Positions 1 through 48,918 of a DNA stretch of 48,918 nucleotides are shown here, in pieces. The stretch's first letter is position 1. Every line of letters starts with the position of its first letter. A model generated the notes under the pieces. The model was not told the origin of the DNA. It was given only the letters and a program-made list of their open reading frames with translations, and did no database searches. This DNA is from Opitutus sp. GAS368 (lineage in GTDB: Bacteria; Verrucomicrobiota; Verrucomicrobiia; Opitutales; Opitutaceae), in assembly GCA_945903545.1 (NCBI GenBank), contig CAMDOO010000015.1, positions 1 to 48,918 of the forward strand. Direction: 5' to 3'. The position numbers and the translations under genes are program-made.

Positions 1-45
1 CCCTCACCCGGAATCCGATCTCCGGGTGAGGGCACCCGGACTACA
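1..45. repeat. Dispersed palindrome, 'ccgggtgagggcacccgg' family
   Basis: The sequence contains ccctcacccgg and ccgggtgagggcacccgg followed by actaca. The same word with a ctaca/tgtag flank occurs twice in inverted orientation at 44346-44408. This copy lies inside the open frame of the Tmtc-like gene. Confidence 0.7.
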
Positions 46-629
46 GCCTCCTGCCAGCGCAGGTAGGCCAGCCCCGCGAGCAGGTACCAGAAAAGCGAGA
101 ACGTGTTCTTCTGCTCGGAGATCCACGCCACCGACTCCACGTACACCGGATGCACGGCGAAGATCAGGCCGGCCAGCAGCGCGATCGCGCTGCTGGCGCG
201 CAGAGGATCGGAGGGTCCGAGGTTCCGAAGATCCGATTTCCGACCCTCCGATCCTCCGCCCCTCCGACCCTCAGGCTCGAAGAGCCGCCTGACCACCAGC
301 ACCAGCAGCGCCGCGCACGCGGCGTGCAACAGCACGTTCACGACGTGGTAACCGAGGGGTGAATCGCCGAAGAACCAGTACTGGAGCCAGAAAAAACTGT
401 GCAGGAGCGGATAGTACTGCTCGGTCGCGCCGATGTTGAACCAGATGTGCCAGAGCCCGCCCAGCGAGCGCAGCCCGGGCTTCGTCACGTAGTCCACGTC
501 GTTCCAGACAAACCCGCCCCGCAGCGACGGCAGGTAGACCACGAAGGCCACCAGAAAGACGGCGAGCGGGCCGGCCCAGGCGGGCCAGGGCTGGGACTCA
601 CGGGGGCGGGTGGGCGCAGGTCGGGGCAT
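1..629 (-). CDS. Tmtc-like membrane glycosyltransferase/TPR protein, N-terminal part (runs off the window)
   Basis: Reading the reverse strand from an ATG at 629 gives an open frame to the window edge. It starts with a short basic N-terminus and a strong membrane segment (PLAVFLVAFVVYLPSL). It continues with GGFVWNDVDYV, YYPLLHSFFW, GYHVVNVLLH and then FAVHPVYVESVAWISEQKN. The last motif is a hallmark of Tmtc-type polytopic proteins, which carry a mannosyltransferase-like membrane part followed by TPR repeats; the TPR part would lie beyond the left edge. The frame also translates two palindromic repeats, at 203-256 (a low-complexity Gly/Arg/Ser/Asp stretch) and at 1-45. The role is probably envelope protein glycosylation or surface polymer assembly; this is inferred from the family and no substrate can be read. 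The 3' end is not seen. Confidence 0.72.
   Translation of the reverse strand, partial: MPRPAPTRPRESQPWPAWAGPLAVFLVAFVVYLPSLRGGFVWNDVDYVTKPGLRSLGGLWHIWFNIGATEQYYPLLHSFFWLQYWFFGDSPLGYHVVNVLLHAACAALLVLVVRRLFEPEGRRGGGSEGRKSDLRNLGPSDPLRASSAIALLAGLIFAVHPVYVESVAWISEQKNTFSLFWYLLAGLAYLRWQEAVVRVPSPGDRIPGE
203..256. repeat. Palindromic repeat inside the Tmtc-like gene
   Basis: Perfect 15-bp arms at 203-217 (gaggatcggagggtc) and 242-256 enclose a second word pair (ttccgaagatccg). The element is in frame with the surrounding coding sequence and adds a charged, low-complexity insert between two otherwise Tmtc-like segments. Confidence 0.7.
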
Positions 630-723
630 CAGCGGCCTGCAACGAATACGTGTGCGGGGCCTCCAGCAAACCCGATTCTGGACCCTGGCGGCGATGCTTC
701 CGAAGTCGGGAGGGCCGCGGCGG

Positions 724-775
724 CTGTAGCCGGGGTCGTGGACCCCGGTGCCGGCCTCAACGAGGCCAGCTACAG
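724..775. repeat. Compound palindrome, 'ctgtagccggggtc' family
   Basis: The outer arms ctgtagc and gctacag enclose two nested hairpins, ccggggtc/gaccccgg and ggcctc/gaggcc. The same word reappears at 7403-7436. It lies in the 630-845 gap between two reverse-strand genes, where no gene is seen. Confidence 0.7.
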
Positions 776-845
776 ATCCGCGAACCGCCCAAAAAATACC
801 GCTACCAGCAATCCGGTTATTTATCCGGGAACGGGAACGATTCGA

Positions 846-2513
846 TCACCAGCCCAGCACCCACCAGACGAACTTGATCGAGTACCACTCGTTGCGCCGG
901 CGGATCTCCGGCACATCCCAGTCGTTCACATTGAAGAGCAAGCCGAGTTCATCGAGGCGGAACACGGCGGAGTGATCACCCTCGGCGGGGTGGTTCGCGA
1001 TCCAGCAGAGGATCTGGGCGAGCTCCCGGTCCTCGAACTGGGAGCGCAGGACATTCATGATCACGTACGGCAGATGACGCTCCATCTGCGCCTTGGCCTG
1101 GTCGACCGTGGAGGCGACATACATGAGGTTACGGACCCGCTGGACGGGATCGGCCACCTTGCCCGGCGCCCAATTCTTGAGGGCGGCCGCCACGGCATTG
1201 AGGTCCGCCTGGATGTTGTCGTCCGGGGCGTCGTCCGCCGGCGCGATCGGCGTCTCATTGCTGTTGTCGGGCGGCACCGTGAGGAACGGCAGCCGGGCGA
1301 AATCCACATTGGTGTAAGCGCGCCAAGGCGTGGCCGGAGCGGGAGTGTCCGGGGTGGATGCTGCGGACACGGCCGCTGAGGACGCGGGCGGGGAGGCCGG
1401 GACGGGAGGCTCCGTCGTCACCGCAGCCCCGGCCGGCTCGGGAGCGGGCGGCGCGGCCGTGACCACGGGGTCGGCCTTCACTTCCACCGCGGCCGGGGGT
1501 GGTGTCGGCGCCACCGGGGTCATCGTGGGGGCCTGTTCCTGCTCCGGGAGGGAGGGTGCCGGTGACGGAGCGGGTGTGGACGTTGCGGGAGCGGGCGTGC
1601 CGGACGCCGGGATCGCATCCGGGGTGGGACCCGGCACCACCCTGGGCCGGAGACTCGGCCGGGAGGGGCGCGGGGCGATTTCTCGGCGCCACTCCGCTCC
1701 GACGCCGATCAGCACCCAGGCCCCCAGCGCGGCCAGGAGCCAGATCCGGTTGCGATTGGTCAGGAAGCGCTGGTGCGCATCCCAGCGGAACAGCTTGGCG
1801 CCTGTGACCGCGGCCCCGAGCCCGGTGACGATCACCGCAAACGCGCTGAAGCCCGCGGCCCCGAGGCCGCCGCCCTTGGCGCATTGCTGCATGACCTCCA
1901 CGGCGTAACGCCCCGGGAAGAAGGCGGAAAGATGCAGCACCCAGGTCGTACTGGGATCGTTCTCGAAGACCGACAGCTTCACGGCCACGCCGCCGAGGAT
2001 CAGCATCGGCAGGAAGATGCACTGGCCGAGGGCCTGGACCGCGGGGACGGTGTCCGCCATCGTGGCGATCACGAGGCCGAGCCCAAGCAGCGCGAAGGTC
2101 ACGAGCGAGAAGGCCACCCAAAGCTGGAAGGGATGCTCCAGGGCAAAGCCGCCGATGAGCATGCAGGCGACGACCTGGAGCACGCCGGCGAGGAGGATCA
2201 TCAGATAACGCGCGATCAGCGTGCCGGCGATGATCCGGGCGGGTGAAACCGGGGAGAGGCGGTAGCGCCGCCAGACCCCACGCTCGCGTTCGCTGACCAT
2301 CGAGGTGGGCAGGCCGAAGCAGGCGCCGCCGAGGATGGTGACGGTGAGCAGCTCGCCCATGTGCCGGATCAGGAGCGGGTCGTCGTCCTTGTAGAGCACC
2401 ACGAAGGCCAGCAGGAACATGACCGGGAAGACGTAGCTGTAGGCCAGCGCCATCCGGTTCCGGAGGTACATCCGGAGCGTGACCGCCACGATCTCGCGCA
2501 GGTCCTGGTTCAT
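846..2513 (-). CDS. ABC-2 type permease with fused C-terminal (probably periplasmic) domain
   Basis: A 555-residue protein. Residues about 1-255 are an ABC-2 permease with six hydrophobic segments and the family-like stretch MVSERERGVWRRYRL between the second and third. A seventh hydrophobic segment (IWLLAALGAWVLIGV) follows at about 260-280, then a Pro/Ala/Thr-rich linker of about 110 residues, then a compact domain of about 160 residues with WAPGKVADPVQRV, LAQILCWIANHP and a C-terminal WWVLGW. ABC-2 permeases normally have both ends in the cytoplasm, so the extra segment should place the tail in the periplasm. The same tail occurs in the 3529-5028 permease and alone in the 5136-5771 protein. 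The ATG overlaps the ATPase stop by 4 bp, so the two are probably translationally coupled. The substrate and the tail function are unknown. Confidence 0.85.
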   Translation of the reverse strand: MNQDLREIVAVTLRMYLRNRMALAYSYVFPVMFLLAFVVLYKDDDPLLIRHMGELLTVTILGGACFGLPTSMVSERERGVWRRYRLSPVSPARIIAGTLIARYLMILLAGVLQVVACMLIGGFALEHPFQLWVAFSLVTFALLGLGLVIATMADTVPAVQALGQCIFLPMLILGGVAVKLSVFENDPSTTWVLHLSAFFPGRYAVEVMQQCAKGGGLGAAGFSAFAVIVTGLGAAVTGAKLFRWDAHQRFLTNRNRIWLLAALGAWVLIGVGAEWRREIAPRPSRPSLRPRVVPGPTPDAIPASGTPAPATSTPAPSPAPSLPEQEQAPTMTPVAPTPPPAAVEVKADPVVTAAPPAPEPAGAAVTTEPPVPASPPASSAAVSAASTPDTPAPATPWRAYTNVDFARLPFLTVPPDNSNETPIAPADDAPDDNIQADLNAVAAALKNWAPGKVADPVQRVRNLMYVASTVDQAKAQMERHLPYVIMNVLRSQFEDRELAQILCWIANHPAEGDHSAVFRLDELGLLFNVNDWDVPEIRRRNEWYSIKFVWWVLGW

Positions 2514-3427
2514 TCCCGAAGCTTGGAGCCGGTCAGCTCGATGAAGACATCCTCGAGCGTGATCTTACCCACATTGAGCCCGACCAGCGGCACCTGCTGC
2601 GCCTCGAGCCCCTTGATCAACTCGGGCAGAGCCCGGCTGATGTCGCGCGTCCGGAAGCGGCCATGCACACCGTCAACGGCGGGCTCGCTGGCGCCGGGGA
2701 TCCTCGCGAGGACCGCGGCGTCCACCGGGCGGGCGGTCTCGAACGACACCAGCTGGGTGAGCTTCGACGCCGCGATGAGATCCTTGGGCGCGCCGGTCGT
2801 GATGATCCGCCCGTGGTCGACGATGGCGATGCGGTCGCAGAGCTGCTCGGCCTCCTCGATGTAATGGGTGGTGAGGAGCACGGTGTGACCCTCGCGTTTC
2901 ATCTGGGCGATTTCACCGTGCAGCTCGCGCCGGGACTGCGGGTCGAGCCCGGTGGTCGGCTCGTCGAGGAAGACCAGCTCGGGGTTGTTCACGAAGGCGA
3001 GCGCGAGTGCGAGGCGCTGCTTTTGGCCGCCCGAGAGGGTGTCGAAGGGCGCGTCGGCCTTTTCCTCAAGGGAGAAGCGCTTGAGCAGGTCGGCCGCCGG
3101 CACGCGGTGGCGGTAAAAGGAGCCGAAGAGCTGCAGTGCCTCGCGGGCGGTGATCTTGTCCTGCAGCGAGGTGGTCTGGAGTGCTGCGCCGATGCGCTGC
3201 TTGACCTCCTGGGGATGCTTCCGGGCATCGATGCCGCAGACGTCGATCTCGCCGCCGTCGGGCTCCCGGAGGCCGATCACGCACTCAAGGGTGCTGGTCT
3301 TGCCCGCGCCGTTCGGCCCGAGCATGCCGAAGATCTCGCCGTCCTGGATCTCGAAGGTCACCCCGCGCACGGCTTCCACGCCGCCGTAGCTCTTGCGCAG
3401 GTCACGGATCGAAACTTTGGCAGGCAT
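2510..3427 (-). CDS. ABC transporter ATP-binding protein
   Basis: A 305-residue nucleotide-binding subunit of the DrrA/CcmA-like class that pairs with ABC-2 permeases. Walker A is GPNGAGKTS, the signature is LSGGQKQR, Walker B is LVFLDEPTTGLDP and the switch histidine lies in LLTTHY. The roughly 90-residue C-terminal extension is usual for this class. I chose the ATG at 3427 (MPAKVSIRDLRKSYGG) because upstream sequence in the same frame is low-complexity and not family-like. The gene lies between two ABC-2 permeases and overlaps the downstream one by 4 bp (ATGA). It is the only ATPase in the operon and presumably energises a permease heterodimer. Confidence 0.9.
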   Translation of the reverse strand: MPAKVSIRDLRKSYGGVEAVRGVTFEIQDGEIFGMLGPNGAGKTSTLECVIGLREPDGGEIDVCGIDARKHPQEVKQRIGAALQTTSLQDKITAREALQLFGSFYRHRVPAADLLKRFSLEEKADAPFDTLSGGQKQRLALALAFVNNPELVFLDEPTTGLDPQSRRELHGEIAQMKREGHTVLLTTHYIEEAEQLCDRIAIVDHGRIITTGAPKDLIAASKLTQLVSFETARPVDAAVLARIPGASEPAVDGVHGRFRTRDISRALPELIKGLEAQQVPLVGLNVGKITLEDVFIELTGSKLRE

Positions 3428-3528
3428 GGCAGGAGGGGGCGTGGGATTGGGGTGTCGAGCGTGGCGCCAAAATTGGGGCGGCTCAGGAGCGAGGCAAGTG
3501 TGGCAGGGAAAAGATGGCGGCCGGCCGG

Positions 3529-5028
3529 TTATTTTTTCGGGATCGCGCCGCTGTCCGGGTCGTCCAGCAGCCGGAACATGAACTTGGCGGCATAGGTGTG
3601 CAGGCGCGACTCGATCTCGTTGGTCCGGTTGGTCGTCACCTCGATCTCGAGTTTCTCCATGTCCTCGGCCGGCACCATTTCTCCCGGCAGCGGATGGGTG
3701 GCGATCCAGGCCAGTTGCCGGACCAGGTCGGGGGTCTGGGAGCTCTCCCACAAATACTGCTCCACCACCACCGGGAGATACGACTCGAGGGGGGCAATCT
3801 GCATCACGTCGACGACCGCCGCCACGTAAAGCAGGTTGGCGACGCGCTGCAGCGGGTCGCTCACCTTGCCCGGGGCCCAGGTCGCCAGCTTGGTATGGAT
3901 GGCCTTGCCCCTGGCTTGGGTGTCATCGTCGATCTCGTCCAGGTTGGCGGCGATCGGGGTCACGACACCGCTGTCCGGCGGCAGCGTCCGGGGCAGCTCG
4001 AGGAGGTTCGCCGGCGTCAACACGTCCCAGGAAGCCGCCTTCTCCACGGCGTACACCTTTTGCTCGGGTGGCGGAGCCTTGGCCGGCGGCTGCGACGGGG
4101 CCGGCAGCAGAGCGGGCTCAGGGGCCGGCGCCGCCTGTTCCCGGTTCGTGCGTTCGTCCTGCAGCCGCTGCGCCTCCGCGGCGTCGCGCCGCAACGTGGA
4201 GAATCCGACGATCAGGCAGGCCGCCAGCGTCACCGCCAGCCAGCCGAGCCGGCTGCGGCGCTCGTGGCCAGTGTGGACATCCCAGCGGAACATTTTGGCC
4301 GCGCTGACACCGGCGGCCGCGCCCATGAAGAGCAGCACGCCCAGCTCATAGCGGACCGTGGTGATCCCCTCGCCCGCAGTGCAGGCAAAGAGGGCCTCGA
4401 CGGCATACCTGCCCGGCGTGAAGGCGGCGAGCGTCTGGGTCCAGTCCGGCAGCGAATCCAGCCGCACCGCGATGCCGCCCAGCGCCAGCATCGGCAGGAA
4501 GATGCACTGGCCCAGGGCCTGCGCCGCCTGCACCGAGTTGGTCAGCATCGCCACAATCAGCCCAAAGCTGCAGAAGGTGAATGAGACCACCGCGAAGGCC
4601 AACACCAGGTCCGGTAGGTGCGTCGGGGCGGTCAGGTTGGGGTCAGGAACCAGGGTCAGCGCCCTCATGTCCGCCGCCCGCGCCGCCAGCAGCTGCAGGG
4701 CCCCCGCGCCGGCCAGCAGCACAAACCGGACCCCCATCGTGCCGGCGACCAGCGTCCAAATCGGCGTGGGCAGCAGCCGGTAGCGGCGCCACACGCCACG
4801 CTCGCGCTCGGAGACCATCGTGACCGGCAGCCCAAAACACGTGCCGCCCAGGATCGCCACGACGAGCAATTCCCCGAGGTGACTCGCGCCGTGGCCGATC
4901 TCGTGGCGGTAGAGGATGCGGAACGCGACGATGAAGATGAGCGGAAAAAGAAAGCCATAGAACACCGCCAGCCGGGACCGGAACTGGAGCCGGAGCATCA
5001 TGCCGGCGTAGGCGAGGAGGCCTCTCAT
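3529..5028 (-). CDS. ABC-2 type permease with fused C-terminal (probably periplasmic) domain, second copy
   Basis: A 499-residue paralogue of the 846-2513 permease with the same architecture: six-segment ABC-2 region with MVSERERGVWRRYRL, a seventh hydrophobic segment (LGWLAVTLAACLIVGF), a Pro/Ala/Gln-rich linker and a tail domain. The tail shows WAPGKVSDPLQRV, LVRQLAWIATHPLPG and a final YAAKFMFRLLDD. The two permeases flank the single ATPase gene, which suggests a heterodimeric membrane unit. Conservation of the extra membrane segment and the tail in both copies argues that the tail is functional. The start ATG at 5028 gives MRGLLAYAGMMLRLQFRSRLA, a usual ABC-2 N-terminus. Confidence 0.85.
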   Translation of the reverse strand: MRGLLAYAGMMLRLQFRSRLAVFYGFLFPLIFIVAFRILYRHEIGHGASHLGELLVVAILGGTCFGLPVTMVSERERGVWRRYRLLPTPIWTLVAGTMGVRFVLLAGAGALQLLAARAADMRALTLVPDPNLTAPTHLPDLVLAFAVVSFTFCSFGLIVAMLTNSVQAAQALGQCIFLPMLALGGIAVRLDSLPDWTQTLAAFTPGRYAVEALFACTAGEGITTVRYELGVLLFMGAAAGVSAAKMFRWDVHTGHERRSRLGWLAVTLAACLIVGFSTLRRDAAEAQRLQDERTNREQAAPAPEPALLPAPSQPPAKAPPPEQKVYAVEKAASWDVLTPANLLELPRTLPPDSGVVTPIAANLDEIDDDTQARGKAIHTKLATWAPGKVSDPLQRVANLLYVAAVVDVMQIAPLESYLPVVVEQYLWESSQTPDLVRQLAWIATHPLPGEMVPAEDMEKLEIEVTTNRTNEIESRLHTYAAKFMFRLLDDPDSGAIPKK

Positions 5029-5048
5029 GGAGAGGCCTCCAGTGCCGC

Positions 5049-5121
5049 GTGACGGGTGACGAGTGACGAGAAGTTCATCGGAATCGGGGTAGGTATGCGC
5101 TCGTCACTTGTCACACGTCAC
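5049..5121. repeat. Long inverted repeat, 'gtgacgagtgacgag' family
   Basis: The left arm at 5049-5070 is made of repeated gtgacg/gtgacgag words and the right arm at 5100-5121 of ctcgtcac/gtcac words. They form a long imperfect hairpin that occupies most of the gap between two reverse-strand genes. A second member lies at 44810-44901. Confidence 0.75.
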
Positions 5122-5135
5122 TTGGCGTGCAAGCC

Positions 5136-5771
5136 CTACCAGCCGATGACCCAGCGGTTGAGCTTCACGGCATAAAAGTAGGTCCGGTTCCGGACCTCCG
5201 CGGCATCGATCTTGGCCGACACGCCCATGTCGCGGACCAGCTTGTCGCTGAGCACGGTGTCGGTGCCCTCCTCGGGGTGCAGCGCGATCCAACAGAGGAT
5301 CTGCGCGAGTTCCTCCTCCGGAAACTGCGTGAGCAGGTAGCGCAGCACCGCGGCCGGAAGGAAGCGCTCGGCGACCGATTGCGCCAGGTCGGGGGCCCCG
5401 ATGAGAAAGAGGTGGTTGCGCACGCGCTGCACCGGTTCGGCCACATGCCCGGGGGCCCAGGTTGGCAGGGTGGCCTCGACCAGCTTCACGAGCCGGGCCG
5501 AGGTGCCGACCGGCTCTTCGTCGGCGCCCGCGATCGGCGAAATATTGCCGGCGTCGGGCGGCATCTCGTTGATCGGCAGGGCGGCAAAATCGAACTTGGT
5601 CATGGCCCGCCAGGAATCCTTCGCCCCCGCGGGCGGGCTCAACGGCTTGCCGGCGACCGGGGTGGCGGGAGGCACAGGCGCCGGGGCCTCGGCCGCGAGC
5701 ACGGACCACGCCGCGCCGAGCCCAAGCAGGAACGGAAAGAGCGCCGAAAGGCTTCGCCACGAGGGGTTCAT
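5136..5771 (-). CDS. Secreted stand-alone copy of the permease tail domain
   Basis: A 211-residue protein. From the ATG at 5771 it begins with a signal peptide (MNPSWRSLSALFPFLLGLGAAWSV, then cleavage near LAAEA). A Pro/Ala linker follows and then the domain also fused to both downstream permeases: WRAMTKFDFAALP, WAPGHVAEPVQRV, LAQILCWIALHPEEG and a final WVIGW. It is the first gene of the operon and probably acts in the periplasm, where the fused copies are also predicted to lie. I know no named family for this domain. An ATG 18 bp upstream (MSGFPA) is possible, but the chosen start gives the cleaner signal peptide. Longer reading into the dapF-like gene on the opposite strand is an artefact. 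Confidence 0.72.
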   Translation of the reverse strand: MNPSWRSLSALFPFLLGLGAAWSVLAAEAPAPVPPATPVAGKPLSPPAGAKDSWRAMTKFDFAALPINEMPPDAGNISPIAGADEEPVGTSARLVKLVEATLPTWAPGHVAEPVQRVRNHLFLIGAPDLAQSVAERFLPAAVLRYLLTQFPEEELAQILCWIALHPEEGTDTVLSDKLVRDMGVSAKIDAAEVRNRTYFYAVKLNRWVIGW

Positions 5772-5867
5772 AGCAGGGAAACCTGACATTGAAATGGGTC
5801 GTTCGGATTGCAAGCGCTTCACCTTTTTTCGTGTCTTCCGCGGGCCGGTCGCTTTGCTGGCCGGCGC

Positions 5868-6722
5868 ATGCGTTTTCACAAGTACCACGCCCTCGGCAAC
5901 GACTACATCGTCCTCAACCCGGCCGACTTCCCGCAGTGGAAGCCGGCCCCCTCGGTCGACCAGATCCGGGTCGTCTGCCACCGCAATTTCGGGGTGGGCT
6001 CCGACGGCATCCTCTGGGGCCCCCTGCCCTCGAAGAGCAGCGAATTCGGCCTCCGCATCTTCAATCCCGACGGCTCCGAGGCCGAGAAGTCCGGCAACGG
6101 CCTGCGCATCTTCTCCCGTTTCCTTTGGGACCAGGGTCTGGTGAAGAGTCCGACGTTCACCGTCGAGACCCCCGGCGGCAATGTGCAGTCCGAGATCAAG
6201 GACAACGGCCGGCTCATCACCGTCGCGATGGGCAGCGTCAGCTTCGACAGCGCGAAGATCCCCGTCACCGGCGCACCGCGCGAGGTGATCAACGAGAAGA
6301 TCCGCGCCCTCGACCGCGATTTCCGCTTCTGCGCCGCCACCATCGGCAACCCGCATTGCGTCATTCCCCTGCCCCAAGTGGATGCCGACCTCGCCAAGGA
6401 CTACGGCCCCACTCTCGAGACCCACGAGTTCTTCCCCCGCAAGACCAACGTGCAGTTCCTGCAGGTGCTCGACCGGAAGAACATCCGCATCGAGATCTGG
6501 GAGCGCGGCGCCGGCTACACCCTCGCCTCGGGCAGCAGTTCGAGCGCCTCGGCGGCGGTCGCCCACAAGCTCGGGCTCGTGGACCGCGACGTCACGGTGC
6601 ACATGCCAGGCGGCACGATCGGTATCTCCATCGGCGACGGCTTCTCGATCATGATGACCGGCACCGTCAACAAGGTCGCCGAGGGCACGATGCACCCGGA
6701 CCTGTTTGCGGTGAAGGTGTGA
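5868..6722 (+). CDS. DapF-family epimerase homologue lacking both catalytic cysteines
   Basis: A 284-residue protein with the diaminopimelate-epimerase fold signature: MRFHKYHALGNDYIV at the start, GSDGIL, DGSEAEKSGNGLR, NPHCVI and WERGAGYTLASGSSSS. In characterised DapF, a Cys in the (M)CGNG motif and a Cys in the ACGTG motif are the two acid/base residues. Here both positions are Ser (Ser75 and Ser221). The protein is otherwise full-length and well conserved, so it may be a distinct DapF-like subfamily with another reaction, or an inactive homologue. The ATG at 5868 gives the canonical N-terminus. It is divergent from the ABC operon. I withhold the dapF symbol because of the residue changes. 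Confidence 0.85.
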   Translation: MRFHKYHALGNDYIVLNPADFPQWKPAPSVDQIRVVCHRNFGVGSDGILWGPLPSKSSEFGLRIFNPDGSEAEKSGNGLRIFSRFLWDQGLVKSPTFTVETPGGNVQSEIKDNGRLITVAMGSVSFDSAKIPVTGAPREVINEKIRALDRDFRFCAATIGNPHCVIPLPQVDADLAKDYGPTLETHEFFPRKTNVQFLQVLDRKNIRIEIWERGAGYTLASGSSSSASAAVAHKLGLVDRDVTVHMPGGTIGISIGDGFSIMMTGTVNKVAEGTMHPDLFAVKV

Positions 6723-6804
6723 CGGGCGTACTCTTAACCCGGTCACCTGCTCCCAATACAGTGAGTCGTCAGGGCCTCAGTCACCCCAACAACTCCCTCC
6801 CCCC

Positions 6805-7242
6805 ATGCACTGCTCCAGCAGGTCTGTTGTCAGATTCCTCGGATCGGCCATCGCCGCTGCGCTCGTTCTCACCCTCGGCGGCTGCGCCACCGGCGAAAGC
6901 GCCGGACCCAGCGGCCCCTCCGGCCCCACGGTGAAGGTCGTCTTCGAAGCCCAGCCGACGGCCGTCATCATCATCAACAACACGGATCTCGGCCCGACCC
7001 CGGTCACCGCCAACCTTGAGGTCGATGAAGCCGGCTTCCTGATGTACAACGTGAGGATCGATTACGATTTCTCCAAGGCCGACGGCGGTCGCAACGCCCC
7101 GGCCACCAAAACCGTCAACTGGCGGGTGGGAAAACTTCCGGTGGCCAAGGTGATGTACATCAGCGGCAACGTCACGGAGTCCATGGAGAAGGCCCCGCCC
7201 AAACCCCCCGGGACCAAGCGCTCGGCCGAGCGCTACGACTGA
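6805..7242 (+). CDS. Small lipoprotein, PEGA-like
   Basis: A 145-residue protein with a lipoprotein signal: basic start, hydrophobic core and lipobox LGGC at about residues 24-27. The mature part contains a beta-rich segment resembling a PEGA module (QPTAVIIINNTDLGPTPVTANLEV) and ends in a Pro/Lys-rich tail. It resembles the convergent lipoprotein at 7453-7947 (shared LEV-E-G-L-Y-V-I-D pattern), so the two are probably duplicates. It is followed by a clear intrinsic terminator. Probably envelope-associated; the function is unknown. Confidence 0.72.
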   Translation: MHCSSRSVVRFLGSAIAAALVLTLGGCATGESAGPSGPSGPTVKVVFEAQPTAVIIINNTDLGPTPVTANLEVDEAGFLMYNVRIDYDFSKADGGRNAPATKTVNWRVGKLPVAKVMYISGNVTESMEKAPPKPPGTKRSAERYD

Positions 7243-7260
7243 GACGTCCCCCCTCCCTTC

Positions 7261-7287
7261 AGCCCGGCTCTCCAGCCGGGCTTTTTT
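7261..7287 (+). terminator. Intrinsic terminator of the 6805-7242 lipoprotein gene
   Basis: The arms agcccggct (7261-7269) and agccgggct (7274-7282) are separated by a 4-nt loop and followed by a run of six T, 19 bp after the stop codon. Confidence 0.9.
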
Positions 7288-7302
7288 GTGCCCGGCGAAG
7301 GC

Positions 7303-7358
7303 CTCGCGTGCCCCGGCTCCAGGATGGGTGCGCCCTTCTGGAGCCGGGGCGCGCGAGG
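7303..7358. repeat. Palindrome with about 18-bp arms
   Basis: The words cctcgcgtgccccggctccag and ctggagccggggcgcgcgagg are near-perfect reverse complements around a loop of about 14 nt. The element lies just after a terminator and before another compound palindrome. Confidence 0.75.
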
Positions 7359-7382
7359 CAGCAGTCCGAAGCACTGCTCGGG

Positions 7383-7456
7383 CTAGAGCAGTTTTAAAAA
7401 TACTGTAGCCGGGGTCAACGACCCCGGCTGCTACAGAATTCCTTAAAGCGCTCTAG
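7383..7456. repeat. Nested palindrome overlapping the stop codon of the 7453-7947 gene
   Basis: The outer arms ctagagcagttttaa and ttaaagcgctctag enclose the inner element ctgtagccggggtc-aac-gaccccgg-ctg-ctacag (7403-7436), a second copy of the word seen at 724-775. The right outer arm contains the TAG stop of the reverse-strand lipoprotein. Confidence 0.72.
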
Positions 7457-7947
7457 TCCTGCCGGCTCGCGGTCGGCGAGGTGCCCGGCTTCGCCCGGTC
7501 GGTGGCCTGGCCTTCCTCGCGGATGACCACGGCGCTGAAGTTGAGCTTGCGGGGCGGCACGCGGCCCGCGCCATAACTCTTGGACAGGATCTGGGGACCG
7601 CGGCTGGAACCGAGCATCGAAGCCGCCCGGGAATCCGAATGGCCGGAGGGGTCGACCGAGATCGTCACCGCGTAGGGCAAGGTGCCGTCCTCGTTGACCT
7701 CGAGATAGATGTCGCGCGGCGCGAACCCCGCGTTGAAGCCGTTCACGATCACGTTGGGGCTATCGTAGCTCGAATCGATCGACACGATGACGACCGGCGG
7801 CAGCTTGGCCAGTTCCTCGGGGGTCAGGATCTTGGACTTGCGGGCGCTCGGGACTCCGGGGGTGGATCCGTCGGTGGCGCAACTGGCGAGACCGAGGGTG
7901 GCGCACAGGCCGAGCAGGAACAACAGCGGGATTTTCATGATGGGCAT
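7453..7947 (-). CDS. Small lipoprotein, PEGA-like (paralogue of 6805-7242)
   Basis: A 164-residue protein with a typical lipoprotein signal (MKIPLLFLLGLCATLGLASC), so the start may be the ATG at 7938 rather than 7947. The mature part has VVIVSIDSSYDSPNVIVNGFN and DIYLEVNEDGTLPYAVTISVD, a PEGA-like beta segment matching the neighbouring lipoprotein's pattern. It is convergent with that gene and separated from it by a terminator and two palindromes. The role is unknown. The C-terminal 50 residues are Arg/Pro-rich and probably disordered. Confidence 0.72.
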   Translation of the reverse strand: MPIMKIPLLFLLGLCATLGLASCATDGSTPGVPSARKSKILTPEELAKLPPVVIVSIDSSYDSPNVIVNGFNAGFAPRDIYLEVNEDGTLPYAVTISVDPSGHSDSRAASMLGSSRGPQILSKSYGAGRVPPRKLNFSAVVIREEGQATDRAKPGTSPTASRQD

Positions 7948-7974
7948 GGGACAACACGGATCAAACCTATCGAT

Positions 7975-8005
7975 ATAGTACTTAAAACTACGGTACCACG
8001 GTCAA
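7975..8005 (-). promoter_or_regulatory. Candidate sigma70-type promoter for the 7453-7947 lipoprotein
   Basis: The reverse strand reads TTGACC (8005-8000), a 19-bp spacer, then TACTAT (7980-7975), about 30 bp before the start codon. The surrounding 25 bp are AT-rich in a GC-rich background. The spacer is longer than ideal. Confidence 0.4.
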
Positions 8006-8044
8006 GAAGCCGGGTGTAACCGACCGGACACAAAAAATGGCGGG

Positions 8045-8114
8045 CCTGGTCCACGACCCTCCGTCGTCCGCATCCGGACCAGGGAGGGTTCGCCCCGACG
8101 CCATGCGTCGGGCG
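8045..8114. repeat. Two adjacent palindromes downstream of rpsA
   Basis: The arms cctggtcc (8045-8052) and ggaccagg (8076-8083) form the first. The second is cgccccgacgc with gcgtcgggcg at 8091-8114. They lie between the rpsA terminator and the lipoprotein promoter. Confidence 0.65.
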
Positions 8115-8147
8115 AAAAAAAGGCGCCCCGCGGGAGCGGGGCGCCTT
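8115..8147 (-). terminator. Intrinsic terminator of rpsA
   Basis: On the reverse strand, aaggcgccccg (8147-8137) pairs perfectly with cggggcgcctt (8130-8120) and is followed by a run of T (the A run at 8115-8121), 25 bp after the rpsA stop. Confidence 0.92.
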
Positions 8148-8171
8148 GAAGGGATCTTCGAGTGAAGGGGC

Positions 8172-9851
8172 TTATTCCTTCTTCGAGGCCTCGTCGAGGA
8201 TATCGCCGAGGTTCATCATGTCGTTCGCCCCGTCGCGCTTGAGGGCCTCGTAGGCCGAGGTCTCGGCGGCGAGCTGGTCGCTGCTGTAGTTGGCGGCCTT
8301 GATCGAGAGGCCGAGGCGGCGCTCCTCGCGGTCGATCTTGATGACGCGCGCCGTGACCTGCTGGCCCGGGTTGAGCACGTCCTTGATCTTCTCGATGCGC
8401 TCCTCGCTGATCTGCGAGATGTGCACGAGGCCGTCGATGCCGTCCTTGAGCTCCACGAAGGCGCCGAAGGAGGTGATCTTGGAGATCACGCCGGTGACGA
8501 CGTCACCGATGCGGAAGTGGGCGTCGATGTCGGACCACGGATCGGTCGCGAGCTGCTTCATGCCGAGGCTGATGCGCTGCTGCGTGGGATCGATGTCGAG
8601 CACGATGGCGTCGACCTCGTCGCCCTTCTTCAGCACCTCGCTCGGGTGGTTGACCTTGCGGGTCCAGCTCATGTCGGAGACGTGGACCATGCCGTCGATG
8701 CCGTCCTCGAGCTCGATGAACGCGCCGTAGGTGGTCATGTTGCGGACCTTGCCGCGGACGCGGGCGCCGATCGGGTAGTTGTGGCGGACCATGTCCCACG
8801 GGTTCGGCTCCAGCTGGCGGAGGCCGAGGGAGATCTTCTGCTCGGTCTTCTGGATGCCGAGGACGACCGCATCGAGCTCCTGGCCGACCTTGAGCAGCTC
8901 GGAGGGCTTGGTGATGCGCTTGGTCCAGGACATCTCGGTGATGTGGACGAGGCCCTCGACGCCCGGCTCGATCTCGATGAACGCGCCGTAGGGGACGAGG
9001 TTGACGACCTTGCCGTGAACCTTGGCGCCGACCGGGAACTTCCGGTCGATCTCATCCCACGGGTTCTTGGTGGTCTGCTTGAGGCCGAGGGAAACGCGCT
9101 CTTTCTCGCGGTTGACCTCGATGATCATGACCTGGATCTCCTCACCCTGCTTGACCATCTCGGACGGGTGGGAAATGCGGCCCCACGACATGTCGGTGAT
9201 GTGGAGCAGGCCGTCCATGCCGTCGAGGTCGATGAACGCGCCGAAATCGGTGATGTTCTTGACGATGCCCTTGCGGACCTGGCCGGGCTGGATCGAGTCG
9301 AGGAGCGCGCGACGCTTGGAGGTGCGCTGTTCCTCGATGAGCTCGCGGCGGGAGAGGACGACGTTCTGGCGGACGAGGTCGATCTTGAGAACCTTGAAGT
9401 CGTAGGTCTGGCCCACGTACTGGTCGAGGTTCTTGGGCGGCTGCACGTCGATGTGCGAGGCCGGCATGAAGGCGTCGACGCCGATGCTGACGATCAGGCC
9501 GCCCTTGACCTTGGCCTTGACGCGGCCAGCGGCCACGGAGCCCTCGGGAAACTTGGTGAGGATGTTGTCCCAGTTCTTCTTCTGCTCGGCCTTGTCGAAG
9601 GAGACGACGGGATTGCCGAACTTGTCCTCGAGCTTCTCGAGCATGACCTCGATCTGGGCTCCGACCTGGAGCTCGCCGATGTCGATGAATTCGGAGGCGG
9701 GGACGACACCCTCGGATTTGCCACCGATGTCGACGACGACCTCGTTCTGGCGGATTTCAGTGATGGTGCCGGGGACGATGGCGCCTTCCTTCAGCTTATC
9801 GAAGGAGGACTGGGCCAGCAGCTCGTGCATTACGGACGTTGCGGTACTCAT
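8172..9851 (-). CDS. rpsA: 30S ribosomal protein S1
   Basis: A 559-residue protein with six consecutive S1 (OB-fold) RNA-binding repeats, the standard length and domain number for bacterial S1. Repeats are recognisable by motifs such as GFGAFVEL/YGAFIEI and GLVHISQ/GLLHITDMSW. S1 binds mRNA on the small subunit and helps initiate translation. The ATG at 9851 (MSTATSVMHELLAQSSF) is the first start adjoining conserved sequence; the frame upstream to 9992 is Ser/Arg-rich and not S1-like. The gene is monocistronic, with a strong terminator. Confidence 0.96.
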   Translation of the reverse strand: MSTATSVMHELLAQSSFDKLKEGAIVPGTITEIRQNEVVVDIGGKSEGVVPASEFIDIGELQVGAQIEVMLEKLEDKFGNPVVSFDKAEQKKNWDNILTKFPEGSVAAGRVKAKVKGGLIVSIGVDAFMPASHIDVQPPKNLDQYVGQTYDFKVLKIDLVRQNVVLSRRELIEEQRTSKRRALLDSIQPGQVRKGIVKNITDFGAFIDLDGMDGLLHITDMSWGRISHPSEMVKQGEEIQVMIIEVNREKERVSLGLKQTTKNPWDEIDRKFPVGAKVHGKVVNLVPYGAFIEIEPGVEGLVHITEMSWTKRITKPSELLKVGQELDAVVLGIQKTEQKISLGLRQLEPNPWDMVRHNYPIGARVRGKVRNMTTYGAFIELEDGIDGMVHVSDMSWTRKVNHPSEVLKKGDEVDAIVLDIDPTQQRISLGMKQLATDPWSDIDAHFRIGDVVTGVISKITSFGAFVELKDGIDGLVHISQISEERIEKIKDVLNPGQQVTARVIKIDREERRLGLSIKAANYSSDQLAAETSAYEALKRDGANDMMNLGDILDEASKKE

Positions 9852-10041
9852 GGGCAAAGACCGGCGAACGGGCACCCTGCTCCGGGAGCACCGATTCCAC
9901 CGGGATGGTCCCGCCGAAGCGGAACCGATGGTTGACGGTTGAACTGACGGGATAGATCGACGGGAGCATCGCGGCGACGTCGACCTGACCAATGGAACTG
10001 CCGCGAACGATCAGCGTCGCCAGCGCCCACGGGCGCGGCAA

Positions 10042-10076
10042 GGCCAAATTTGCCGCGTTTCCGCGGCAAATATGGC
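10042..10076. repeat. Hairpin upstream of rpsA
   Basis: The arms atttgccgcg and cgcggcaaat surround a tttc loop, extended by ggcca/tggcc. It sits about 190 bp upstream of the rpsA start. It could be a dispersed repeat or a leader structure. The 9852-10385 gap holds no recognisable gene. Confidence 0.6.
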
Positions 10077-10159
10077 CGAGGACGGATGGCGGATGGCAGA
10101 GGGCGGACCAATCCATCGATTAACCGCGGATTTAACGGTTTCGCAGATAAGAAGGTAGG

Positions 10160-10244
10160 GGCCGCCGTCCCCGGCGGCCCGGGTTCGAGGTAAGGCGGAC
10201 TCGGCTTGTCAGCCGTAGGCCCGGCGAAGGCTGATGAGTCCGCC
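10160..10244. repeat. Compound palindrome upstream of rpsA
   Basis: Two adjacent hairpins: ggccgccg/cggcggcc at 10160-10179, and ggcggactc (10194-10202) with gagtccgcc (10236-10244) enclosing an inner ggct/agcc pairing. It belongs to the same style of word-built repeats seen across the window. Confidence 0.65.
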
Positions 10245-10385
10245 GCGACTGTGGCCTGCAAAGCTCGAAGAGCGACGCAGGCTCATCCCGATCCTTTTGG
10301 CACGCCGAGACTGCAAGGATCACAGAGGGAAGGAACTGCGTCCGAAATGCCCTAAGAACAAACAAACCAACCTTTTGGCTCAGAC

Positions 10386-10688
10386 TCAACCCCGGGCGCC
10401 GCGAAGCTTGAGCCAGCGCTCCAACGACGCTGGTTTCTCCTGCGAACGCCGCCCGGACAATAGTCCGGCCGCACTCAGATCCTCGTCGAGGAGGGGCCAA
10501 TGAATGCCCGAGCCACCACCCGTCAGACGCCAGGCATTGCGTTCCTTCGCCGTGCCCTGCGCCAGCCGGGGATACCACGCGAGGGGCAACGACACGGTCC
10601 GGCCATCGTCGAAATCCACCTCAAGAGTGTCCTTCGAGCACCGGGCCCCGGTCACGAGAACTTCCTTACCGGGTGTCAAAGTGGTCAT
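10386..10688 (-). CDS. DUF2442 family protein
   Basis: A 100-residue protein matching the DUF2442 pattern: LEVDFDDGRTVSLPLAWYPRL in the first half, then IHWPLLDEDLSAAGLLSG. DUF2442 genes are commonly found directly after DUF4160 genes, and the pair is suspected to be toxin-antitoxin-like; its mechanism is not established to my knowledge. Here the upstream DUF4160 gene overlaps this one by 23 bp, which supports co-translation. The C-terminal tail is basic. Confidence 0.85.
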   Translation of the reverse strand: MTTLTPGKEVLVTGARCSKDTLEVDFDDGRTVSLPLAWYPRLAQGTAKERNAWRLTGGGSGIHWPLLDEDLSAAGLLSGRRSQEKPASLERWLKLRGARG

Positions 10689-10905
10689 TCCATTTCCTCC
10701 TCAATTCAACGCGATGCCAGCGAACGAGTTTTTCGATCCGATTCAACTCAATGCGACTGAATCCACGCGAGCCCTGTAACCGCACCGGATCGAGCCAGAG
10801 CTTTGCGGTCGCTTCATCCCGCCCGACATGGACATGCCGCGGCTCCGCGCCATCGCATGAAAAGAAATGAATCCGATAAGGACCGATGAACTTGGCCGTG
10901 GGCAC
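10666..10905 (-). CDS. DUF4160 family protein
   Basis: A 79-residue protein from a GTG start. It carries the DUF4160 signature: IGPYRIHFFSCDGAEPRHVHV, then ATAKLWLDPVRL, GFSRIELNRIEKLV and a basic C-terminus. It is the first gene of a two-gene unit with DUF2442. The pair resembles small type II toxin-antitoxin modules in size and overlap; the functional call is inference only. Confidence 0.85.
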   Translation of the reverse strand: MPTAKFIGPYRIHFFSCDGAEPRHVHVGRDEATAKLWLDPVRLQGSRGFSRIELNRIEKLVRWHRVELRRKWNDHFDTR

Positions 10906-11026
10906 ATGAAATGGACTTCATACCCCAGAACGAAGAAAACCGGCCAAATCTTTCACTAAATCGTTCGATACCTGAACTAATCGGCAAAAAGGCAGGTTGG
11001 TCCTAAGATTGGCAATAATTGCCGAC

Positions 11027-11731
11027 CTAGGGGCGTGGCGTCTCCCTGATGCGCTCGATGATCGCAATCGCCTTGGTCTGAGCTTCGGCATGCCGCTGCG
11101 GAGTCAGTTTTTTCAGATTCCAATGAAAGAAACGCAGCCCGATCCCGACACGGTCATTCAGGCGCAAGAAATATTGCTGATAGGGCCTCAAGGTGGTCTT
11201 CCCACCGCTTTCCAGCACGATCGGAGTAATGCGGTAAAGGTCGGCAGCCGTCGCGACGACCACATCGCGCCGCCCGATCCTGAAGTTAGCCAGACCCCCG
11301 AAATTGGAGACCTCTTTGCCGTCCTTGAGGGTCCATTTCTTGGAGTAAAACTGGCCGACGTATTTCGCTAAATCGCTGTCGGTCTTAAGGGGAGGCATCC
11401 CAGGTTTCCACTGGGCCACAAACACATCCACCGTCATATCCCAATCCTTGAAATCTCCCACTACGCCAAAGTAGAAGTTTCCGATATCCAATTCCTTAGC
11501 CTCGTCACCAAAACTTGAACCGGCCAAGCTGGGGTTCCGGCTCTCGAAATTAAACGCAACCTCGGTCTTCAGTTTCCCGTAACCCGAGACGATGTCCCGC
11601 GGCATTTGGAATTCGAGGTTGAAGTCAGGAATCTCAACCCGGTAGGTGCGCCAAAGGCCCCCTGATCCTCCAGGTGCAACACCGTGCTGACAGCCCGCTC
11701 CAAATGAGGCCAAAAGAATTAAACTGCCCAC
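11027..11731 (-). CDS. Hypothetical lipoprotein, AT-richer than its neighbours
   Basis: A 234-residue protein from a GTG start. The N-terminus GSLILLASFGAGC looks like a short lipoprotein signal with a lipobox Cys at about residue 14, although it lacks the usual basic residues, so the true start could be further upstream. The mature region is beta-rich with many aromatics (YRVEIPDFNLEFQMP, FYFGVVGDFKDWDMTVDVF), suggesting a secreted beta-sandwich. I recognise no family. Base composition and codon use are more AT-rich than the flanking genes, hinting at acquisition with the adjoining DUF4160/DUF2442 pair. Confidence 0.6.
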   Translation of the reverse strand: MGSLILLASFGAGCQHGVAPGGSGGLWRTYRVEIPDFNLEFQMPRDIVSGYGKLKTEVAFNFESRNPSLAGSSFGDEAKELDIGNFYFGVVGDFKDWDMTVDVFVAQWKPGMPPLKTDSDLAKYVGQFYSKKWTLKDGKEVSNFGGLANFRIGRRDVVVATAADLYRITPIVLESGGKTTLRPYQQYFLRLNDRVGIGLRFFHWNLKKLTPQRHAEAQTKAIAIIERIRETPRP

Positions 11732-11783
11732 CCGCTTTTCATTCGATCGCTGCTGTTCTGACAGGGGGAACCGTCCCCATGCA

Positions 11784-12344
11784 CTACTTCTTTAGCCCCG
11801 CCTCAAGCGCGCGGAAGAAAGCCTCGTAGAGCGACAGGTCCGGGGCGGGGGCGCCGGTGGCGCGGCCGGCGGACTTCCGGGCATCGGTCTCGATGTATTC
11901 CTCCAGCCAGGCCCGGACTTCGGAGCCGCCGTCGAGCGTGTCGGCGAAGCGGACGGTCAGGACGAGCTGGCTGCGGCGGCTGCCGTTGCCCTCGGCGGAC
12001 TGCGCGCTGATCGCCTCCAGCTCACCCTGCGCGGCGCCTCCGCGCTGGTATTGCAGGCCGACCTTCGGCAGGGCTGCGACGGCGGCGGCGTAGGCGGTGC
12101 GGCGATCAACGGCAAAGGTCCGCACATGCGGCGTGCCGCGGGTCGCAGCCTTTTCGCGCAGGTCCCGGATCTTGTCGGTGACGGAGGAACAGCCGGTGAG
12201 CGCAAGCGCCACCGCAGCCAGCGCGCCGAAAACCAATCCGACCGATCGGACGGATCTGACCGATCGGTCCGATAAGGTGGCGCGCTCCAACCCAAATCGC
12301 GGCCGGGCCAGCGGCCCAGCCCTACCATCGGAATTCGTTGTCAT
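11784..12344 (-). CDS. Lipoprotein with repeat-derived N-terminal segment
   Basis: The mature part shows a lipobox (ALALTGC) followed by SSVTDKIRDLREKAATRG, then an alpha/beta region (RRTAYAAAVAALPKVGLQYQ, SQLVLTVRF) ending in ALEAGLKK. Read from the ATG at 12344 it has 186 residues, but the first 35 or so include LSDRSVRSVRSVG, encoded by a palindromic repeat at 12239-12277. The native start may therefore be a TTG or other codon just before LVFGALAAVAL. It begins 6 bp after the agmatine deiminase stop on the same strand. The function is unknown; probably an outer-membrane lipoprotein. Confidence 0.62.
   Translation of the reverse strand: MTTNSDGRAGPLARPRFGLERATLSDRSVRSVRSVGLVFGALAAVALALTGCSSVTDKIRDLREKAATRGTPHVRTFAVDRRTAYAAAVAALPKVGLQYQRGGAAQGELEAISAQSAEGNGSRRSQLVLTVRFADTLDGGSEVRAWLEEYIETDARKSAGRATGAPAPDLSLYEAFFRALEAGLKK
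12239..12277. repeat. Repeated 'gatcgg/ccgatc' words at the lipoprotein start
   Basis: Several copies of the words ccgatcgg and cggatctgac form an inverted-repeat cluster in frame with the lipoprotein signal region, giving the Arg-Ser-Val repeats of the predicted N-terminus. Confidence 0.55.
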
Positions 12345-12349
12345 CGGCT

Positions 12350-13444
12350 TCAGCGTGAGCGCCGCAGCAGCTTCAGCGCGGCGGGTTGCTGTTGCGAGAT
12401 GCAATGCAGCGTGCCGCGACCCCAGACGAGGTCGACACAGTCGATCGGCACGATCTCCCGGCCGGGGAAACAGTCTCCGAGGATCGCGGCCGCCCGCGCG
12501 TCGCTCCGCGGCTGGCGGAAGGTGGACATCAGCACGGCGCCGTTCAGCACGAGGAAATTCGCGTAGGTCGCCGGGAGGCGGCGGGCCTCGCGGTACACCG
12601 GCTTCGGCATCGGGAGCTCCACGATCCGGTAGCGCCGGCCGGCGGCGTTGCGCAGGCTTTTCAGGCGGTCGAGGTTGTCGCGGAGCATCGGGTAGTTGAT
12701 GTCCTTCCGGTTGGCCTCGACCGCGGTCACGATGCCGTCGGTCGAAAAGAAACGGGCCAGGTCGTCCACATGGCCGTCGGTGTCGTCGCCCACGATCCCG
12801 TCGCCGAGCCAGTGGACCAGCTTCACGCCCAGGAAGTCGCGGAGCCGCTGCTCGATCTCGGCGCGGGTGAGCCACGGGTTACGGTTCGGGTTGAGCAGCA
12901 CGGCCTCGGTGGTGAGGACGGCGTCGGTGCCGTTGACGTCGATCGAGCCGCCCTCAAGCACCATGCCAGGGCGGAAGCGGCGGAGCTTGAGCGCCGCGGC
13001 GATGCGGCCGGGGATCGCGTTGTCGCGGTCGAACGGCCGGTACTTCTCGCCCCAGGCGTTGTAGTCCCAGTCGTTGACGGCCACCTCGCCGGTGCGGTCG
13101 TTGCGGACAAAGTTCGGTCCGTGGTCGCGGCACCACGCGTCATTCGTGGGATGCGCGTAGAACTTCACCCGGTCCAAGTTGGCACCGGCCCGCCGGAGCA
13201 GCGCCCGGGCGCCGGGCTGGCCGGAACGCGCGAGGTTGATGCGGACCTCCTCGAAGCGGCTGATCGCGGCGGTGATCTCGGCGAACTTGGCGGGGATCGG
13301 CTCGAAATTGCGCTGCCAGGTGCGGCGCCGGACCGGCCAGGAGAGCCAGATCGCCTCCTGCGGCTCCCACTCCGCCGGCATGCGGAAGCCCAGCGCCGCC
13401 GCGGACTTCGCGGCAGAGGAGGACGAGGTTTTCTTCGCGGGCAT
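12350..13444 (-). CDS. aguA: Agmatine deiminase
   Basis: A 364-residue enzyme of the peptidyl-arginine-deiminase-like fold that converts agmatine to N-carbamoylputrescine and ammonia. Visible family features are the start MPAEWEPQEAIWLSWP, the DHGPNFV and EGGSIDVNG motifs, DTDGHVDDLARF, and the C-terminal GRGTLHCISQQQPA carrying the catalytic Cys. The start ATG at 13444 (MPAKKTSSSS) adds a Ser/Ala-rich leader of about 20 residues. The gene encoding the next step (13855-14727) lies upstream on the same strand, separated by a 410-bp gap filled by a long nested palindrome. Confidence 0.92.
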   Translation of the reverse strand: MPAKKTSSSSAAKSAAALGFRMPAEWEPQEAIWLSWPVRRRTWQRNFEPIPAKFAEITAAISRFEEVRINLARSGQPGARALLRRAGANLDRVKFYAHPTNDAWCRDHGPNFVRNDRTGEVAVNDWDYNAWGEKYRPFDRDNAIPGRIAAALKLRRFRPGMVLEGGSIDVNGTDAVLTTEAVLLNPNRNPWLTRAEIEQRLRDFLGVKLVHWLGDGIVGDDTDGHVDDLARFFSTDGIVTAVEANRKDINYPMLRDNLDRLKSLRNAAGRRYRIVELPMPKPVYREARRLPATYANFLVLNGAVLMSTFRQPRSDARAAAILGDCFPGREIVPIDCVDLVWGRGTLHCISQQQPAALKLLRRSR

Positions 13445-13517
13445 GGGTCCGAGCAAACCGGCGAAAAATGAAAGGTGAAAGCGGAAAGGCGCGACCCGCC
13501 CGGACAAAAACCAGGTT

Positions 13518-13791
13518 GGCACGCCAAGACGCGAAGACGCAAAGGTCGGAGGAGGAGGCCGGATGGGCTTTTGTCGGATTCGTGCCGAATCCGACAAAAG
13601 CCCGTTCTCCCGCACGGGCGATCTACGCGCCGCGTGAATTGACTGAATATCGTTCATCCCGATGCGATTCCCGCGCAGCGGAGATCCGCCGATGGGCGGC
13701 AGGCCACGGGCATTTGGCGAAGCGCGAAGCGATTCGCCAAATGCCCATCTGGTTCTCCTCCGACCTTTGCGTCTTCGCGTCTTGGCGTGCC
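13518..13791. repeat. Nested inverted repeat, 37-bp perfect outer arms with two internal hairpins
   Basis: The outer arms at 13518-13554 and 13755-13791 are perfect 37-bp reverse complements. Inside are two separate perfect hairpins: 13565-13581 with 13587-13603 (17-bp arms) and 13708-13720 with 13734-13746 (13-bp arms). The 13445-13854 gap contains no supported gene. Confidence 0.88.
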
Positions 13792-13854
13792 AAACATCCG
13801 AGCGATCAATCGCGGCCGGCTCGTCGAGCCAGTCCTACCTCGGAAATCCATCAC

Positions 13855-14727
13855 TCAATCAATCAAACGCCGCGTGATTCCGTCGTAGGCGTCGATGCGG
13901 CGGTCGCGGAGAAAAGGCCAGTGCGTGCGGGTGTCGTCAACCTGCGCGGGATCCACGTCGGCGTAGAGGATCTCCTCTTGATCGCTCGAGGCCTTCGCGA
14001 GGATCTCGCCGCTGGTGCCGGCGACAAAGCTGCCGCCCCAGAATTCGATCCCCTCCCCGCCCGCCGCCAGCCGTTCGTGGCCGATGCGGTTGACCGCGGC
14101 CACGAAGCAGCCGTTGGCCACGGCATGGCTGCGCTGGATGGTTTCCCACGCGGCGGTCTGCTTGGCCTGCAGCTTCGCCGGCTCCTCGGGGTGCCAGCCG
14201 ATCGCCGTCGGATAAAAAATGATGCCGGCGCCCTGCAGGGCCGTGAGCCGCGCCGCCTCGGGGAACCACTGGTCCCAGCAGATGAGCACACCGATGCGGC
14301 CATAGCGCGTGTCCCACGCCCGGAAACCGGTGTCGCCCGGAGCGAAGTAGAACTTCTCGTAGAACTTCGGGTCGTCCGGGATGTGCATCTTCCGGTAGGT
14401 GCCGGCAATGGTGCCGTCCGCATCGAGAATCACGGCCGTGTTGTGGTACAGGCCCTCGGTGCGCTTCTCGAAAAGGGAGAGGATGATCACCACGCGGCGT
14501 TTTTTCGCGAGGCGCGCGAACGCGGCGGTCGTCGGCCCGGTGAGCGGCTCAGCCAGGGCAAAGTTCGCGTAGTCCTCGCTCTGGCAAAAGTACGGCGAGC
14601 GGAAGAGTTCCTGCGTGCAGATGATCTTCGCTCCGCGGCGGGCCGCCTCGTCGGCGAGCGCCAGCGCCTTTCTGAGATTGGCAGCGGGACGGGCGCGGCA
14701 GGCGTGCTGGAGGAGGGCGATTTTCAT
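13855..14727 (-). CDS. aguB: N-carbamoylputrescine amidase
   Basis: A 290-residue nitrilase-superfamily enzyme hydrolysing N-carbamoylputrescine to putrescine, CO2 and ammonia. The catalytic Glu-Lys-Cys triad is visible in CTQELFRSPY, YRKMHIPDD and GVLICWDQWFPE. The segment PTAIGWHP and the ending DAYDGITRRLID match this branch of the family. The start ATG at 14727 gives MKIALLQHAC; sequence further upstream in frame is a palindromic repeat. Together with the downstream agmatine deiminase it completes putrescine synthesis from agmatine. Confidence 0.92.
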   Translation of the reverse strand: MKIALLQHACRARPAANLRKALALADEAARRGAKIICTQELFRSPYFCQSEDYANFALAEPLTGPTTAAFARLAKKRRVVIILSLFEKRTEGLYHNTAVILDADGTIAGTYRKMHIPDDPKFYEKFYFAPGDTGFRAWDTRYGRIGVLICWDQWFPEAARLTALQGAGIIFYPTAIGWHPEEPAKLQAKQTAAWETIQRSHAVANGCFVAAVNRIGHERLAAGGEGIEFWGGSFVAGTSGEILAKASSDQEEILYADVDPAQVDDTRTHWPFLRDRRIDAYDGITRRLID

Positions 14728-14830
14728 TTTCGATTGGGGATTCTCAATTTTCGATTTTCGGGCCCGAACCGGAACCGGGAGCGCCGCCTTCCGCGCCACA
14801 ATCGAAAATCCCGAATCCAAAATCGAAAAT
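14726..14830. repeat. AT-rich inverted repeat, 'atcgaaaat' family, filling the aguB-hisG gap
   Basis: The left arm at 14726-14760 and right arm at 14801-14830 are built from repeated attttcgatt/aatcgaaaat words around a GC-rich loop. The element starts at the aguB start codon and ends at the hisG stop codon. A relative lies at 46265-46357. Confidence 0.85.
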
Positions 14831-15714
14831 CAGTAAACCACCTTGTTCAGCGGGTACTCCACGATGCCCTCCGCGCCGAGCGCCTTGAGCTGCGGGATGA
14901 TCTCGCGGACCACGCTCTCGTCGATGATCGTCTCGAGCGCGATCCAGTCGGGAGAGCTGAGCTGGGAAATGGTGGGGTTGCGCAGGGCGGGCAGCGACTT
15001 GACCACGGAATCGAGGGCCGCCTTCGGCAGGTTCATCTTGAGGCCGACCTTGGAGCCCGCTTCCAGGGCGCCGCGCAAAAGCAGCGCGATGGTCTCGATC
15101 TTTTTGCGCTTCGCCGGATTGGCCCAGCTCTTCCTGTTGGCAATGAGCTTGGTGTTGGTCTCAAGCAGGGTGTCCACGATCCGGAGCTTGTTCGCCCGGA
15201 TTGAGTTCCCCGTCTCGGTGATGTCCACGATCGCATCCACCAAATCCGGCACCTTGACCTCGGTGGCACCCCACGAGAACTCAACCTCGACCTTCACGCC
15301 GAGCTTCTCGAAGTAACGCTTGGTGGTGTTGACGAGTTCGGTTGCGACGCGCTTGCCGGCAAGGTCGGCGGCGGTCTTCACGGACGAGGCCTCCGCCACG
15401 CACAGCACCCAGCGGGACTTCTGTGTCGTGACCTTGCTGTACACGAGGTCGCACACCTCCACCACGTCGGAGTTGTTTTCCTGGATCCAGTCAAAGCCGG
15501 TCAGGCCACAGTCGAAGAAGCCGTGCTCAACATAGCGGCTCACCTCTTGGGAACGCACGAAGCGGCCGTCCAGTTCCGGGTCGTCGATCGACGGCCGGTA
15601 GCTGCGCGAGCTGGTCGTGATCTTCCAGCCCGCCTTGGCGAACAGGTTCTTGGTGGCCTCCTCGAGGTTGCCCTTCGGCAATCCGAGCATGAGCAATGGC
15701 ACAGCGTCAGGCAT
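14830..15714 (-). CDS. hisG: ATP phosphoribosyltransferase, long form
   Basis: A 294-residue enzyme of the first step of histidine synthesis (ATP + PRPP). It begins LMLGLPKGNLEEAT; DCGLTGFDWI and the PRPP-binding-like VDAIVDITETGNSIRANKL follow. About 75 extra C-terminal residues ending VVREIIPQLKALGAEGIVEYPLNKVVY form the ACT-like regulatory domain of HisG-L, so it should not need HisZ and is probably feedback-inhibited by histidine. The start ATG is at 15714. No other his gene is nearby. Confidence 0.93.
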   Translation of the reverse strand: MPDAVPLLMLGLPKGNLEEATKNLFAKAGWKITTSSRSYRPSIDDPELDGRFVRSQEVSRYVEHGFFDCGLTGFDWIQENNSDVVEVCDLVYSKVTTQKSRWVLCVAEASSVKTAADLAGKRVATELVNTTKRYFEKLGVKVEVEFSWGATEVKVPDLVDAIVDITETGNSIRANKLRIVDTLLETNTKLIANRKSWANPAKRKKIETIALLLRGALEAGSKVGLKMNLPKAALDSVVKSLPALRNPTISQLSSPDWIALETIIDESVVREIIPQLKALGAEGIVEYPLNKVVY

Positions 15715-15761
15715 GGGGCCAAGGCACACGCGGCCTCCACCTCCTTCAAGCCCGGAATACT

Positions 15762-15789
15762 TTGACACCGCCCAGCCCAATTGTAAAAA
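15762..15789 (+). promoter_or_regulatory. Candidate promoter for the OmpR-type regulator
   Basis: TTGACA at 15762-15767, a 16-bp spacer, then TAAAAA at 15784-15789, 30 bp before the start codon at 15819. The -35 box is perfect and the -10 box is weak. Confidence 0.4.
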
Positions 15790-15818
15790 AGGCCCCGAAA
15801 CCCGCGCAGCCCGCACCC

Positions 15819-16544
15819 ATGCGTCCCGAGCCGAAACCCCTGATTCTCATCGTCGAAGACGAACCCGAACTGGCGAAATTGATCGCCATTCACCTCGAGA
15901 ACGCGGGCATGAACACCCAGGTTTACGACCGGGCGGCGCATGCGATGAAGTTCCTTGGACATAATTTCGCGAATTTGCTGCTGCTCGACATCAACCTGCC
16001 CGACCAGTCCGGCTTCGCGCTGCTCGAGGAGCTGAAGAAGGCCGACAAGGTGATCCCCACGATTTTCCTCACGGGAAATTCCCTCGAGAACAGCAAGATC
16101 CAGGGGCTCGAGATGGGCGGTGACGACTACATCACCAAGCCGTTCAGCTACCCGGAACTGGTGGCCCGCATCCGCGCCGTGCTGCGCCGCGCCGAGTCCA
16201 ACCACGACCAGAACGTCACGCGCAACGTGCGCGTGTCCGACAAGCCCTTCGAGATCTGCGGCGCCAAGGTCAACCCGGAGCGCCTCGAGGTGGAGTTCCC
16301 CGCGGGCACAGTCGTGAAGATCGGCCGCAAGGAGCTCGGCATCCTCGCCCACCTCGACGCCAACCGCGGCTCGGTCATCACCCGCAAGGCGCTGATCCAC
16401 GCCGTCTGGGGCATCCATGCCGATGTGAAGAGCCGCTCCCTCGACCAATATATCGTGCGCGTCCGCAATCTCTTCAAGGAGCACGGCCTCAGCCTCGATA
16501 CCTTCCGCACCGTGCACGGGGTCGGGTATATCTTCGAGCCCTGA
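15819..16544 (+). CDS. OmpR/PhoB-family response regulator
   Basis: A 241-residue protein with an N-terminal receiver and a C-terminal winged-helix DNA-binding domain. Receiver residues are the acidic pair in LIVEDEPE, the phospho-Asp in LLLLDINLPDQSG, Thr in IFLTGN and Lys in DDYITKPFS. The output domain ends with the usual SRSLDQYIVRVRNLF and TVHGVGYIFEP. The start ATG is at 15819. No cognate kinase overlaps it; the kinase starting 160 bp downstream on the same strand is a candidate partner. Confidence 0.92.
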   Translation: MRPEPKPLILIVEDEPELAKLIAIHLENAGMNTQVYDRAAHAMKFLGHNFANLLLLDINLPDQSGFALLEELKKADKVIPTIFLTGNSLENSKIQGLEMGGDDYITKPFSYPELVARIRAVLRRAESNHDQNVTRNVRVSDKPFEICGAKVNPERLEVEFPAGTVVKIGRKELGILAHLDANRGSVITRKALIHAVWGIHADVKSRSLDQYIVRVRNLFKEHGLSLDTFRTVHGVGYIFEP

Positions 16545-16704
16545 CGGATCAGCTTGGGGCCTCCGCAGGCGGCCCGGATCGAGCGCCCGACCAAGGGGGC
16601 AACCACCCTCACTTGGCAAGGCCTCCCCCCCAGCCGGGGCATAACCAAGAGTGATCAATTGCCGGCCTTTGCCTCAGCCTCGGCCTGCACATCGGCTGGC
16701 GTCG

Positions 16705-17865
16705 ATGACGTCCACGGCCTCCGCGCAATCGGGCTTCTCGCCGCCCAGCCTGGCCGAAGTTTCGCTGGAGCAGGCGCCGATCGGGATGTGCTGGCTCGAC
16801 GGCGAAGGACGCATGGTGGCGTGCAATCTTGCGTTCGCCGCCCTGACCAAATGCCGGCGCGAGGAGCAGCCGCTCTTCACGTCCTTTCTGCCCGGCACCT
16901 CGCTGCCTTGGACCAACCGGTCCCCCCAAGAGGCGCAGGCTCCGGTCGATTGCGAATTGCTGACCCGGGATGGGGCCAGGGTGCCGGTCACGCTCCGGGT
17001 CCGCCGGGTGCAGTACGGCGGGCGCGAGCTTGAGCTCCTGCTCGTCGAGGACGTCACCGAGCTGCGCAAGGTCCAGCAGCACGTCGCCACGGCCCAGCGC
17101 CTCGAGAGCGTGGGCGTGCTCGCCGGAGGCATCGCACACAACCTCAACAACACGCTCGCCCCGGTTATCCTCGGGCTAGACATCCTCCGTGACAAGGCCA
17201 CCAGCGCCCAGCTGCCGATGCTGAACAACATGCTGGCGGGTGCCCAGCGTGCCGCCGGGCTGATTACCCAGATGCTGATGTTCGCGAAGCGGAAGGAAAT
17301 GAAGCTGGTAAAGCTTAAGGCCGGCCCGCTGCTGGACGAACTGAGCCGCACCCTCGCCCACACGTTCCCCGAGAACATCGAGGTGAACATCATTCCCGCA
17401 CGGAACCTGCCGCCACTGCTGGGCGGCGACGTCCATCTTATGAGCGTGCTGCTCAACTTGGCACTCAATGCCCGCGATGCCATGCCGCAGGGCGGGCGGC
17501 TGGAGGTCCGGGCTGACCTCGTGATCGCCGACCACCACCACACCGCTGCGGTCGGCACGGTGCGGCCCGGCCGCTATGTGCGGTTCAGCGTCGCCGACAC
17601 CGGCACCGGGATGCCCCCCGACGTGCGCGACCGCATCTTCGATCCGTTCTTCACCACCAAGGGACCCGACAAGGGCACGGGCCTCGGGCTCTCCGCCGTG
17701 CACGGGATCGTGGAAAGCCATCGGGGGTTCCTCAACGTGTACACTGAGGTGGGCCGCGGCACGCGCTTCCATGTCAACATCCCCGCTGTCGGCGAGGAGC
17801 CGCGGGGCGAGACCACGCTGACGTCCAATCCCCGGGTGATCGAGGGCCGGGGCGGCTTGTCCTGA
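16705..17865 (+). CDS. Soluble PAS-type sensor histidine kinase, frameshifted before its receiver
   Basis: A 386-residue kinase without membrane segments. A PAS-like region (about 20-130, EQAPIGMCWLDGEGRMVACN) is followed by the H-box GVLAGGIAHNLNNTL, N-box LNLALNARDAMPQGG, G1 ADTGTGMP, F-box DPFFTTK and G2 GTGLGLSAVHGIV. The frame then stops at TGA (17863-17865). The next frame continues directly as a receiver (GRLVLIADDE), so the intact gene was a hybrid kinase. One extra G in the ggccggggcgg run at 17845-17855 would restore it. A GTG start at 16651 is also possible. Either a sequencing error or a real mutation. Confidence 0.85.
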   Translation: MTSTASAQSGFSPPSLAEVSLEQAPIGMCWLDGEGRMVACNLAFAALTKCRREEQPLFTSFLPGTSLPWTNRSPQEAQAPVDCELLTRDGARVPVTLRVRRVQYGGRELELLLVEDVTELRKVQQHVATAQRLESVGVLAGGIAHNLNNTLAPVILGLDILRDKATSAQLPMLNNMLAGAQRAAGLITQMLMFAKRKEMKLVKLKAGPLLDELSRTLAHTFPENIEVNIIPARNLPPLLGGDVHLMSVLLNLALNARDAMPQGGRLEVRADLVIADHHHTAAVGTVRPGRYVRFSVADTGTGMPPDVRDRIFDPFFTTKGPDKGTGLGLSAVHGIVESHRGFLNVYTEVGRGTRFHVNIPAVGEEPRGETTLTSNPRVIEGRGGLS

Positions 17866-18218
17866 TCGCAGACGACGAGGTCATGGTGCGAACCGTGCTA
17901 CACGGCGTGCTTGAGCGCCTCGGCTTCACCGTCCTGCTGGCCGAGGACGGCGCCCAAGCGCTGGCCGATTGCGCCCGCCTCAAGCAGGAGCTCGCCCTGC
18001 TCATTACAGACCTGCACATGCCGAATCTCGACGGTCTGACCCTGTTGCGGGCCGCCCGGCGGATCCTCCCCACCCTGCCCGGCCTGGTCTTGAGCGGCCG
18101 GTTCCTCGAGGATGAGCGCAAGGCCCTCGATCAACTCGGCTCGTCCAAGCTCTTGTCCAAACCGTTCAATCAGGCCGCCCTCAACGAGTGCCTGCACGAG
18201 GTGCTGGCCAAAGCCTGA
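17850..18218 (+). pseudogene. Receiver domain separated by a frameshift from the upstream kinase
   Basis: In the -1 frame relative to the kinase, a complete receiver of about 120 residues is read: acidic pair in LVLIADDEV, phospho-Asp in LLITDLHMPNLDG, Ser in LVLSGR and Lys in LLSKPFN. The only ATG near the front (17883) lies after the acidic pocket residues, so independent translation would give a non-functional receiver. This supports the view that it belonged to the 16705-17865 kinase. Confidence 0.75.
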
Positions 18219-18234
18219 AGCGGCAAAGTGAACG

Positions 18235-18734
18235 ATGTATCCAGGCAAATCATCGCGCTGGATCCACGGGCGCTATTTGCTGCGCGATCCCGCAACCCGC
18301 ATCGCGCGCATGTCTATCCTCCTCGCCGGTCTCAGCGCCGGAGTGATCGGAGCGGTCGCCTGGAACCGCCGTCAGCTCGACCGTCTCGCGATCCATACAG
18401 CTGAACTCGCCATCGGGTTCGAGCCGGACGATTTCACCGGGCTCACGGCCGTGGCCGACGGCGTAGACGGATTGTGCCGGGCCGCCGAGCCGGGGCAGAG
18501 TCGAACCTCGAGATCATCGACTTCGAGATGCCGGGGCTGCACGGCCTTGAGCTCCTCCACTCCTTCAAGGCAAGGCTGGGCCGAGTGCCCCTGGTGGACA
18601 TGGCCGGCAGCTCCAACGCCGAACTGCCCCGCCTCGCCCACGAGCACGGGGCGGCGGCGATGCTGGAGAAGCCGTTCAGCCGCCAACAGCTGCTGCAAAC
18701 CGTCGAGACGGCGCTGGGCGGCGGCCGCCGTTGA
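18235..18734 (+). pseudogene. Degraded receiver-domain remnant
   Basis: Two frames together spell a receiver. The frame from 18235 ends its recognisable part with GLTAVADGVDGLCRAA, and the frame from about 18490 continues with LEIIDFEMPGLHGLELLHSF, then VPLVDMAGSS and MLEKPFSRQQLLQTVETAL. The N-terminal 60 residues of the first frame include one hydrophobic stretch (MSILLAGLSAGVIGAVAW) and lack the usual acidic pair. At least one frameshift and an altered front make this a probable pseudogene. Confidence 0.55.
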
Positions 18735-18809
18735 CCCCGGGCTCGGCACCGTCCTTCCCGGGCCCGGCTCGAGCCGGGCGCGGCCCGCATTGGGTCCTGG
18801 CGAGCCCCC

Positions 18810-18888
18810 GGCGAGGTATAATATCTATACCAGAAAGCAATATCGCTATACTAACACACCGACCGGGATTCAGCTAGAGTGATCCCTT
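18810..18888 (+). promoter_or_regulatory. AT-rich promoter region of the 18889 regulator
   Basis: A sharply AT-rich patch in GC-rich surroundings contains TATAAT at 18817-18822 within the dyad gtata-N5-tatac. A second tatac word follows downstream. No good -35 box is seen, so an activator may be involved. Confidence 0.45.
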
Positions 18889-19551
18889 ATGACTACGTCC
18901 CCGCCACGCATTCGGGTCGTCATCGTTGATGACCACCAGCTTCTCCTCGAGCTTCTCGCCGACTCGATCGGGCAGCTGCCGGAGTTTGAGGTGGTCGGTC
19001 GCTTCACCTCAGGCATCGCCTTCCTCCGCGCGGCCAAGGCCATCGAGTGCGACGTAGTCCAGCTGGACCTGATGATGCCGGACCTGAACGGACTCGAATG
19101 TGTGCGAAGCCTGCGCCGCGCAGATCCGTCCCGGAACATTCTGATCGTCTCCGGCAATACCAACGCGCTTTCCATCAGCCGCGCGCTGCGGCTCGGGATT
19201 CGGGGTTACGTCGAGAAGAGCGCACCCACCGAGGAAATCCTCACCGCCCTCCGCCTCGTGGGCGGCGGAAAATCGTACTTCGGCCGCTCGTTGCAGGCCA
19301 AGGTCCGCAAGATCTGCGACTCACCCTTCCCTCTCGATGCCTCGGACCACCTGTCGTCACGGGAACACACGGTGCTCGCCGGCCTCGCCGCCGGCCAGAC
19401 TTCGAAGGCGATCGCCGCGGCCCTCGGGCTGAGCGAGTTCACGGTCAAGAACCACCGCCGCCGGATCAAGAGCAAGACCGGTCTGCACACCAATGCCGAG
19501 CTGATCCGGCTCGCCACCCGCCTCGAGCTGGTGGAGCCCGAAAACCTTTGA
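18889..19551 (+). CDS. NarL/LuxR-family response regulator
   Basis: A 220-residue protein. The receiver has VVIVDDHQLLLE (acidic pair), VVQLDLMMPDLNG (phospho-Asp), LIVSGN and GYVEKSAPTEE (conserved Lys). The LuxR helix-turn-helix is LSSREHTVLAGLAAGQTSKAIAAALGLSEFTVKNH. The start ATG is at 18889. It resembles the regulator at 27833-28510 in layout and length. It precedes an outer-membrane barrel gene, so it may control envelope or exopolysaccharide functions; that link is inference. Confidence 0.9.
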   Translation: MTTSPPRIRVVIVDDHQLLLELLADSIGQLPEFEVVGRFTSGIAFLRAAKAIECDVVQLDLMMPDLNGLECVRSLRRADPSRNILIVSGNTNALSISRALRLGIRGYVEKSAPTEEILTALRLVGGGKSYFGRSLQAKVRKICDSPFPLDASDHLSSREHTVLAGLAAGQTSKAIAAALGLSEFTVKNHRRRIKSKTGLHTNAELIRLATRLELVEPENL

Positions 19552-19627
19552 TCCTCAGCCGACCTGGCACCTCCGACATCCACCCTGTTGCGCCACCACC
19601 CCATGGGCACCCAAAGAACACCTACGC

Positions 19628-20530
19628 TTGAAAACCAAAGCCCGCTCCGCCTGGCTTATTTTTCTTGGACTGTCCGCGATTGCCCGCCTCCCGGCGGCGG
19701 ACTCGTGGTTTCGTTCCGCCTTCGAGGGACGGGCCGACACCGGTCAGCGCGATGCAGAACAGTCCGGGGGCACGATGCGGATCGGACCGGTCGGCCTCGA
19801 CCTGTCGATCAAGGCCGGCTTTGAATACAACGACAACGTCCTGCTCGCCCCCCAGGCGCAGACCGTAACCCGCGCGAACTTCGGCGCCACCTTCCGCGCA
19901 GATTGGCTGACCTCCAAGATCCAGCGCCTGCATCTGACCGGTGACTTCGGGCGACGCCTCACTCTGAGCGGCCCCGGCAAGAACTCGAGCTATCTGAGGC
20001 TGAGCCCGGGCTCCGCGATCCGCTGCAGCCTGTTCCTTTCCGACGTGCGCGTGAGCACGTTCCTTAATGCCTCGCGCCAGGACGATCCCTCGGCGAGCCC
20101 GGCCGCCTTCAACACCGAGACCTACCGGCAGTCGAGCAAGGACGCGGGTCTGCAGGTCGACGTTCCCCTGCACGGCGCCACGGTCCAAATCATGGCCCTG
20201 CGGGGCTGGACCAACTCGTGGAGCGACAGCCCGCGGGAGATCACCGCCCGGCGCGGATTCGTCAGCGCCCGGCTGCTCCGCACGTTCCGGACCGGCCTGG
20301 ATGCCGGCTTGGACATGTTCCTCATCCGGCAGAACTACGGCAACGGGACCGCCGCGTCCTCAAACCCCCGTTCCGCCAGCCTCTTTGTGGACACGGTGCC
20401 GAGCCCGAAGATCAAGATCCAGTCCTCGCTCAGTTGCGACCTCCTGAACTACACCAGCGCCACGCTGGCCGGGGACGCGACCTCGGGTGCCGGGCTGCAC
20501 CAGTGTCTCGCTTTTACCAGCCGGACCTAG
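19628..20530 (+). CDS. Outer-membrane beta-barrel protein, C-terminally truncated
   Basis: A 300-residue frame from a TTG start, with a signal peptide (KTKARSAWLIFLGLSAIARLPAADS). Alternating beta-strand sequence follows: LDLSIKAGFEYNDNVLL, NFGATFRADWL, RLHLTGDFGRRLTLSG, AGLDMFLIRQNYGNG. It resembles barrel proteins found near exopolysaccharide export genes. Recognisable barrel sequence stops near 20490 and the frame ends shortly after without a terminal aromatic strand, exactly where O-antigen-ligase-like sequence begins in another frame. I read this as a deletion fusion that removed the barrel's end. Confidence 0.62.
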   Translation: MKTKARSAWLIFLGLSAIARLPAADSWFRSAFEGRADTGQRDAEQSGGTMRIGPVGLDLSIKAGFEYNDNVLLAPQAQTVTRANFGATFRADWLTSKIQRLHLTGDFGRRLTLSGPGKNSSYLRLSPGSAIRCSLFLSDVRVSTFLNASRQDDPSASPAAFNTETYRQSSKDAGLQVDVPLHGATVQIMALRGWTNSWSDSPREITARRGFVSARLLRTFRTGLDAGLDMFLIRQNYGNGTAASSNPRSASLFVDTVPSPKIKIQSSLSCDLLNYTSATLAGDATSGAGLHQCLAFTSRT

Positions 20531-20963
20531 GCGGGCGCCTCGCCGGGTTCGCCCAGGAATACCGGCTCCGGATCTGGCAGGACAGCCTGCCTTTGCTGGC
20601 AGAATATCCTGTCGGGGGCGTCGGACTCGCGGCCTATCCCGCGACAATTCCGCTCGGCAGCCGGCTCGATCTTCCCGCGGACTCACGGCTGGCCCATCCG
20701 GATTCGAGCTGGGTGCTGCTCGGCGTCGAATGGGGCCCGGTGGCGACCCTCGCCCTCGGACTGGCCTTGCTCGCTGCGCTGCGGCGAGAACAGGAGGCGC
20801 CCCGGGGCACGATGGCGCGAGCGAGGCTTTGGCCCTGCAGACTAACCGGTCCGCCGTGCCCTCCTGCCCCAGCACGCGCCCTGCGGGCGGCCACCGTCCT
20901 GCTCGCCTTTGCCCTGCTGATCTTGCCGGGGATGGCTTGGCATGGCGTGCGCAGCCTGGAAAT
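20496..20963 (+). pseudogene. O-antigen ligase-like C-terminal remnant
   Basis: One frame, without its own start, reads YRLRIWQDSLPLLAEYPVGG and continues VGLAAYPATIPLG, then a Leu/Ala-rich membrane segment (GPVATLALGLALLAAL) and a second one (VLLAFALLILPGMAWHGV). The R-x-IW-D ... P-GGVGLAAY pattern is typical of the last periplasmic loop of O-antigen ligase/polymerase proteins. Its 5' part is absent and is replaced by the barrel gene. Confidence 0.55.
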
Positions 20964-21267
20964 GCAGGGTTACGCCATGGCGGCGGCGGCCGGCGGGGTA
21001 GCGGCCCGCGAGCTCCTCGAAGAATTCAAGGCGGACCTCATCATCTGCGACCTCCAGTTGGCCGATTCGGATGGGCTGACCATTATCGCCGAGCTGCGCC
21101 GGTTGACACCCCAAGTGCAGGTGATGCTGCTGACCGGCGTAAACTTCAATCCCGCCGAGGTGGACATCACGTTTGGCGGCCTCGTCTCGACCTACCTCCC
21201 CAAGCCGGCGAGGCTCAGCGCTATCGCCGCGGCGGTCGCCCGCCTGATCGGCCCCGGTGCCCCTTAG
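20964..21267 (+). pseudogene. Receiver-domain remnant fused to the ligase remnant
   Basis: In the same frame as the ligase tail, sequence switches abruptly to a receiver: GYAMAAAAGGVAARELLEEF, then LIICDLQLADSDGL with the phospho-Asp, VMLLTGVNF and TYLPKPARLSAIAAAVARLIG. The N-terminal beta strand and acidic pair are missing, so it is a truncated module. It ends 1 bp past the pilin gene's stop on the other strand. Confidence 0.6.
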
Positions 21268-21614
21268 GGATTGTAGGTCAGCGTCCGATTGCCGCCAATT
21301 CCGGTGATCGTGAAGGGTTGGCCCTGCGTGAAGCTGGCGGGATAGGATTCACCCGCCAACGCCCGGAATTGCTTCAGGTATTTGGTCGAGCCCATCACGT
21401 CGCTCAGCAACGCCGTCGCGGTCGAGTTTTCGAGGAAATATTGGTCAAGGGCCGCACTCAGCTGGCGGGCGTTGTTGCTCACCGCCATATCCTGAGCATT
21501 GCGGCTGACGCGCTGAAAGCTCGGGATGGCGAGGGCGGCCAGCATGGCGATGAACGCCGCGACAATCATGATTTCCACTAGTGTAAATCCGCGAGCGCAA
21601 TCGGAGCACTTCAT
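21264..21614 (-). CDS. Type IV pilin-like (pseudopilin) protein
   Basis: A 116-residue protein. A short leader (MKCSDCARG) precedes the prepilin cleavage and methylation motif G-FTLVEIMIV and a roughly 20-residue hydrophobic helix (AAFIAMLAALAIPSF). A globular part with ARQLSAALDQYFLEN follows. Prepilin peptidase would cut after the Gly. No assembly genes are nearby, which is common for scattered pseudopilin genes. The ATG at 21614 is preferred over an upstream start because it gives a standard short leader. Confidence 0.82.
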   Translation of the reverse strand: MKCSDCARGFTLVEIMIVAAFIAMLAALAIPSFQRVSRNAQDMAVSNNARQLSAALDQYFLENSTATALLSDVMGSTKYLKQFRALAGESYPASFTQGQPFTITGIGGNRTLTYNP

Positions 21615-21706
21615 GATGACGATTCCGGCACACGGGACGCCGCGCCGTAAAGCCCGCGAGATTAGCCACTGCGAGCCAGCCGGATGGCTCCCCATCAGGC
21701 CGCGGG

Positions 21707-24700
21707 TCACCTGTCGGAATCCAGACAGTTCTGAATCGCGCGCTGCAGCAGGCCGAAGTCGATCGGCTTGCTAACATATTCATCGGCCCCGGCATCTTGG
21801 GCCTTGTTCCTATCCGATTCGTAGGCAAAGGCCGTGAGGGCAATGATCGGCAGCCAGCGGGTGCGTTCATCCTGCCGCAGCAGGCGGATCGCCCCCAGGC
21901 CATCAAGCACCGGCATCTTTAAGTCCATCAGCACGATGGCCGGCTGCAGCGCGATCGCCCGGTCAACCGCCTCGCGGCCATTGGTGGCCGTGGCGACGCG
22001 GAACCCCTCGGCTTCGAGGTAGGAGGTGATCAGCTCCAGGTTGGCCGGGTAATCCTCGGCCACGAGCACGAGGCGGCCACCGGTGGAAATCGGCACCGGC
22101 GGGGCGGACCGCTGCGGGACCGGGGACACCGCGACCGTTTCCGAAATCCGCCGGGGCAGGCGGACCAGGAAAACGCTGCCCTGCCCCAGCGTGCTTTGCA
22201 GGGTGAGCGTTCCGCCATGCAGCTCGGTCAGCCGCCGCGCGATGGGTAGCCCGAGGCCGGAGCCGCCAGTCCGGAGGTCCTGGGTCTCTACCCGCTCAAA
22301 CTCGAGGAAGACGCGCTCCTGATCTCCGGCCGGAATTCCGGGCCCGGTGTCGCGGAGAGCAAACGTGATTTCCGCCGGGTGGTTAGTCTCCCCAATCAGG
22401 AAGTCGATGCGCCCGCCCGCCGGGGTGTACTTGACCGCGTTGCTGAGAAGGTTGAGCAGGATCTGCTTCAGCCGGCGGGGGTCGGCCTCGATCACTGGGG
22501 TGCGATGGCCCAGCTCGAGCCTGAGCGTGAGGCCGCGCTCGTTCGCTTCGGGCTCTAGCAGCTTCACGATTTCCCGCGCCAGTGAGGCAATCTCGACCGG
22601 ACCGGGCTCGAGTTGGACACGGCCGGATTCGGCGCGGGTGAGGTCGAGCAGTTCATTGATCAGGCTGAGCAGCAGACCGGCGCTCTCCCGCACCCGCTGG
22701 AGGGGTCGGAGCTGGGCTTCGGCCACCGGGCCGTGCCGACCGCGCAGCACCATCTCCGCGCTACCTATGATCACGTTCAGCGGTGTGCGCAGCTCGTGGC
22801 TGACGTTGGCAAGGAACGAGCTCTTGGCGCGGCTGGCCGCCTCGGACTCCTTGCGGCTCCGCTCCAGCTCGTCCTTCGCGAGCCGTTCGCTGGTGATATC
22901 GCGCTGGATGCCGAGGTAGTTGGCCAGCCGGCCCTCCGCATCGAATAGCGGTTGCACTTCGATGGAGATCAAGATCTCGGAACGGTCCTTGCGGTAGTTG
23001 AGAAGCTCGAGACGGAATCCAAGCTCAGACTTTATCTTGGCCCGAAACTCCGCGATCGCGGCCGGGCACGTGCCGGGGCCCTGCAGCAGCTCGCCCGGCT
23101 TGCGACCCTTCGCCTCCAGCCGGGAATAACCGGTGAGGCGGAAAAAGCTGTCGTTGGTCCATTCGATGCGGCCGTCCGCATCGGTGATCATGACACCGTT
23201 GTCGGTCTGGGCCGCCACGTGGGCGAGCTTCTTCAGTTCGACCTGGCTTTCCCGTAGCCAGATCTCGGTCGCGCTGAGCTTGAGGTTGTTGGCCGCGAGT
23301 TCCGAGTTAACCGAGCGTAGTTCCCTCGTGCGCTCATCCGCCTCAGCCCGGGCACGTGTCGCAAACGACTGCAGGCTGACCACCAGCCCAGCCAGCAAAG
23401 TCCAGATCAGTGAAACGCTGGTGGCGATGAATACGGCACTGCCTCTCTCGCGATCCCGCTGGCTCGCCACCCAGCGCCAGCCGAGTGTGAATGGCTCGCC
23501 CGCGAGCTCGATCGTCTGGACCCGGTCAAAGCGCGTGGGAATCGGCCCGGGCGCCGTCGCGATCCAAAGTTTCTCGGGCGCAGCCACGGTGCTCCCCTCG
23601 AAAAAGTACAAGGCCAGGTCTTCCCCGTGGTCGGTAAAAGCTTCATGGACAAACTGCTCGATCCCAATCGGGGCATTAACCCAGGCCAGATGATGGGAGC
23701 GCCGGTCGGCCACGGTGGACGGAGTGACTCCCCCCTGGTAAACTGGCAGATAGAGGAGAAAGCCGGCCCGCTCGACATTGTCCTGCACGAGCTGGATGCG
23801 CTTGGTCATGACCGCGCGGCCGGAGTCCCGGCTTTTGATCGCCGCGACGCGGCGTTTCGCCTCGGAGGCGAGGTCAAGGCCTAGGGCCGGCAGGTTGGGG
23901 TCCACCGGCTCGATCATGCCGACGATAAAGCGGGCCGGGCCGGCGGCATCCGGTGGCAGGAAATCCGGGCTGGCGCCAGGGACGTCATGAATGACAAAGG
24001 GCCGGCCACTCTGCGCCTGCAGGCGGGCGACCAGGCCGGCCTCCTGCTCTGCGCGGGTGGGAAAGATCACCGCGAGCCCCCAGATCGCCGAGTTACGACC
24101 CGAAATATCCAGAGCAAGGTTGTACTCATGCCAGTCGTTGACGGAAATATCCGGTTGGGCCGTGATCAGGCCGGCCCCGCCGCGCAGGGCGTCAACGTAG
24201 GTCTGGATCTGGCTGTCGAAATCAGACTCGACGCGCTGGGCGAGGCGCCCGAGCCGCGCCTCTGCCAGCTCGCGCGCGGAATCACTGATCGCGCAGTAAA
24301 TCCATGCGCTCAAACTCCAGCCGAGCAGGAGGATCATTACGGGCAGCCGGGTCAGGCGCACCCTGCTCATCCCGGAAAGCACGAGGGCCACAAGCGCCGT
24401 CCCCGTGACGTACACTTGGAAGCCGGTCATCGATCCTTGGAGATAACTTCCTGCGAAAGGGAGATAACCCATCCGGTTGGCGGTAACGAAAAACAGCGTG
24501 ACAAACCAGACCGAGGCAAAAAGCCCTCCCTCCCCGGCAACCACGAGAGCCGGCAGCAGGACAGGGAAAACGAACATGATCCAACTCTTCCCCTCGGACC
24601 AAAAATAGAGCAACAGGAGCACCGCCGCGAAGAAGGCGAGGACCAGGCCAAGCCGCAGCGCTTGGGCCGAGAATGAACCCCCGCGGAAAGACCGGCCGGC

Positions 24701-25213
24701 CCCCAGGCTCAATACCAACGGGGCCAGCACCAAACACCCGACGGTATCTGCGATCCAACCGCCCGTGAAGCCCGGCAATAGCTCGCGGGTCGCAAGGCGG
24801 CCAATCAGAAACATGCCTCCAGACCCGGCCAGTCCGGAACAGGCGGCGGACAGCAGGGCGGCCAAAACGAGGGCGGCGGGGTGGACGAAGCTCCCGAGAT
24901 ACTGGGCCTGCGTTCGGACAAATTGATGGATTCGCCCGCCCAGCAATGCGCCAATCGAGGCGCCCGTGCCCGCCACCAAAGCATAGGTGAAGCTGTGTTG
25001 ATCGATCCACGCGCTCATCCAGGAGCCGGCGAGGACTCCTAAAGCCATCCAGCCTCCCCGCAGAACGACCACCGCCAGGCCAAAACCAGCGGCAGGCCAA
25101 AACTGCGAAACCGGATTATCCGGCGTGGTTACCGTCAGCCCCAGCTGGGCCAACAGGAAATACCCTCCGGCGACGAAGAGCAGCCGCCCGAATCCGCGCC
25201 GGTTGGGATTCAC
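21707..25213 (-). CDS. MASE1-CHASE-PAS hybrid sensor histidine kinase with C-terminal receiver
   Basis: A 1168-residue membrane kinase from a GTG start. Residues about 1-305 are a MASE1-type multi-helix sensor (LAQLGLTV ... SQFWPAAGFGLAVV). About 330-560 is a CHASE-type extracytoplasmic domain between membrane helices (WGLAVIFPT, GFLLYLPVY). A coiled region and a PAS domain (NGVMITDADGRIEWTN) follow. Next are the H-box SHELRTPLNVIIG, N-box NLLSNAVKYTP, G1 DTGPGIP and G2 GSGLGLPIARRL, then a receiver with phospho-Asp in VLMDLKMPVLDG and Lys in EYVSKPID. It is the last gene of a four-gene unit and overlaps the preceding stop by 4 bp (GTGA). The ligand is unknown. Confidence 0.93.
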   Translation of the reverse strand: MNPNRRGFGRLLFVAGGYFLLAQLGLTVTTPDNPVSQFWPAAGFGLAVVVLRGGWMALGVLAGSWMSAWIDQHSFTYALVAGTGASIGALLGGRIHQFVRTQAQYLGSFVHPAALVLAALLSAACSGLAGSGGMFLIGRLATRELLPGFTGGWIADTVGCLVLAPLVLSLGAGRSFRGGSFSAQALRLGLVLAFFAAVLLLLYFWSEGKSWIMFVFPVLLPALVVAGEGGLFASVWFVTLFFVTANRMGYLPFAGSYLQGSMTGFQVYVTGTALVALVLSGMSRVRLTRLPVMILLLGWSLSAWIYCAISDSARELAEARLGRLAQRVESDFDSQIQTYVDALRGGAGLITAQPDISVNDWHEYNLALDISGRNSAIWGLAVIFPTRAEQEAGLVARLQAQSGRPFVIHDVPGASPDFLPPDAAGPARFIVGMIEPVDPNLPALGLDLASEAKRRVAAIKSRDSGRAVMTKRIQLVQDNVERAGFLLYLPVYQGGVTPSTVADRRSHHLAWVNAPIGIEQFVHEAFTDHGEDLALYFFEGSTVAAPEKLWIATAPGPIPTRFDRVQTIELAGEPFTLGWRWVASQRDRERGSAVFIATSVSLIWTLLAGLVVSLQSFATRARAEADERTRELRSVNSELAANNLKLSATEIWLRESQVELKKLAHVAAQTDNGVMITDADGRIEWTNDSFFRLTGYSRLEAKGRKPGELLQGPGTCPAAIAEFRAKIKSELGFRLELLNYRKDRSEILISIEVQPLFDAEGRLANYLGIQRDITSERLAKDELERSRKESEAASRAKSSFLANVSHELRTPLNVIIGSAEMVLRGRHGPVAEAQLRPLQRVRESAGLLLSLINELLDLTRAESGRVQLEPGPVEIASLAREIVKLLEPEANERGLTLRLELGHRTPVIEADPRRLKQILLNLLSNAVKYTPAGGRIDFLIGETNHPAEITFALRDTGPGIPAGDQERVFLEFERVETQDLRTGGSGLGLPIARRLTELHGGTLTLQSTLGQGSVFLVRLPRRISETVAVSPVPQRSAPPVPISTGGRLVLVAEDYPANLELITSYLEAEGFRVATATNGREAVDRAIALQPAIVLMDLKMPVLDGLGAIRLLRQDERTRWLPIIALTAFAYESDRNKAQDAGADEYVSKPIDFGLLQRAIQNCLDSDR

Positions 25214-26310
25214 TGGAGGACATCAAGCAGGAAACCCGTCGTCAGGCCCGGCGAAGGTTGGTTGATCTCGACCACTAACCCGGCACCGGCCACCCGGGCG
25301 AAACGACCGGCAATCTCGAAGCCGAGCCCAAGGCCCTGCTGCTCCCATTTCGTGCGTTCAAACTGCTGGAACAGACCCACGGCGGCCACCTGTTCCGGTG
25401 TCATTCCCCGGCCCAGGTCAGCAACCACCAGCCGGTAACGCGCGCCTTCCTTCCGCCCTCGGACCGTGATCGGAGTGCCGGGCAGGGAAAACTTGCAGGC
25501 GTTGTCCACCAGCAGGGCAAAGACCCGCGGCAGGTACGTACCCGGGACCGACAGCCGGACGGGATCCAATTCGATCGCCAGGTCGTTCTCACGCCCGAAG
25601 CCCGCGGCCGCCTTCCGGGCCAAGAGCGTGGTCGCCTCCGACCAGCCGGCGACGGAAATCACCGATGCCTGCGGGACGGAGTCGCGCGCCAGCAGATCGC
25701 CCAGCTCGCGCAACAGGGTCAGGTTGTCCGCCGCCGCCAGCAACCGGCGCCCGCTGATGTCGATGTTGCGTCCAAACTCCTCGGTCTCCTCGCGGCTGAG
25801 CCCCCGCCCCTCGGCGGCCGTGTCAATCATTAGCGACGCGAAACCGAGCACGCCGTTCAACGGGGTGCGAAGCTCGTGCGGGAGGTACCGCGTGAGGAAG
25901 CTCTCCTGGCGCTGCGCGACCTCGCGCCGGGCGCGGGCCCGGCTGAGGCGGGCACGCACGCTGCGGCAGAACTCGGCCGGATCGAACGGCTTGGTGATGT
26001 AGTCGTCCGCCCCAAGCGACATGCCCGTGCGGATATCGCCGGTGGCGGCCAACGCGGACATGAAAACGAAGGGCAGCTCCTGGAGGCCTGGCATGTCCCG
26101 CGCCCGCTGGAGCAGCTCGAAGCCGTTGATCCCCGGCATCCGGATATCACTCAGCACCAAGTCGGGCACCTCTCGTTCCAACTGGGACAGCGCGTCGGCG
26201 CCATCGACTGCAACGCGCACCTCAAAGCCGTCGTCCTCCAGCAACATGGAGGTCGTCTGGCGAATGAGGAGGTCGTCCTCGACCAGCAGAAGGCGCGGTT
26301 TGGTGCTCAT
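25210..26310 (-). CDS. Receiver-histidine kinase (receiver first)
   Basis: A 366-residue soluble protein with domain order receiver then kinase. The receiver has LLLVEDDLLIRQ, phospho-Asp in LVLSDIRMPGING, MSALA and DDYITKPFDP. It is joined to an H-box (YLPHELRTPLNGVLGFASLM) and an ATPase domain with LLVDNACKFSLPG, ADLGRGMTP and GLGLGFEIAGRF. This arrangement suits a phosphorelay intermediate whose kinase responds to phosphorylation of its own receiver. ATGA overlap with the upstream kinase stop and GTGA overlap with the downstream kinase start place it in the same operon. Confidence 0.9.
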   Translation of the reverse strand: MSTKPRLLLVEDDLLIRQTTSMLLEDDGFEVRVAVDGADALSQLEREVPDLVLSDIRMPGINGFELLQRARDMPGLQELPFVFMSALAATGDIRTGMSLGADDYITKPFDPAEFCRSVRARLSRARARREVAQRQESFLTRYLPHELRTPLNGVLGFASLMIDTAAEGRGLSREETEEFGRNIDISGRRLLAAADNLTLLRELGDLLARDSVPQASVISVAGWSEATTLLARKAAAGFGRENDLAIELDPVRLSVPGTYLPRVFALLVDNACKFSLPGTPITVRGRKEGARYRLVVADLGRGMTPEQVAAVGLFQQFERTKWEQQGLGLGFEIAGRFARVAGAGLVVEINQPSPGLTTGFLLDVLQ

Positions 26311-27836
26311 GACTGGTCGATTAGGATGGTGTCGGCGAACGGTTGGGCCGGGGTCGGCGCCACCAGCGGAAAATAGAGGTGGAAAGCGGTACCCTGATTC
26401 AGGGCGCTCTCAAACGTGACGCGACCGCCGTGGACTTCCAACGCGCGGCTGACAATCGCCAGCCCGAGACCCGTGCCCGAGATCTGGCCGACATTGCTGC
26501 CGCGGAAGAAAGACTCGAAAAGTCGGGGCTGCGCGTCGGCGGGAATCCCCAGACCGTGGTCGACGATAGTGAGGACCAACTCCTGATCCCGGCAAGAGAC
26601 CTCGACGTGCACCGGAGAATCGGGCGGCGAGTACTTGAGTGCGTTGGTCAGCACGTTTTCCACGGCCGCCCGGAATAGGCGGCCGTCGAGTGGCATTTTA
26701 AAGTCGGCAGGCAGGTCGAACCGGCTCTGCACGCGCGGCACGCGCGCCACCTCGTTGATACTCTCGATCAACTCTCCGAGGATAAGCGCGGGGTTTTCCA
26801 TCTTGCCTATCGTTCCTCCCAGATTCGATTCCGCCCGGTTCAGCTCTAGCACCTGGTTCACGAGCTCGCGCAGATTGTCGATCGACTGGGCTTGCAGGGT
26901 CAGGTAGCGGTCGATCTTGGCTTCCGGAGCCTCCCCCAGGAGCTTCCGCACGAGGAAGTGCGAGGTCTGAATTGCGCTCAAGGGGGTGCGGAATTCGTGG
27001 GACACCAGCGAGATGAACTCGCTGCGCATGTTCAGCAGCTCGCGCTGACGCACGATCAATGCCTCCGTCTCCAGCTGGTGGCGGCGACGGACGGAGACAT
27101 CGGACCAGATCGTCGCCACCGCTTCGGGAACGCCGTTGAAGGCAACCACCGGAAAGGCGGAGAACTCAAGCGTGACCGCGCCCTCCTTCAGGTGGACATC
27201 GGATACTACGCGGGTCGTGGTCAGCACCGCGAGCGAATGCATCTCCGGGGCACAGAAAGCCGATCGGAGCTTCTCAGGCAGGACTTCTTCCAAGCGGCGG
27301 CCGACCGCATTCCGCATCAAGCCGCCGGCGAACTCCGCGGCCAGATGGTTGACATAGGTGCAGACCCCGGCGGCATTGCGGATGATGACCCCCTGGGGCA
27401 AGTTGTCAGAGAATTCCCGAAACCTGCGCTCAACCACGCTGAGCTCGCGGTTGAGCTCTTCGACGAGCGTGCAGTCGCGACAGTTGCAGACAATGCCGCC
27501 GTCGGGCAGCATCGAAAGGGTCAGGTCCTCCTTGAAACTAGTGCCATCGCGCCGCTTGGCGATGATCTTCCCGCTCCAGGTGCCATCCTTGGCAATCGCC
27601 GGGAAGACGTTAGACTCGATCTCGGTACGCCCGGCGTCATCGTAAAGGACGGTCCAGGGCCGGCCCAGCACCTCGCTCAGAGATTCGTAACCGAACATCC
27701 GGAGGTGCGCCGCATTCATGTAGCTGAAACAGCCGCTGGCATCGCAGAGCGCGAAGCCTTCCTGCGACTGCTCCACTCCCTGCAGGAGCTTGGTGATCAA
27801 CGCGCCATTGATCTTGGGTGCGTCGGTAGTGTTCAT
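26307..27836 (-). CDS. PAS-PAS sensor histidine kinase
   Basis: A 509-residue cytoplasmic kinase. PAS 1 is at about 18-130 (GFALCDASGCFSYMNAAHL, with a PAC-type end containing the Cys-rich GGIVCNCRDCT). PAS 2 is at about 140-260 (GVIIRNAAGVCTYVN). H-box LVSHEFRTPLSAIQTSH, N-box ENVLTNALKYSPPDS, G1 DHGLGIPAD and G2 GTGLGLAIVSRAL follow. It has no receiver of its own, so the receivers in the neighbouring gene products are likely partners. The ATG at 27836 overlaps the LuxR-type regulator's stop by 4 bp. The two close Cys might bind a cofactor; that is speculative. Confidence 0.92.
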   Translation of the reverse strand: MNTTDAPKINGALITKLLQGVEQSQEGFALCDASGCFSYMNAAHLRMFGYESLSEVLGRPWTVLYDDAGRTEIESNVFPAIAKDGTWSGKIIAKRRDGTSFKEDLTLSMLPDGGIVCNCRDCTLVEELNRELSVVERRFREFSDNLPQGVIIRNAAGVCTYVNHLAAEFAGGLMRNAVGRRLEEVLPEKLRSAFCAPEMHSLAVLTTTRVVSDVHLKEGAVTLEFSAFPVVAFNGVPEAVATIWSDVSVRRRHQLETEALIVRQRELLNMRSEFISLVSHEFRTPLSAIQTSHFLVRKLLGEAPEAKIDRYLTLQAQSIDNLRELVNQVLELNRAESNLGGTIGKMENPALILGELIESINEVARVPRVQSRFDLPADFKMPLDGRLFRAAVENVLTNALKYSPPDSPVHVEVSCRDQELVLTIVDHGLGIPADAQPRLFESFFRGSNVGQISGTGLGLAIVSRALEVHGGRVTFESALNQGTAFHLYFPLVAPTPAQPFADTILIDQS

Positions 27837-28510
27837 CGGGCGAGGGAGGAGACACGGAACTTTTCATCCTGGGACTTGACGAGGCCCTTGTTGCGGGCCT
27901 TCAGCACCAGCTCCATCGCCGTGCGGGAACCGGTCTTCTCCTTCATCCGACCGATGGACTTGTAGACTCCGGGGATGCTGAGCTCGAGTTGGGAGGCGAT
28001 CTCCTTCACCGAGTTGCCCTCCGCCAGCAGGCGCAGAATCTCGACCTGGCGGGTAGGAAGCGCTGACACCCCCGTGTTACCCCGCACGATGTCGCGGAGA
28101 AAGGCACCGGCCGCCGGCCCCAGCGCCACCGTGCCGGCCACGACCTGGTGCAGCGCACCCGCGAGCTGCTCCAGCGGGGCGCTCTTCTCGATAAAACCCG
28201 CGACTTGGTGCCGCATGGCCTCGCCCAGCGTGTGCTGCGACATCAGCGCGCTGAAAATCAGGATCTTTGCCCCGGGCGCGACCTCGCGGATCTCGGACAG
28301 GAGATCGAGTCCGTTGCGGTCCGGCAGATCGAGATCGAGCACGATCACGTCGACCGGCTGCTCCCGCAGTGCGGCGAGGGCCGAGGCGGCATCGCACGCC
28401 AGTCCGCTGAGCGTGAAGCCGGGCAGACCACGGATGAATTCGCCGATCAGGAAGGCAATCGACGAATGATCATCCACAATCAATACCGAGTGAGTATCTT
28501 TAGTTTTCAT
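27833..28510 (-). CDS. NarL/LuxR-family response regulator, first gene of the signalling operon
   Basis: A 225-residue protein. The receiver has LIVDDHSSIAFL, phospho-Asp in VIVLDLDLPDRNG, ILIFSAL and GFIEKSAP. The output helix-turn-helix is LPTRQVEILRLLAEGNSVKEIASQLELSIPGVYKSIGRM. The ATG at 28510 (MKTKDTHSVLIVDDH) is chosen because upstream in-frame sequence includes the promoter region. As the only DNA-binding member of the four-gene unit it is the likely final phosphate acceptor, perhaps acting on its own promoter, which carries repeated GCAAAGGGTA-like words. Confidence 0.92.
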   Translation of the reverse strand: MKTKDTHSVLIVDDHSSIAFLIGEFIRGLPGFTLSGLACDAASALAALREQPVDVIVLDLDLPDRNGLDLLSEIREVAPGAKILIFSALMSQHTLGEAMRHQVAGFIEKSAPLEQLAGALHQVVAGTVALGPAAGAFLRDIVRGNTGVSALPTRQVEILRLLAEGNSVKEIASQLELSIPGVYKSIGRMKEKTGSRTAMELVLKARNKGLVKSQDEKFRVSSLAR

Positions 28511-28517
28511 CGCGGGT

Positions 28518-28621
28518 CTTATATACCCTTGCACGCTTTTCATGCCCCAAGACGACGGCTCTCTTAGGACATTGGCAAAGGGTATGAATACTACTCATGG
28601 TATAATTTCTACCCTTTGCGT
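28518..28621. promoter_or_regulatory. Operator-like repeats upstream of the signalling operon
   Basis: The word gcaaagggta at 28575-28584 faces a perfect inverted copy, taccctttgc, at 28610-28619. A near copy, gcaagggtatata on the reverse strand, lies at about 28520-28532, just upstream of the 28510 start. The region is AT-rich and has TATAAT on the + strand at 28601-28606 and a tatata on the - strand at 28520-28525. This looks like a regulated, possibly divergent promoter. Confidence 0.5.
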
Positions 28622-28738
28622 GCCCATGGAAATTCGCCTGAAGGCACTTAGAAACGGCGGATGGCCCTGCCCACCATCAGGTAAAGTGCCGGCGCCGACG
28701 CGCCCGGTAAAAACGATTTCTCTACGGCTTGTCCAAAA

Positions 28739-29182
28739 TTGCCTTTTGCCGAACGGCTGGACCTCGGCCGGCACCCTCCACCGGCCGCTGCTCGCCGCTG
28801 CCCAGCGAGCAGCGCATTGGCGATATTCCTTCGCGCACCGTCGCCAACGTCACGGGTACCGCCAGCAGCACCCAAGCCCTGCGGGCCCGAGCGACCATCG
28901 TGCGGCTCGGCGGCTGGATCGAGGTGCTGCACCCCGGGGCTTGCGGCGACGCCGCGCTTCACCGCCTCGGCCACCCGGAGCCGGGACGTGCTCGGCTGGT
29001 TCGCAGGTCTGCGCGCCCGTCGGACCCTCGGCGAGCACTGGGCCGCCCAAGTCTGGGCAGACGCACTCAGCGGCTCGCGGGTCACCGTGGCTTCCGGCAC
29101 CCGGTATGCACGACTCGACACCAGAAATTCCGCACTAGTCGGACTCGCCTTGGAGTACCGCGGCGACCACCGGCGCAATTAG
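28739..29182 (+). pseudogene. Possible beta-barrel protein remnant
   Basis: The last third of this frame (LGWFAGLRARRTLGEHW, VTVASGTRYARLDTRNS, ALVGLALEYRGD) has alternating beta-strand character and could be the end of an outer-membrane barrel. The earlier part is Pro/Ala/Arg-rich and looks like the wrong frame of a decayed gene; frame 28729-29223 contains ALRARATIVRLGGWIEVLHPG. No intact gene is supported in 28622-29375. Confidence 0.3.
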
Positions 29183-29375
29183 GATTTCCCGCCGGTCTCC
29201 GACGGGAGAAACAGGGGATATAGGTCAGTTTGTTGATCACCAATCGTCATCGGAACGAATGCGCGCGGAATTCCCGCCGGGATGCCACATAACCATCGGT
29301 CAGGGCAGGCCGGCCCCACTCACCAAGCGCCAGCTGCGGCAGAACACGCAACCCACCGTCCCGCCATGACCGGAC

Positions 29376-30260
29376 TCAAAACAACTCGGCCTGCCCCGTG
29401 TAGCGGGCGCGGGCCTCGGCGGCGCTGGAGCGCATTTCCATTTCTTCGAGGAAGCGCACCAGCTCCGTGACCTGCGGGGCAGGCCGCTCCGGCGCCACGC
29501 GCGGGAGGGAAAGGTTGAGCGTGGTGAGCTTGAGATTCTTGCGCAGGCGGTCGGCGTCAGTCGCGACCACCTCGCGGAAACGGTCCGGCTTCAATTCCGC
29601 CGCGTGCGCGATCACGCCCTCGAGGCCACCGTGGTCGGCCAGCCACTTCGCCGCGGTCTTCGGCCCCACGCCCGCGAGGCCGGGGATGTTGTCGGAGGTG
29701 TCGCCGACCAGCGCGAGGTAATCAGCAATCTGCGCGGGCGGCACGCCGAACTTCTCCGCCACGCCGACCGCGTCGAGGAGGCGCCAGCCGAGCTTCGGGT
29801 TGGCCGAGGGAGGCGGCCGCATGATCTTGATGCGGTCGCTCACGATCTGGGCGAAATCCTTGTCGGAACTTACGATTAGCACCTCGTCGCCGTCCGCGGC
29901 GCGCGCCACGGCCTCGGCCGCCAGCAGGTCGTCGCTCTCCACGCCGTCCTGCTCAACCACCTGGCAGCCCAGCAGGCGGGTCAGCACTTTCACGGGGTCG
30001 ATCTGCTGCTGCAGCGCCTCGGGCATTTCCTCCCGCTGTGCCTTGTACTCCGGATGGATCGCGAGCCGGTCCTGCGAGCCGCCGAGGTCGAAGAAGACGA
30101 TCGTGCCAGCCGGCTTTTCCTGGTCCTGCAGTTTCCAGAGCGACTTCACCCAGCCGTGCAGGGCGTTGGTCGGAAAGCCGTCGGCACGGTTGAGCTCGGG
30201 GATCGCAAAAAAGCAGCGGTACACGAGGTTGAAGCCGTCGACCAAAAGCCATTTCGCCAT
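29376..30260 (-). CDS. 5'-3' exonuclease (flap endonuclease, PolI N-terminal-like)
   Basis: A 294-residue stand-alone nuclease like the 5' nuclease domain of DNA polymerase I. Acidic metal-binding motifs are visible in LLVDGFNLVYR, VESDDLLAAEA, LIVSSDKDFAQIV and LVGDTSDNIPG. The helix-hairpin-helix follows as LAGVGPKTAAKWL. It would remove RNA primers and flaps during replication and repair. The ATG at 30260 (MAKWLLVDG) is preferred; upstream in-frame sequence is a repeat. It is divergent from mfd. Confidence 0.9.
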   Translation of the reverse strand: MAKWLLVDGFNLVYRCFFAIPELNRADGFPTNALHGWVKSLWKLQDQEKPAGTIVFFDLGGSQDRLAIHPEYKAQREEMPEALQQQIDPVKVLTRLLGCQVVEQDGVESDDLLAAEAVARAADGDEVLIVSSDKDFAQIVSDRIKIMRPPPSANPKLGWRLLDAVGVAEKFGVPPAQIADYLALVGDTSDNIPGLAGVGPKTAAKWLADHGGLEGVIAHAAELKPDRFREVVATDADRLRKNLKLTTLNLSLPRVAPERPAPQVTELVRFLEEMEMRSSAAEARARYTGQAELF

Positions 30261-30288
30261 GGGGCGAGGAGAGCGAGGCGGCGGGAAG

Positions 30289-30485
30289 GTGGAAAGCGGG
30301 AAAGTAGGTCTCGAATCTGGAACCCAGGAAATATGGATTTTGCCACAGAGACCCAGAGCCCACAGAGGCCGGATGAATCCGGATTCAGAAACCAAAAAAA
30401 ACGAGGCTAGGGCTCTGTTTCTCTGTGCCTCGGTGGCAAAACATCCGGTTTTCGATTCCGTCATCACCCCTTTCCCGCTTTCCAC
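30289..30485. repeat. Nested inverted repeat between the exonuclease gene and mfd
   Basis: Perfect 15-bp outer arms gtggaaagcgggaaa (30289-30303) and tttcccgctttccac (30471-30485) enclose an imperfect inner pair, ttttgccacagagac (30339-) and gtgcctcggtggcaaaa (about 30425-30441), with a small ccgg-centred hairpin between. The organisation is outer and inner, as at 13518-13791. Confidence 0.82.
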
Positions 30486-30518
30486 ATCCCAACTTCATCG
30501 GAATCCTGCCCTCCCCTC

Positions 30519-33500
30519 ATGTCCTCCACGGCCCATCCTCAGCGCGAGCGTCTCACCGGGGTCTGCCCGGCGGCGCTCGGCGCGGTCGCGGCCGGGTTGA
30601 TCCGGCGGCACGCGGCCCCGGTGTGGCTGGTGGTGACCGGGGAGCTCAAGGCGGCCGAGACGCTCGCCGAGGACATCCGGCTTTTTGGCGGGCCGGACGC
30701 CGCCGACCTGCTGGTTTTTCCCGAGTCGATGCCCGACCACCGCGACATGAGGGAGACCTTCGCCGCCTCAAGCGACCGGCTCATCGTGCTCTCGCGCCTG
30801 CGGGCCCGCCGGCAGCTGTCCGCTGCCGCCGCGGGCGACCGGCCGCTGGTCGTCGTCACCACCCCGGCCGCCCTGCTCCAATCGGTGCCCGCGCTCGGCG
30901 AGTTCGCCACCCGGGAGCTCACGCTGGCGAAGGGGCAGGCCCAGTCGTTCCAAGGCCTGCTCGAGCAGCTCGCCGCGCTCGACTACGACTGCGAGGCGGT
31001 GTGCGAGTCGCCCGGCCACTACGCGATCCGCGGCGGCATCATCGATGTCTACCCCGTGACAGCCAACGAGCCGTACCGGCTGGATTTCTTCGGCGACACG
31101 ATTGAGGAGATCCGGGCCTTCGACCCGGTGACGCAACGCTCGGCCGCCACGCTGGATTCGATCGCGCTGTCGGCCTCGCCGCGCGTGAAGCTCGATCCCT
31201 CGCGCACCGGGCTGGCCGAGTACCTCTCGCCCGCCAGCCGGCTCCTGCTCGTCGAGCCGGCGGCGCTCGCCGAGGAATTCCGCTCCTTCGACGAATCCGG
31301 CGCCGGTTGGTTTGCCGCGATCACCGAGCGCTGCCGGGCGCTCCATGCGGTCGGGGACCTTGACGAGGCCGCCGGACTTTTCGATGGCTGCGCCGGCGAC
31401 ACGCTCGACACGGAAAGCCTGGCGCACCACCGGACCTATCCCGGCGACGTACTCATCGCGCAGGAGCGCCTGCAGGTCGAGGAGGACGCCCGCCGGAAGT
31501 TTCTGCGCCAGCTCGTCGCCTGGAAAAAGGCAGGCTCCCAATTGCTCTTCGTGGCACCCAAGGAAGGAGAGGAACAGCGCATGCTCGAGATCCTGCGCAC
31601 AGAAGCGGCGCTCGCGAAACCGGCGCCGGTGTTCCTGCGCGGCGCGCTCAACGAGGGCTTCCGGATCACGTTCCGCGAGGGCGGCAGCCGGGCGCTGTTC
31701 GGCGGATTGCTTGCAACCGGTCGGGCACGTCGCTCCGCGACCGCCGCGCTGGACGACGAACCCGGCGGCGAAGGGACTCGCCGCCCTACCAACGAAACCG
31801 GACCCACCGGACTGGTCGTGGTCACCGAGACCGAGATCTTCGGCCGCCAACGCAGCCGGCGGCCGGCGCTGAATCCCCGGGCGGGCGCAGCCCGGGCGCA
31901 GGTGGACCAGCTGCTCGACTTCGCGGAGCTGGTCGAGGGCGACTTCGTGGTGCACCTCCAGCACGGCATCGCCCACTACCGCGGGATCACGAAGCTCGAC
32001 ACCGCGCAGGGCCCGCGGGAGGTCATCTCGCTCGAGTTCGATGCCCAGGTCACCCTGCACGTCCCGCTGCAGGAGTCGCACCTCGTCAGCCGCTACGTCG
32101 GCCTGAGCAAGGTGAAGCCCCAGCTCGGGCGCATCGGCTCCGGCCGCTGGGAAAAGGCCCGGCAGGCCGCCGAGCGCGCCACGGTCGACCTCGCCGCCGA
32201 GTTGCTGAGGATCCAGGCCGAGCGCGAGGCGCAGCCGGGGCATGCGTTCCCGGCGGACAACGAGTGGCAGCGCGAATTCGAGGCCTCCTTTCCCTTCACC
32301 GAGACCCCGGACCAGCTCCGCGCGATCACGGAGGCCAAGGGCGACATGGAAAAAACCCGGCCGATGGACCGCCTGATCTGCGGCGATGTCGGCTTCGGCA
32401 AGACCGAGGTGGCGATCCGCGCGGCGTTCAAGGCCGTGCAGGGCGGGCGCCAGGTGGCGGTCCTCGTGCCCACCACGGTCCTCGCCCAGCAGCACCTGAA
32501 CAGCTTCCGCGAGCGCATGGCCGCCTACCCCATCGCGGTCGAGATGCTGAGCCGCTTCCGCACCCGCGCCGAGCAGGCGCGCATCCTCGAGGCCGCGGCC
32601 GCCGGGCAGGTCGACATCCTCATCGGCACGCACCGGCTGCTGCAGAAGGACGTGGTTTTCCGCGACCTTGGCCTGGTCGTGGTGGACGAGGAGCAGCGCT
32701 TCGGCGTGAAGCACAAGGAGGCCCTGAAGCGCCTGCGCACCACGGTCGACGTGCTCTCGATGAGCGCCACGCCGATCCCGCGCACCCTCCACCTCGCCCT
32801 GACCGGGGCGCGCGACATGAGCGTGATCGAGACGGCACCCACCAACCGCCACCCGATCCAGACGATCGTGAAGTCCTACGACGACCAACTGGTGGTCGAC
32901 GCGGTGAAGCACGAGATCCGCCGCGGCGGACAGGTCTTCTACCTTCACAACCGCGTGGCCACGATCCAGGAGACCGCCCGCCGGCTCCAAGTCCTGCTCC
33001 CGGACCTCACGATCGGGATCGGCCACGGGCAGATGCACGCGGACGAGCTGGAGCGGACGATGACGGATTTCGTGGCGGGGCGCTACCAGCTGCTCGTCTG
33101 CACGACCATCATCGAGAGCGGCCTCGACCTGCCGAACTGCAATACGATCATCATCGAGGGCGCGGACCGCTTCGGCCTCGCCCAGCTCTACCAGCTCCGG
33201 GGCCGGGTCGGACGCTTCAAGCATCAGGCCTACGCCTACCTGCTGCTCCACCGCCACACCCGCCTGCTCGAGTCCGCCCGCCTGCGCCTCGGCGCGATGC
33301 GCACGCACAACCAGCTCGGCGCGGGTTTCCGCATCGCCATGCGCGACCTTGAGCTCCGCGGCGCCGGCAACCTCCTCGGTGCGGAGCAGAGCGGCCACAT
33401 CGCGGGGGTCGGCTTCGAGCTCTACTGCCAGCTCCTCCGCCAGAGCGTGGCCCGCCTGAAGGGCGACAAACACGCCGGCGCGCACCGCGCCACCGTGAAG

Positions 33501-33986
33501 CTCGATTTCGTGCAGGTCGGCGAATCGGCCCAGACGGGCGACCAGCGCCGCCGCTACGTCGATTCCTACACCGCGCTCCGCGACGCCGAGCACGATGCCG
33601 ACGGCACCGTACCGGTCGGCACGATCATCGCCCGGATCCCGCCCGCCTACATTTCCGAGACCCGCCTGCGCATCGACTTCTATCGCAAGCTGGCCATGGC
33701 CGGCAACCTGCAGCAGTTGCGCGGCGTCGAATCCGACCTCCGCGACCGCTTTGGGAAGTTCGGCGACGACGTGAAGGCCCTGCTCATGCTCACCGAGATC
33801 CGCATCCGGGCGGAACAAAAAGGCCTCCTGTCCGTCGAAACCGACGCCTCCCGTCTGAAATGCCTCCGCCACAGCCCGCGGCACGACGACTGGGTGCAGG
33901 TGGGCAGCCGGTTTCCAAGGTTGACCGCCCCCCGACCCCTCCTACGTTTGCGCGAAATCGTTTCCTTCCTGAGCAATCTGACATGA
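30519..33986 (+). CDS. mfd: Transcription-repair coupling factor
   Basis: A 1155-residue SF2 DNA translocase that removes stalled RNA polymerase and recruits UvrA. The UvrB-like N-terminal modules include YAIRGGIIDVYP. The RNA-polymerase-interacting CarD-like domain is at about 465-560 (GDFVVHLQHGIAHYRGI). Helicase motifs are CGDVGFGKTEVAIRAA, VPTTVLAQQH, LVVVDEEQRFGV, SMSATPIPRTL and the RecG/Mfd-like QLRGRVGR. A TRCF C-terminal domain follows. An in-frame low-complexity insert at about residues 403-430 carries a small palindrome and has no place in the family. The stop overlaps the next ATG by 4 bp. Confidence 0.95.
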   Translation: MSSTAHPQRERLTGVCPAALGAVAAGLIRRHAAPVWLVVTGELKAAETLAEDIRLFGGPDAADLLVFPESMPDHRDMRETFAASSDRLIVLSRLRARRQLSAAAAGDRPLVVVTTPAALLQSVPALGEFATRELTLAKGQAQSFQGLLEQLAALDYDCEAVCESPGHYAIRGGIIDVYPVTANEPYRLDFFGDTIEEIRAFDPVTQRSAATLDSIALSASPRVKLDPSRTGLAEYLSPASRLLLVEPAALAEEFRSFDESGAGWFAAITERCRALHAVGDLDEAAGLFDGCAGDTLDTESLAHHRTYPGDVLIAQERLQVEEDARRKFLRQLVAWKKAGSQLLFVAPKEGEEQRMLEILRTEAALAKPAPVFLRGALNEGFRITFREGGSRALFGGLLATGRARRSATAALDDEPGGEGTRRPTNETGPTGLVVVTETEIFGRQRSRRPALNPRAGAARAQVDQLLDFAELVEGDFVVHLQHGIAHYRGITKLDTAQGPREVISLEFDAQVTLHVPLQESHLVSRYVGLSKVKPQLGRIGSGRWEKARQAAERATVDLAAELLRIQAEREAQPGHAFPADNEWQREFEASFPFTETPDQLRAITEAKGDMEKTRPMDRLICGDVGFGKTEVAIRAAFKAVQGGRQVAVLVPTTVLAQQHLNSFRERMAAYPIAVEMLSRFRTRAEQARILEAAAAGQVDILIGTHRLLQKDVVFRDLGLVVVDEEQRFGVKHKEALKRLRTTVDVLSMSATPIPRTLHLALTGARDMSVIETAPTNRHPIQTIVKSYDDQLVVDAVKHEIRRGGQVFYLHNRVATIQETARRLQVLLPDLTIGIGHGQMHADELERTMTDFVAGRYQLLVCTTIIESGLDLPNCNTIIIEGADRFGLAQLYQLRGRVGRFKHQAYAYLLLHRHTRLLESARLRLGAMRTHNQLGAGFRIAMRDLELRGAGNLLGAEQSGHIAGVGFELYCQLLRQSVARLKGDKHAGAHRATVKLDFVQVGESAQTGDQRRRYVDSYTALRDAEHDADGTVPVGTIIARIPPAYISETRLRIDFYRKLAMAGNLQQLRGVESDLRDRFGKFGDDVKALLMLTEIRIRAEQKGLLSVETDASRLKCLRHSPRHDDWVQVGSRFPRLTAPRPLLRLREIVSFLSNLT
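31764..31785. repeat. Palindrome inside mfd, in frame
   Basis: The arms ggcggcga and tcgccgcc surround a 6-nt loop, in a segment (31725-31810) that encodes Arg/Ala/Glu/Thr-rich low-complexity residues between the N-terminal UvrB-like part and the start of the CarD-like domain. Confidence 0.55.
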
Positions 33987-35056
33987 CCCTCCGCCGCCTC
34001 ACTCTTGGAGCCGCCCTGTGCGTGCTGCTTTTCCAGCCGGTCTTTGGCGCGGTCTCCCCCGGTGCCCCCGCCTCCATCGCCGCCCCCACCCCCGGCAACA
34101 TCTCCACTCAGGATGACATCGCGGACTTGCTCCGCCCCCGTTACCTCAACGGCGTCGTCGCGATCGCCGAGGGCAAGGTCATCACCGTCAAGGACGTTGT
34201 CGGTGAACTGAGCCCCCAGCAGATCAACGGCTACCGGGCACAGGCGCGCAGCGAGGCTGAATTCAAGAAGGCCATCGAGCTGGCGCAGGAGACCATCATC
34301 CAGAATCTCATCGACCGCGAGCTCGTCATCAAGGAGTTCCGCAAGGTCAAGCCGGGTATGAAGGAAGTCCGCCGCATCCCCGATAACTACATCGACCAGG
34401 AGATCGCGTCGCAGGAACACGACGACTTCGGCGACGACCGCCCCAAGTTTCTTGCTTACATCCAATCGCTCGGCCTGACCCGCAACGAGTACCGCAAGAA
34501 AATCGAGGAGGACATCATCTTCCGCTACATGCTCGGCCAGCAGCGCCAGTCCCAGAGCATCGTCAGCCCGGTCCGCATCGAGACGTATTACAGCGAGAAC
34601 AAGGAGAAGTTCATGCAGTCCGAGGCGATCCAGATGCGCCTGCTCCAGCTGAAGCGCACCGAGGGCGAGACCGACGAGCAGCTCCGCGGCCGCCTCAACG
34701 AGATCGTGGCAAAGTTCAAGGCCGGCACCAAGTTCGAGGAACTCGTGCGCAGCTACTCCGAGGACACCACCTACCGCACCAAGGGCGGCCTCCAGTCGGA
34801 GCGCAACATCTCCGATCTTTCGACCGACTTCGAGAAACCCGCCAGCAGCCTGAAGAAGGGTGAGGCCTCGGGCCCTATCGTCGTGGGCGACTACGGTTTT
34901 CTGATCTATGCGGAAGACCGCAAATACGCCGGCCTCCAACCGCTGGCCGACGTGCACGACCAGATTGAGCGCATGCTCAACCAGCAGCTCAGCGTCCAGG
35001 CCCGCGAACGCTGGCTCGAACGCCTGCGCCGGGATGCGTTTATCGTCCGCTTCTGA
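33983..35056 (+). CDS. SurA-like periplasmic peptidyl-prolyl isomerase/chaperone
   Basis: A 357-residue protein with a signal peptide (MTLRRLTLGAALCVLLFQPVFGAV). A SurA-like N-terminal region (NGVVAIAEGKVITVKDVVGEL and the helical segment up to about 235) is followed by one parvulin domain at about 210-310 (MRLLQLKR, FEELVRSYSEDTTYRTKGGL, GPIVVGDYGFLIY). It helps fold outer-membrane proteins in the periplasm. The ATG overlaps the mfd stop (ATGA), so it is probably co-translated with mfd, an unusual pairing. Only one parvulin repeat is seen, against two in enteric SurA. Confidence 0.85.
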   Translation: MTLRRLTLGAALCVLLFQPVFGAVSPGAPASIAAPTPGNISTQDDIADLLRPRYLNGVVAIAEGKVITVKDVVGELSPQQINGYRAQARSEAEFKKAIELAQETIIQNLIDRELVIKEFRKVKPGMKEVRRIPDNYIDQEIASQEHDDFGDDRPKFLAYIQSLGLTRNEYRKKIEEDIIFRYMLGQQRQSQSIVSPVRIETYYSENKEKFMQSEAIQMRLLQLKRTEGETDEQLRGRLNEIVAKFKAGTKFEELVRSYSEDTTYRTKGGLQSERNISDLSTDFEKPASSLKKGEASGPIVVGDYGFLIYAEDRKYAGLQPLADVHDQIERMLNQQLSVQARERWLERLRRDAFIVRF

Positions 35057-35071
35057 GCGGGCGGGGCTGCC

Positions 35072-35117
35072 TATTATAGGTCCTATGGGGCCTATGGGAC
35101 CTATAGGGCTTATGGGA
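35072..35117. repeat. Direct and inverted 'cctatggg' word array
   Basis: About five copies of cctatggg/cctatagg words follow each other at roughly 10-bp spacing. The arms tataggtcc and gggacctata form a hairpin. It sits between two converging genes. Confidence 0.75.
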
Positions 35118-35138
35118 GGGCAGTGCCGTCACGCGCCC

Positions 35139-36152
35139 CTAGCTCCGCAGCGCCTGCGCCATCTCCTTGGCAAAGTAGGTCAGGATGATGTCCGCCCCGG
35201 CGCGCTTGATCGCGAGCAGCGACTCATGCCGGGTGCGGGCGAGGTCCAGCCAGCCCAGCTTGGCCGCGGCGTGCAGCTGGGCGTACTCGCCCGAGACCTG
35301 GTAGGCCGCGACCGGCCGGTCGCTGGCGTTGCGCACCTCACGGATGATGTCGAGGTACGCACCAGCGGGCTTCACCATGACGATGTCGGCCCCCTCCTGG
35401 GCATCGAGCGCCGCCTCCACCAGCGCCTCGCGGCGGTTCGCCGGGTTGAGCTGATAGGTTTCCTTGCCGAGCAGATTGGTCCCGGCGGCCTTGGCGCTGC
35501 CGACCGCGTCACGGAACGGGCCGTAGTAGGCCGAGGCGAACTTCGCCGAATAGGCGACGATGCCCGTGTGTGTGCAATGTGCGGCGTCCAGGGCGCGGCG
35601 GATCGCACCGACCCGGCCGTCCATCATGTCGCTCGGGGCGACAAAATCCACGCCGGCCCGGGCGTGCAGCACGGCCATGCGGGTCAGGATCGCAACCGTG
35701 CGGTCGTTGTCCACGTCGTCGCCGGCCGGAGTCAGCACGCCGTCGTGCCCGTGCTTCGTGTAGGGGTCCAGGGCGATATCCGTGATCACCGTGAGGCCGG
35801 GGACGGCGGTCTTCACGGCGCGGACGGCGCGGAGCACGAGCGCATCCTCCTGCAGCGCGGCGGTGCCCTCGGCGTCCTTCAGGCGGGCCTCGAGTTTCGG
35901 AAAGAGCGCGACGGCGGGAATGCCGAGCGCGGCGAGCTCGCGGCATTCCTTCACGAGGTCGGCCACGTTGCGGCGCAGGACTCCGGGCATCGAGGCGATC
36001 GGCTCGGGCTTCCCCTTGCCGTCGACCACGAAAAGCGGGGCGATGAAGTCCTGGGGCCGCAGCACCGTCTCCTCGACGAGGGCCCGCACGGCGGGCGTGC
36101 GGCGCAGGCGGCGGGGACGGCGGGCGAGGTCGAGTTTTTGGTCTTCAGCCAT
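35139..36152 (-). CDS. hemB: Delta-aminolevulinic acid dehydratase (porphobilinogen synthase)
   Basis: A 337-residue enzyme condensing two 5-aminolevulinate molecules to porphobilinogen in haem synthesis. The two active-site Lys lie in AYSAKFASAYYGPFR and IVMVKPAGAYLDI. The metal-site segment ITDIALDPYTKHGHDG has Asp where the zinc-dependent enzymes carry Cys, so this is the magnesium-type enzyme. The C-terminal QVSGEYAQLHAA and ILTYFAKEMAQAL are typical. The start ATG at 36152 gives MAEDQKLDLARRPRR. It is convergent with the SurA-like gene. Confidence 0.95.
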   Translation of the reverse strand: MAEDQKLDLARRPRRLRRTPAVRALVEETVLRPQDFIAPLFVVDGKGKPEPIASMPGVLRRNVADLVKECRELAALGIPAVALFPKLEARLKDAEGTAALQEDALVLRAVRAVKTAVPGLTVITDIALDPYTKHGHDGVLTPAGDDVDNDRTVAILTRMAVLHARAGVDFVAPSDMMDGRVGAIRRALDAAHCTHTGIVAYSAKFASAYYGPFRDAVGSAKAAGTNLLGKETYQLNPANRREALVEAALDAQEGADIVMVKPAGAYLDIIREVRNASDRPVAAYQVSGEYAQLHAAAKLGWLDLARTRHESLLAIKRAGADIILTYFAKEMAQALRS

Positions 36153-36251
36153 GGGGACTCCCTCCACTAGAACGAGGGCAGTCCTCCGCCGCTAGACCAA
36201 ACTGGCCAAGCCCGGTGCAACCTGCCCCCGCCGGCCGCGTCATCTCCTCCC

Positions 36252-37775
36252 ATGATCACCCCTTCCTCCGGTCCCTCCATCCGCTGGCCCGCCCTGCTGG
36301 TGCTCGCCGCTTTCAGTCTCTCCCCCGTCCTGGCCCAGCCGGGCGGGTTCGGCGGACGCGGCGGCGGGGGTGGGCCCGGCGGCAACCAGGAGCGCCTGAT
36401 CGTCGACCAATTTGATGCGGATAAAAACGGCCGACTGAACACCACGGAGCGCGCCAAGGCGCTGGAGTCCCTCGCCAACCAGGGCGCGGGCGGTGGCAGG
36501 GGCCGGGGAGGTGGCGGCGGCCGCGGCGGCACCCGGGCGCCGTCCAGCCCGGGCGTCAAGCTGACCCCGGCCGACGTGAAGAACTTCCCGGCCAGCGTCC
36601 CGCTCTACGATGCGGGCACCCTGCGCACCTTTTTCATCGAGCTCGAGAACCCCAACTGGGAGGCCGAGCTGGTCGCGTTCAACAACACCGACGTCGAGGT
36701 GCCGGCCAAGATCACGGTGGACGGCAAGGCGTACCCGGACGTTGGCGTGCATTTCCGCGGCAATTCGTCCTTCGGCGTCGGCAACGGCTACAAGCGCTCG
36801 CTCAACCTCACGTTTGATTCCGTGCACAAGGACCAAGCCCTCCTCGGCTACCGCACCCTGAACTTCCTGAACGCGAACGGCGACCCGACCTTCCTGCGCA
36901 GCGTCCTGTCGATGCACATCGCGCGGCAGTACCTCCCCGCCCCCAGGGCGAACCTCGTCCGCGTGGTGATCAACGGGGAGAACTGGGGCATCTACGCCAA
37001 CGCCCAGCAGTTCAACAAGGAGTGGATCTCCGACAACTTCAAGACGACCAAGGGCACCCGCTGGAAGGTGCCGACGGGCGGCGGCAACGGCGGCGGTTTT
37101 CGCTACGCTGGCGCCGACGCCAGCAGCTACCGGAGCTCATTCCAGCTCAAGTCCAAGGAGGAACCCGCGGCCTGGGAGGTCCTGATCAAGCTCGCGCGCA
37201 CCCTGCAGGACACCCCGCCCGACCAACTGGAGGCGGCCCTCGCGCCACTGCTCGATGTTGACGGCTACCTCCGCTTCCTCGCGCTCGACAACGCGATGTC
37301 GAGCGGGGACGGCTTCTACACCCGCGTGGCCGACTACTCGCTCTACCTCGACGCCAGCAGCCGCCTCCATTTCGTGTTCCACGACGCCAACGAGATGTTC
37401 AGCACCGGCGGCGGTGGGGGCCGGGGTGGCGGCGGCCCGGGCGGCGGCGGTGGCGGTGGCGGCGGAATCTCCCTGAATCCGCTGGTCTCGGCCAACGACG
37501 CCTCGAAGCCGATCATCGCCAAGGTCCTGGCGGTGCCGGCGCTGCGGGCGAAGTACCTCGGCTACATCCGCGAGATCGCCGAGAAATCCTTCGACTGGAA
37601 AACCCTCGGGCCGGTCGTGAAGCAGTACCGCGACCTGATCGCCGACGACGTGGCGCGCGACACCCGGAAGCTCTTCAGCACCGATGAATTCCTGCGGGGC
37701 ACCGCGGACGACGCGGGGACCCTGCGCAACTTCTTCGAGCAACGGCGGGCCTTCCTCCTGAACGCGACGCAGTAG
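36252..37775 (+). CDS. Secreted CotH kinase-like protein with EF-hand motif
   Basis: A 507-residue protein with a signal peptide ending near LSPVLAQ. It has Gly-rich segments, an EF-hand-like loop (DQFDADKNGRLNTTERAKAL) at about residues 52-72, and from about 120 a CotH-type domain (FHRGNSSFGVGNGYKRSLNL-type region, LLGYRTLNFLNANGDPTFLRS, VVINGENWGIYANAQQFNKE, FVFHDANEMF). CotH proteins are atypical secreted kinases that phosphorylate spore or surface proteins, in some cases bound to calcium-rich matrices. A second poly-Gly segment (GGGGGRGGGGPGGGG) interrupts the domain late. Substrate and partner are unknown. Confidence 0.82.
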   Translation: MITPSSGPSIRWPALLVLAAFSLSPVLAQPGGFGGRGGGGGPGGNQERLIVDQFDADKNGRLNTTERAKALESLANQGAGGGRGRGGGGGRGGTRAPSSPGVKLTPADVKNFPASVPLYDAGTLRTFFIELENPNWEAELVAFNNTDVEVPAKITVDGKAYPDVGVHFRGNSSFGVGNGYKRSLNLTFDSVHKDQALLGYRTLNFLNANGDPTFLRSVLSMHIARQYLPAPRANLVRVVINGENWGIYANAQQFNKEWISDNFKTTKGTRWKVPTGGGNGGGFRYAGADASSYRSSFQLKSKEEPAAWEVLIKLARTLQDTPPDQLEAALAPLLDVDGYLRFLALDNAMSSGDGFYTRVADYSLYLDASSRLHFVFHDANEMFSTGGGGGRGGGGPGGGGGGGGGISLNPLVSANDASKPIIAKVLAVPALRAKYLGYIREIAEKSFDWKTLGPVVKQYRDLIADDVARDTRKLFSTDEFLRGTADDAGTLRNFFEQRRAFLLNATQ

Positions 37776-37777
37776 GA

Positions 37778-37800
37778 ATCTCAAATTTCAAATTTGAGAT
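37778..37800. repeat. Perfect AT-rich hairpin after the CotH-like gene
   Basis: The arms atctcaaatt and aatttgagat are separated by tca and followed by another gatctgagatc word. It begins 3 bp after the stop codon. It might serve as a terminator-like or dispersed element; no T-run follows. Confidence 0.7.
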
Positions 37801-37901
37801 CTGAGATCCCAGCCCGGCCTGCGCGCTTGCTTCCGCGGCGCCGGAACCGGAACGTTCCGTTCGCCCGGAATTTCCTCCCGCCTGCGCCCTCTTCCTGACT
37901 C

Positions 37902-39317
37902 ATGCCCATCAAGCTGCACGACTCGCTCAGCCGCGAAACCCGCGAACTCCGCCCCTCCCAACCCGATGGGGTCTTCCGGTTCTACAACTGCGGCCCAACC
38001 GTCTACGCGCCCGCCCATATCGGCAATTTCCGGACCTTCGTAGTCAATGATGTGCTCCGCCGCTTGCTCGAGCTGGAATTCGGCCAGGCCAAGGTGCGCC
38101 ACGTCCGCAACCTCACCGACGTCGACGACAAGACTATCCGCCGCGCCCGTGAGGAGGGCCGGCCGCTGGCCGAGGTCACGAAGCAGTGGACCGCCAAGTT
38201 CCACGCCGACTGCCAGGCACTGAACTGCTTGGCCCCGCACGACGAGCCGACCGCCACCGGGCACATCCGCGAGCAGGTCGACATGATCGACGTGCTGATG
38301 AAGAAGGGGAACGCCTACCGCGCGGCCGACGGCTCGGTCTATTTCAAGGTCAGCTCCTTCCCCGGTTACGGCCACCTCTCCCGCGTGCACGAACGCGAGC
38401 TGCAGCCCGGCTCCGCCCTCGCCGGCAAGGTGCATGCCGCCGATGCCGACGAGAAGGAGGACGTGAGCGACTTCGCCCTCTGGAAGGCGCACAAGGCCGA
38501 TGACGGCAACAACGCCTGGGACAGCCCCTGGGGCCGCGGCCGGCCCGGCTGGCACATCGAGTGCAGCGCCATGAGCAAGAAGCTCCTCGGCGACACCATC
38601 GACCTCCACACCGGCGGCGTGGACCTGCTCTTCCCCCACCACGAAAACGAGATCGCCCAGAGCGAGTGCTGCAACGGCGTGCCGTTCGCCAAGCACTGGT
38701 ACCACAGCGAGCACCTCCTCGTGGACGGCAAGAAGATGAGCAAGAGCCTCGGCAATCTCTACACCCTCGACGAGCTCGTCGCGAAGGGCTTCTCGCCGAT
38801 GGCCGTGCGCTACACCCTGCTGATGGGCCATCCGCGCAAGCAGCTCAACTTCACCTTGGATTCTCTCCACGCCGCGGAAAGTGCACTGAAATCTTTACGC
38901 TCATTTCGAAACACCCTTCAGACCACTGCAGGCAGCACGACTCCAGGCAAGGGAGCAAAAGACTTCGCCTTAGTCATCCCCACTCTTGAAGACGATCTGA
39001 ACACACCCGGGGCGTTTGGGGCGCTCTTTCGAGAACTTAATCAAATCCATTCCACTGGACTCTTCCCGGCACACGCAGCCGAGCTCTTGATCGAATTCGA
39101 CAAGATACTCTTCGCCCTCGGCCTGGATCTGGCGGCCCCCGTCCCGGCCGCCAAGTCCGCCCCCGCCGAGATCACGACCCTCGCCGAGAAACGCTGGGCC
39201 GCCAAGCAGGCCAAGGATTTCGCCGCCGCCGATGCGCTCCGCAAGGAACTCGCCGCCGCCGGCTGGACGATGCTCGATCGGAAGGACGGCTACTCGCTGG
39301 AGCCGCTGAAAAAATGA
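37902..39317 (+). CDS. cysS: Cysteinyl-tRNA synthetase
   Basis: A 471-residue class I synthetase. It has YNCGPTVYAPAHIGNFRTFV (zinc Cys and HIGH-type motif), GWHIECSAM, LFPHHENEIAQSE and the KMSKS loop. The anticodon-binding tail ends in KDFAAADALRKELAAAGW. The start ATG is at 37902. Codons in about 38850-39110 (residues about 317-403, the DALR helical region) are clearly more AT-ending than in the rest of the gene, while the protein stays in frame and family-like. Confidence 0.95.
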   Translation: MPIKLHDSLSRETRELRPSQPDGVFRFYNCGPTVYAPAHIGNFRTFVVNDVLRRLLELEFGQAKVRHVRNLTDVDDKTIRRAREEGRPLAEVTKQWTAKFHADCQALNCLAPHDEPTATGHIREQVDMIDVLMKKGNAYRAADGSVYFKVSSFPGYGHLSRVHERELQPGSALAGKVHAADADEKEDVSDFALWKAHKADDGNNAWDSPWGRGRPGWHIECSAMSKKLLGDTIDLHTGGVDLLFPHHENEIAQSECCNGVPFAKHWYHSEHLLVDGKKMSKSLGNLYTLDELVAKGFSPMAVRYTLLMGHPRKQLNFTLDSLHAAESALKSLRSFRNTLQTTAGSTTPGKGAKDFALVIPTLEDDLNTPGAFGALFRELNQIHSTGLFPAHAAELLIEFDKILFALGLDLAAPVPAAKSAPAEITTLAEKRWAAKQAKDFAAADALRKELAAAGWTMLDRKDGYSLEPLKK

Positions 39318-39345
39318 GGGTCCTCTGCGGTCCGAGGGTCCGAAG

Positions 39346-39407
39346 CTGTAGGAGCGGGTTTACCCCGCGACGATCGTCGGAATCGCGGCATAAAGCCGCT
39401 CCTACAG
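39346..39407. repeat. Compound palindrome, 'ctgtaggagcggg' family
   Basis: The outer arms ctgtaggagcgg and ccgctcctacag enclose gtttaccccgcga and tcgcggcataaag inner words. A copy with the inner words swapped lies at 44428-44485. It lies between cysS and thrS. Confidence 0.82.
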
Positions 39408-39532
39408 GCGGACACCATCTTCAGTCTGCACCTTGACCCTGCCTACCCGCGAATTGACACCCGCGCGTTTTGACGGCGGGCTGTCGGGTTCAGGCCCTGC
39501 AATCGTAGGCAGGACCACAACCACCACACATC

Positions 39533-41461
39533 ATGTCCATGACCCCGCTCGAGGAACTCCGCCACTCCGCGTCGCACATCCTCGCCACCGCCATTCTCCG
39601 GATCTTTCCGGATGCCAAGCTCGACATCGGACCGCCGACGGACACCGGGTTTTACTACGACATCGACCTCGAGCACAAGTTGACCGCCGACGACCTCGTG
39701 AAGCTCGAGGCCGAGATGAAGAAAGTCGCCGACGAGAACCAGCCGTTCTACCGCAAGGAGGTCTCCCGCGAGGAGGCCGTCGAGATCATCAAGTCGCGCG
39801 GCCAGGAGCGCTACAAGCTGGGCCGCCTCGCGGACATTCCCGAGGGCGAGAAGATCTCGTTCTACCAGAACGGCGAGTTCATGGACCTCTGCGCCGGCCC
39901 GCACGTGCGCTACAGCTCCAAGCTCAAGGCCTTCAAGCTGCTCTCCATCGCCGGCGCCTACCACCGCGGCGACGAGCACAACAAGCAGCTCCAGCGCATT
40001 TACGGCACCGCCTTCCCGACGAAGGATGAGCTCGCCGCCTACCTCGACCAGATGGAGCAGGCCAAGGCCCGCGACCACCGCAAGATCGGCAAGGACCTCA
40101 AGCTCTTCGTCATCGACGAGGACGTCGGCCAGGGCCTCATCCTCTGGACCCCGAACGGCTCGATCATCCGGCAGGAACTGCAGGACTTCATCGGGGGCGA
40201 GCTCCGCAAGCAGGGCTACTCGCAGGTCTTCACGCCGCACATCGGCAAGCTCGAGCTCTACAAGACCTCGGGCCACTTCCCGTACTACAAGGAATCGCAG
40301 TTCACCCCCGTGATCGAGAACGAGTCGCTCGCGAAGGTCCTCGGCGAGGGCTGCTCCTGCGCCGAGGTCTACGCCCGGCTCGACGCCGTCTCGGCGCGCC
40401 TCGCCTCCGAGGTGAACCGCCGCACGGGCAAGGAGACGATCACCGCCGACCGCATCAAGCCCGACGACCAGCTGCTCGACGGCTTCATGCTGAAGCCGAT
40501 GAATTGCCCGCACCACATCAAGATCTTCGCCTCGCAGCCGCACAGCTACCGCGATCTGCCCGTGCGCCTCGCGGAGTTCGGCACCGTCTACCGCTGGGAA
40601 CAGTCCGGCGAGCTCAACGGCATGACCCGCGTGCGCGGCTTCACCCAGGATGACGCCCATCTCTTCTGCACCGAGGAACAGGTCGCCGCCGAGGTGCTCG
40701 GCTGCCTCTCGCTCGTGAAGATCGTGCTGAACACGCTCGGCATGCACGATTACCGCGTGCGCGTCGGCCTGCGCGATCCCGACTCCAACAAGTACACCGG
40801 CGAGGCCGCCAACTGGGACAAGGCCGAGGCCGCCTGCCGCGCCGCCGCCTCGACCCTCGGCGTGCCCTTCACCGAGGAACCGGGCGAGGCCGCGTTCTAC
40901 GGACCGAAGATCGACTTCGTCGTGAAGGACGTGATCGGCCGCGAGTGGCAGCTCGGCACCGTGCAGGTGGACTACAACCTGCCCGTGCGCTTCGACCTGA
41001 GCTACATCGGCGCCGACAACCAGCCGCATCGCCCGGTGATGATCCACCGCGCGCCGTTCGGCTCGATGGAGCGCTTCTGCGGCGTGCTCATCGAGCACTT
41101 CGCCGGCGACTTCCCCGTCTGGCTCTCACCGGAGCAGGTGCGCCTCGTGCCGATCAGCGAGAAGACCCTCGAGTACGGCCAGTCCCTGCTGGCGCAGCTC
41201 AAGGCCGCCGGCATCCGCGCCTCGCTTGACGAGCACAACGACAAGCTCGGCGCCAAGATCCGCCGCGCCGAGATCGAGAAGGTGCCCTACACCCTCGTAC
41301 TCGGCGGCAAGGAGGCCGAGGCCCAGGCGGTCAGCGTCCGTAGTCGCGCCCGCGGCGACGAGGGCGTGCAGCCGTTCACCGACTACCTCGCCCGCCTCAA
41401 GACCGAGATCGCCACGCGCGCGCTCCCGGTGAAAAAGCCGGTCGAGGCGCCGAAGGTTTGA
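39533..41461 (+). CDS. thrS: Threonyl-tRNA synthetase, TGS-less, with an extra insertion
   Basis: A 642-residue class II synthetase. It starts directly in the editing domain (HSASHILATA, the HxxxH motif; LCAGPHV), so the N-terminal TGS domain of about 60 residues found in many ThrRS is absent. The catalytic core has MLKPMNCPHH, the DDAHLFC motif, FYGPKIDFVVKD and MIHRAPFGSMERF (zinc Cys/His ligands present). The anticodon domain follows (VPISEKTLEYGQSLL). About 55 residues at 263-316, including GEGCSC, lie between YYKESQFTPVIE and the PMNCP motif, where most enzymes have a short loop. The start is ATG 39533 or the in-frame ATG at 39539. Confidence 0.94.
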   Translation: MSMTPLEELRHSASHILATAILRIFPDAKLDIGPPTDTGFYYDIDLEHKLTADDLVKLEAEMKKVADENQPFYRKEVSREEAVEIIKSRGQERYKLGRLADIPEGEKISFYQNGEFMDLCAGPHVRYSSKLKAFKLLSIAGAYHRGDEHNKQLQRIYGTAFPTKDELAAYLDQMEQAKARDHRKIGKDLKLFVIDEDVGQGLILWTPNGSIIRQELQDFIGGELRKQGYSQVFTPHIGKLELYKTSGHFPYYKESQFTPVIENESLAKVLGEGCSCAEVYARLDAVSARLASEVNRRTGKETITADRIKPDDQLLDGFMLKPMNCPHHIKIFASQPHSYRDLPVRLAEFGTVYRWEQSGELNGMTRVRGFTQDDAHLFCTEEQVAAEVLGCLSLVKIVLNTLGMHDYRVRVGLRDPDSNKYTGEAANWDKAEAACRAAASTLGVPFTEEPGEAAFYGPKIDFVVKDVIGREWQLGTVQVDYNLPVRFDLSYIGADNQPHRPVMIHRAPFGSMERFCGVLIEHFAGDFPVWLSPEQVRLVPISEKTLEYGQSLLAQLKAAGIRASLDEHNDKLGAKIRRAEIEKVPYTLVLGGKEAEAQAVSVRSRARGDEGVQPFTDYLARLKTEIATRALPVKKPVEAPKV

Positions 41462-41466
41462 GGCAG

Positions 41467-41487
41467 GGCCCGACGTCCCGTCGGGCC
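41467..41487. repeat. Hairpin just after thrS
   Basis: The perfect arms ggcccgacg and cgtcgggcc have a 3-nt loop, 5 bp after the stop codon. No T-run follows. Confidence 0.65.
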
Positions 41488-41496
41488 GCGGCAAGA

Positions 41497-41561
41497 GGTA
41501 GGGGCAGCTGTCCTCAGCCGCCCTTGCTCGAGCTAGGGCGCTTGAGACAAGCGCCCCTACC
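41497..41561. repeat. Compound palindrome between thrS and the tolB-like gene
   Basis: The outer words ggtaggggc and gcccctacc enclose agctgtcctcagc and gcgcttgagacaagcgc sub-hairpins. Confidence 0.7.
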
Positions 41562-41599
41562 CTCGATCCCTGGCCGCCCTGAGGTCGGCCCCGACTTGC

Positions 41600-42796
41600 T
41601 CACCGCCCGTACACCACGCTGGCCTGCTTCGTGGAGCCGAGGCTCACCGGGCTTACCGGTGTGCTCTTGCCCGTCTCGGTGTCGAGGATGCAGAGGCGGC
41701 AGTCGCCGGTCCGGGCCATCGCCGAGTAAATCACGTGGCGGCCGTCGGCCAGCCAGACGGGCTCCTTGGCATCGAAGGGCGCATTCTGCATTGCCACCAC
41801 CTTGGCCTGGCCGGTGGCCAGGTTCAGGACCGCGATGCGATACGCGCCGCCCACCCGCGCGGTGAACACGATCTTGTTCGGGTCCGCGCGGCTCCAGTCC
41901 GGCTCGGCCGTGTACGTTGCAAAGCCCGAGGGCGTCACCCGGCGCGGCGAACCGCCGTTGACCGGAATGATGTAGAGCTGCGGACCGGGCTCGGAGGCGT
42001 AGATGATCTCTGCGCCGTTGGGCGAGAAGGACGGTGAGGATTTCACCTCCCGGGAAAGCGGCGTTCGGCGCGTGACGTTGGAGCCCTGGGCGTTGGAGAG
42101 GTAGATCTCCGGGTTGCCTTCGCCGCTCAGGACCATCGCGATCCGGCTGCCATCGGGGCTAAAGCGCGCCGCCTGGTTGGTGCCTTTGAAGTGCACGAGC
42201 AGGTCGCGGCGGCGGCTCGCGAGGTCGATCAGGTAGATGTCGGGGAAGCCCGATTTATAAAAGCTCGTGTAGATCAGCCGGTTTCCGTCCGGCGCCCAGC
42301 GCGGAAAGAGTGCGAGGTTGCCGTCCTGCGTCTGGCGCACCACGCCGCCGAGGAACAGGTCGCTCGTGCAGACTTCCTTCGCCTTCCCCATGTCCTGGAT
42401 GAAGGCGAGCTTCGCAGCGAAGAAGCCCTTCAACCCGGCGTTGTTGGTCTTCTCGACCGCGACATCGGCGGCGCGCAGCAGCGCGTTGCGGGCGTCACTG
42501 CCCGAGACGACCTCATTGAGCACCGCGCTCGCGCCACGGCTCGCCTCGACGCGCACCTGCGTGGGGCCGACCTGGGTGAACTTGATGTCGTACGCGCCAC
42601 CCGTGGCGACGACCTGATAGCGCCCGTGGGAACTGAAGGCCTGGATCGCGAGATTGTTCAGCTCCGTCGTGGAGCCGGTCACGCGGACCTTGATGGCCTG
42701 ATCGGTGACAATCTCGACCTGGCCGAGATTCGTTTGGGCGGAGAGCGGAGCGCCAAGGAGCGCGAGGATGGCTAAAACGGCGAAGATACGTTTCAT
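41600..42796 (-). CDS. TolB-like periplasmic beta-propeller protein
   Basis: A 398-residue protein with a signal peptide (MKRIFAVLAILALLGAPLSAQ). A TolB N-terminal-like alpha/beta domain lies at about 25-165. A propeller of WD40-like PD40 repeats follows (FPRWAPDGNRLIYTS, ARFSPDGSRIAMVL, PSFSPNGAEIIYAS, PVWLADGRHVIYSA). TolB works with Pal and TolQRA in outer-membrane maintenance; no tol or pal genes are in this window. The start ATG at 42796 gives a canonical signal peptide. Confidence 0.85.
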   Translation of the reverse strand: MKRIFAVLAILALLGAPLSAQTNLGQVEIVTDQAIKVRVTGSTTELNNLAIQAFSSHGRYQVVATGGAYDIKFTQVGPTQVRVEASRGASAVLNEVVSGSDARNALLRAADVAVEKTNNAGLKGFFAAKLAFIQDMGKAKEVCTSDLFLGGVVRQTQDGNLALFPRWAPDGNRLIYTSFYKSGFPDIYLIDLASRRRDLLVHFKGTNQAARFSPDGSRIAMVLSGEGNPEIYLSNAQGSNVTRRTPLSREVKSSPSFSPNGAEIIYASEPGPQLYIIPVNGGSPRRVTPSGFATYTAEPDWSRADPNKIVFTARVGGAYRIAVLNLATGQAKVVAMQNAPFDAKEPVWLADGRHVIYSAMARTGDCRLCILDTETGKSTPVSPVSLGSTKQASVVYGR

Positions 42797-42882
42797 ATGG
42801 GCGACGGCGAAAAAGGACGCGGCAAAGGTTTCATTTCTATTTGCGCGCCCGGCCGGCATCACAACCCTTAATTGTTCACACC

Positions 42883-43965
42883 GTGACCTCCGACGAAATC
42901 AAGGAACAGCTCAAGCAAGTGAAGTACCCGGGCTTCAGCCGGGACATCGTCTCCTTCGGGCTCATCCGCTCGGCCGGATTCGCCGACGGCACCGTCAAGG
43001 TGGCGCTCGCCATCTCAACCAACGACCCGAAGGTGCCGCTGCAGCTCAAGCGCGAGGTCGAGCAATGCCTGCGGGCCATGCCCGGTGTGACCGACACCAT
43101 CATCGACATCGCGGTGTCCGCGGTGAAGGCCCCCGCCGTCGGTGGCAACCAGGCCGGGACCGCCGCCGCGCCGAAGACGATCAAGTACGCCGTCGCCATT
43201 GCCTCGGGCAAGGGCGGCGTCGGCAAGAGCACCTTCGCGGTCAACCTCGCCTGCGCCCTCGCCCAGGGCCTCACCGCCGCCGGCCGGCCGGGCCGCGTCG
43301 GCCTGATGGACTGCGACATCTATGGCCCCAGCGTGCCGCTGATGATCGGCCTCCACGGCAGCAAGCCCGAGATCAACGGCGACGGCGCCAACGCCCAGCT
43401 CATCCCGATCGAGATCCACGGCGTGAAGGTCATGAGCATGGGCTTCCTCGTGGACGACAACACGCCGGTCGTCTGGCGCGGCCCGATGATCATGAAGACC
43501 ATCCAGCAGTTCGTGCAGAACGTGCGCTGGGGTGAGCTCGACATCCTTCTCGTCGACCTGCCGCCTGGCACCGGCGACGCCCAACTTTCACTCGTCCAGA
43601 CCCTGCCGCTCGACGGTGCCGTGATCGTGACCACCCCCCAGCCCGCAGCCACGAACATCGCACGCAAGGGCGGCCTGATGTTCCAGAAGGTCAACGTCCC
43701 CCTCCTCGGCGTGGCCGAGAACATGAGCTTCTTCGTCGATCCCGCCGGCCAGAAGCATATGCTCTTCGGCGAAGGCGGCGGCTTCCTGACCGCCGAGAAG
43801 CTCGGCACCACGATGCTCGGCCAAGTCCCGCTCATCCCCGGGATCCGCGAGGGCGGCGACAAGGGCATCCCGGTCGTGGTCAGCGACCCGCAGGGATTGG
43901 CCTCCAAGGTCTTCCGCGAGATCGGCGACGCCATCTTGGCCCGTCTGCAACGACCGGGAGTTTAA
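42883..43965 (+). CDS. Mrp/ApbC-family P-loop ATPase (Fe-S carrier type)
   Basis: A 360-residue protein. An N-terminal MIP18/DUF59-type domain (about 1-85, EIKEQLKQVKYPGFSRDIV) is joined to the ATPase with deviant Walker A SGKGGVGKST, DCDIYGPSVP and LLVDLPPGTGDAQL. This family carries Fe-S clusters for apo-proteins. The CxxC pair normally found after ENMS is replaced by DPAG here (ENMSFFVDPAGQKHMLFGEGGG is the region, seen in two parts). Variants without CxxC exist in the family, but cluster binding should not be assumed. The GTG at 42883 is the most likely start. It is divergent from the tolB-like gene. Confidence 0.88.
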   Translation: MTSDEIKEQLKQVKYPGFSRDIVSFGLIRSAGFADGTVKVALAISTNDPKVPLQLKREVEQCLRAMPGVTDTIIDIAVSAVKAPAVGGNQAGTAAAPKTIKYAVAIASGKGGVGKSTFAVNLACALAQGLTAAGRPGRVGLMDCDIYGPSVPLMIGLHGSKPEINGDGANAQLIPIEIHGVKVMSMGFLVDDNTPVVWRGPMIMKTIQQFVQNVRWGELDILLVDLPPGTGDAQLSLVQTLPLDGAVIVTTPQPAATNIARKGGLMFQKVNVPLLGVAENMSFFVDPAGQKHMLFGEGGGFLTAEKLGTTMLGQVPLIPGIREGGDKGIPVVVSDPQGLASKVFREIGDAILARLQRPGV

Positions 43966-44090
43966 GCGGTCCAAAATGCCGCGCTCAAAGCGACGCAAGG
44001 CCTGTCAAGCGCCTCTAGGTAAAAATCGTGTGCCGGGCCGGCATTGACAGTCCCTCCCCACTCCCTCTCTTGTTGCACACCGAACGCCGA

Positions 44091-44330
44091 ATGAGCCTCC
44101 CCGCGAAAGAGATCGAAACCACCGGAGACTTCGTCAAGCAATCCAGTCTCTACCAGGAGTTCCTGGCGGAGCGGGACGAGATCCTGAAGCACAAGTGGAT
44201 TGAGTCCGAGCGCCTCGGCTACGACATCGGCTTCGAGCGCGCCCTGCTGGACTGGATCCGCAAGCACCGCGAGAACTGGCGGTCCGCGCGACGGGCGCAG
44301 ACCCAGACGGCACCGCCGCCCCGGCAGTGA
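44091..44330 (+). CDS. Small conserved-looking hypothetical protein
   Basis: A 79-residue, highly charged and probably helical protein with no signal or membrane segment. The central part, ILKHKWIESERLGYDIGFER and then ALLDWIRKHRENW, looks constrained, with a disordered Ala/Thr/Pro tail. I do not recognise a named family with certainty. It lies 125 bp after the Mrp gene and is followed by palindromes. Confidence 0.62.
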   Translation: MSLPAKEIETTGDFVKQSSLYQEFLAERDEILKHKWIESERLGYDIGFERALLDWIRKHRENWRSARRAQTQTAPPPRQ

Positions 44331-44345
44331 GCCGAATCGGAAATG

Positions 44346-44408
44346 CCGGGTGAGGGCACCCGGCCTACATCCTGATCTCGATTTGTAGTCCGGGTGCCCT
44401 CACCCGGA
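44346..44408. repeat. Inverted pair of the 'ccgggtgagggcacccgg' element
   Basis: Two copies of the word, each itself a palindrome, face each other with inner flanks cctaca and tgtagt. The same word occurs at 1-45. Confidence 0.8.
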
Positions 44409-44427
44409 GATTGATTGCCGGATCCGG

Positions 44428-44485
44428 GTAGGAGCGGCTTTACGCCGCGATGATCCCCTCATTCGCGGGGTAAACCCGCTCCTAC
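44428..44485. repeat. Compound palindrome, 'gtaggagcgg' family
   Basis: The outer arms gtaggagcgg and cgctcctac enclose ctttacgccgcgatgat and attcgcggggtaaac words. It is a relative of 39346-39407. Confidence 0.8.
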
Positions 44486-44530
44486 AGCGACAAATGCAGT
44501 CAATGTCAGAGGCCCACCTCCATCCGGGCA

Positions 44531-44566
44531 CAAAAAAACCGGGCCGCAGAGCCCGGTGATTTTTTA
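44531..44566. terminator. Bidirectional intrinsic terminator (rpmG side strongest)
   Basis: The arms accgggc (44538-44544) and gcccggt (44551-44557) are flanked by an A-run at 44532-44538 and a T-run at 44560-44565. It would end rpmG on the reverse strand 18 bp after its stop and can also act on the forward strand. Confidence 0.88.
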
Positions 44567-44583
44567 CCCGAAGGGAGGACGCG

Positions 44584-44748
44584 TTACTTGATCTCCTTGT
44601 GGAGGGTATGGCGCTTGAGGAAGGGATTGTACTTCTTCTTCTCGATGCGCTCGGTGACGGTCTTCTTATTGCGCTTGGTGAGGTAACGGGAGGCGGGCTT
44701 GCCCTCTTTTTTGGCCTCAGTGCATTCCAGGGTGACGACTTCTTGCAT
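44584..44748 (-). CDS. rpmG: 50S ribosomal protein L33
   Basis: A 54-residue protein, the usual L33 size. It reads [20 protein letters not shown], then [20 protein letters not shown] and [14 protein letters not shown]. The [13 protein letters not shown] and H-KEIK motifs are typical of L33. It lacks the zinc-binding CxxC pairs of the C+ form, so it is the C-minus type and independent of zinc. It is monocistronic, with the terminator at 44531-44566. Confidence 0.95.
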
Positions 44749-44809
44749 GGTTATAAAGGATTGGAGGGTCAGAGGAAAGGGCGGCCCCCGGCAGGTGCAA
44801 CCTCAAAAG

Positions 44810-44901
44810 CAGTGACGAGTGACAGGTGACGAGTGAAGAGGTGGCGAAAGATGGCCTTCCGGAGATCGGGCTCGTCACCCGTCACCTGTCACCCGTCACT
44901 G
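44810..44901. repeat. Long inverted repeat, 'gtgacgagtgac' family
   Basis: The left arm at 44810-44833 (cagtgacgagtgacaggtgacgag words) and right arm at 44871-44901 (ctcgtcacc/gtcacctgtcacc words) fill the gap between rpmG and the 44906 gene. It is related to 5049-5121. Confidence 0.82.
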
Positions 44902-44905
44902 TAGA

Positions 44906-46261
44906 TTAGCCACTGATCGTCCGCTTGTTGTCCGTCAGGGGCAGCATGACCCCGCGGCGGAAGAGCGTCACCTGACCGGTGCTGGAGGAGACCACGATCG
45001 AGATGCACTGGGTCGCCACGCTGACCGCCATCGCGGCGGCATGCCGGCTGCCCAACCCACTGGGCAGCACATGCTCGTAGTCGGCAGCTTGGATCAGGCT
45101 CCCGGCCGAGATCACCACCCCGTCGCCGCGGATGATGAAAGCACCGTCGATCGAGGAGAATTCCTTCACGGTCTCATCCATGAAGGGATTGAGGATGTTC
45201 CGATCCTCTTCCTTGTAGCCATAAAACGGGTTGAGCACGAGCGGCTTGGAGAGCAGCTCGACCTTGTCGGCGTCTCCCACCACGAACAGGCAGCCGACCG
45301 GGCGGCCCTCCCGGCCCTCGACGGCCAGCTCGGTGGCGACGGCGATAACGCGTTCCAGCACCTCGGGCTTCACGTCCTCGGGCAACAGGTCGCCATGGTT
45401 GGCCAGCAGGGTCTGGAACTCCCGCTCCACGTCCACCACCACGAGGGTGTCGAACTGGTTGCTACCGGTGAGCCCGCCCAGGCAGCAAATGCGGTCGGAA
45501 AAGGCGATGATCCCGCGGGTGAGCGCCACCAGCATCGCGCTCCGGAGCTGCGCCAGGCGGTGGTTCGAGAACGAACGGACCTGGATGGTGTCGGCAAAGT
45601 CCCCCGTCTGCCCGTCCGCGGAATCGATCGGGTTGCGGGTGACAAGGATCGACTTGATTTTCGTATGGATCGCGCCCGGCTGGAGACCGCCGACAAAGGT
45701 GTCGCCGAAAACCATGAGTGCCGCGCAGCTCGCGCCAGTCGCCACCCGCTCGGCCTCGCGGAACATCAACCGGTTGACCCGGTTCTGCTGGGCCTCAACC
45801 GGCCGGATACCGCCGAACCCGCCGATCAGCCGTTCATGCAGCGCGTCGAGGTCCGGGGCGCCGACCAGGCTGTCGACCAGTGCCGGCTCCTGTACCAGAC
45901 GCGCGATGGAGGCCAAGACCTGCAGGTAGTCGCGGGCGTTCTCGCCGGCGATCAGCATCATGATCAGCCGGACCGGCTCATCATCCTTCGCGCCGTCGTG
46001 GCGGATGCCGAGGCGGCTGCGGCCGATCGCGAGGATGTAGCGCCGCGACATCTTCACCCGCACGTGCGGCAGGGCGACCCCCTGGCCGAGGTAGGTGGTC
46101 ATCGTGCTCTCGCGGGCCAGCAGGCCCTTGAGCAGCGACTCGCGCTTCAGGTCGGGAAACTTCTGGATCGAGACCTCGAGGAGTTCCTCGAGCGCGCCCT
46201 CCAAGTCGACGCTGCGCAGGTCAACCAGCCGGTTGCGGGCGATGATCTTTTCGAGACGCAT
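44906..46261 (-). CDS. PTS EIIA-type-2 domain fused to a DacZ-like diadenylate cyclase
   Basis: A 451-residue protein. Residues about 1-150 are a PTS EIIA (fructose/mannitol type 2) domain with the phosphoacceptor-type His66 in LGQGVALPHVRVK. A middle alpha/beta region at about 155-285 follows. The last part, about 305-435, is a DisA_N/DAC domain: VATELAVEGREGRPVGCLFVV, VLNPFYGY, EEDRNILNPF, DGAFIIRGDG (Asp372) and GLGSRHAAAMAVSVAT (RHA at 406-408), then IVVSSSTGQVTLFRRG. The DGA and GLGxRHAAA motifs resemble the archaeal DacZ class of c-di-AMP synthases. The fusion suggests c-di-AMP synthesis gated by phosphotransfer, which is an inference. Confidence 0.82.
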   Translation of the reverse strand: MRLEKIIARNRLVDLRSVDLEGALEELLEVSIQKFPDLKRESLLKGLLARESTMTTYLGQGVALPHVRVKMSRRYILAIGRSRLGIRHDGAKDDEPVRLIMMLIAGENARDYLQVLASIARLVQEPALVDSLVGAPDLDALHERLIGGFGGIRPVEAQQNRVNRLMFREAERVATGASCAALMVFGDTFVGGLQPGAIHTKIKSILVTRNPIDSADGQTGDFADTIQVRSFSNHRLAQLRSAMLVALTRGIIAFSDRICCLGGLTGSNQFDTLVVVDVEREFQTLLANHGDLLPEDVKPEVLERVIAVATELAVEGREGRPVGCLFVVGDADKVELLSKPLVLNPFYGYKEEDRNILNPFMDETVKEFSSIDGAFIIRGDGVVISAGSLIQAADYEHVLPSGLGSRHAAAMAVSVATQCISIVVSSSTGQVTLFRRGVMLPLTDNKRTISG

Positions 46262-46264
46262 GGC

Positions 46265-46357
46265 GGATTTTCGATTTTCGATTCGGGATTTTCGATTGCT
46301 TCAGGTCGGCCGACTCCCGGCGGGTCCGGGCAATCCAAAATCGAGAATCAAAAATCC
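46265..46357. repeat. AT-rich inverted repeat, 'atcgaaaat' family
   Basis: The left arm at 46265-46298 is ggattttcgattttcgatt-like and the right arm at 46331-46357 is aatccaaaatcgagaatc-like, around a GC-rich loop. It occupies the 100 bp between the EIIA-DAC start codon and the nuoA stop, as the relative at 14726-14830 does. Confidence 0.83.
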
Positions 46358-46361
46358 AAAG

Positions 46362-46736
46362 TTACTTTTCCCACTCCAGCGCGCCCTTCTTCACCTCGTA
46401 GTAGAGGCCGAGGACCAGCACGCCCAGGAAGAACATGATCGGGCCGAGGATCGGGATGTGGTTCGCGAGGAAGTCGCGATAGATAAAGCACCACGGGATG
46501 AGGATCACGACCTCGAGATCGAAGAGCACGAAGAGGAGGGCCGTGAGGTAGAACTTCACCGAGAACCGCGTGTGGACCAGGCCCTCGGCGGGGATGCCGC
46601 ACTCGTAGGGGCTGTCCTTGATCGCATTGCGCTTCGTGCGCTGGCCAAGGAGGCTGCTCAGGCCGATGATGACGGCGGCGATCACGACGGCGAGGATCGC
46701 CTGAATCAGGAACGGCAGGTAGGCGGCGGATGACAT
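46362..46736 (-). CDS. nuoA: NADH-quinone oxidoreductase subunit A
   Basis: A 124-residue inner-membrane subunit of complex I. Three membrane helices are visible (FLIQAILAVVIAAVIIGL, FYLTALLFVLFDLEVVILIPW, ILGPIMFFLGVLVLGLYYEV). The family signature SPYECGIP, RFSVKFYLTALLFVLFDLE is present. The start ATG is at 46736 and the length is usual. No other nuo gene adjoins it here, so the rest of complex I would be encoded elsewhere. Confidence 0.93.
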   Translation of the reverse strand: MSSAAYLPFLIQAILAVVIAAVIIGLSSLLGQRTKRNAIKDSPYECGIPAEGLVHTRFSVKFYLTALLFVLFDLEVVILIPWCFIYRDFLANHIPILGPIMFFLGVLVLGLYYEVKKGALEWEK

Positions 46737-46856
46737 GCTGCCCAGACTTCGCCCGAGCCCTTCACCCGAGACAAGCGGGATTTTGCAAAGGCTTTGATCC
46801 CACGACCCCGCCGGGCATTCCCCTTCGTCCTCCGCCCACCGTCCACTGCCCTCCGG

Positions 46857-47921
46857 TTATTCCCGGTCCCCGAGGTGGATCAGCCGCACCTTGGCGGTAT
46901 CGGCCGAGCCGACCTTGAGCTGCTCGGCGAACTCCAGCGTGCGGATGTCGTCCGACACCGGCTGGAAGCCCGACCGGCGGCGCCAGCGGTTGATGCGGTC
47001 GAGCATCAGCGAGTCGAGCATCACCGGGTCGGCGCTGAGCCAGAGCAGGTGCTCGGAGGCGCTGTAGAGCGAATTGAAAAAGGGACCGCCGATGAACTGG
47101 TACCGCTCGAGGCTGACGATCGTGAAGGCCCAAGTGCCGCGGATCTCGGGGATCGCGCTCATCTCGGCGACGGCGGCCGGGGCGCTGGAATTGCTGCGGA
47201 AGAAGCGGGCGGTGTTGGAGGCGTTCCAGAGCGTCGCGTTGACGAGGGCTCCGTTCACCCCGAGCACCGGGTGATCGGTGTAGACGGGCAGGTTGATCCA
47301 GAAGTCGGCGTCGAGGAACAGCGGGGTGGCGAGGAAGCTCTTGCGGTCCTCCTCCAGCGTGGAGCTGCTGGAAACATCCTTGGTTTGCGCCTCCGCCACG
47401 GCCGGGTCGAAGGTCGCCGGCAGCGGGCTCGTGTAGTACCAGCCCGTGTCGTAGTAGCGGCCGGACTCGAGCACGTAGAGCGGGTGCCCCTTGAAGAGGG
47501 TGTCGCCGTCCACCAGAGACGGCAGATAGCCGGCCATGCGGAGCCGGAACTGGTTGAGACCGACGAGGAAGATGTTGCCCGTCTCGAAGCCGCGGCGCTT
47601 GAGCGCGGAGATCACGGCCAGCGTCAGGCCCTTCGGCGTGGCCAAGCCCTCGCCCGAGTCGGTGTAGATCTTCAGGCCGACGCGCTTCTTGGGGCCGGGC
47701 ACGACCCGCTTGCCGGTCGTGGCCTCGAACTGGGTGATGAGCTTCTCGACCTCGCGGTCGTAGATCGCCGAGTCGAAATTCTGCAGGGTGGTCTCCCAGA
47801 CCGGCCGGACCACCGGGGCCGCGGCGGGCGCCTTGGCCGCCGGCGCGGCCGCGGCACGGAGCGAGGGCGCCGGCAGGAGCGCGAGGCAGAGGAAGGAAAC
47901 GGGGAGAAGGAGGAAACGCAT
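46857..47921 (-). CDS. Secreted DUF362-family protein
   Basis: A 354-residue protein with a signal peptide (MRFLLLPVSFLCLALLPAPSLRAA) and a Pro/Ala linker. A DUF362-like domain follows: KKRVGLKIYTDSGEGLATPKG, then LAVISALKRRGF, FWINLPVYTDHPVLGVNGAL, and LLWLSADPVMLDSLMLDRINRWR. Most DUF362 proteins have an N- or C-terminal Fe-S cluster motif; no CxxC series is seen here. The function is unknown. The gene ends 120 bp before nuoA on the same strand, so they may be co-transcribed. Confidence 0.75.
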   Translation of the reverse strand: MRFLLLPVSFLCLALLPAPSLRAAAAPAAKAPAAAPVVRPVWETTLQNFDSAIYDREVEKLITQFEATTGKRVVPGPKKRVGLKIYTDSGEGLATPKGLTLAVISALKRRGFETGNIFLVGLNQFRLRMAGYLPSLVDGDTLFKGHPLYVLESGRYYDTGWYYTSPLPATFDPAVAEAQTKDVSSSSTLEEDRKSFLATPLFLDADFWINLPVYTDHPVLGVNGALVNATLWNASNTARFFRSNSSAPAAVAEMSAIPEIRGTWAFTIVSLERYQFIGGPFFNSLYSASEHLLWLSADPVMLDSLMLDRINRWRRRSGFQPVSDDIRTLEFAEQLKVGSADTAKVRLIHLGDRE

Positions 47922-48010
47922 GGCCGGTATGTCGCCCGGAACGAAGGAAAGTTTCCTCGGCGAGCCGCGAAACTTGACAGGGGTCCTGCCGGGGGGAAAG
48001 TGAAATTCTC

Positions 48011-48120
48011 AGTCAAGATCCGAGAGTCCAGAGTCAAGAGACCGATCCCGCACCCGTGTGCCGGCAGCCAGCGGGTGCCTTTTGATCTGGCTCTCAGCTC
48101 CCGACTCTCGACTCTCGACT
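48011..48120. repeat. Inverted repeat upstream of dnaG, 'gagagtc' words
   Basis: The left arm at 48011-48040 (agtc, gagagtcc, agagtcaagag) pairs with the right arm at 48091-48120 (ctctcagctcccgactctcgact). An inner gcacccg/cgggtgc hairpin lies between. It ends 10 bp before the dnaG start. Confidence 0.72.
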
Positions 48121-48130
48121 CGATCGTCCC

Positions 48131-48918
48131 ATGCCCGTCATCAAGCCCACCTGCATCAATGACCTGAAGATGCGGGTGAACATCGTGGACGTGGTTTCGC
48201 GGGCCGCGACGCTCAAGAAGGCCGGCAACCGTTTCAAGGGCCTGTGCCCCTTTCATCAGGAGAAGACGCCGTCGTTCCACGTCGATCCGGACAAGGGCTT
48301 CTTCAAGTGCTTCGGCTGCGGCAAGGCGGGAGACATTTTCACCTTCGTGCGGGAAACGGAGGGTCTGGGTTTCACCGAGGCGGTCGAGGCGCTTGGCCAG
48401 CGTTTTGGGATCGTCATCGAGTACGAGGAAGGCAGCGGCGGACCGTCGCGGGAGGAACGCTCGCTCCGGCAGGAGATCTTCGACCTCCATGAGCAGGCCG
48501 CGGCGCACTTTCACCAGGCATTCCTCACGACCGACGCGACCGGCGATTTCATGCGGCAGTACTGGACGGGGCAGCGAAAGTTCCCGGCGGAGCTGGCCGG
48601 GGAGTTTCGCGTCGGCGCCGCGGGGCCCGACGGCAGTGGCCTCGGCGCCTTCCTGATGCGAAAGAAATTTTCCGAGGCGGCCCTGCGCCAGTGCGGCCTG
48701 TTTTTTGTCCGCGAGGAGGCCACGCTCACACTTGGCTCACTCAAGCCGCGCTTCCGCGGCCGGCTGATGATCCCGATCCGGGACCACCAAGGACGGGTCG
48801 TAGCGTTCACGGCGCGCCAGACCGACCTCACGCCCGAGGACGATCCGGCCCGCGAGGCCAAGTACGTCAATTCGCCCGAGACGCCGATCTTCACCAAGGG
48901 CAACCTGCTCTTCAACCT
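48131..48918 (+). CDS. dnaG: DNA primase, N-terminal part (runs off the window)
   Basis: The first 262 residues are visible. The CHC2-type zinc finger (LCPFHQEKTPSFHVDPDKG, FFKCFGCGKAGDIF) is at about 38-70. The start of the TOPRIM/catalytic core follows (FRGRLMIPIRDHQGRVVAFTARQ). It synthesises replication primers. The start ATG at 48131 gives MPVIKPTCINDLKMRVNIVDVV, matching the family's usual I-D-LK-R-NIVDVV opening. Confidence 0.95.
   Translation, partial: MPVIKPTCINDLKMRVNIVDVVSRAATLKKAGNRFKGLCPFHQEKTPSFHVDPDKGFFKCFGCGKAGDIFTFVRETEGLGFTEAVEALGQRFGIVIEYEEGSGGPSREERSLRQEIFDLHEQAAAHFHQAFLTTDATGDFMRQYWTGQRKFPAELAGEFRVGAAGPDGSGLGAFLMRKKFSEAALRQCGLFFVREEATLTLGSLKPRFRGRLMIPIRDHQGRVVAFTARQTDLTPEDDPAREAKYVNSPETPIFTKGNLLFN

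Follow-up and report, generated by a model that had tools for sequence, protein, structure and literature searches.

Two ABC-2 permeases and a predicted secreted protein share an apparently new helical domain in an operon of Opitutus sp. GAS368

An operon of Opitutus sp. GAS368 encodes one ABC ATPase and three further proteins, two ABC-2 permeases and a small protein with a predicted signal peptide, that have a ~160-residue tail domain in common at the C-terminus of each. Both the domain and its combination with an ABC-2 permease appear to be new. The window (the whole stretch of DNA analysed, 48,918 nucleotides) holds the operon at 846-5771 on the minus strand, in the order secreted solo domain, permease 1, ATPase, permease 2, and the contig ends 845 bases downstream of it. 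Gene positions, as given by an initial annotation of this DNA, were verified and lie on the minus strand; the features are as follows.

5136..5771, minus: solo gene, predicted signal peptide and tail domain alone, 211 aa; kept in 3/3 genomes of the genus
5694..5771, minus: predicted signal peptide of solo, residues 1-26 (hydropathy and reading; similar N-terminus in loci L034 and L035)
5139..5618, minus: tail domain of solo, residues 52-211 (sequence search and alignment)
3529..5028, minus: ABC-2 permease 1 with C-terminal tail, 499 aa (PF01061, 2.6e-15)
4192..4248, minus: seventh membrane segment of permease 1, residues 261-279 (hydropathy, family alignment)
3532..4035, minus: tail domain of permease 1, residues 332-499 (sequence search and alignment)
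2510..3427, minus: ABC ATPase, DrrA-like, with Walker A/B, LSGGQ and H-loop by reading (PF00005, 6.3e-30; TIGR01188, 264 bits); ATG read at 3427-3425
846..2513, minus: ABC-2 permease 2 with C-terminal tail, 555 aa (PF01061, 4.7e-19; whole-protein model); its ATG overlaps the ATPase stop
1689..1757, minus: seventh membrane helix of permease 2, residues 253-275 (hydropathy, family alignment, model)
1332..1688, minus: tether of permease 2, residues 276-394, rich in Pro and Ala, no secondary structure in the model (28% Pro, low pLDDT)
849..1331, minus: tail domain of permease 2, residues 395-555 (model pLDDT 96.2, pTM 0.92)

Searching the organism's own genome with the permease-2 tail recovered the other two copies at E 1.6e-37 (45% identity) and 4.5e-25 (39%) and no convincing fourth, the next place lying at E 0.2. 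Because of this separation we attribute the likeness of the three tails to homology rather than chance, as the initial annotation had proposed. The fingerprint reads WAPGKV in both permeases and WAPGHV in solo. By alignment, the domain is slightly wider in permease 1 and starts slightly later in solo than had first been drawn. The permease-2 tail is modelled with high confidence as an all-helical fold.

That the domain lacks a described family was borne out by our searches. Among 39 members scanned against Pfam, none scored above a curated cut-off (best E 0.078); NCBIfam and PDB sequences gave nothing significant for the domain, nor did PHROGs for solo alone. Foldseek comparison of the tail model with the PDB and viral models returned no match at E ≤0.001 (best 0.38), and a second look with VIA reached a best Z of 3.4. 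Mcl-1 and AhpD, which surfaced as weak structure-search rows, were set aside as candidate folds. In the open-licence papers listed by our literature searches we saw no description of the domain or of the three-copy layout. Its size (~160 residues), its confident model and the lack of a clear counterpart in the solved folds searched make the domain a clean structure target.

The transporter to which these tails are attached is of a familiar kind. Both permeases match ABC2_membrane in Pfam (57.0 and 69.2 bits; cut-off 26.9), and the ATPase matches PF00005 at 105 bits with its ABC motifs readable. The permease 2 core has the ABC-2 fold: the 50 VIA rows listed, which include ABCH, ABCG, ABCA, NosY and yeast/Candida chains, span Z 16.6-22.0 over 230-252 residues, with ABCH-9C at Z 22.0 over 240 residues and NosY at Z 18.6 over 233. 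By fold, Pfam and motifs, the permeases and ATPase belong to the ABC-2 (type V) transporters. They share with DrrAB an ATPase and a six-helix permease core, and DrrA and DrrB are among the best NCBIfam models, although the scores lie under the curated cut-offs (264 bits against 312 for the ATPase with TIGR01188; 43 and 24 bits against 223 for the permeases with TIGR01247). Unlike DrrAB, these permeases have a seventh helix, a long tether and the tail domain, and in the window's genus there are two of them plus solo.

Hydropathy places seven membrane segments ahead of each tail, which agrees with the initial annotation's count; the seventh is followed in both permeases by a Pro-rich tether. In the whole-protein model of permease 2, the core membrane helices lead into the helix at 253-275, then an unstructured stretch to ~395 (28% Pro over 120 residues; mostly pLDDT <50 at residues 287-382), and then the tail. 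Across tailed permeases the tether is very variable in length, and the one modelled is disordered. The only hydrophobic segment of solo is N-terminal and has an Ala-rich site resembling a cleavage site. Family-wide, mean K+R sums are 13.4 in loops predicted to be cytoplasmic versus 6.2 outside, where only the first 15 columns of the tail entered the sum. This charge bias and the predicted signal peptide of solo favour a periplasmic location for the tail, the side to which it had originally been assigned.

The domain is not confined to this operon. It occurs in 62/200 genomes of the family, with sporadic cases in Acidobacteriota and Alphaproteobacteria. A single copy is present in 59 of the 62 family carriers, so the domain is not special to the three-copy operon, a point on which the initial annotation needs correcting; we saw the three-copy layout in the window's genus (3/3 genomes) and nowhere else. 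An ATPase gene adjoins the tailed permease in 45 of 47 distinct loci examined, consistent with the predicted recurrence alongside ABC-2 genes, and the usual spread form is a two-gene system, ATPase then tailed permease. Spread by plasmids was considered and dropped, the Phenylobacterium tail having no match in plasmids. In the tree, the solo and permease-2 tails form one clade (support 100/96). As judged by sequence comparison, the operon genes are under purifying selection (dN/dS 0.11-0.39 over four genes for the window pairs). The dN values disagree mildly: of these two loci, L034 is the nearer one for the window's solo and L035 for its permeases.

These data bear on one alternative, that the operon encodes an ordinary small-molecule exporter in which the tail does no more than stabilise the pump or help its assembly, and solo is a leftover of duplication. 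Having DrrA and DrrB as nearest named families speaks for it. Against it, conservation of the tail extends over three phyla, and solo is kept in 3/3 species at a dN/dS of 0.24-0.28 for the window pairs; we regard this explanation as very unlikely.

The neighbourhood of the tailed transporters suggests what they may serve. DUF7133 (c-type cytochrome) proteins accompany the main subfamily in 45/45 family genomes and occur in 40/138 family genomes without the tail domain, counts that are by genome, uncorrected for kinship, with a background rate taken from the family. Outside Verrucomicrobiota, DUF7133 was found in 6/6 carriers tested, with two further known carriers outside the count; in the three alphaproteobacteria among them it is single-copy at E up to 1e-10 and, in 3/3, is encoded just upstream of the ATPase gene on the same strand. 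In the second subfamily DUF7133 is present in only 4/17 genomes (G103, among these four, is a fragment and could be a main-subfamily member), so this partner is not obligatory; both DUF7133 and DUF1501 are missing from 4/40 carriers (G003, G010, G147 and G531). The main subfamily is often found next to a VTT membrane gene. Of 144 VTT-domain genes, 13 lie at most 6 kb from the tail locus versus 0.39 expected; for the same distance we counted DUF1501 at 8 loci versus 0.92, and, within ~6 kb, DUF7133 at 6 (loose profile) versus 0.81, at least four of these among the matches listed (G550, G552, G694 and G038), where the Poisson figures ignore kinship and gene clustering. The DUF1501 neighbours are weak evidence because they are limited to two genera. 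In one genus the transporter adjoins a PSCyt-type gene. Neither a VTT gene nor a DUF7133, PSCyt or DUF1501 gene was seen in the stretch examined for 27 of 48 loci rows, including the window and its two congeners, and none of the window's frames of ≥150 aa contains a CxxCH motif. TPR membrane proteins of groups c13 and c21 lie downstream of the operon in L034 and L035, with a c13 relative at the window's contig edge; relatives also occur near loci L063, L075, L086, L090 and L096.

This co-occurrence suggests that DUF7133 proteins need something delivered, and it may offer a handle on c-type cytochrome proteins without an assigned role. For PSCyt-type proteins, a study of freshwater Verrucomicrobia stated that the functions were unknown to its authors (PMC5615132).

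In NosDFY, ATP use in an ABC-2 core drives a periplasmic part, with cofactor loading of a periplasmic redox enzyme, and the tailed transporter resembles it in having a periplasmic part alongside an ABC-2 permease and its ATPase, near such an enzyme. A comparable maturation machine, loading a cofactor into a DUF7133/PSCyt enzyme, would fit the link to c-type cytochrome genes and the resemblance of the permease core to NosY. We nevertheless consider it quite unlikely: a disordered tether of ~120 residues would hardly transmit force, carriers without these redox enzymes exist, and the NosY likeness reflects only the common ABC-2 fold, many ABCG/ABCA chains scoring equally. NosD is a separate protein, unlike the fused tail here. 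Among the eight proteins of positions 1-10,000 Pfam recognised no NosD-like one, but the contig stops 845 bases past the operon.

PedC, of the Ped lanthanide transporter found beside PQQ dehydrogenases, is also of the ABC-2 kind. By analogy, tail and solo could bind a cofactor or metal and feed the permease for import. The setting is similar, with ABC permease and ATPase genes near periplasmic dehydrogenases, in the Ped case quinoprotein dehydrogenase and cytochrome c genes (relevant passages of PMC6839425, PMC12997753), and the requirement for PedA1A2BC in La3+-dependent growth at low La3+ counts in favour (relevant passages of PMC6839425). Among the solved structures searched we recognised no known solute-binding fold in the tail, however, and NCBIfam places the ATPase nearest DrrA-type exporters, making uptake highly improbable. 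In the passages covered, PedA1A2BC has a separate periplasmic binding protein and a beta-propeller protein, with no shared tail domain described.

We instead propose an ATP-driven ABC-2 transporter whose permease would hold the helical domain outside the inner membrane by a flexible tether rich in Pro. Most species would have two identical tailed permeases paired on two ATPases; in the window's genus, permeases 1 and 2 would form a heterodimer, with which a secreted tail of the permease-2 lineage would work in the periplasm. A single assembly of all three tails, as suggested by the initial annotation, is conjectural. Less surely, the tail may be a tethered receiver, capturing either the exported substrate or the periplasmic partner to which this is passed, with solo as a mobile counterpart, either carrier or adaptor. 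The main-subfamily machine would serve a periplasmic redox system of DUF7133 proteins. The loci without such neighbours, the window's among them, the carriers lacking these proteins and the 40 family genomes with DUF7133 but no tailed transporter weigh against the proposal. ATP-driven delivery with the tails as tethered receivers is the role we consider most likely, whereas the proposal as a whole is tentative, somewhat likelier to need revision than to stand intact. A further-reaching version is possible but unlikely: that an undescribed helical fold on ABC-2 pumps in at least three phyla passes exported substrate to c-type cytochrome redox proteins in a periplasmic hand-over, and that one verrucomicrobial genus independently evolved an Lpt-like arrangement, a heterodimeric pump with a soluble carrier, in which both have the receiving domain. 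Should the tail act as a receiver, it would represent a separate, unrelated solution to the Lpt/Lol problem of moving a pump's product across the periplasm.

If findings on DedA-type lipid carriers extend to the VTT neighbours seen in 14 of 48 loci rows, these hint at membrane lipids and at a relay in which the two permease tails and solo stack as a periplasmic bridge passing a lipid or glycolipid outward, an unrelated fold standing in for the jellyrolls of LptF, LptG, LptC and LptA. The part list is the same, yet we saw no VTT gene next to the three-copy operons in the stretch examined, most family carriers are single-copy as noted, and tethers of variable length, disordered in the one modelled, differ from a rigid track, so that such a relay, while conceivable, is unlikely. 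The operon is not an Lpt replacement, since the genome has its own LptF/LptG pair (PF03739 matches at two other places), whose retention also weighs against the relay; neither permease has a PF03739 match in its Pfam table at E up to 1. A known precedent is nonetheless LptB2FG with LptC and LptA, which, in the sections of the sources concerned, likewise combines one ATPase, two different permeases, a soluble partner and a common periplasmic domain (PMC5548808, PMC10094684). The initial annotation knew of no ABC system with such a layout; this precedent is one of logic, with a different fold and permease class. The Lpt domain is a beta-jellyroll joined, according to those sections, to TM3 of permeases from a different family, whereas the tail described here is modelled as helices only and sits C-terminal, after helix 7, of ABC-2 permeases.

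The operon is transcribed from the reverse strand and comprises four genes:

5136-5771 (-), solo gene, the tail domain with a predicted signal peptide
3529-5028 (-), ABC-2 permease 1 (Pfam ABC2_membrane, 2.6e-15)
2510-3427 (-), ABC ATPase (Pfam ABC_tran, 6.3e-30)
846-2513 (-), ABC-2 permease 2 (Pfam ABC2_membrane, 4.7e-19)

DrrA and DrrB are among the top NCBIfam models for these proteins, each under its own cut-off. The initial annotation had proposed that the solo product and both permeases share a C-terminal domain of about 160 residues (the tail). Searching the organism's own genome with the permease-2 tail recovered the other two tails at 1.6e-37 and 4.5e-25, establishing homology, with no further convincing match beyond the three copies. 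Searches of Pfam, NCBIfam, PHROGs and PDB sequences gave no family that explains the domain, which AlphaFold2 models from 39 sequences as all-helical (mean pLDDT 96.2, pTM 0.92). Foldseek of this model against the PDB gave no match within E 0.001, its best being 0.38, and the top Z from VIA was 3.4; consistent with the earlier view of the domain as unrecognised, the model thus appears to lack a clear known relative in the set of solved structures covered. Fourteen columns of the 39-row alignment are invariant, including W54 (the W of WAPG) and P115 (the P of HP), and the H of HP is nearly so.

The consensus of 48 tailed permeases has six membrane segments followed by a seventh (GWLLVALAAWLAVGLLAEW) and then the tail. 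A full-length model of permease 2 agrees, with core helices, a helix at 253-275, an unstructured stretch and the tail; by VIA, its core resembles ABCH, ABCG, ABCA and NosY permeases. Hydropathy and model therefore bear out the added seventh segment proposed in the initial annotation. The periplasmic placement of the tail, also proposed there, is strongly favoured, though short of proof, because mean K+R in the 48 permeases sums to 13.4 in would-be cytoplasmic loops versus 6.2 outside (counting only the first 15 tail columns), and because the solo carries a predicted signal peptide in all three species of the genus.

The permease-2 tether is 120 residues long (28% Pro), and residues 287-382 have no secondary structure and mostly pLDDT < 50 in the model. 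Tether length varies from ~10 to 142 residues over the tailed-permease set, some of the shorter values being artefacts of hydrophobic linker stretches. A disordered tether suits capture or hand-over, which leads us to favour, tentatively, tails acting as tethered receivers. It is unlikely to transmit force, which disfavours a NosD-like power stroke through it, and we consider a maturation machine improbable.

Using a three-row profile, we matched the tail in 62 of 200 Opitutaceae genomes: 59 are single-copy, and the three with three copies are the three examined genomes of the window's genus. Elsewhere the tail is rare: counting the known carrier in each case, it occurs in 8/387 genomes of a Verrucomicrobiota sample (seven being Opitutaceae), 2/385 of the class of Phenylobacterium and 3/297 of the phylum of Luteitalea. 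A genome-contig scan demanding near-exact peptide patterns found eight loci, among them Phenylobacterium, Polymorphobacter, Luteitalea and Bryobacterales. An ATPase gene immediately precedes the tailed permease in 45 of 47 distinct loci, the others being L080, at a contig edge, and L081, a divergent paralogue in Polymorphobacter. At the latter, the second Polymorphobacter locus (L081:8642-9904, +), the tail is borne by a diverged membrane protein that has seven hydrophobic segments but no Pfam match to ABC2; no adjoining ATPase gene was found, and the protein is possibly an orphan or decayed relative. The suggested recurrence with ABC-2 genes thus holds, and the three-copy operon represents an elaboration, at the level of one genus, of a tailed ABC-2 family.

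Each of the three kinds of tail is a single group in the tail phylogeny (solo 100/98, permease 1 100/100, permease 2 100/98), so the solo predates the split of the three species. Solo and permease-2 tails together form a clade (100/96), placing the solo in the permease-2-tail lineage. Permease 1 and permease 2 are likewise single groups with long stems in the permease tree, which does not resolve the relation between them. All four genes are constrained: NG86 dN/dS between the window and its congeners (L035, then L034) is 0.28 and 0.24 for the solo, 0.20 and 0.29 for permease 1, 0.11 and 0.15 for the ATPase, and 0.22 and 0.39 for permease 2.

Two kinds of partner recur near the tail loci: c-type-cytochrome-related genes and VTT-domain membrane genes. 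A gene for DUF7133, whose proteins contain cytochrome c and HEAT parts, lies immediately ahead of the ATPase gene in three alphaproteobacterial genomes and is the sole DUF7133 found in each. DUF1501 and DUF1549/1553 genes occur near the tail locus in two Opitutaceae genera, joined in one by PSCyt1/DUF2231; the order DUF1549/1553, DUF1501, PSCyt1/DUF2231, ATPase, tailed permease, VTT is kept in five genomes of one genus (loci L059:1142-10638, L060-L062 and L083). Genome-wide, DUF7133 is present in 49/62 Opitutaceae carriers versus 40/138 non-carriers (Fisher 3e-11, ignoring kinship), 40 genomes thus having it without the transporter. By subfamily, it is found in 45/45 main and 4/17 second carriers, and also in 6/6 tested carriers outside Verrucomicrobiota; neither DUF7133 nor DUF1501 was found in 4/40 carriers. 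Of 48 loci rows, 14 have a VTT gene nearby, and in 10 of these, including Luteitalea, it follows directly downstream in the same orientation; in 40 carrier genomes, 13 of 144 VTT genes lie <=6 kb from a tail locus versus 0.39 expected. Several results count against the cytochrome link. Besides the 40 genomes with DUF7133 alone and the four carriers with neither DUF7133 nor DUF1501, 27 of the 48 rows, including the window and its congeners, show neither a VTT nor a cytochrome-related gene in the stretch examined. No CxxCH motif occurs in any window frame of at least 150 aa, although each of the three genomes of its genus has at least nine DUF7133 matches.

Some loci also neighbour TIM-barrel sugar isomerases, an aldo-keto reductase and TonB-dependent receptors, a sugar-catabolic setting. 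Membrane proteins with C-terminal TPRs lie immediately downstream of the three-copy operon in the congeners (L034:12633-16304, L035:5843-8536), and a relative cut by the contig end occupies window 1-845 (-). Convergently arranged close to the operon, two small lipoprotein-like genes (6805-7242, +; 7453-7947, -) have no Pfam match.

The anatomy points to an ABC-2 pump with mobile arms outside the membrane. We tentatively favour a reading in which the tails would be tethered receivers and the solo their free counterpart; in the main subfamily, the machine would serve a redox system of the periplasm. The two permeases plausibly form a heterodimer; the tail might act as a receiver, and a redox link might extend to the window's genus. 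A plain exporter seems quite improbable, and uptake is the least probable reading we weighed.

Elsewhere in the window, 44906-46261 (-) fuses a PTS EIIA domain to a DacZ_P sensor and DAC (diadenylate cyclase) domain, a combination that looks unusual. A CotH kinase protein (36252-37775, +), a Porphyromonas-type peptidyl-arginine deiminase (12350-13657, -) and a histidine kinase and response regulator cluster (16651-28543), with a 1168-aa CHASE-PAS hybrid kinase among its members, are also encoded.

Among known systems, the layout logic matches that of LptB2FG with LptC and LptA, and an Lpt-like relay, although unlikely, is the strongest of the alternatives. The periplasmic domain common to LptB2FG, LptC and LptA is a beta-jellyroll (PMC5548808, PMC10094684), whereas the operon tail is helical. 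Membership in Lpt fails on this fold and on the lack of PF03739 in the operon permeases; the genome retains a separate LptF/LptG pair of its own. NosDFY resembles the operon in genomic setting. PedA1A2BC does likewise (PMC6839425, PMC12997753). No description of the tail domain or three-copy layout was found in the literature searched. We assign the operon to a family of ABC-2 transporters with an undescribed, predicted periplasmic domain.
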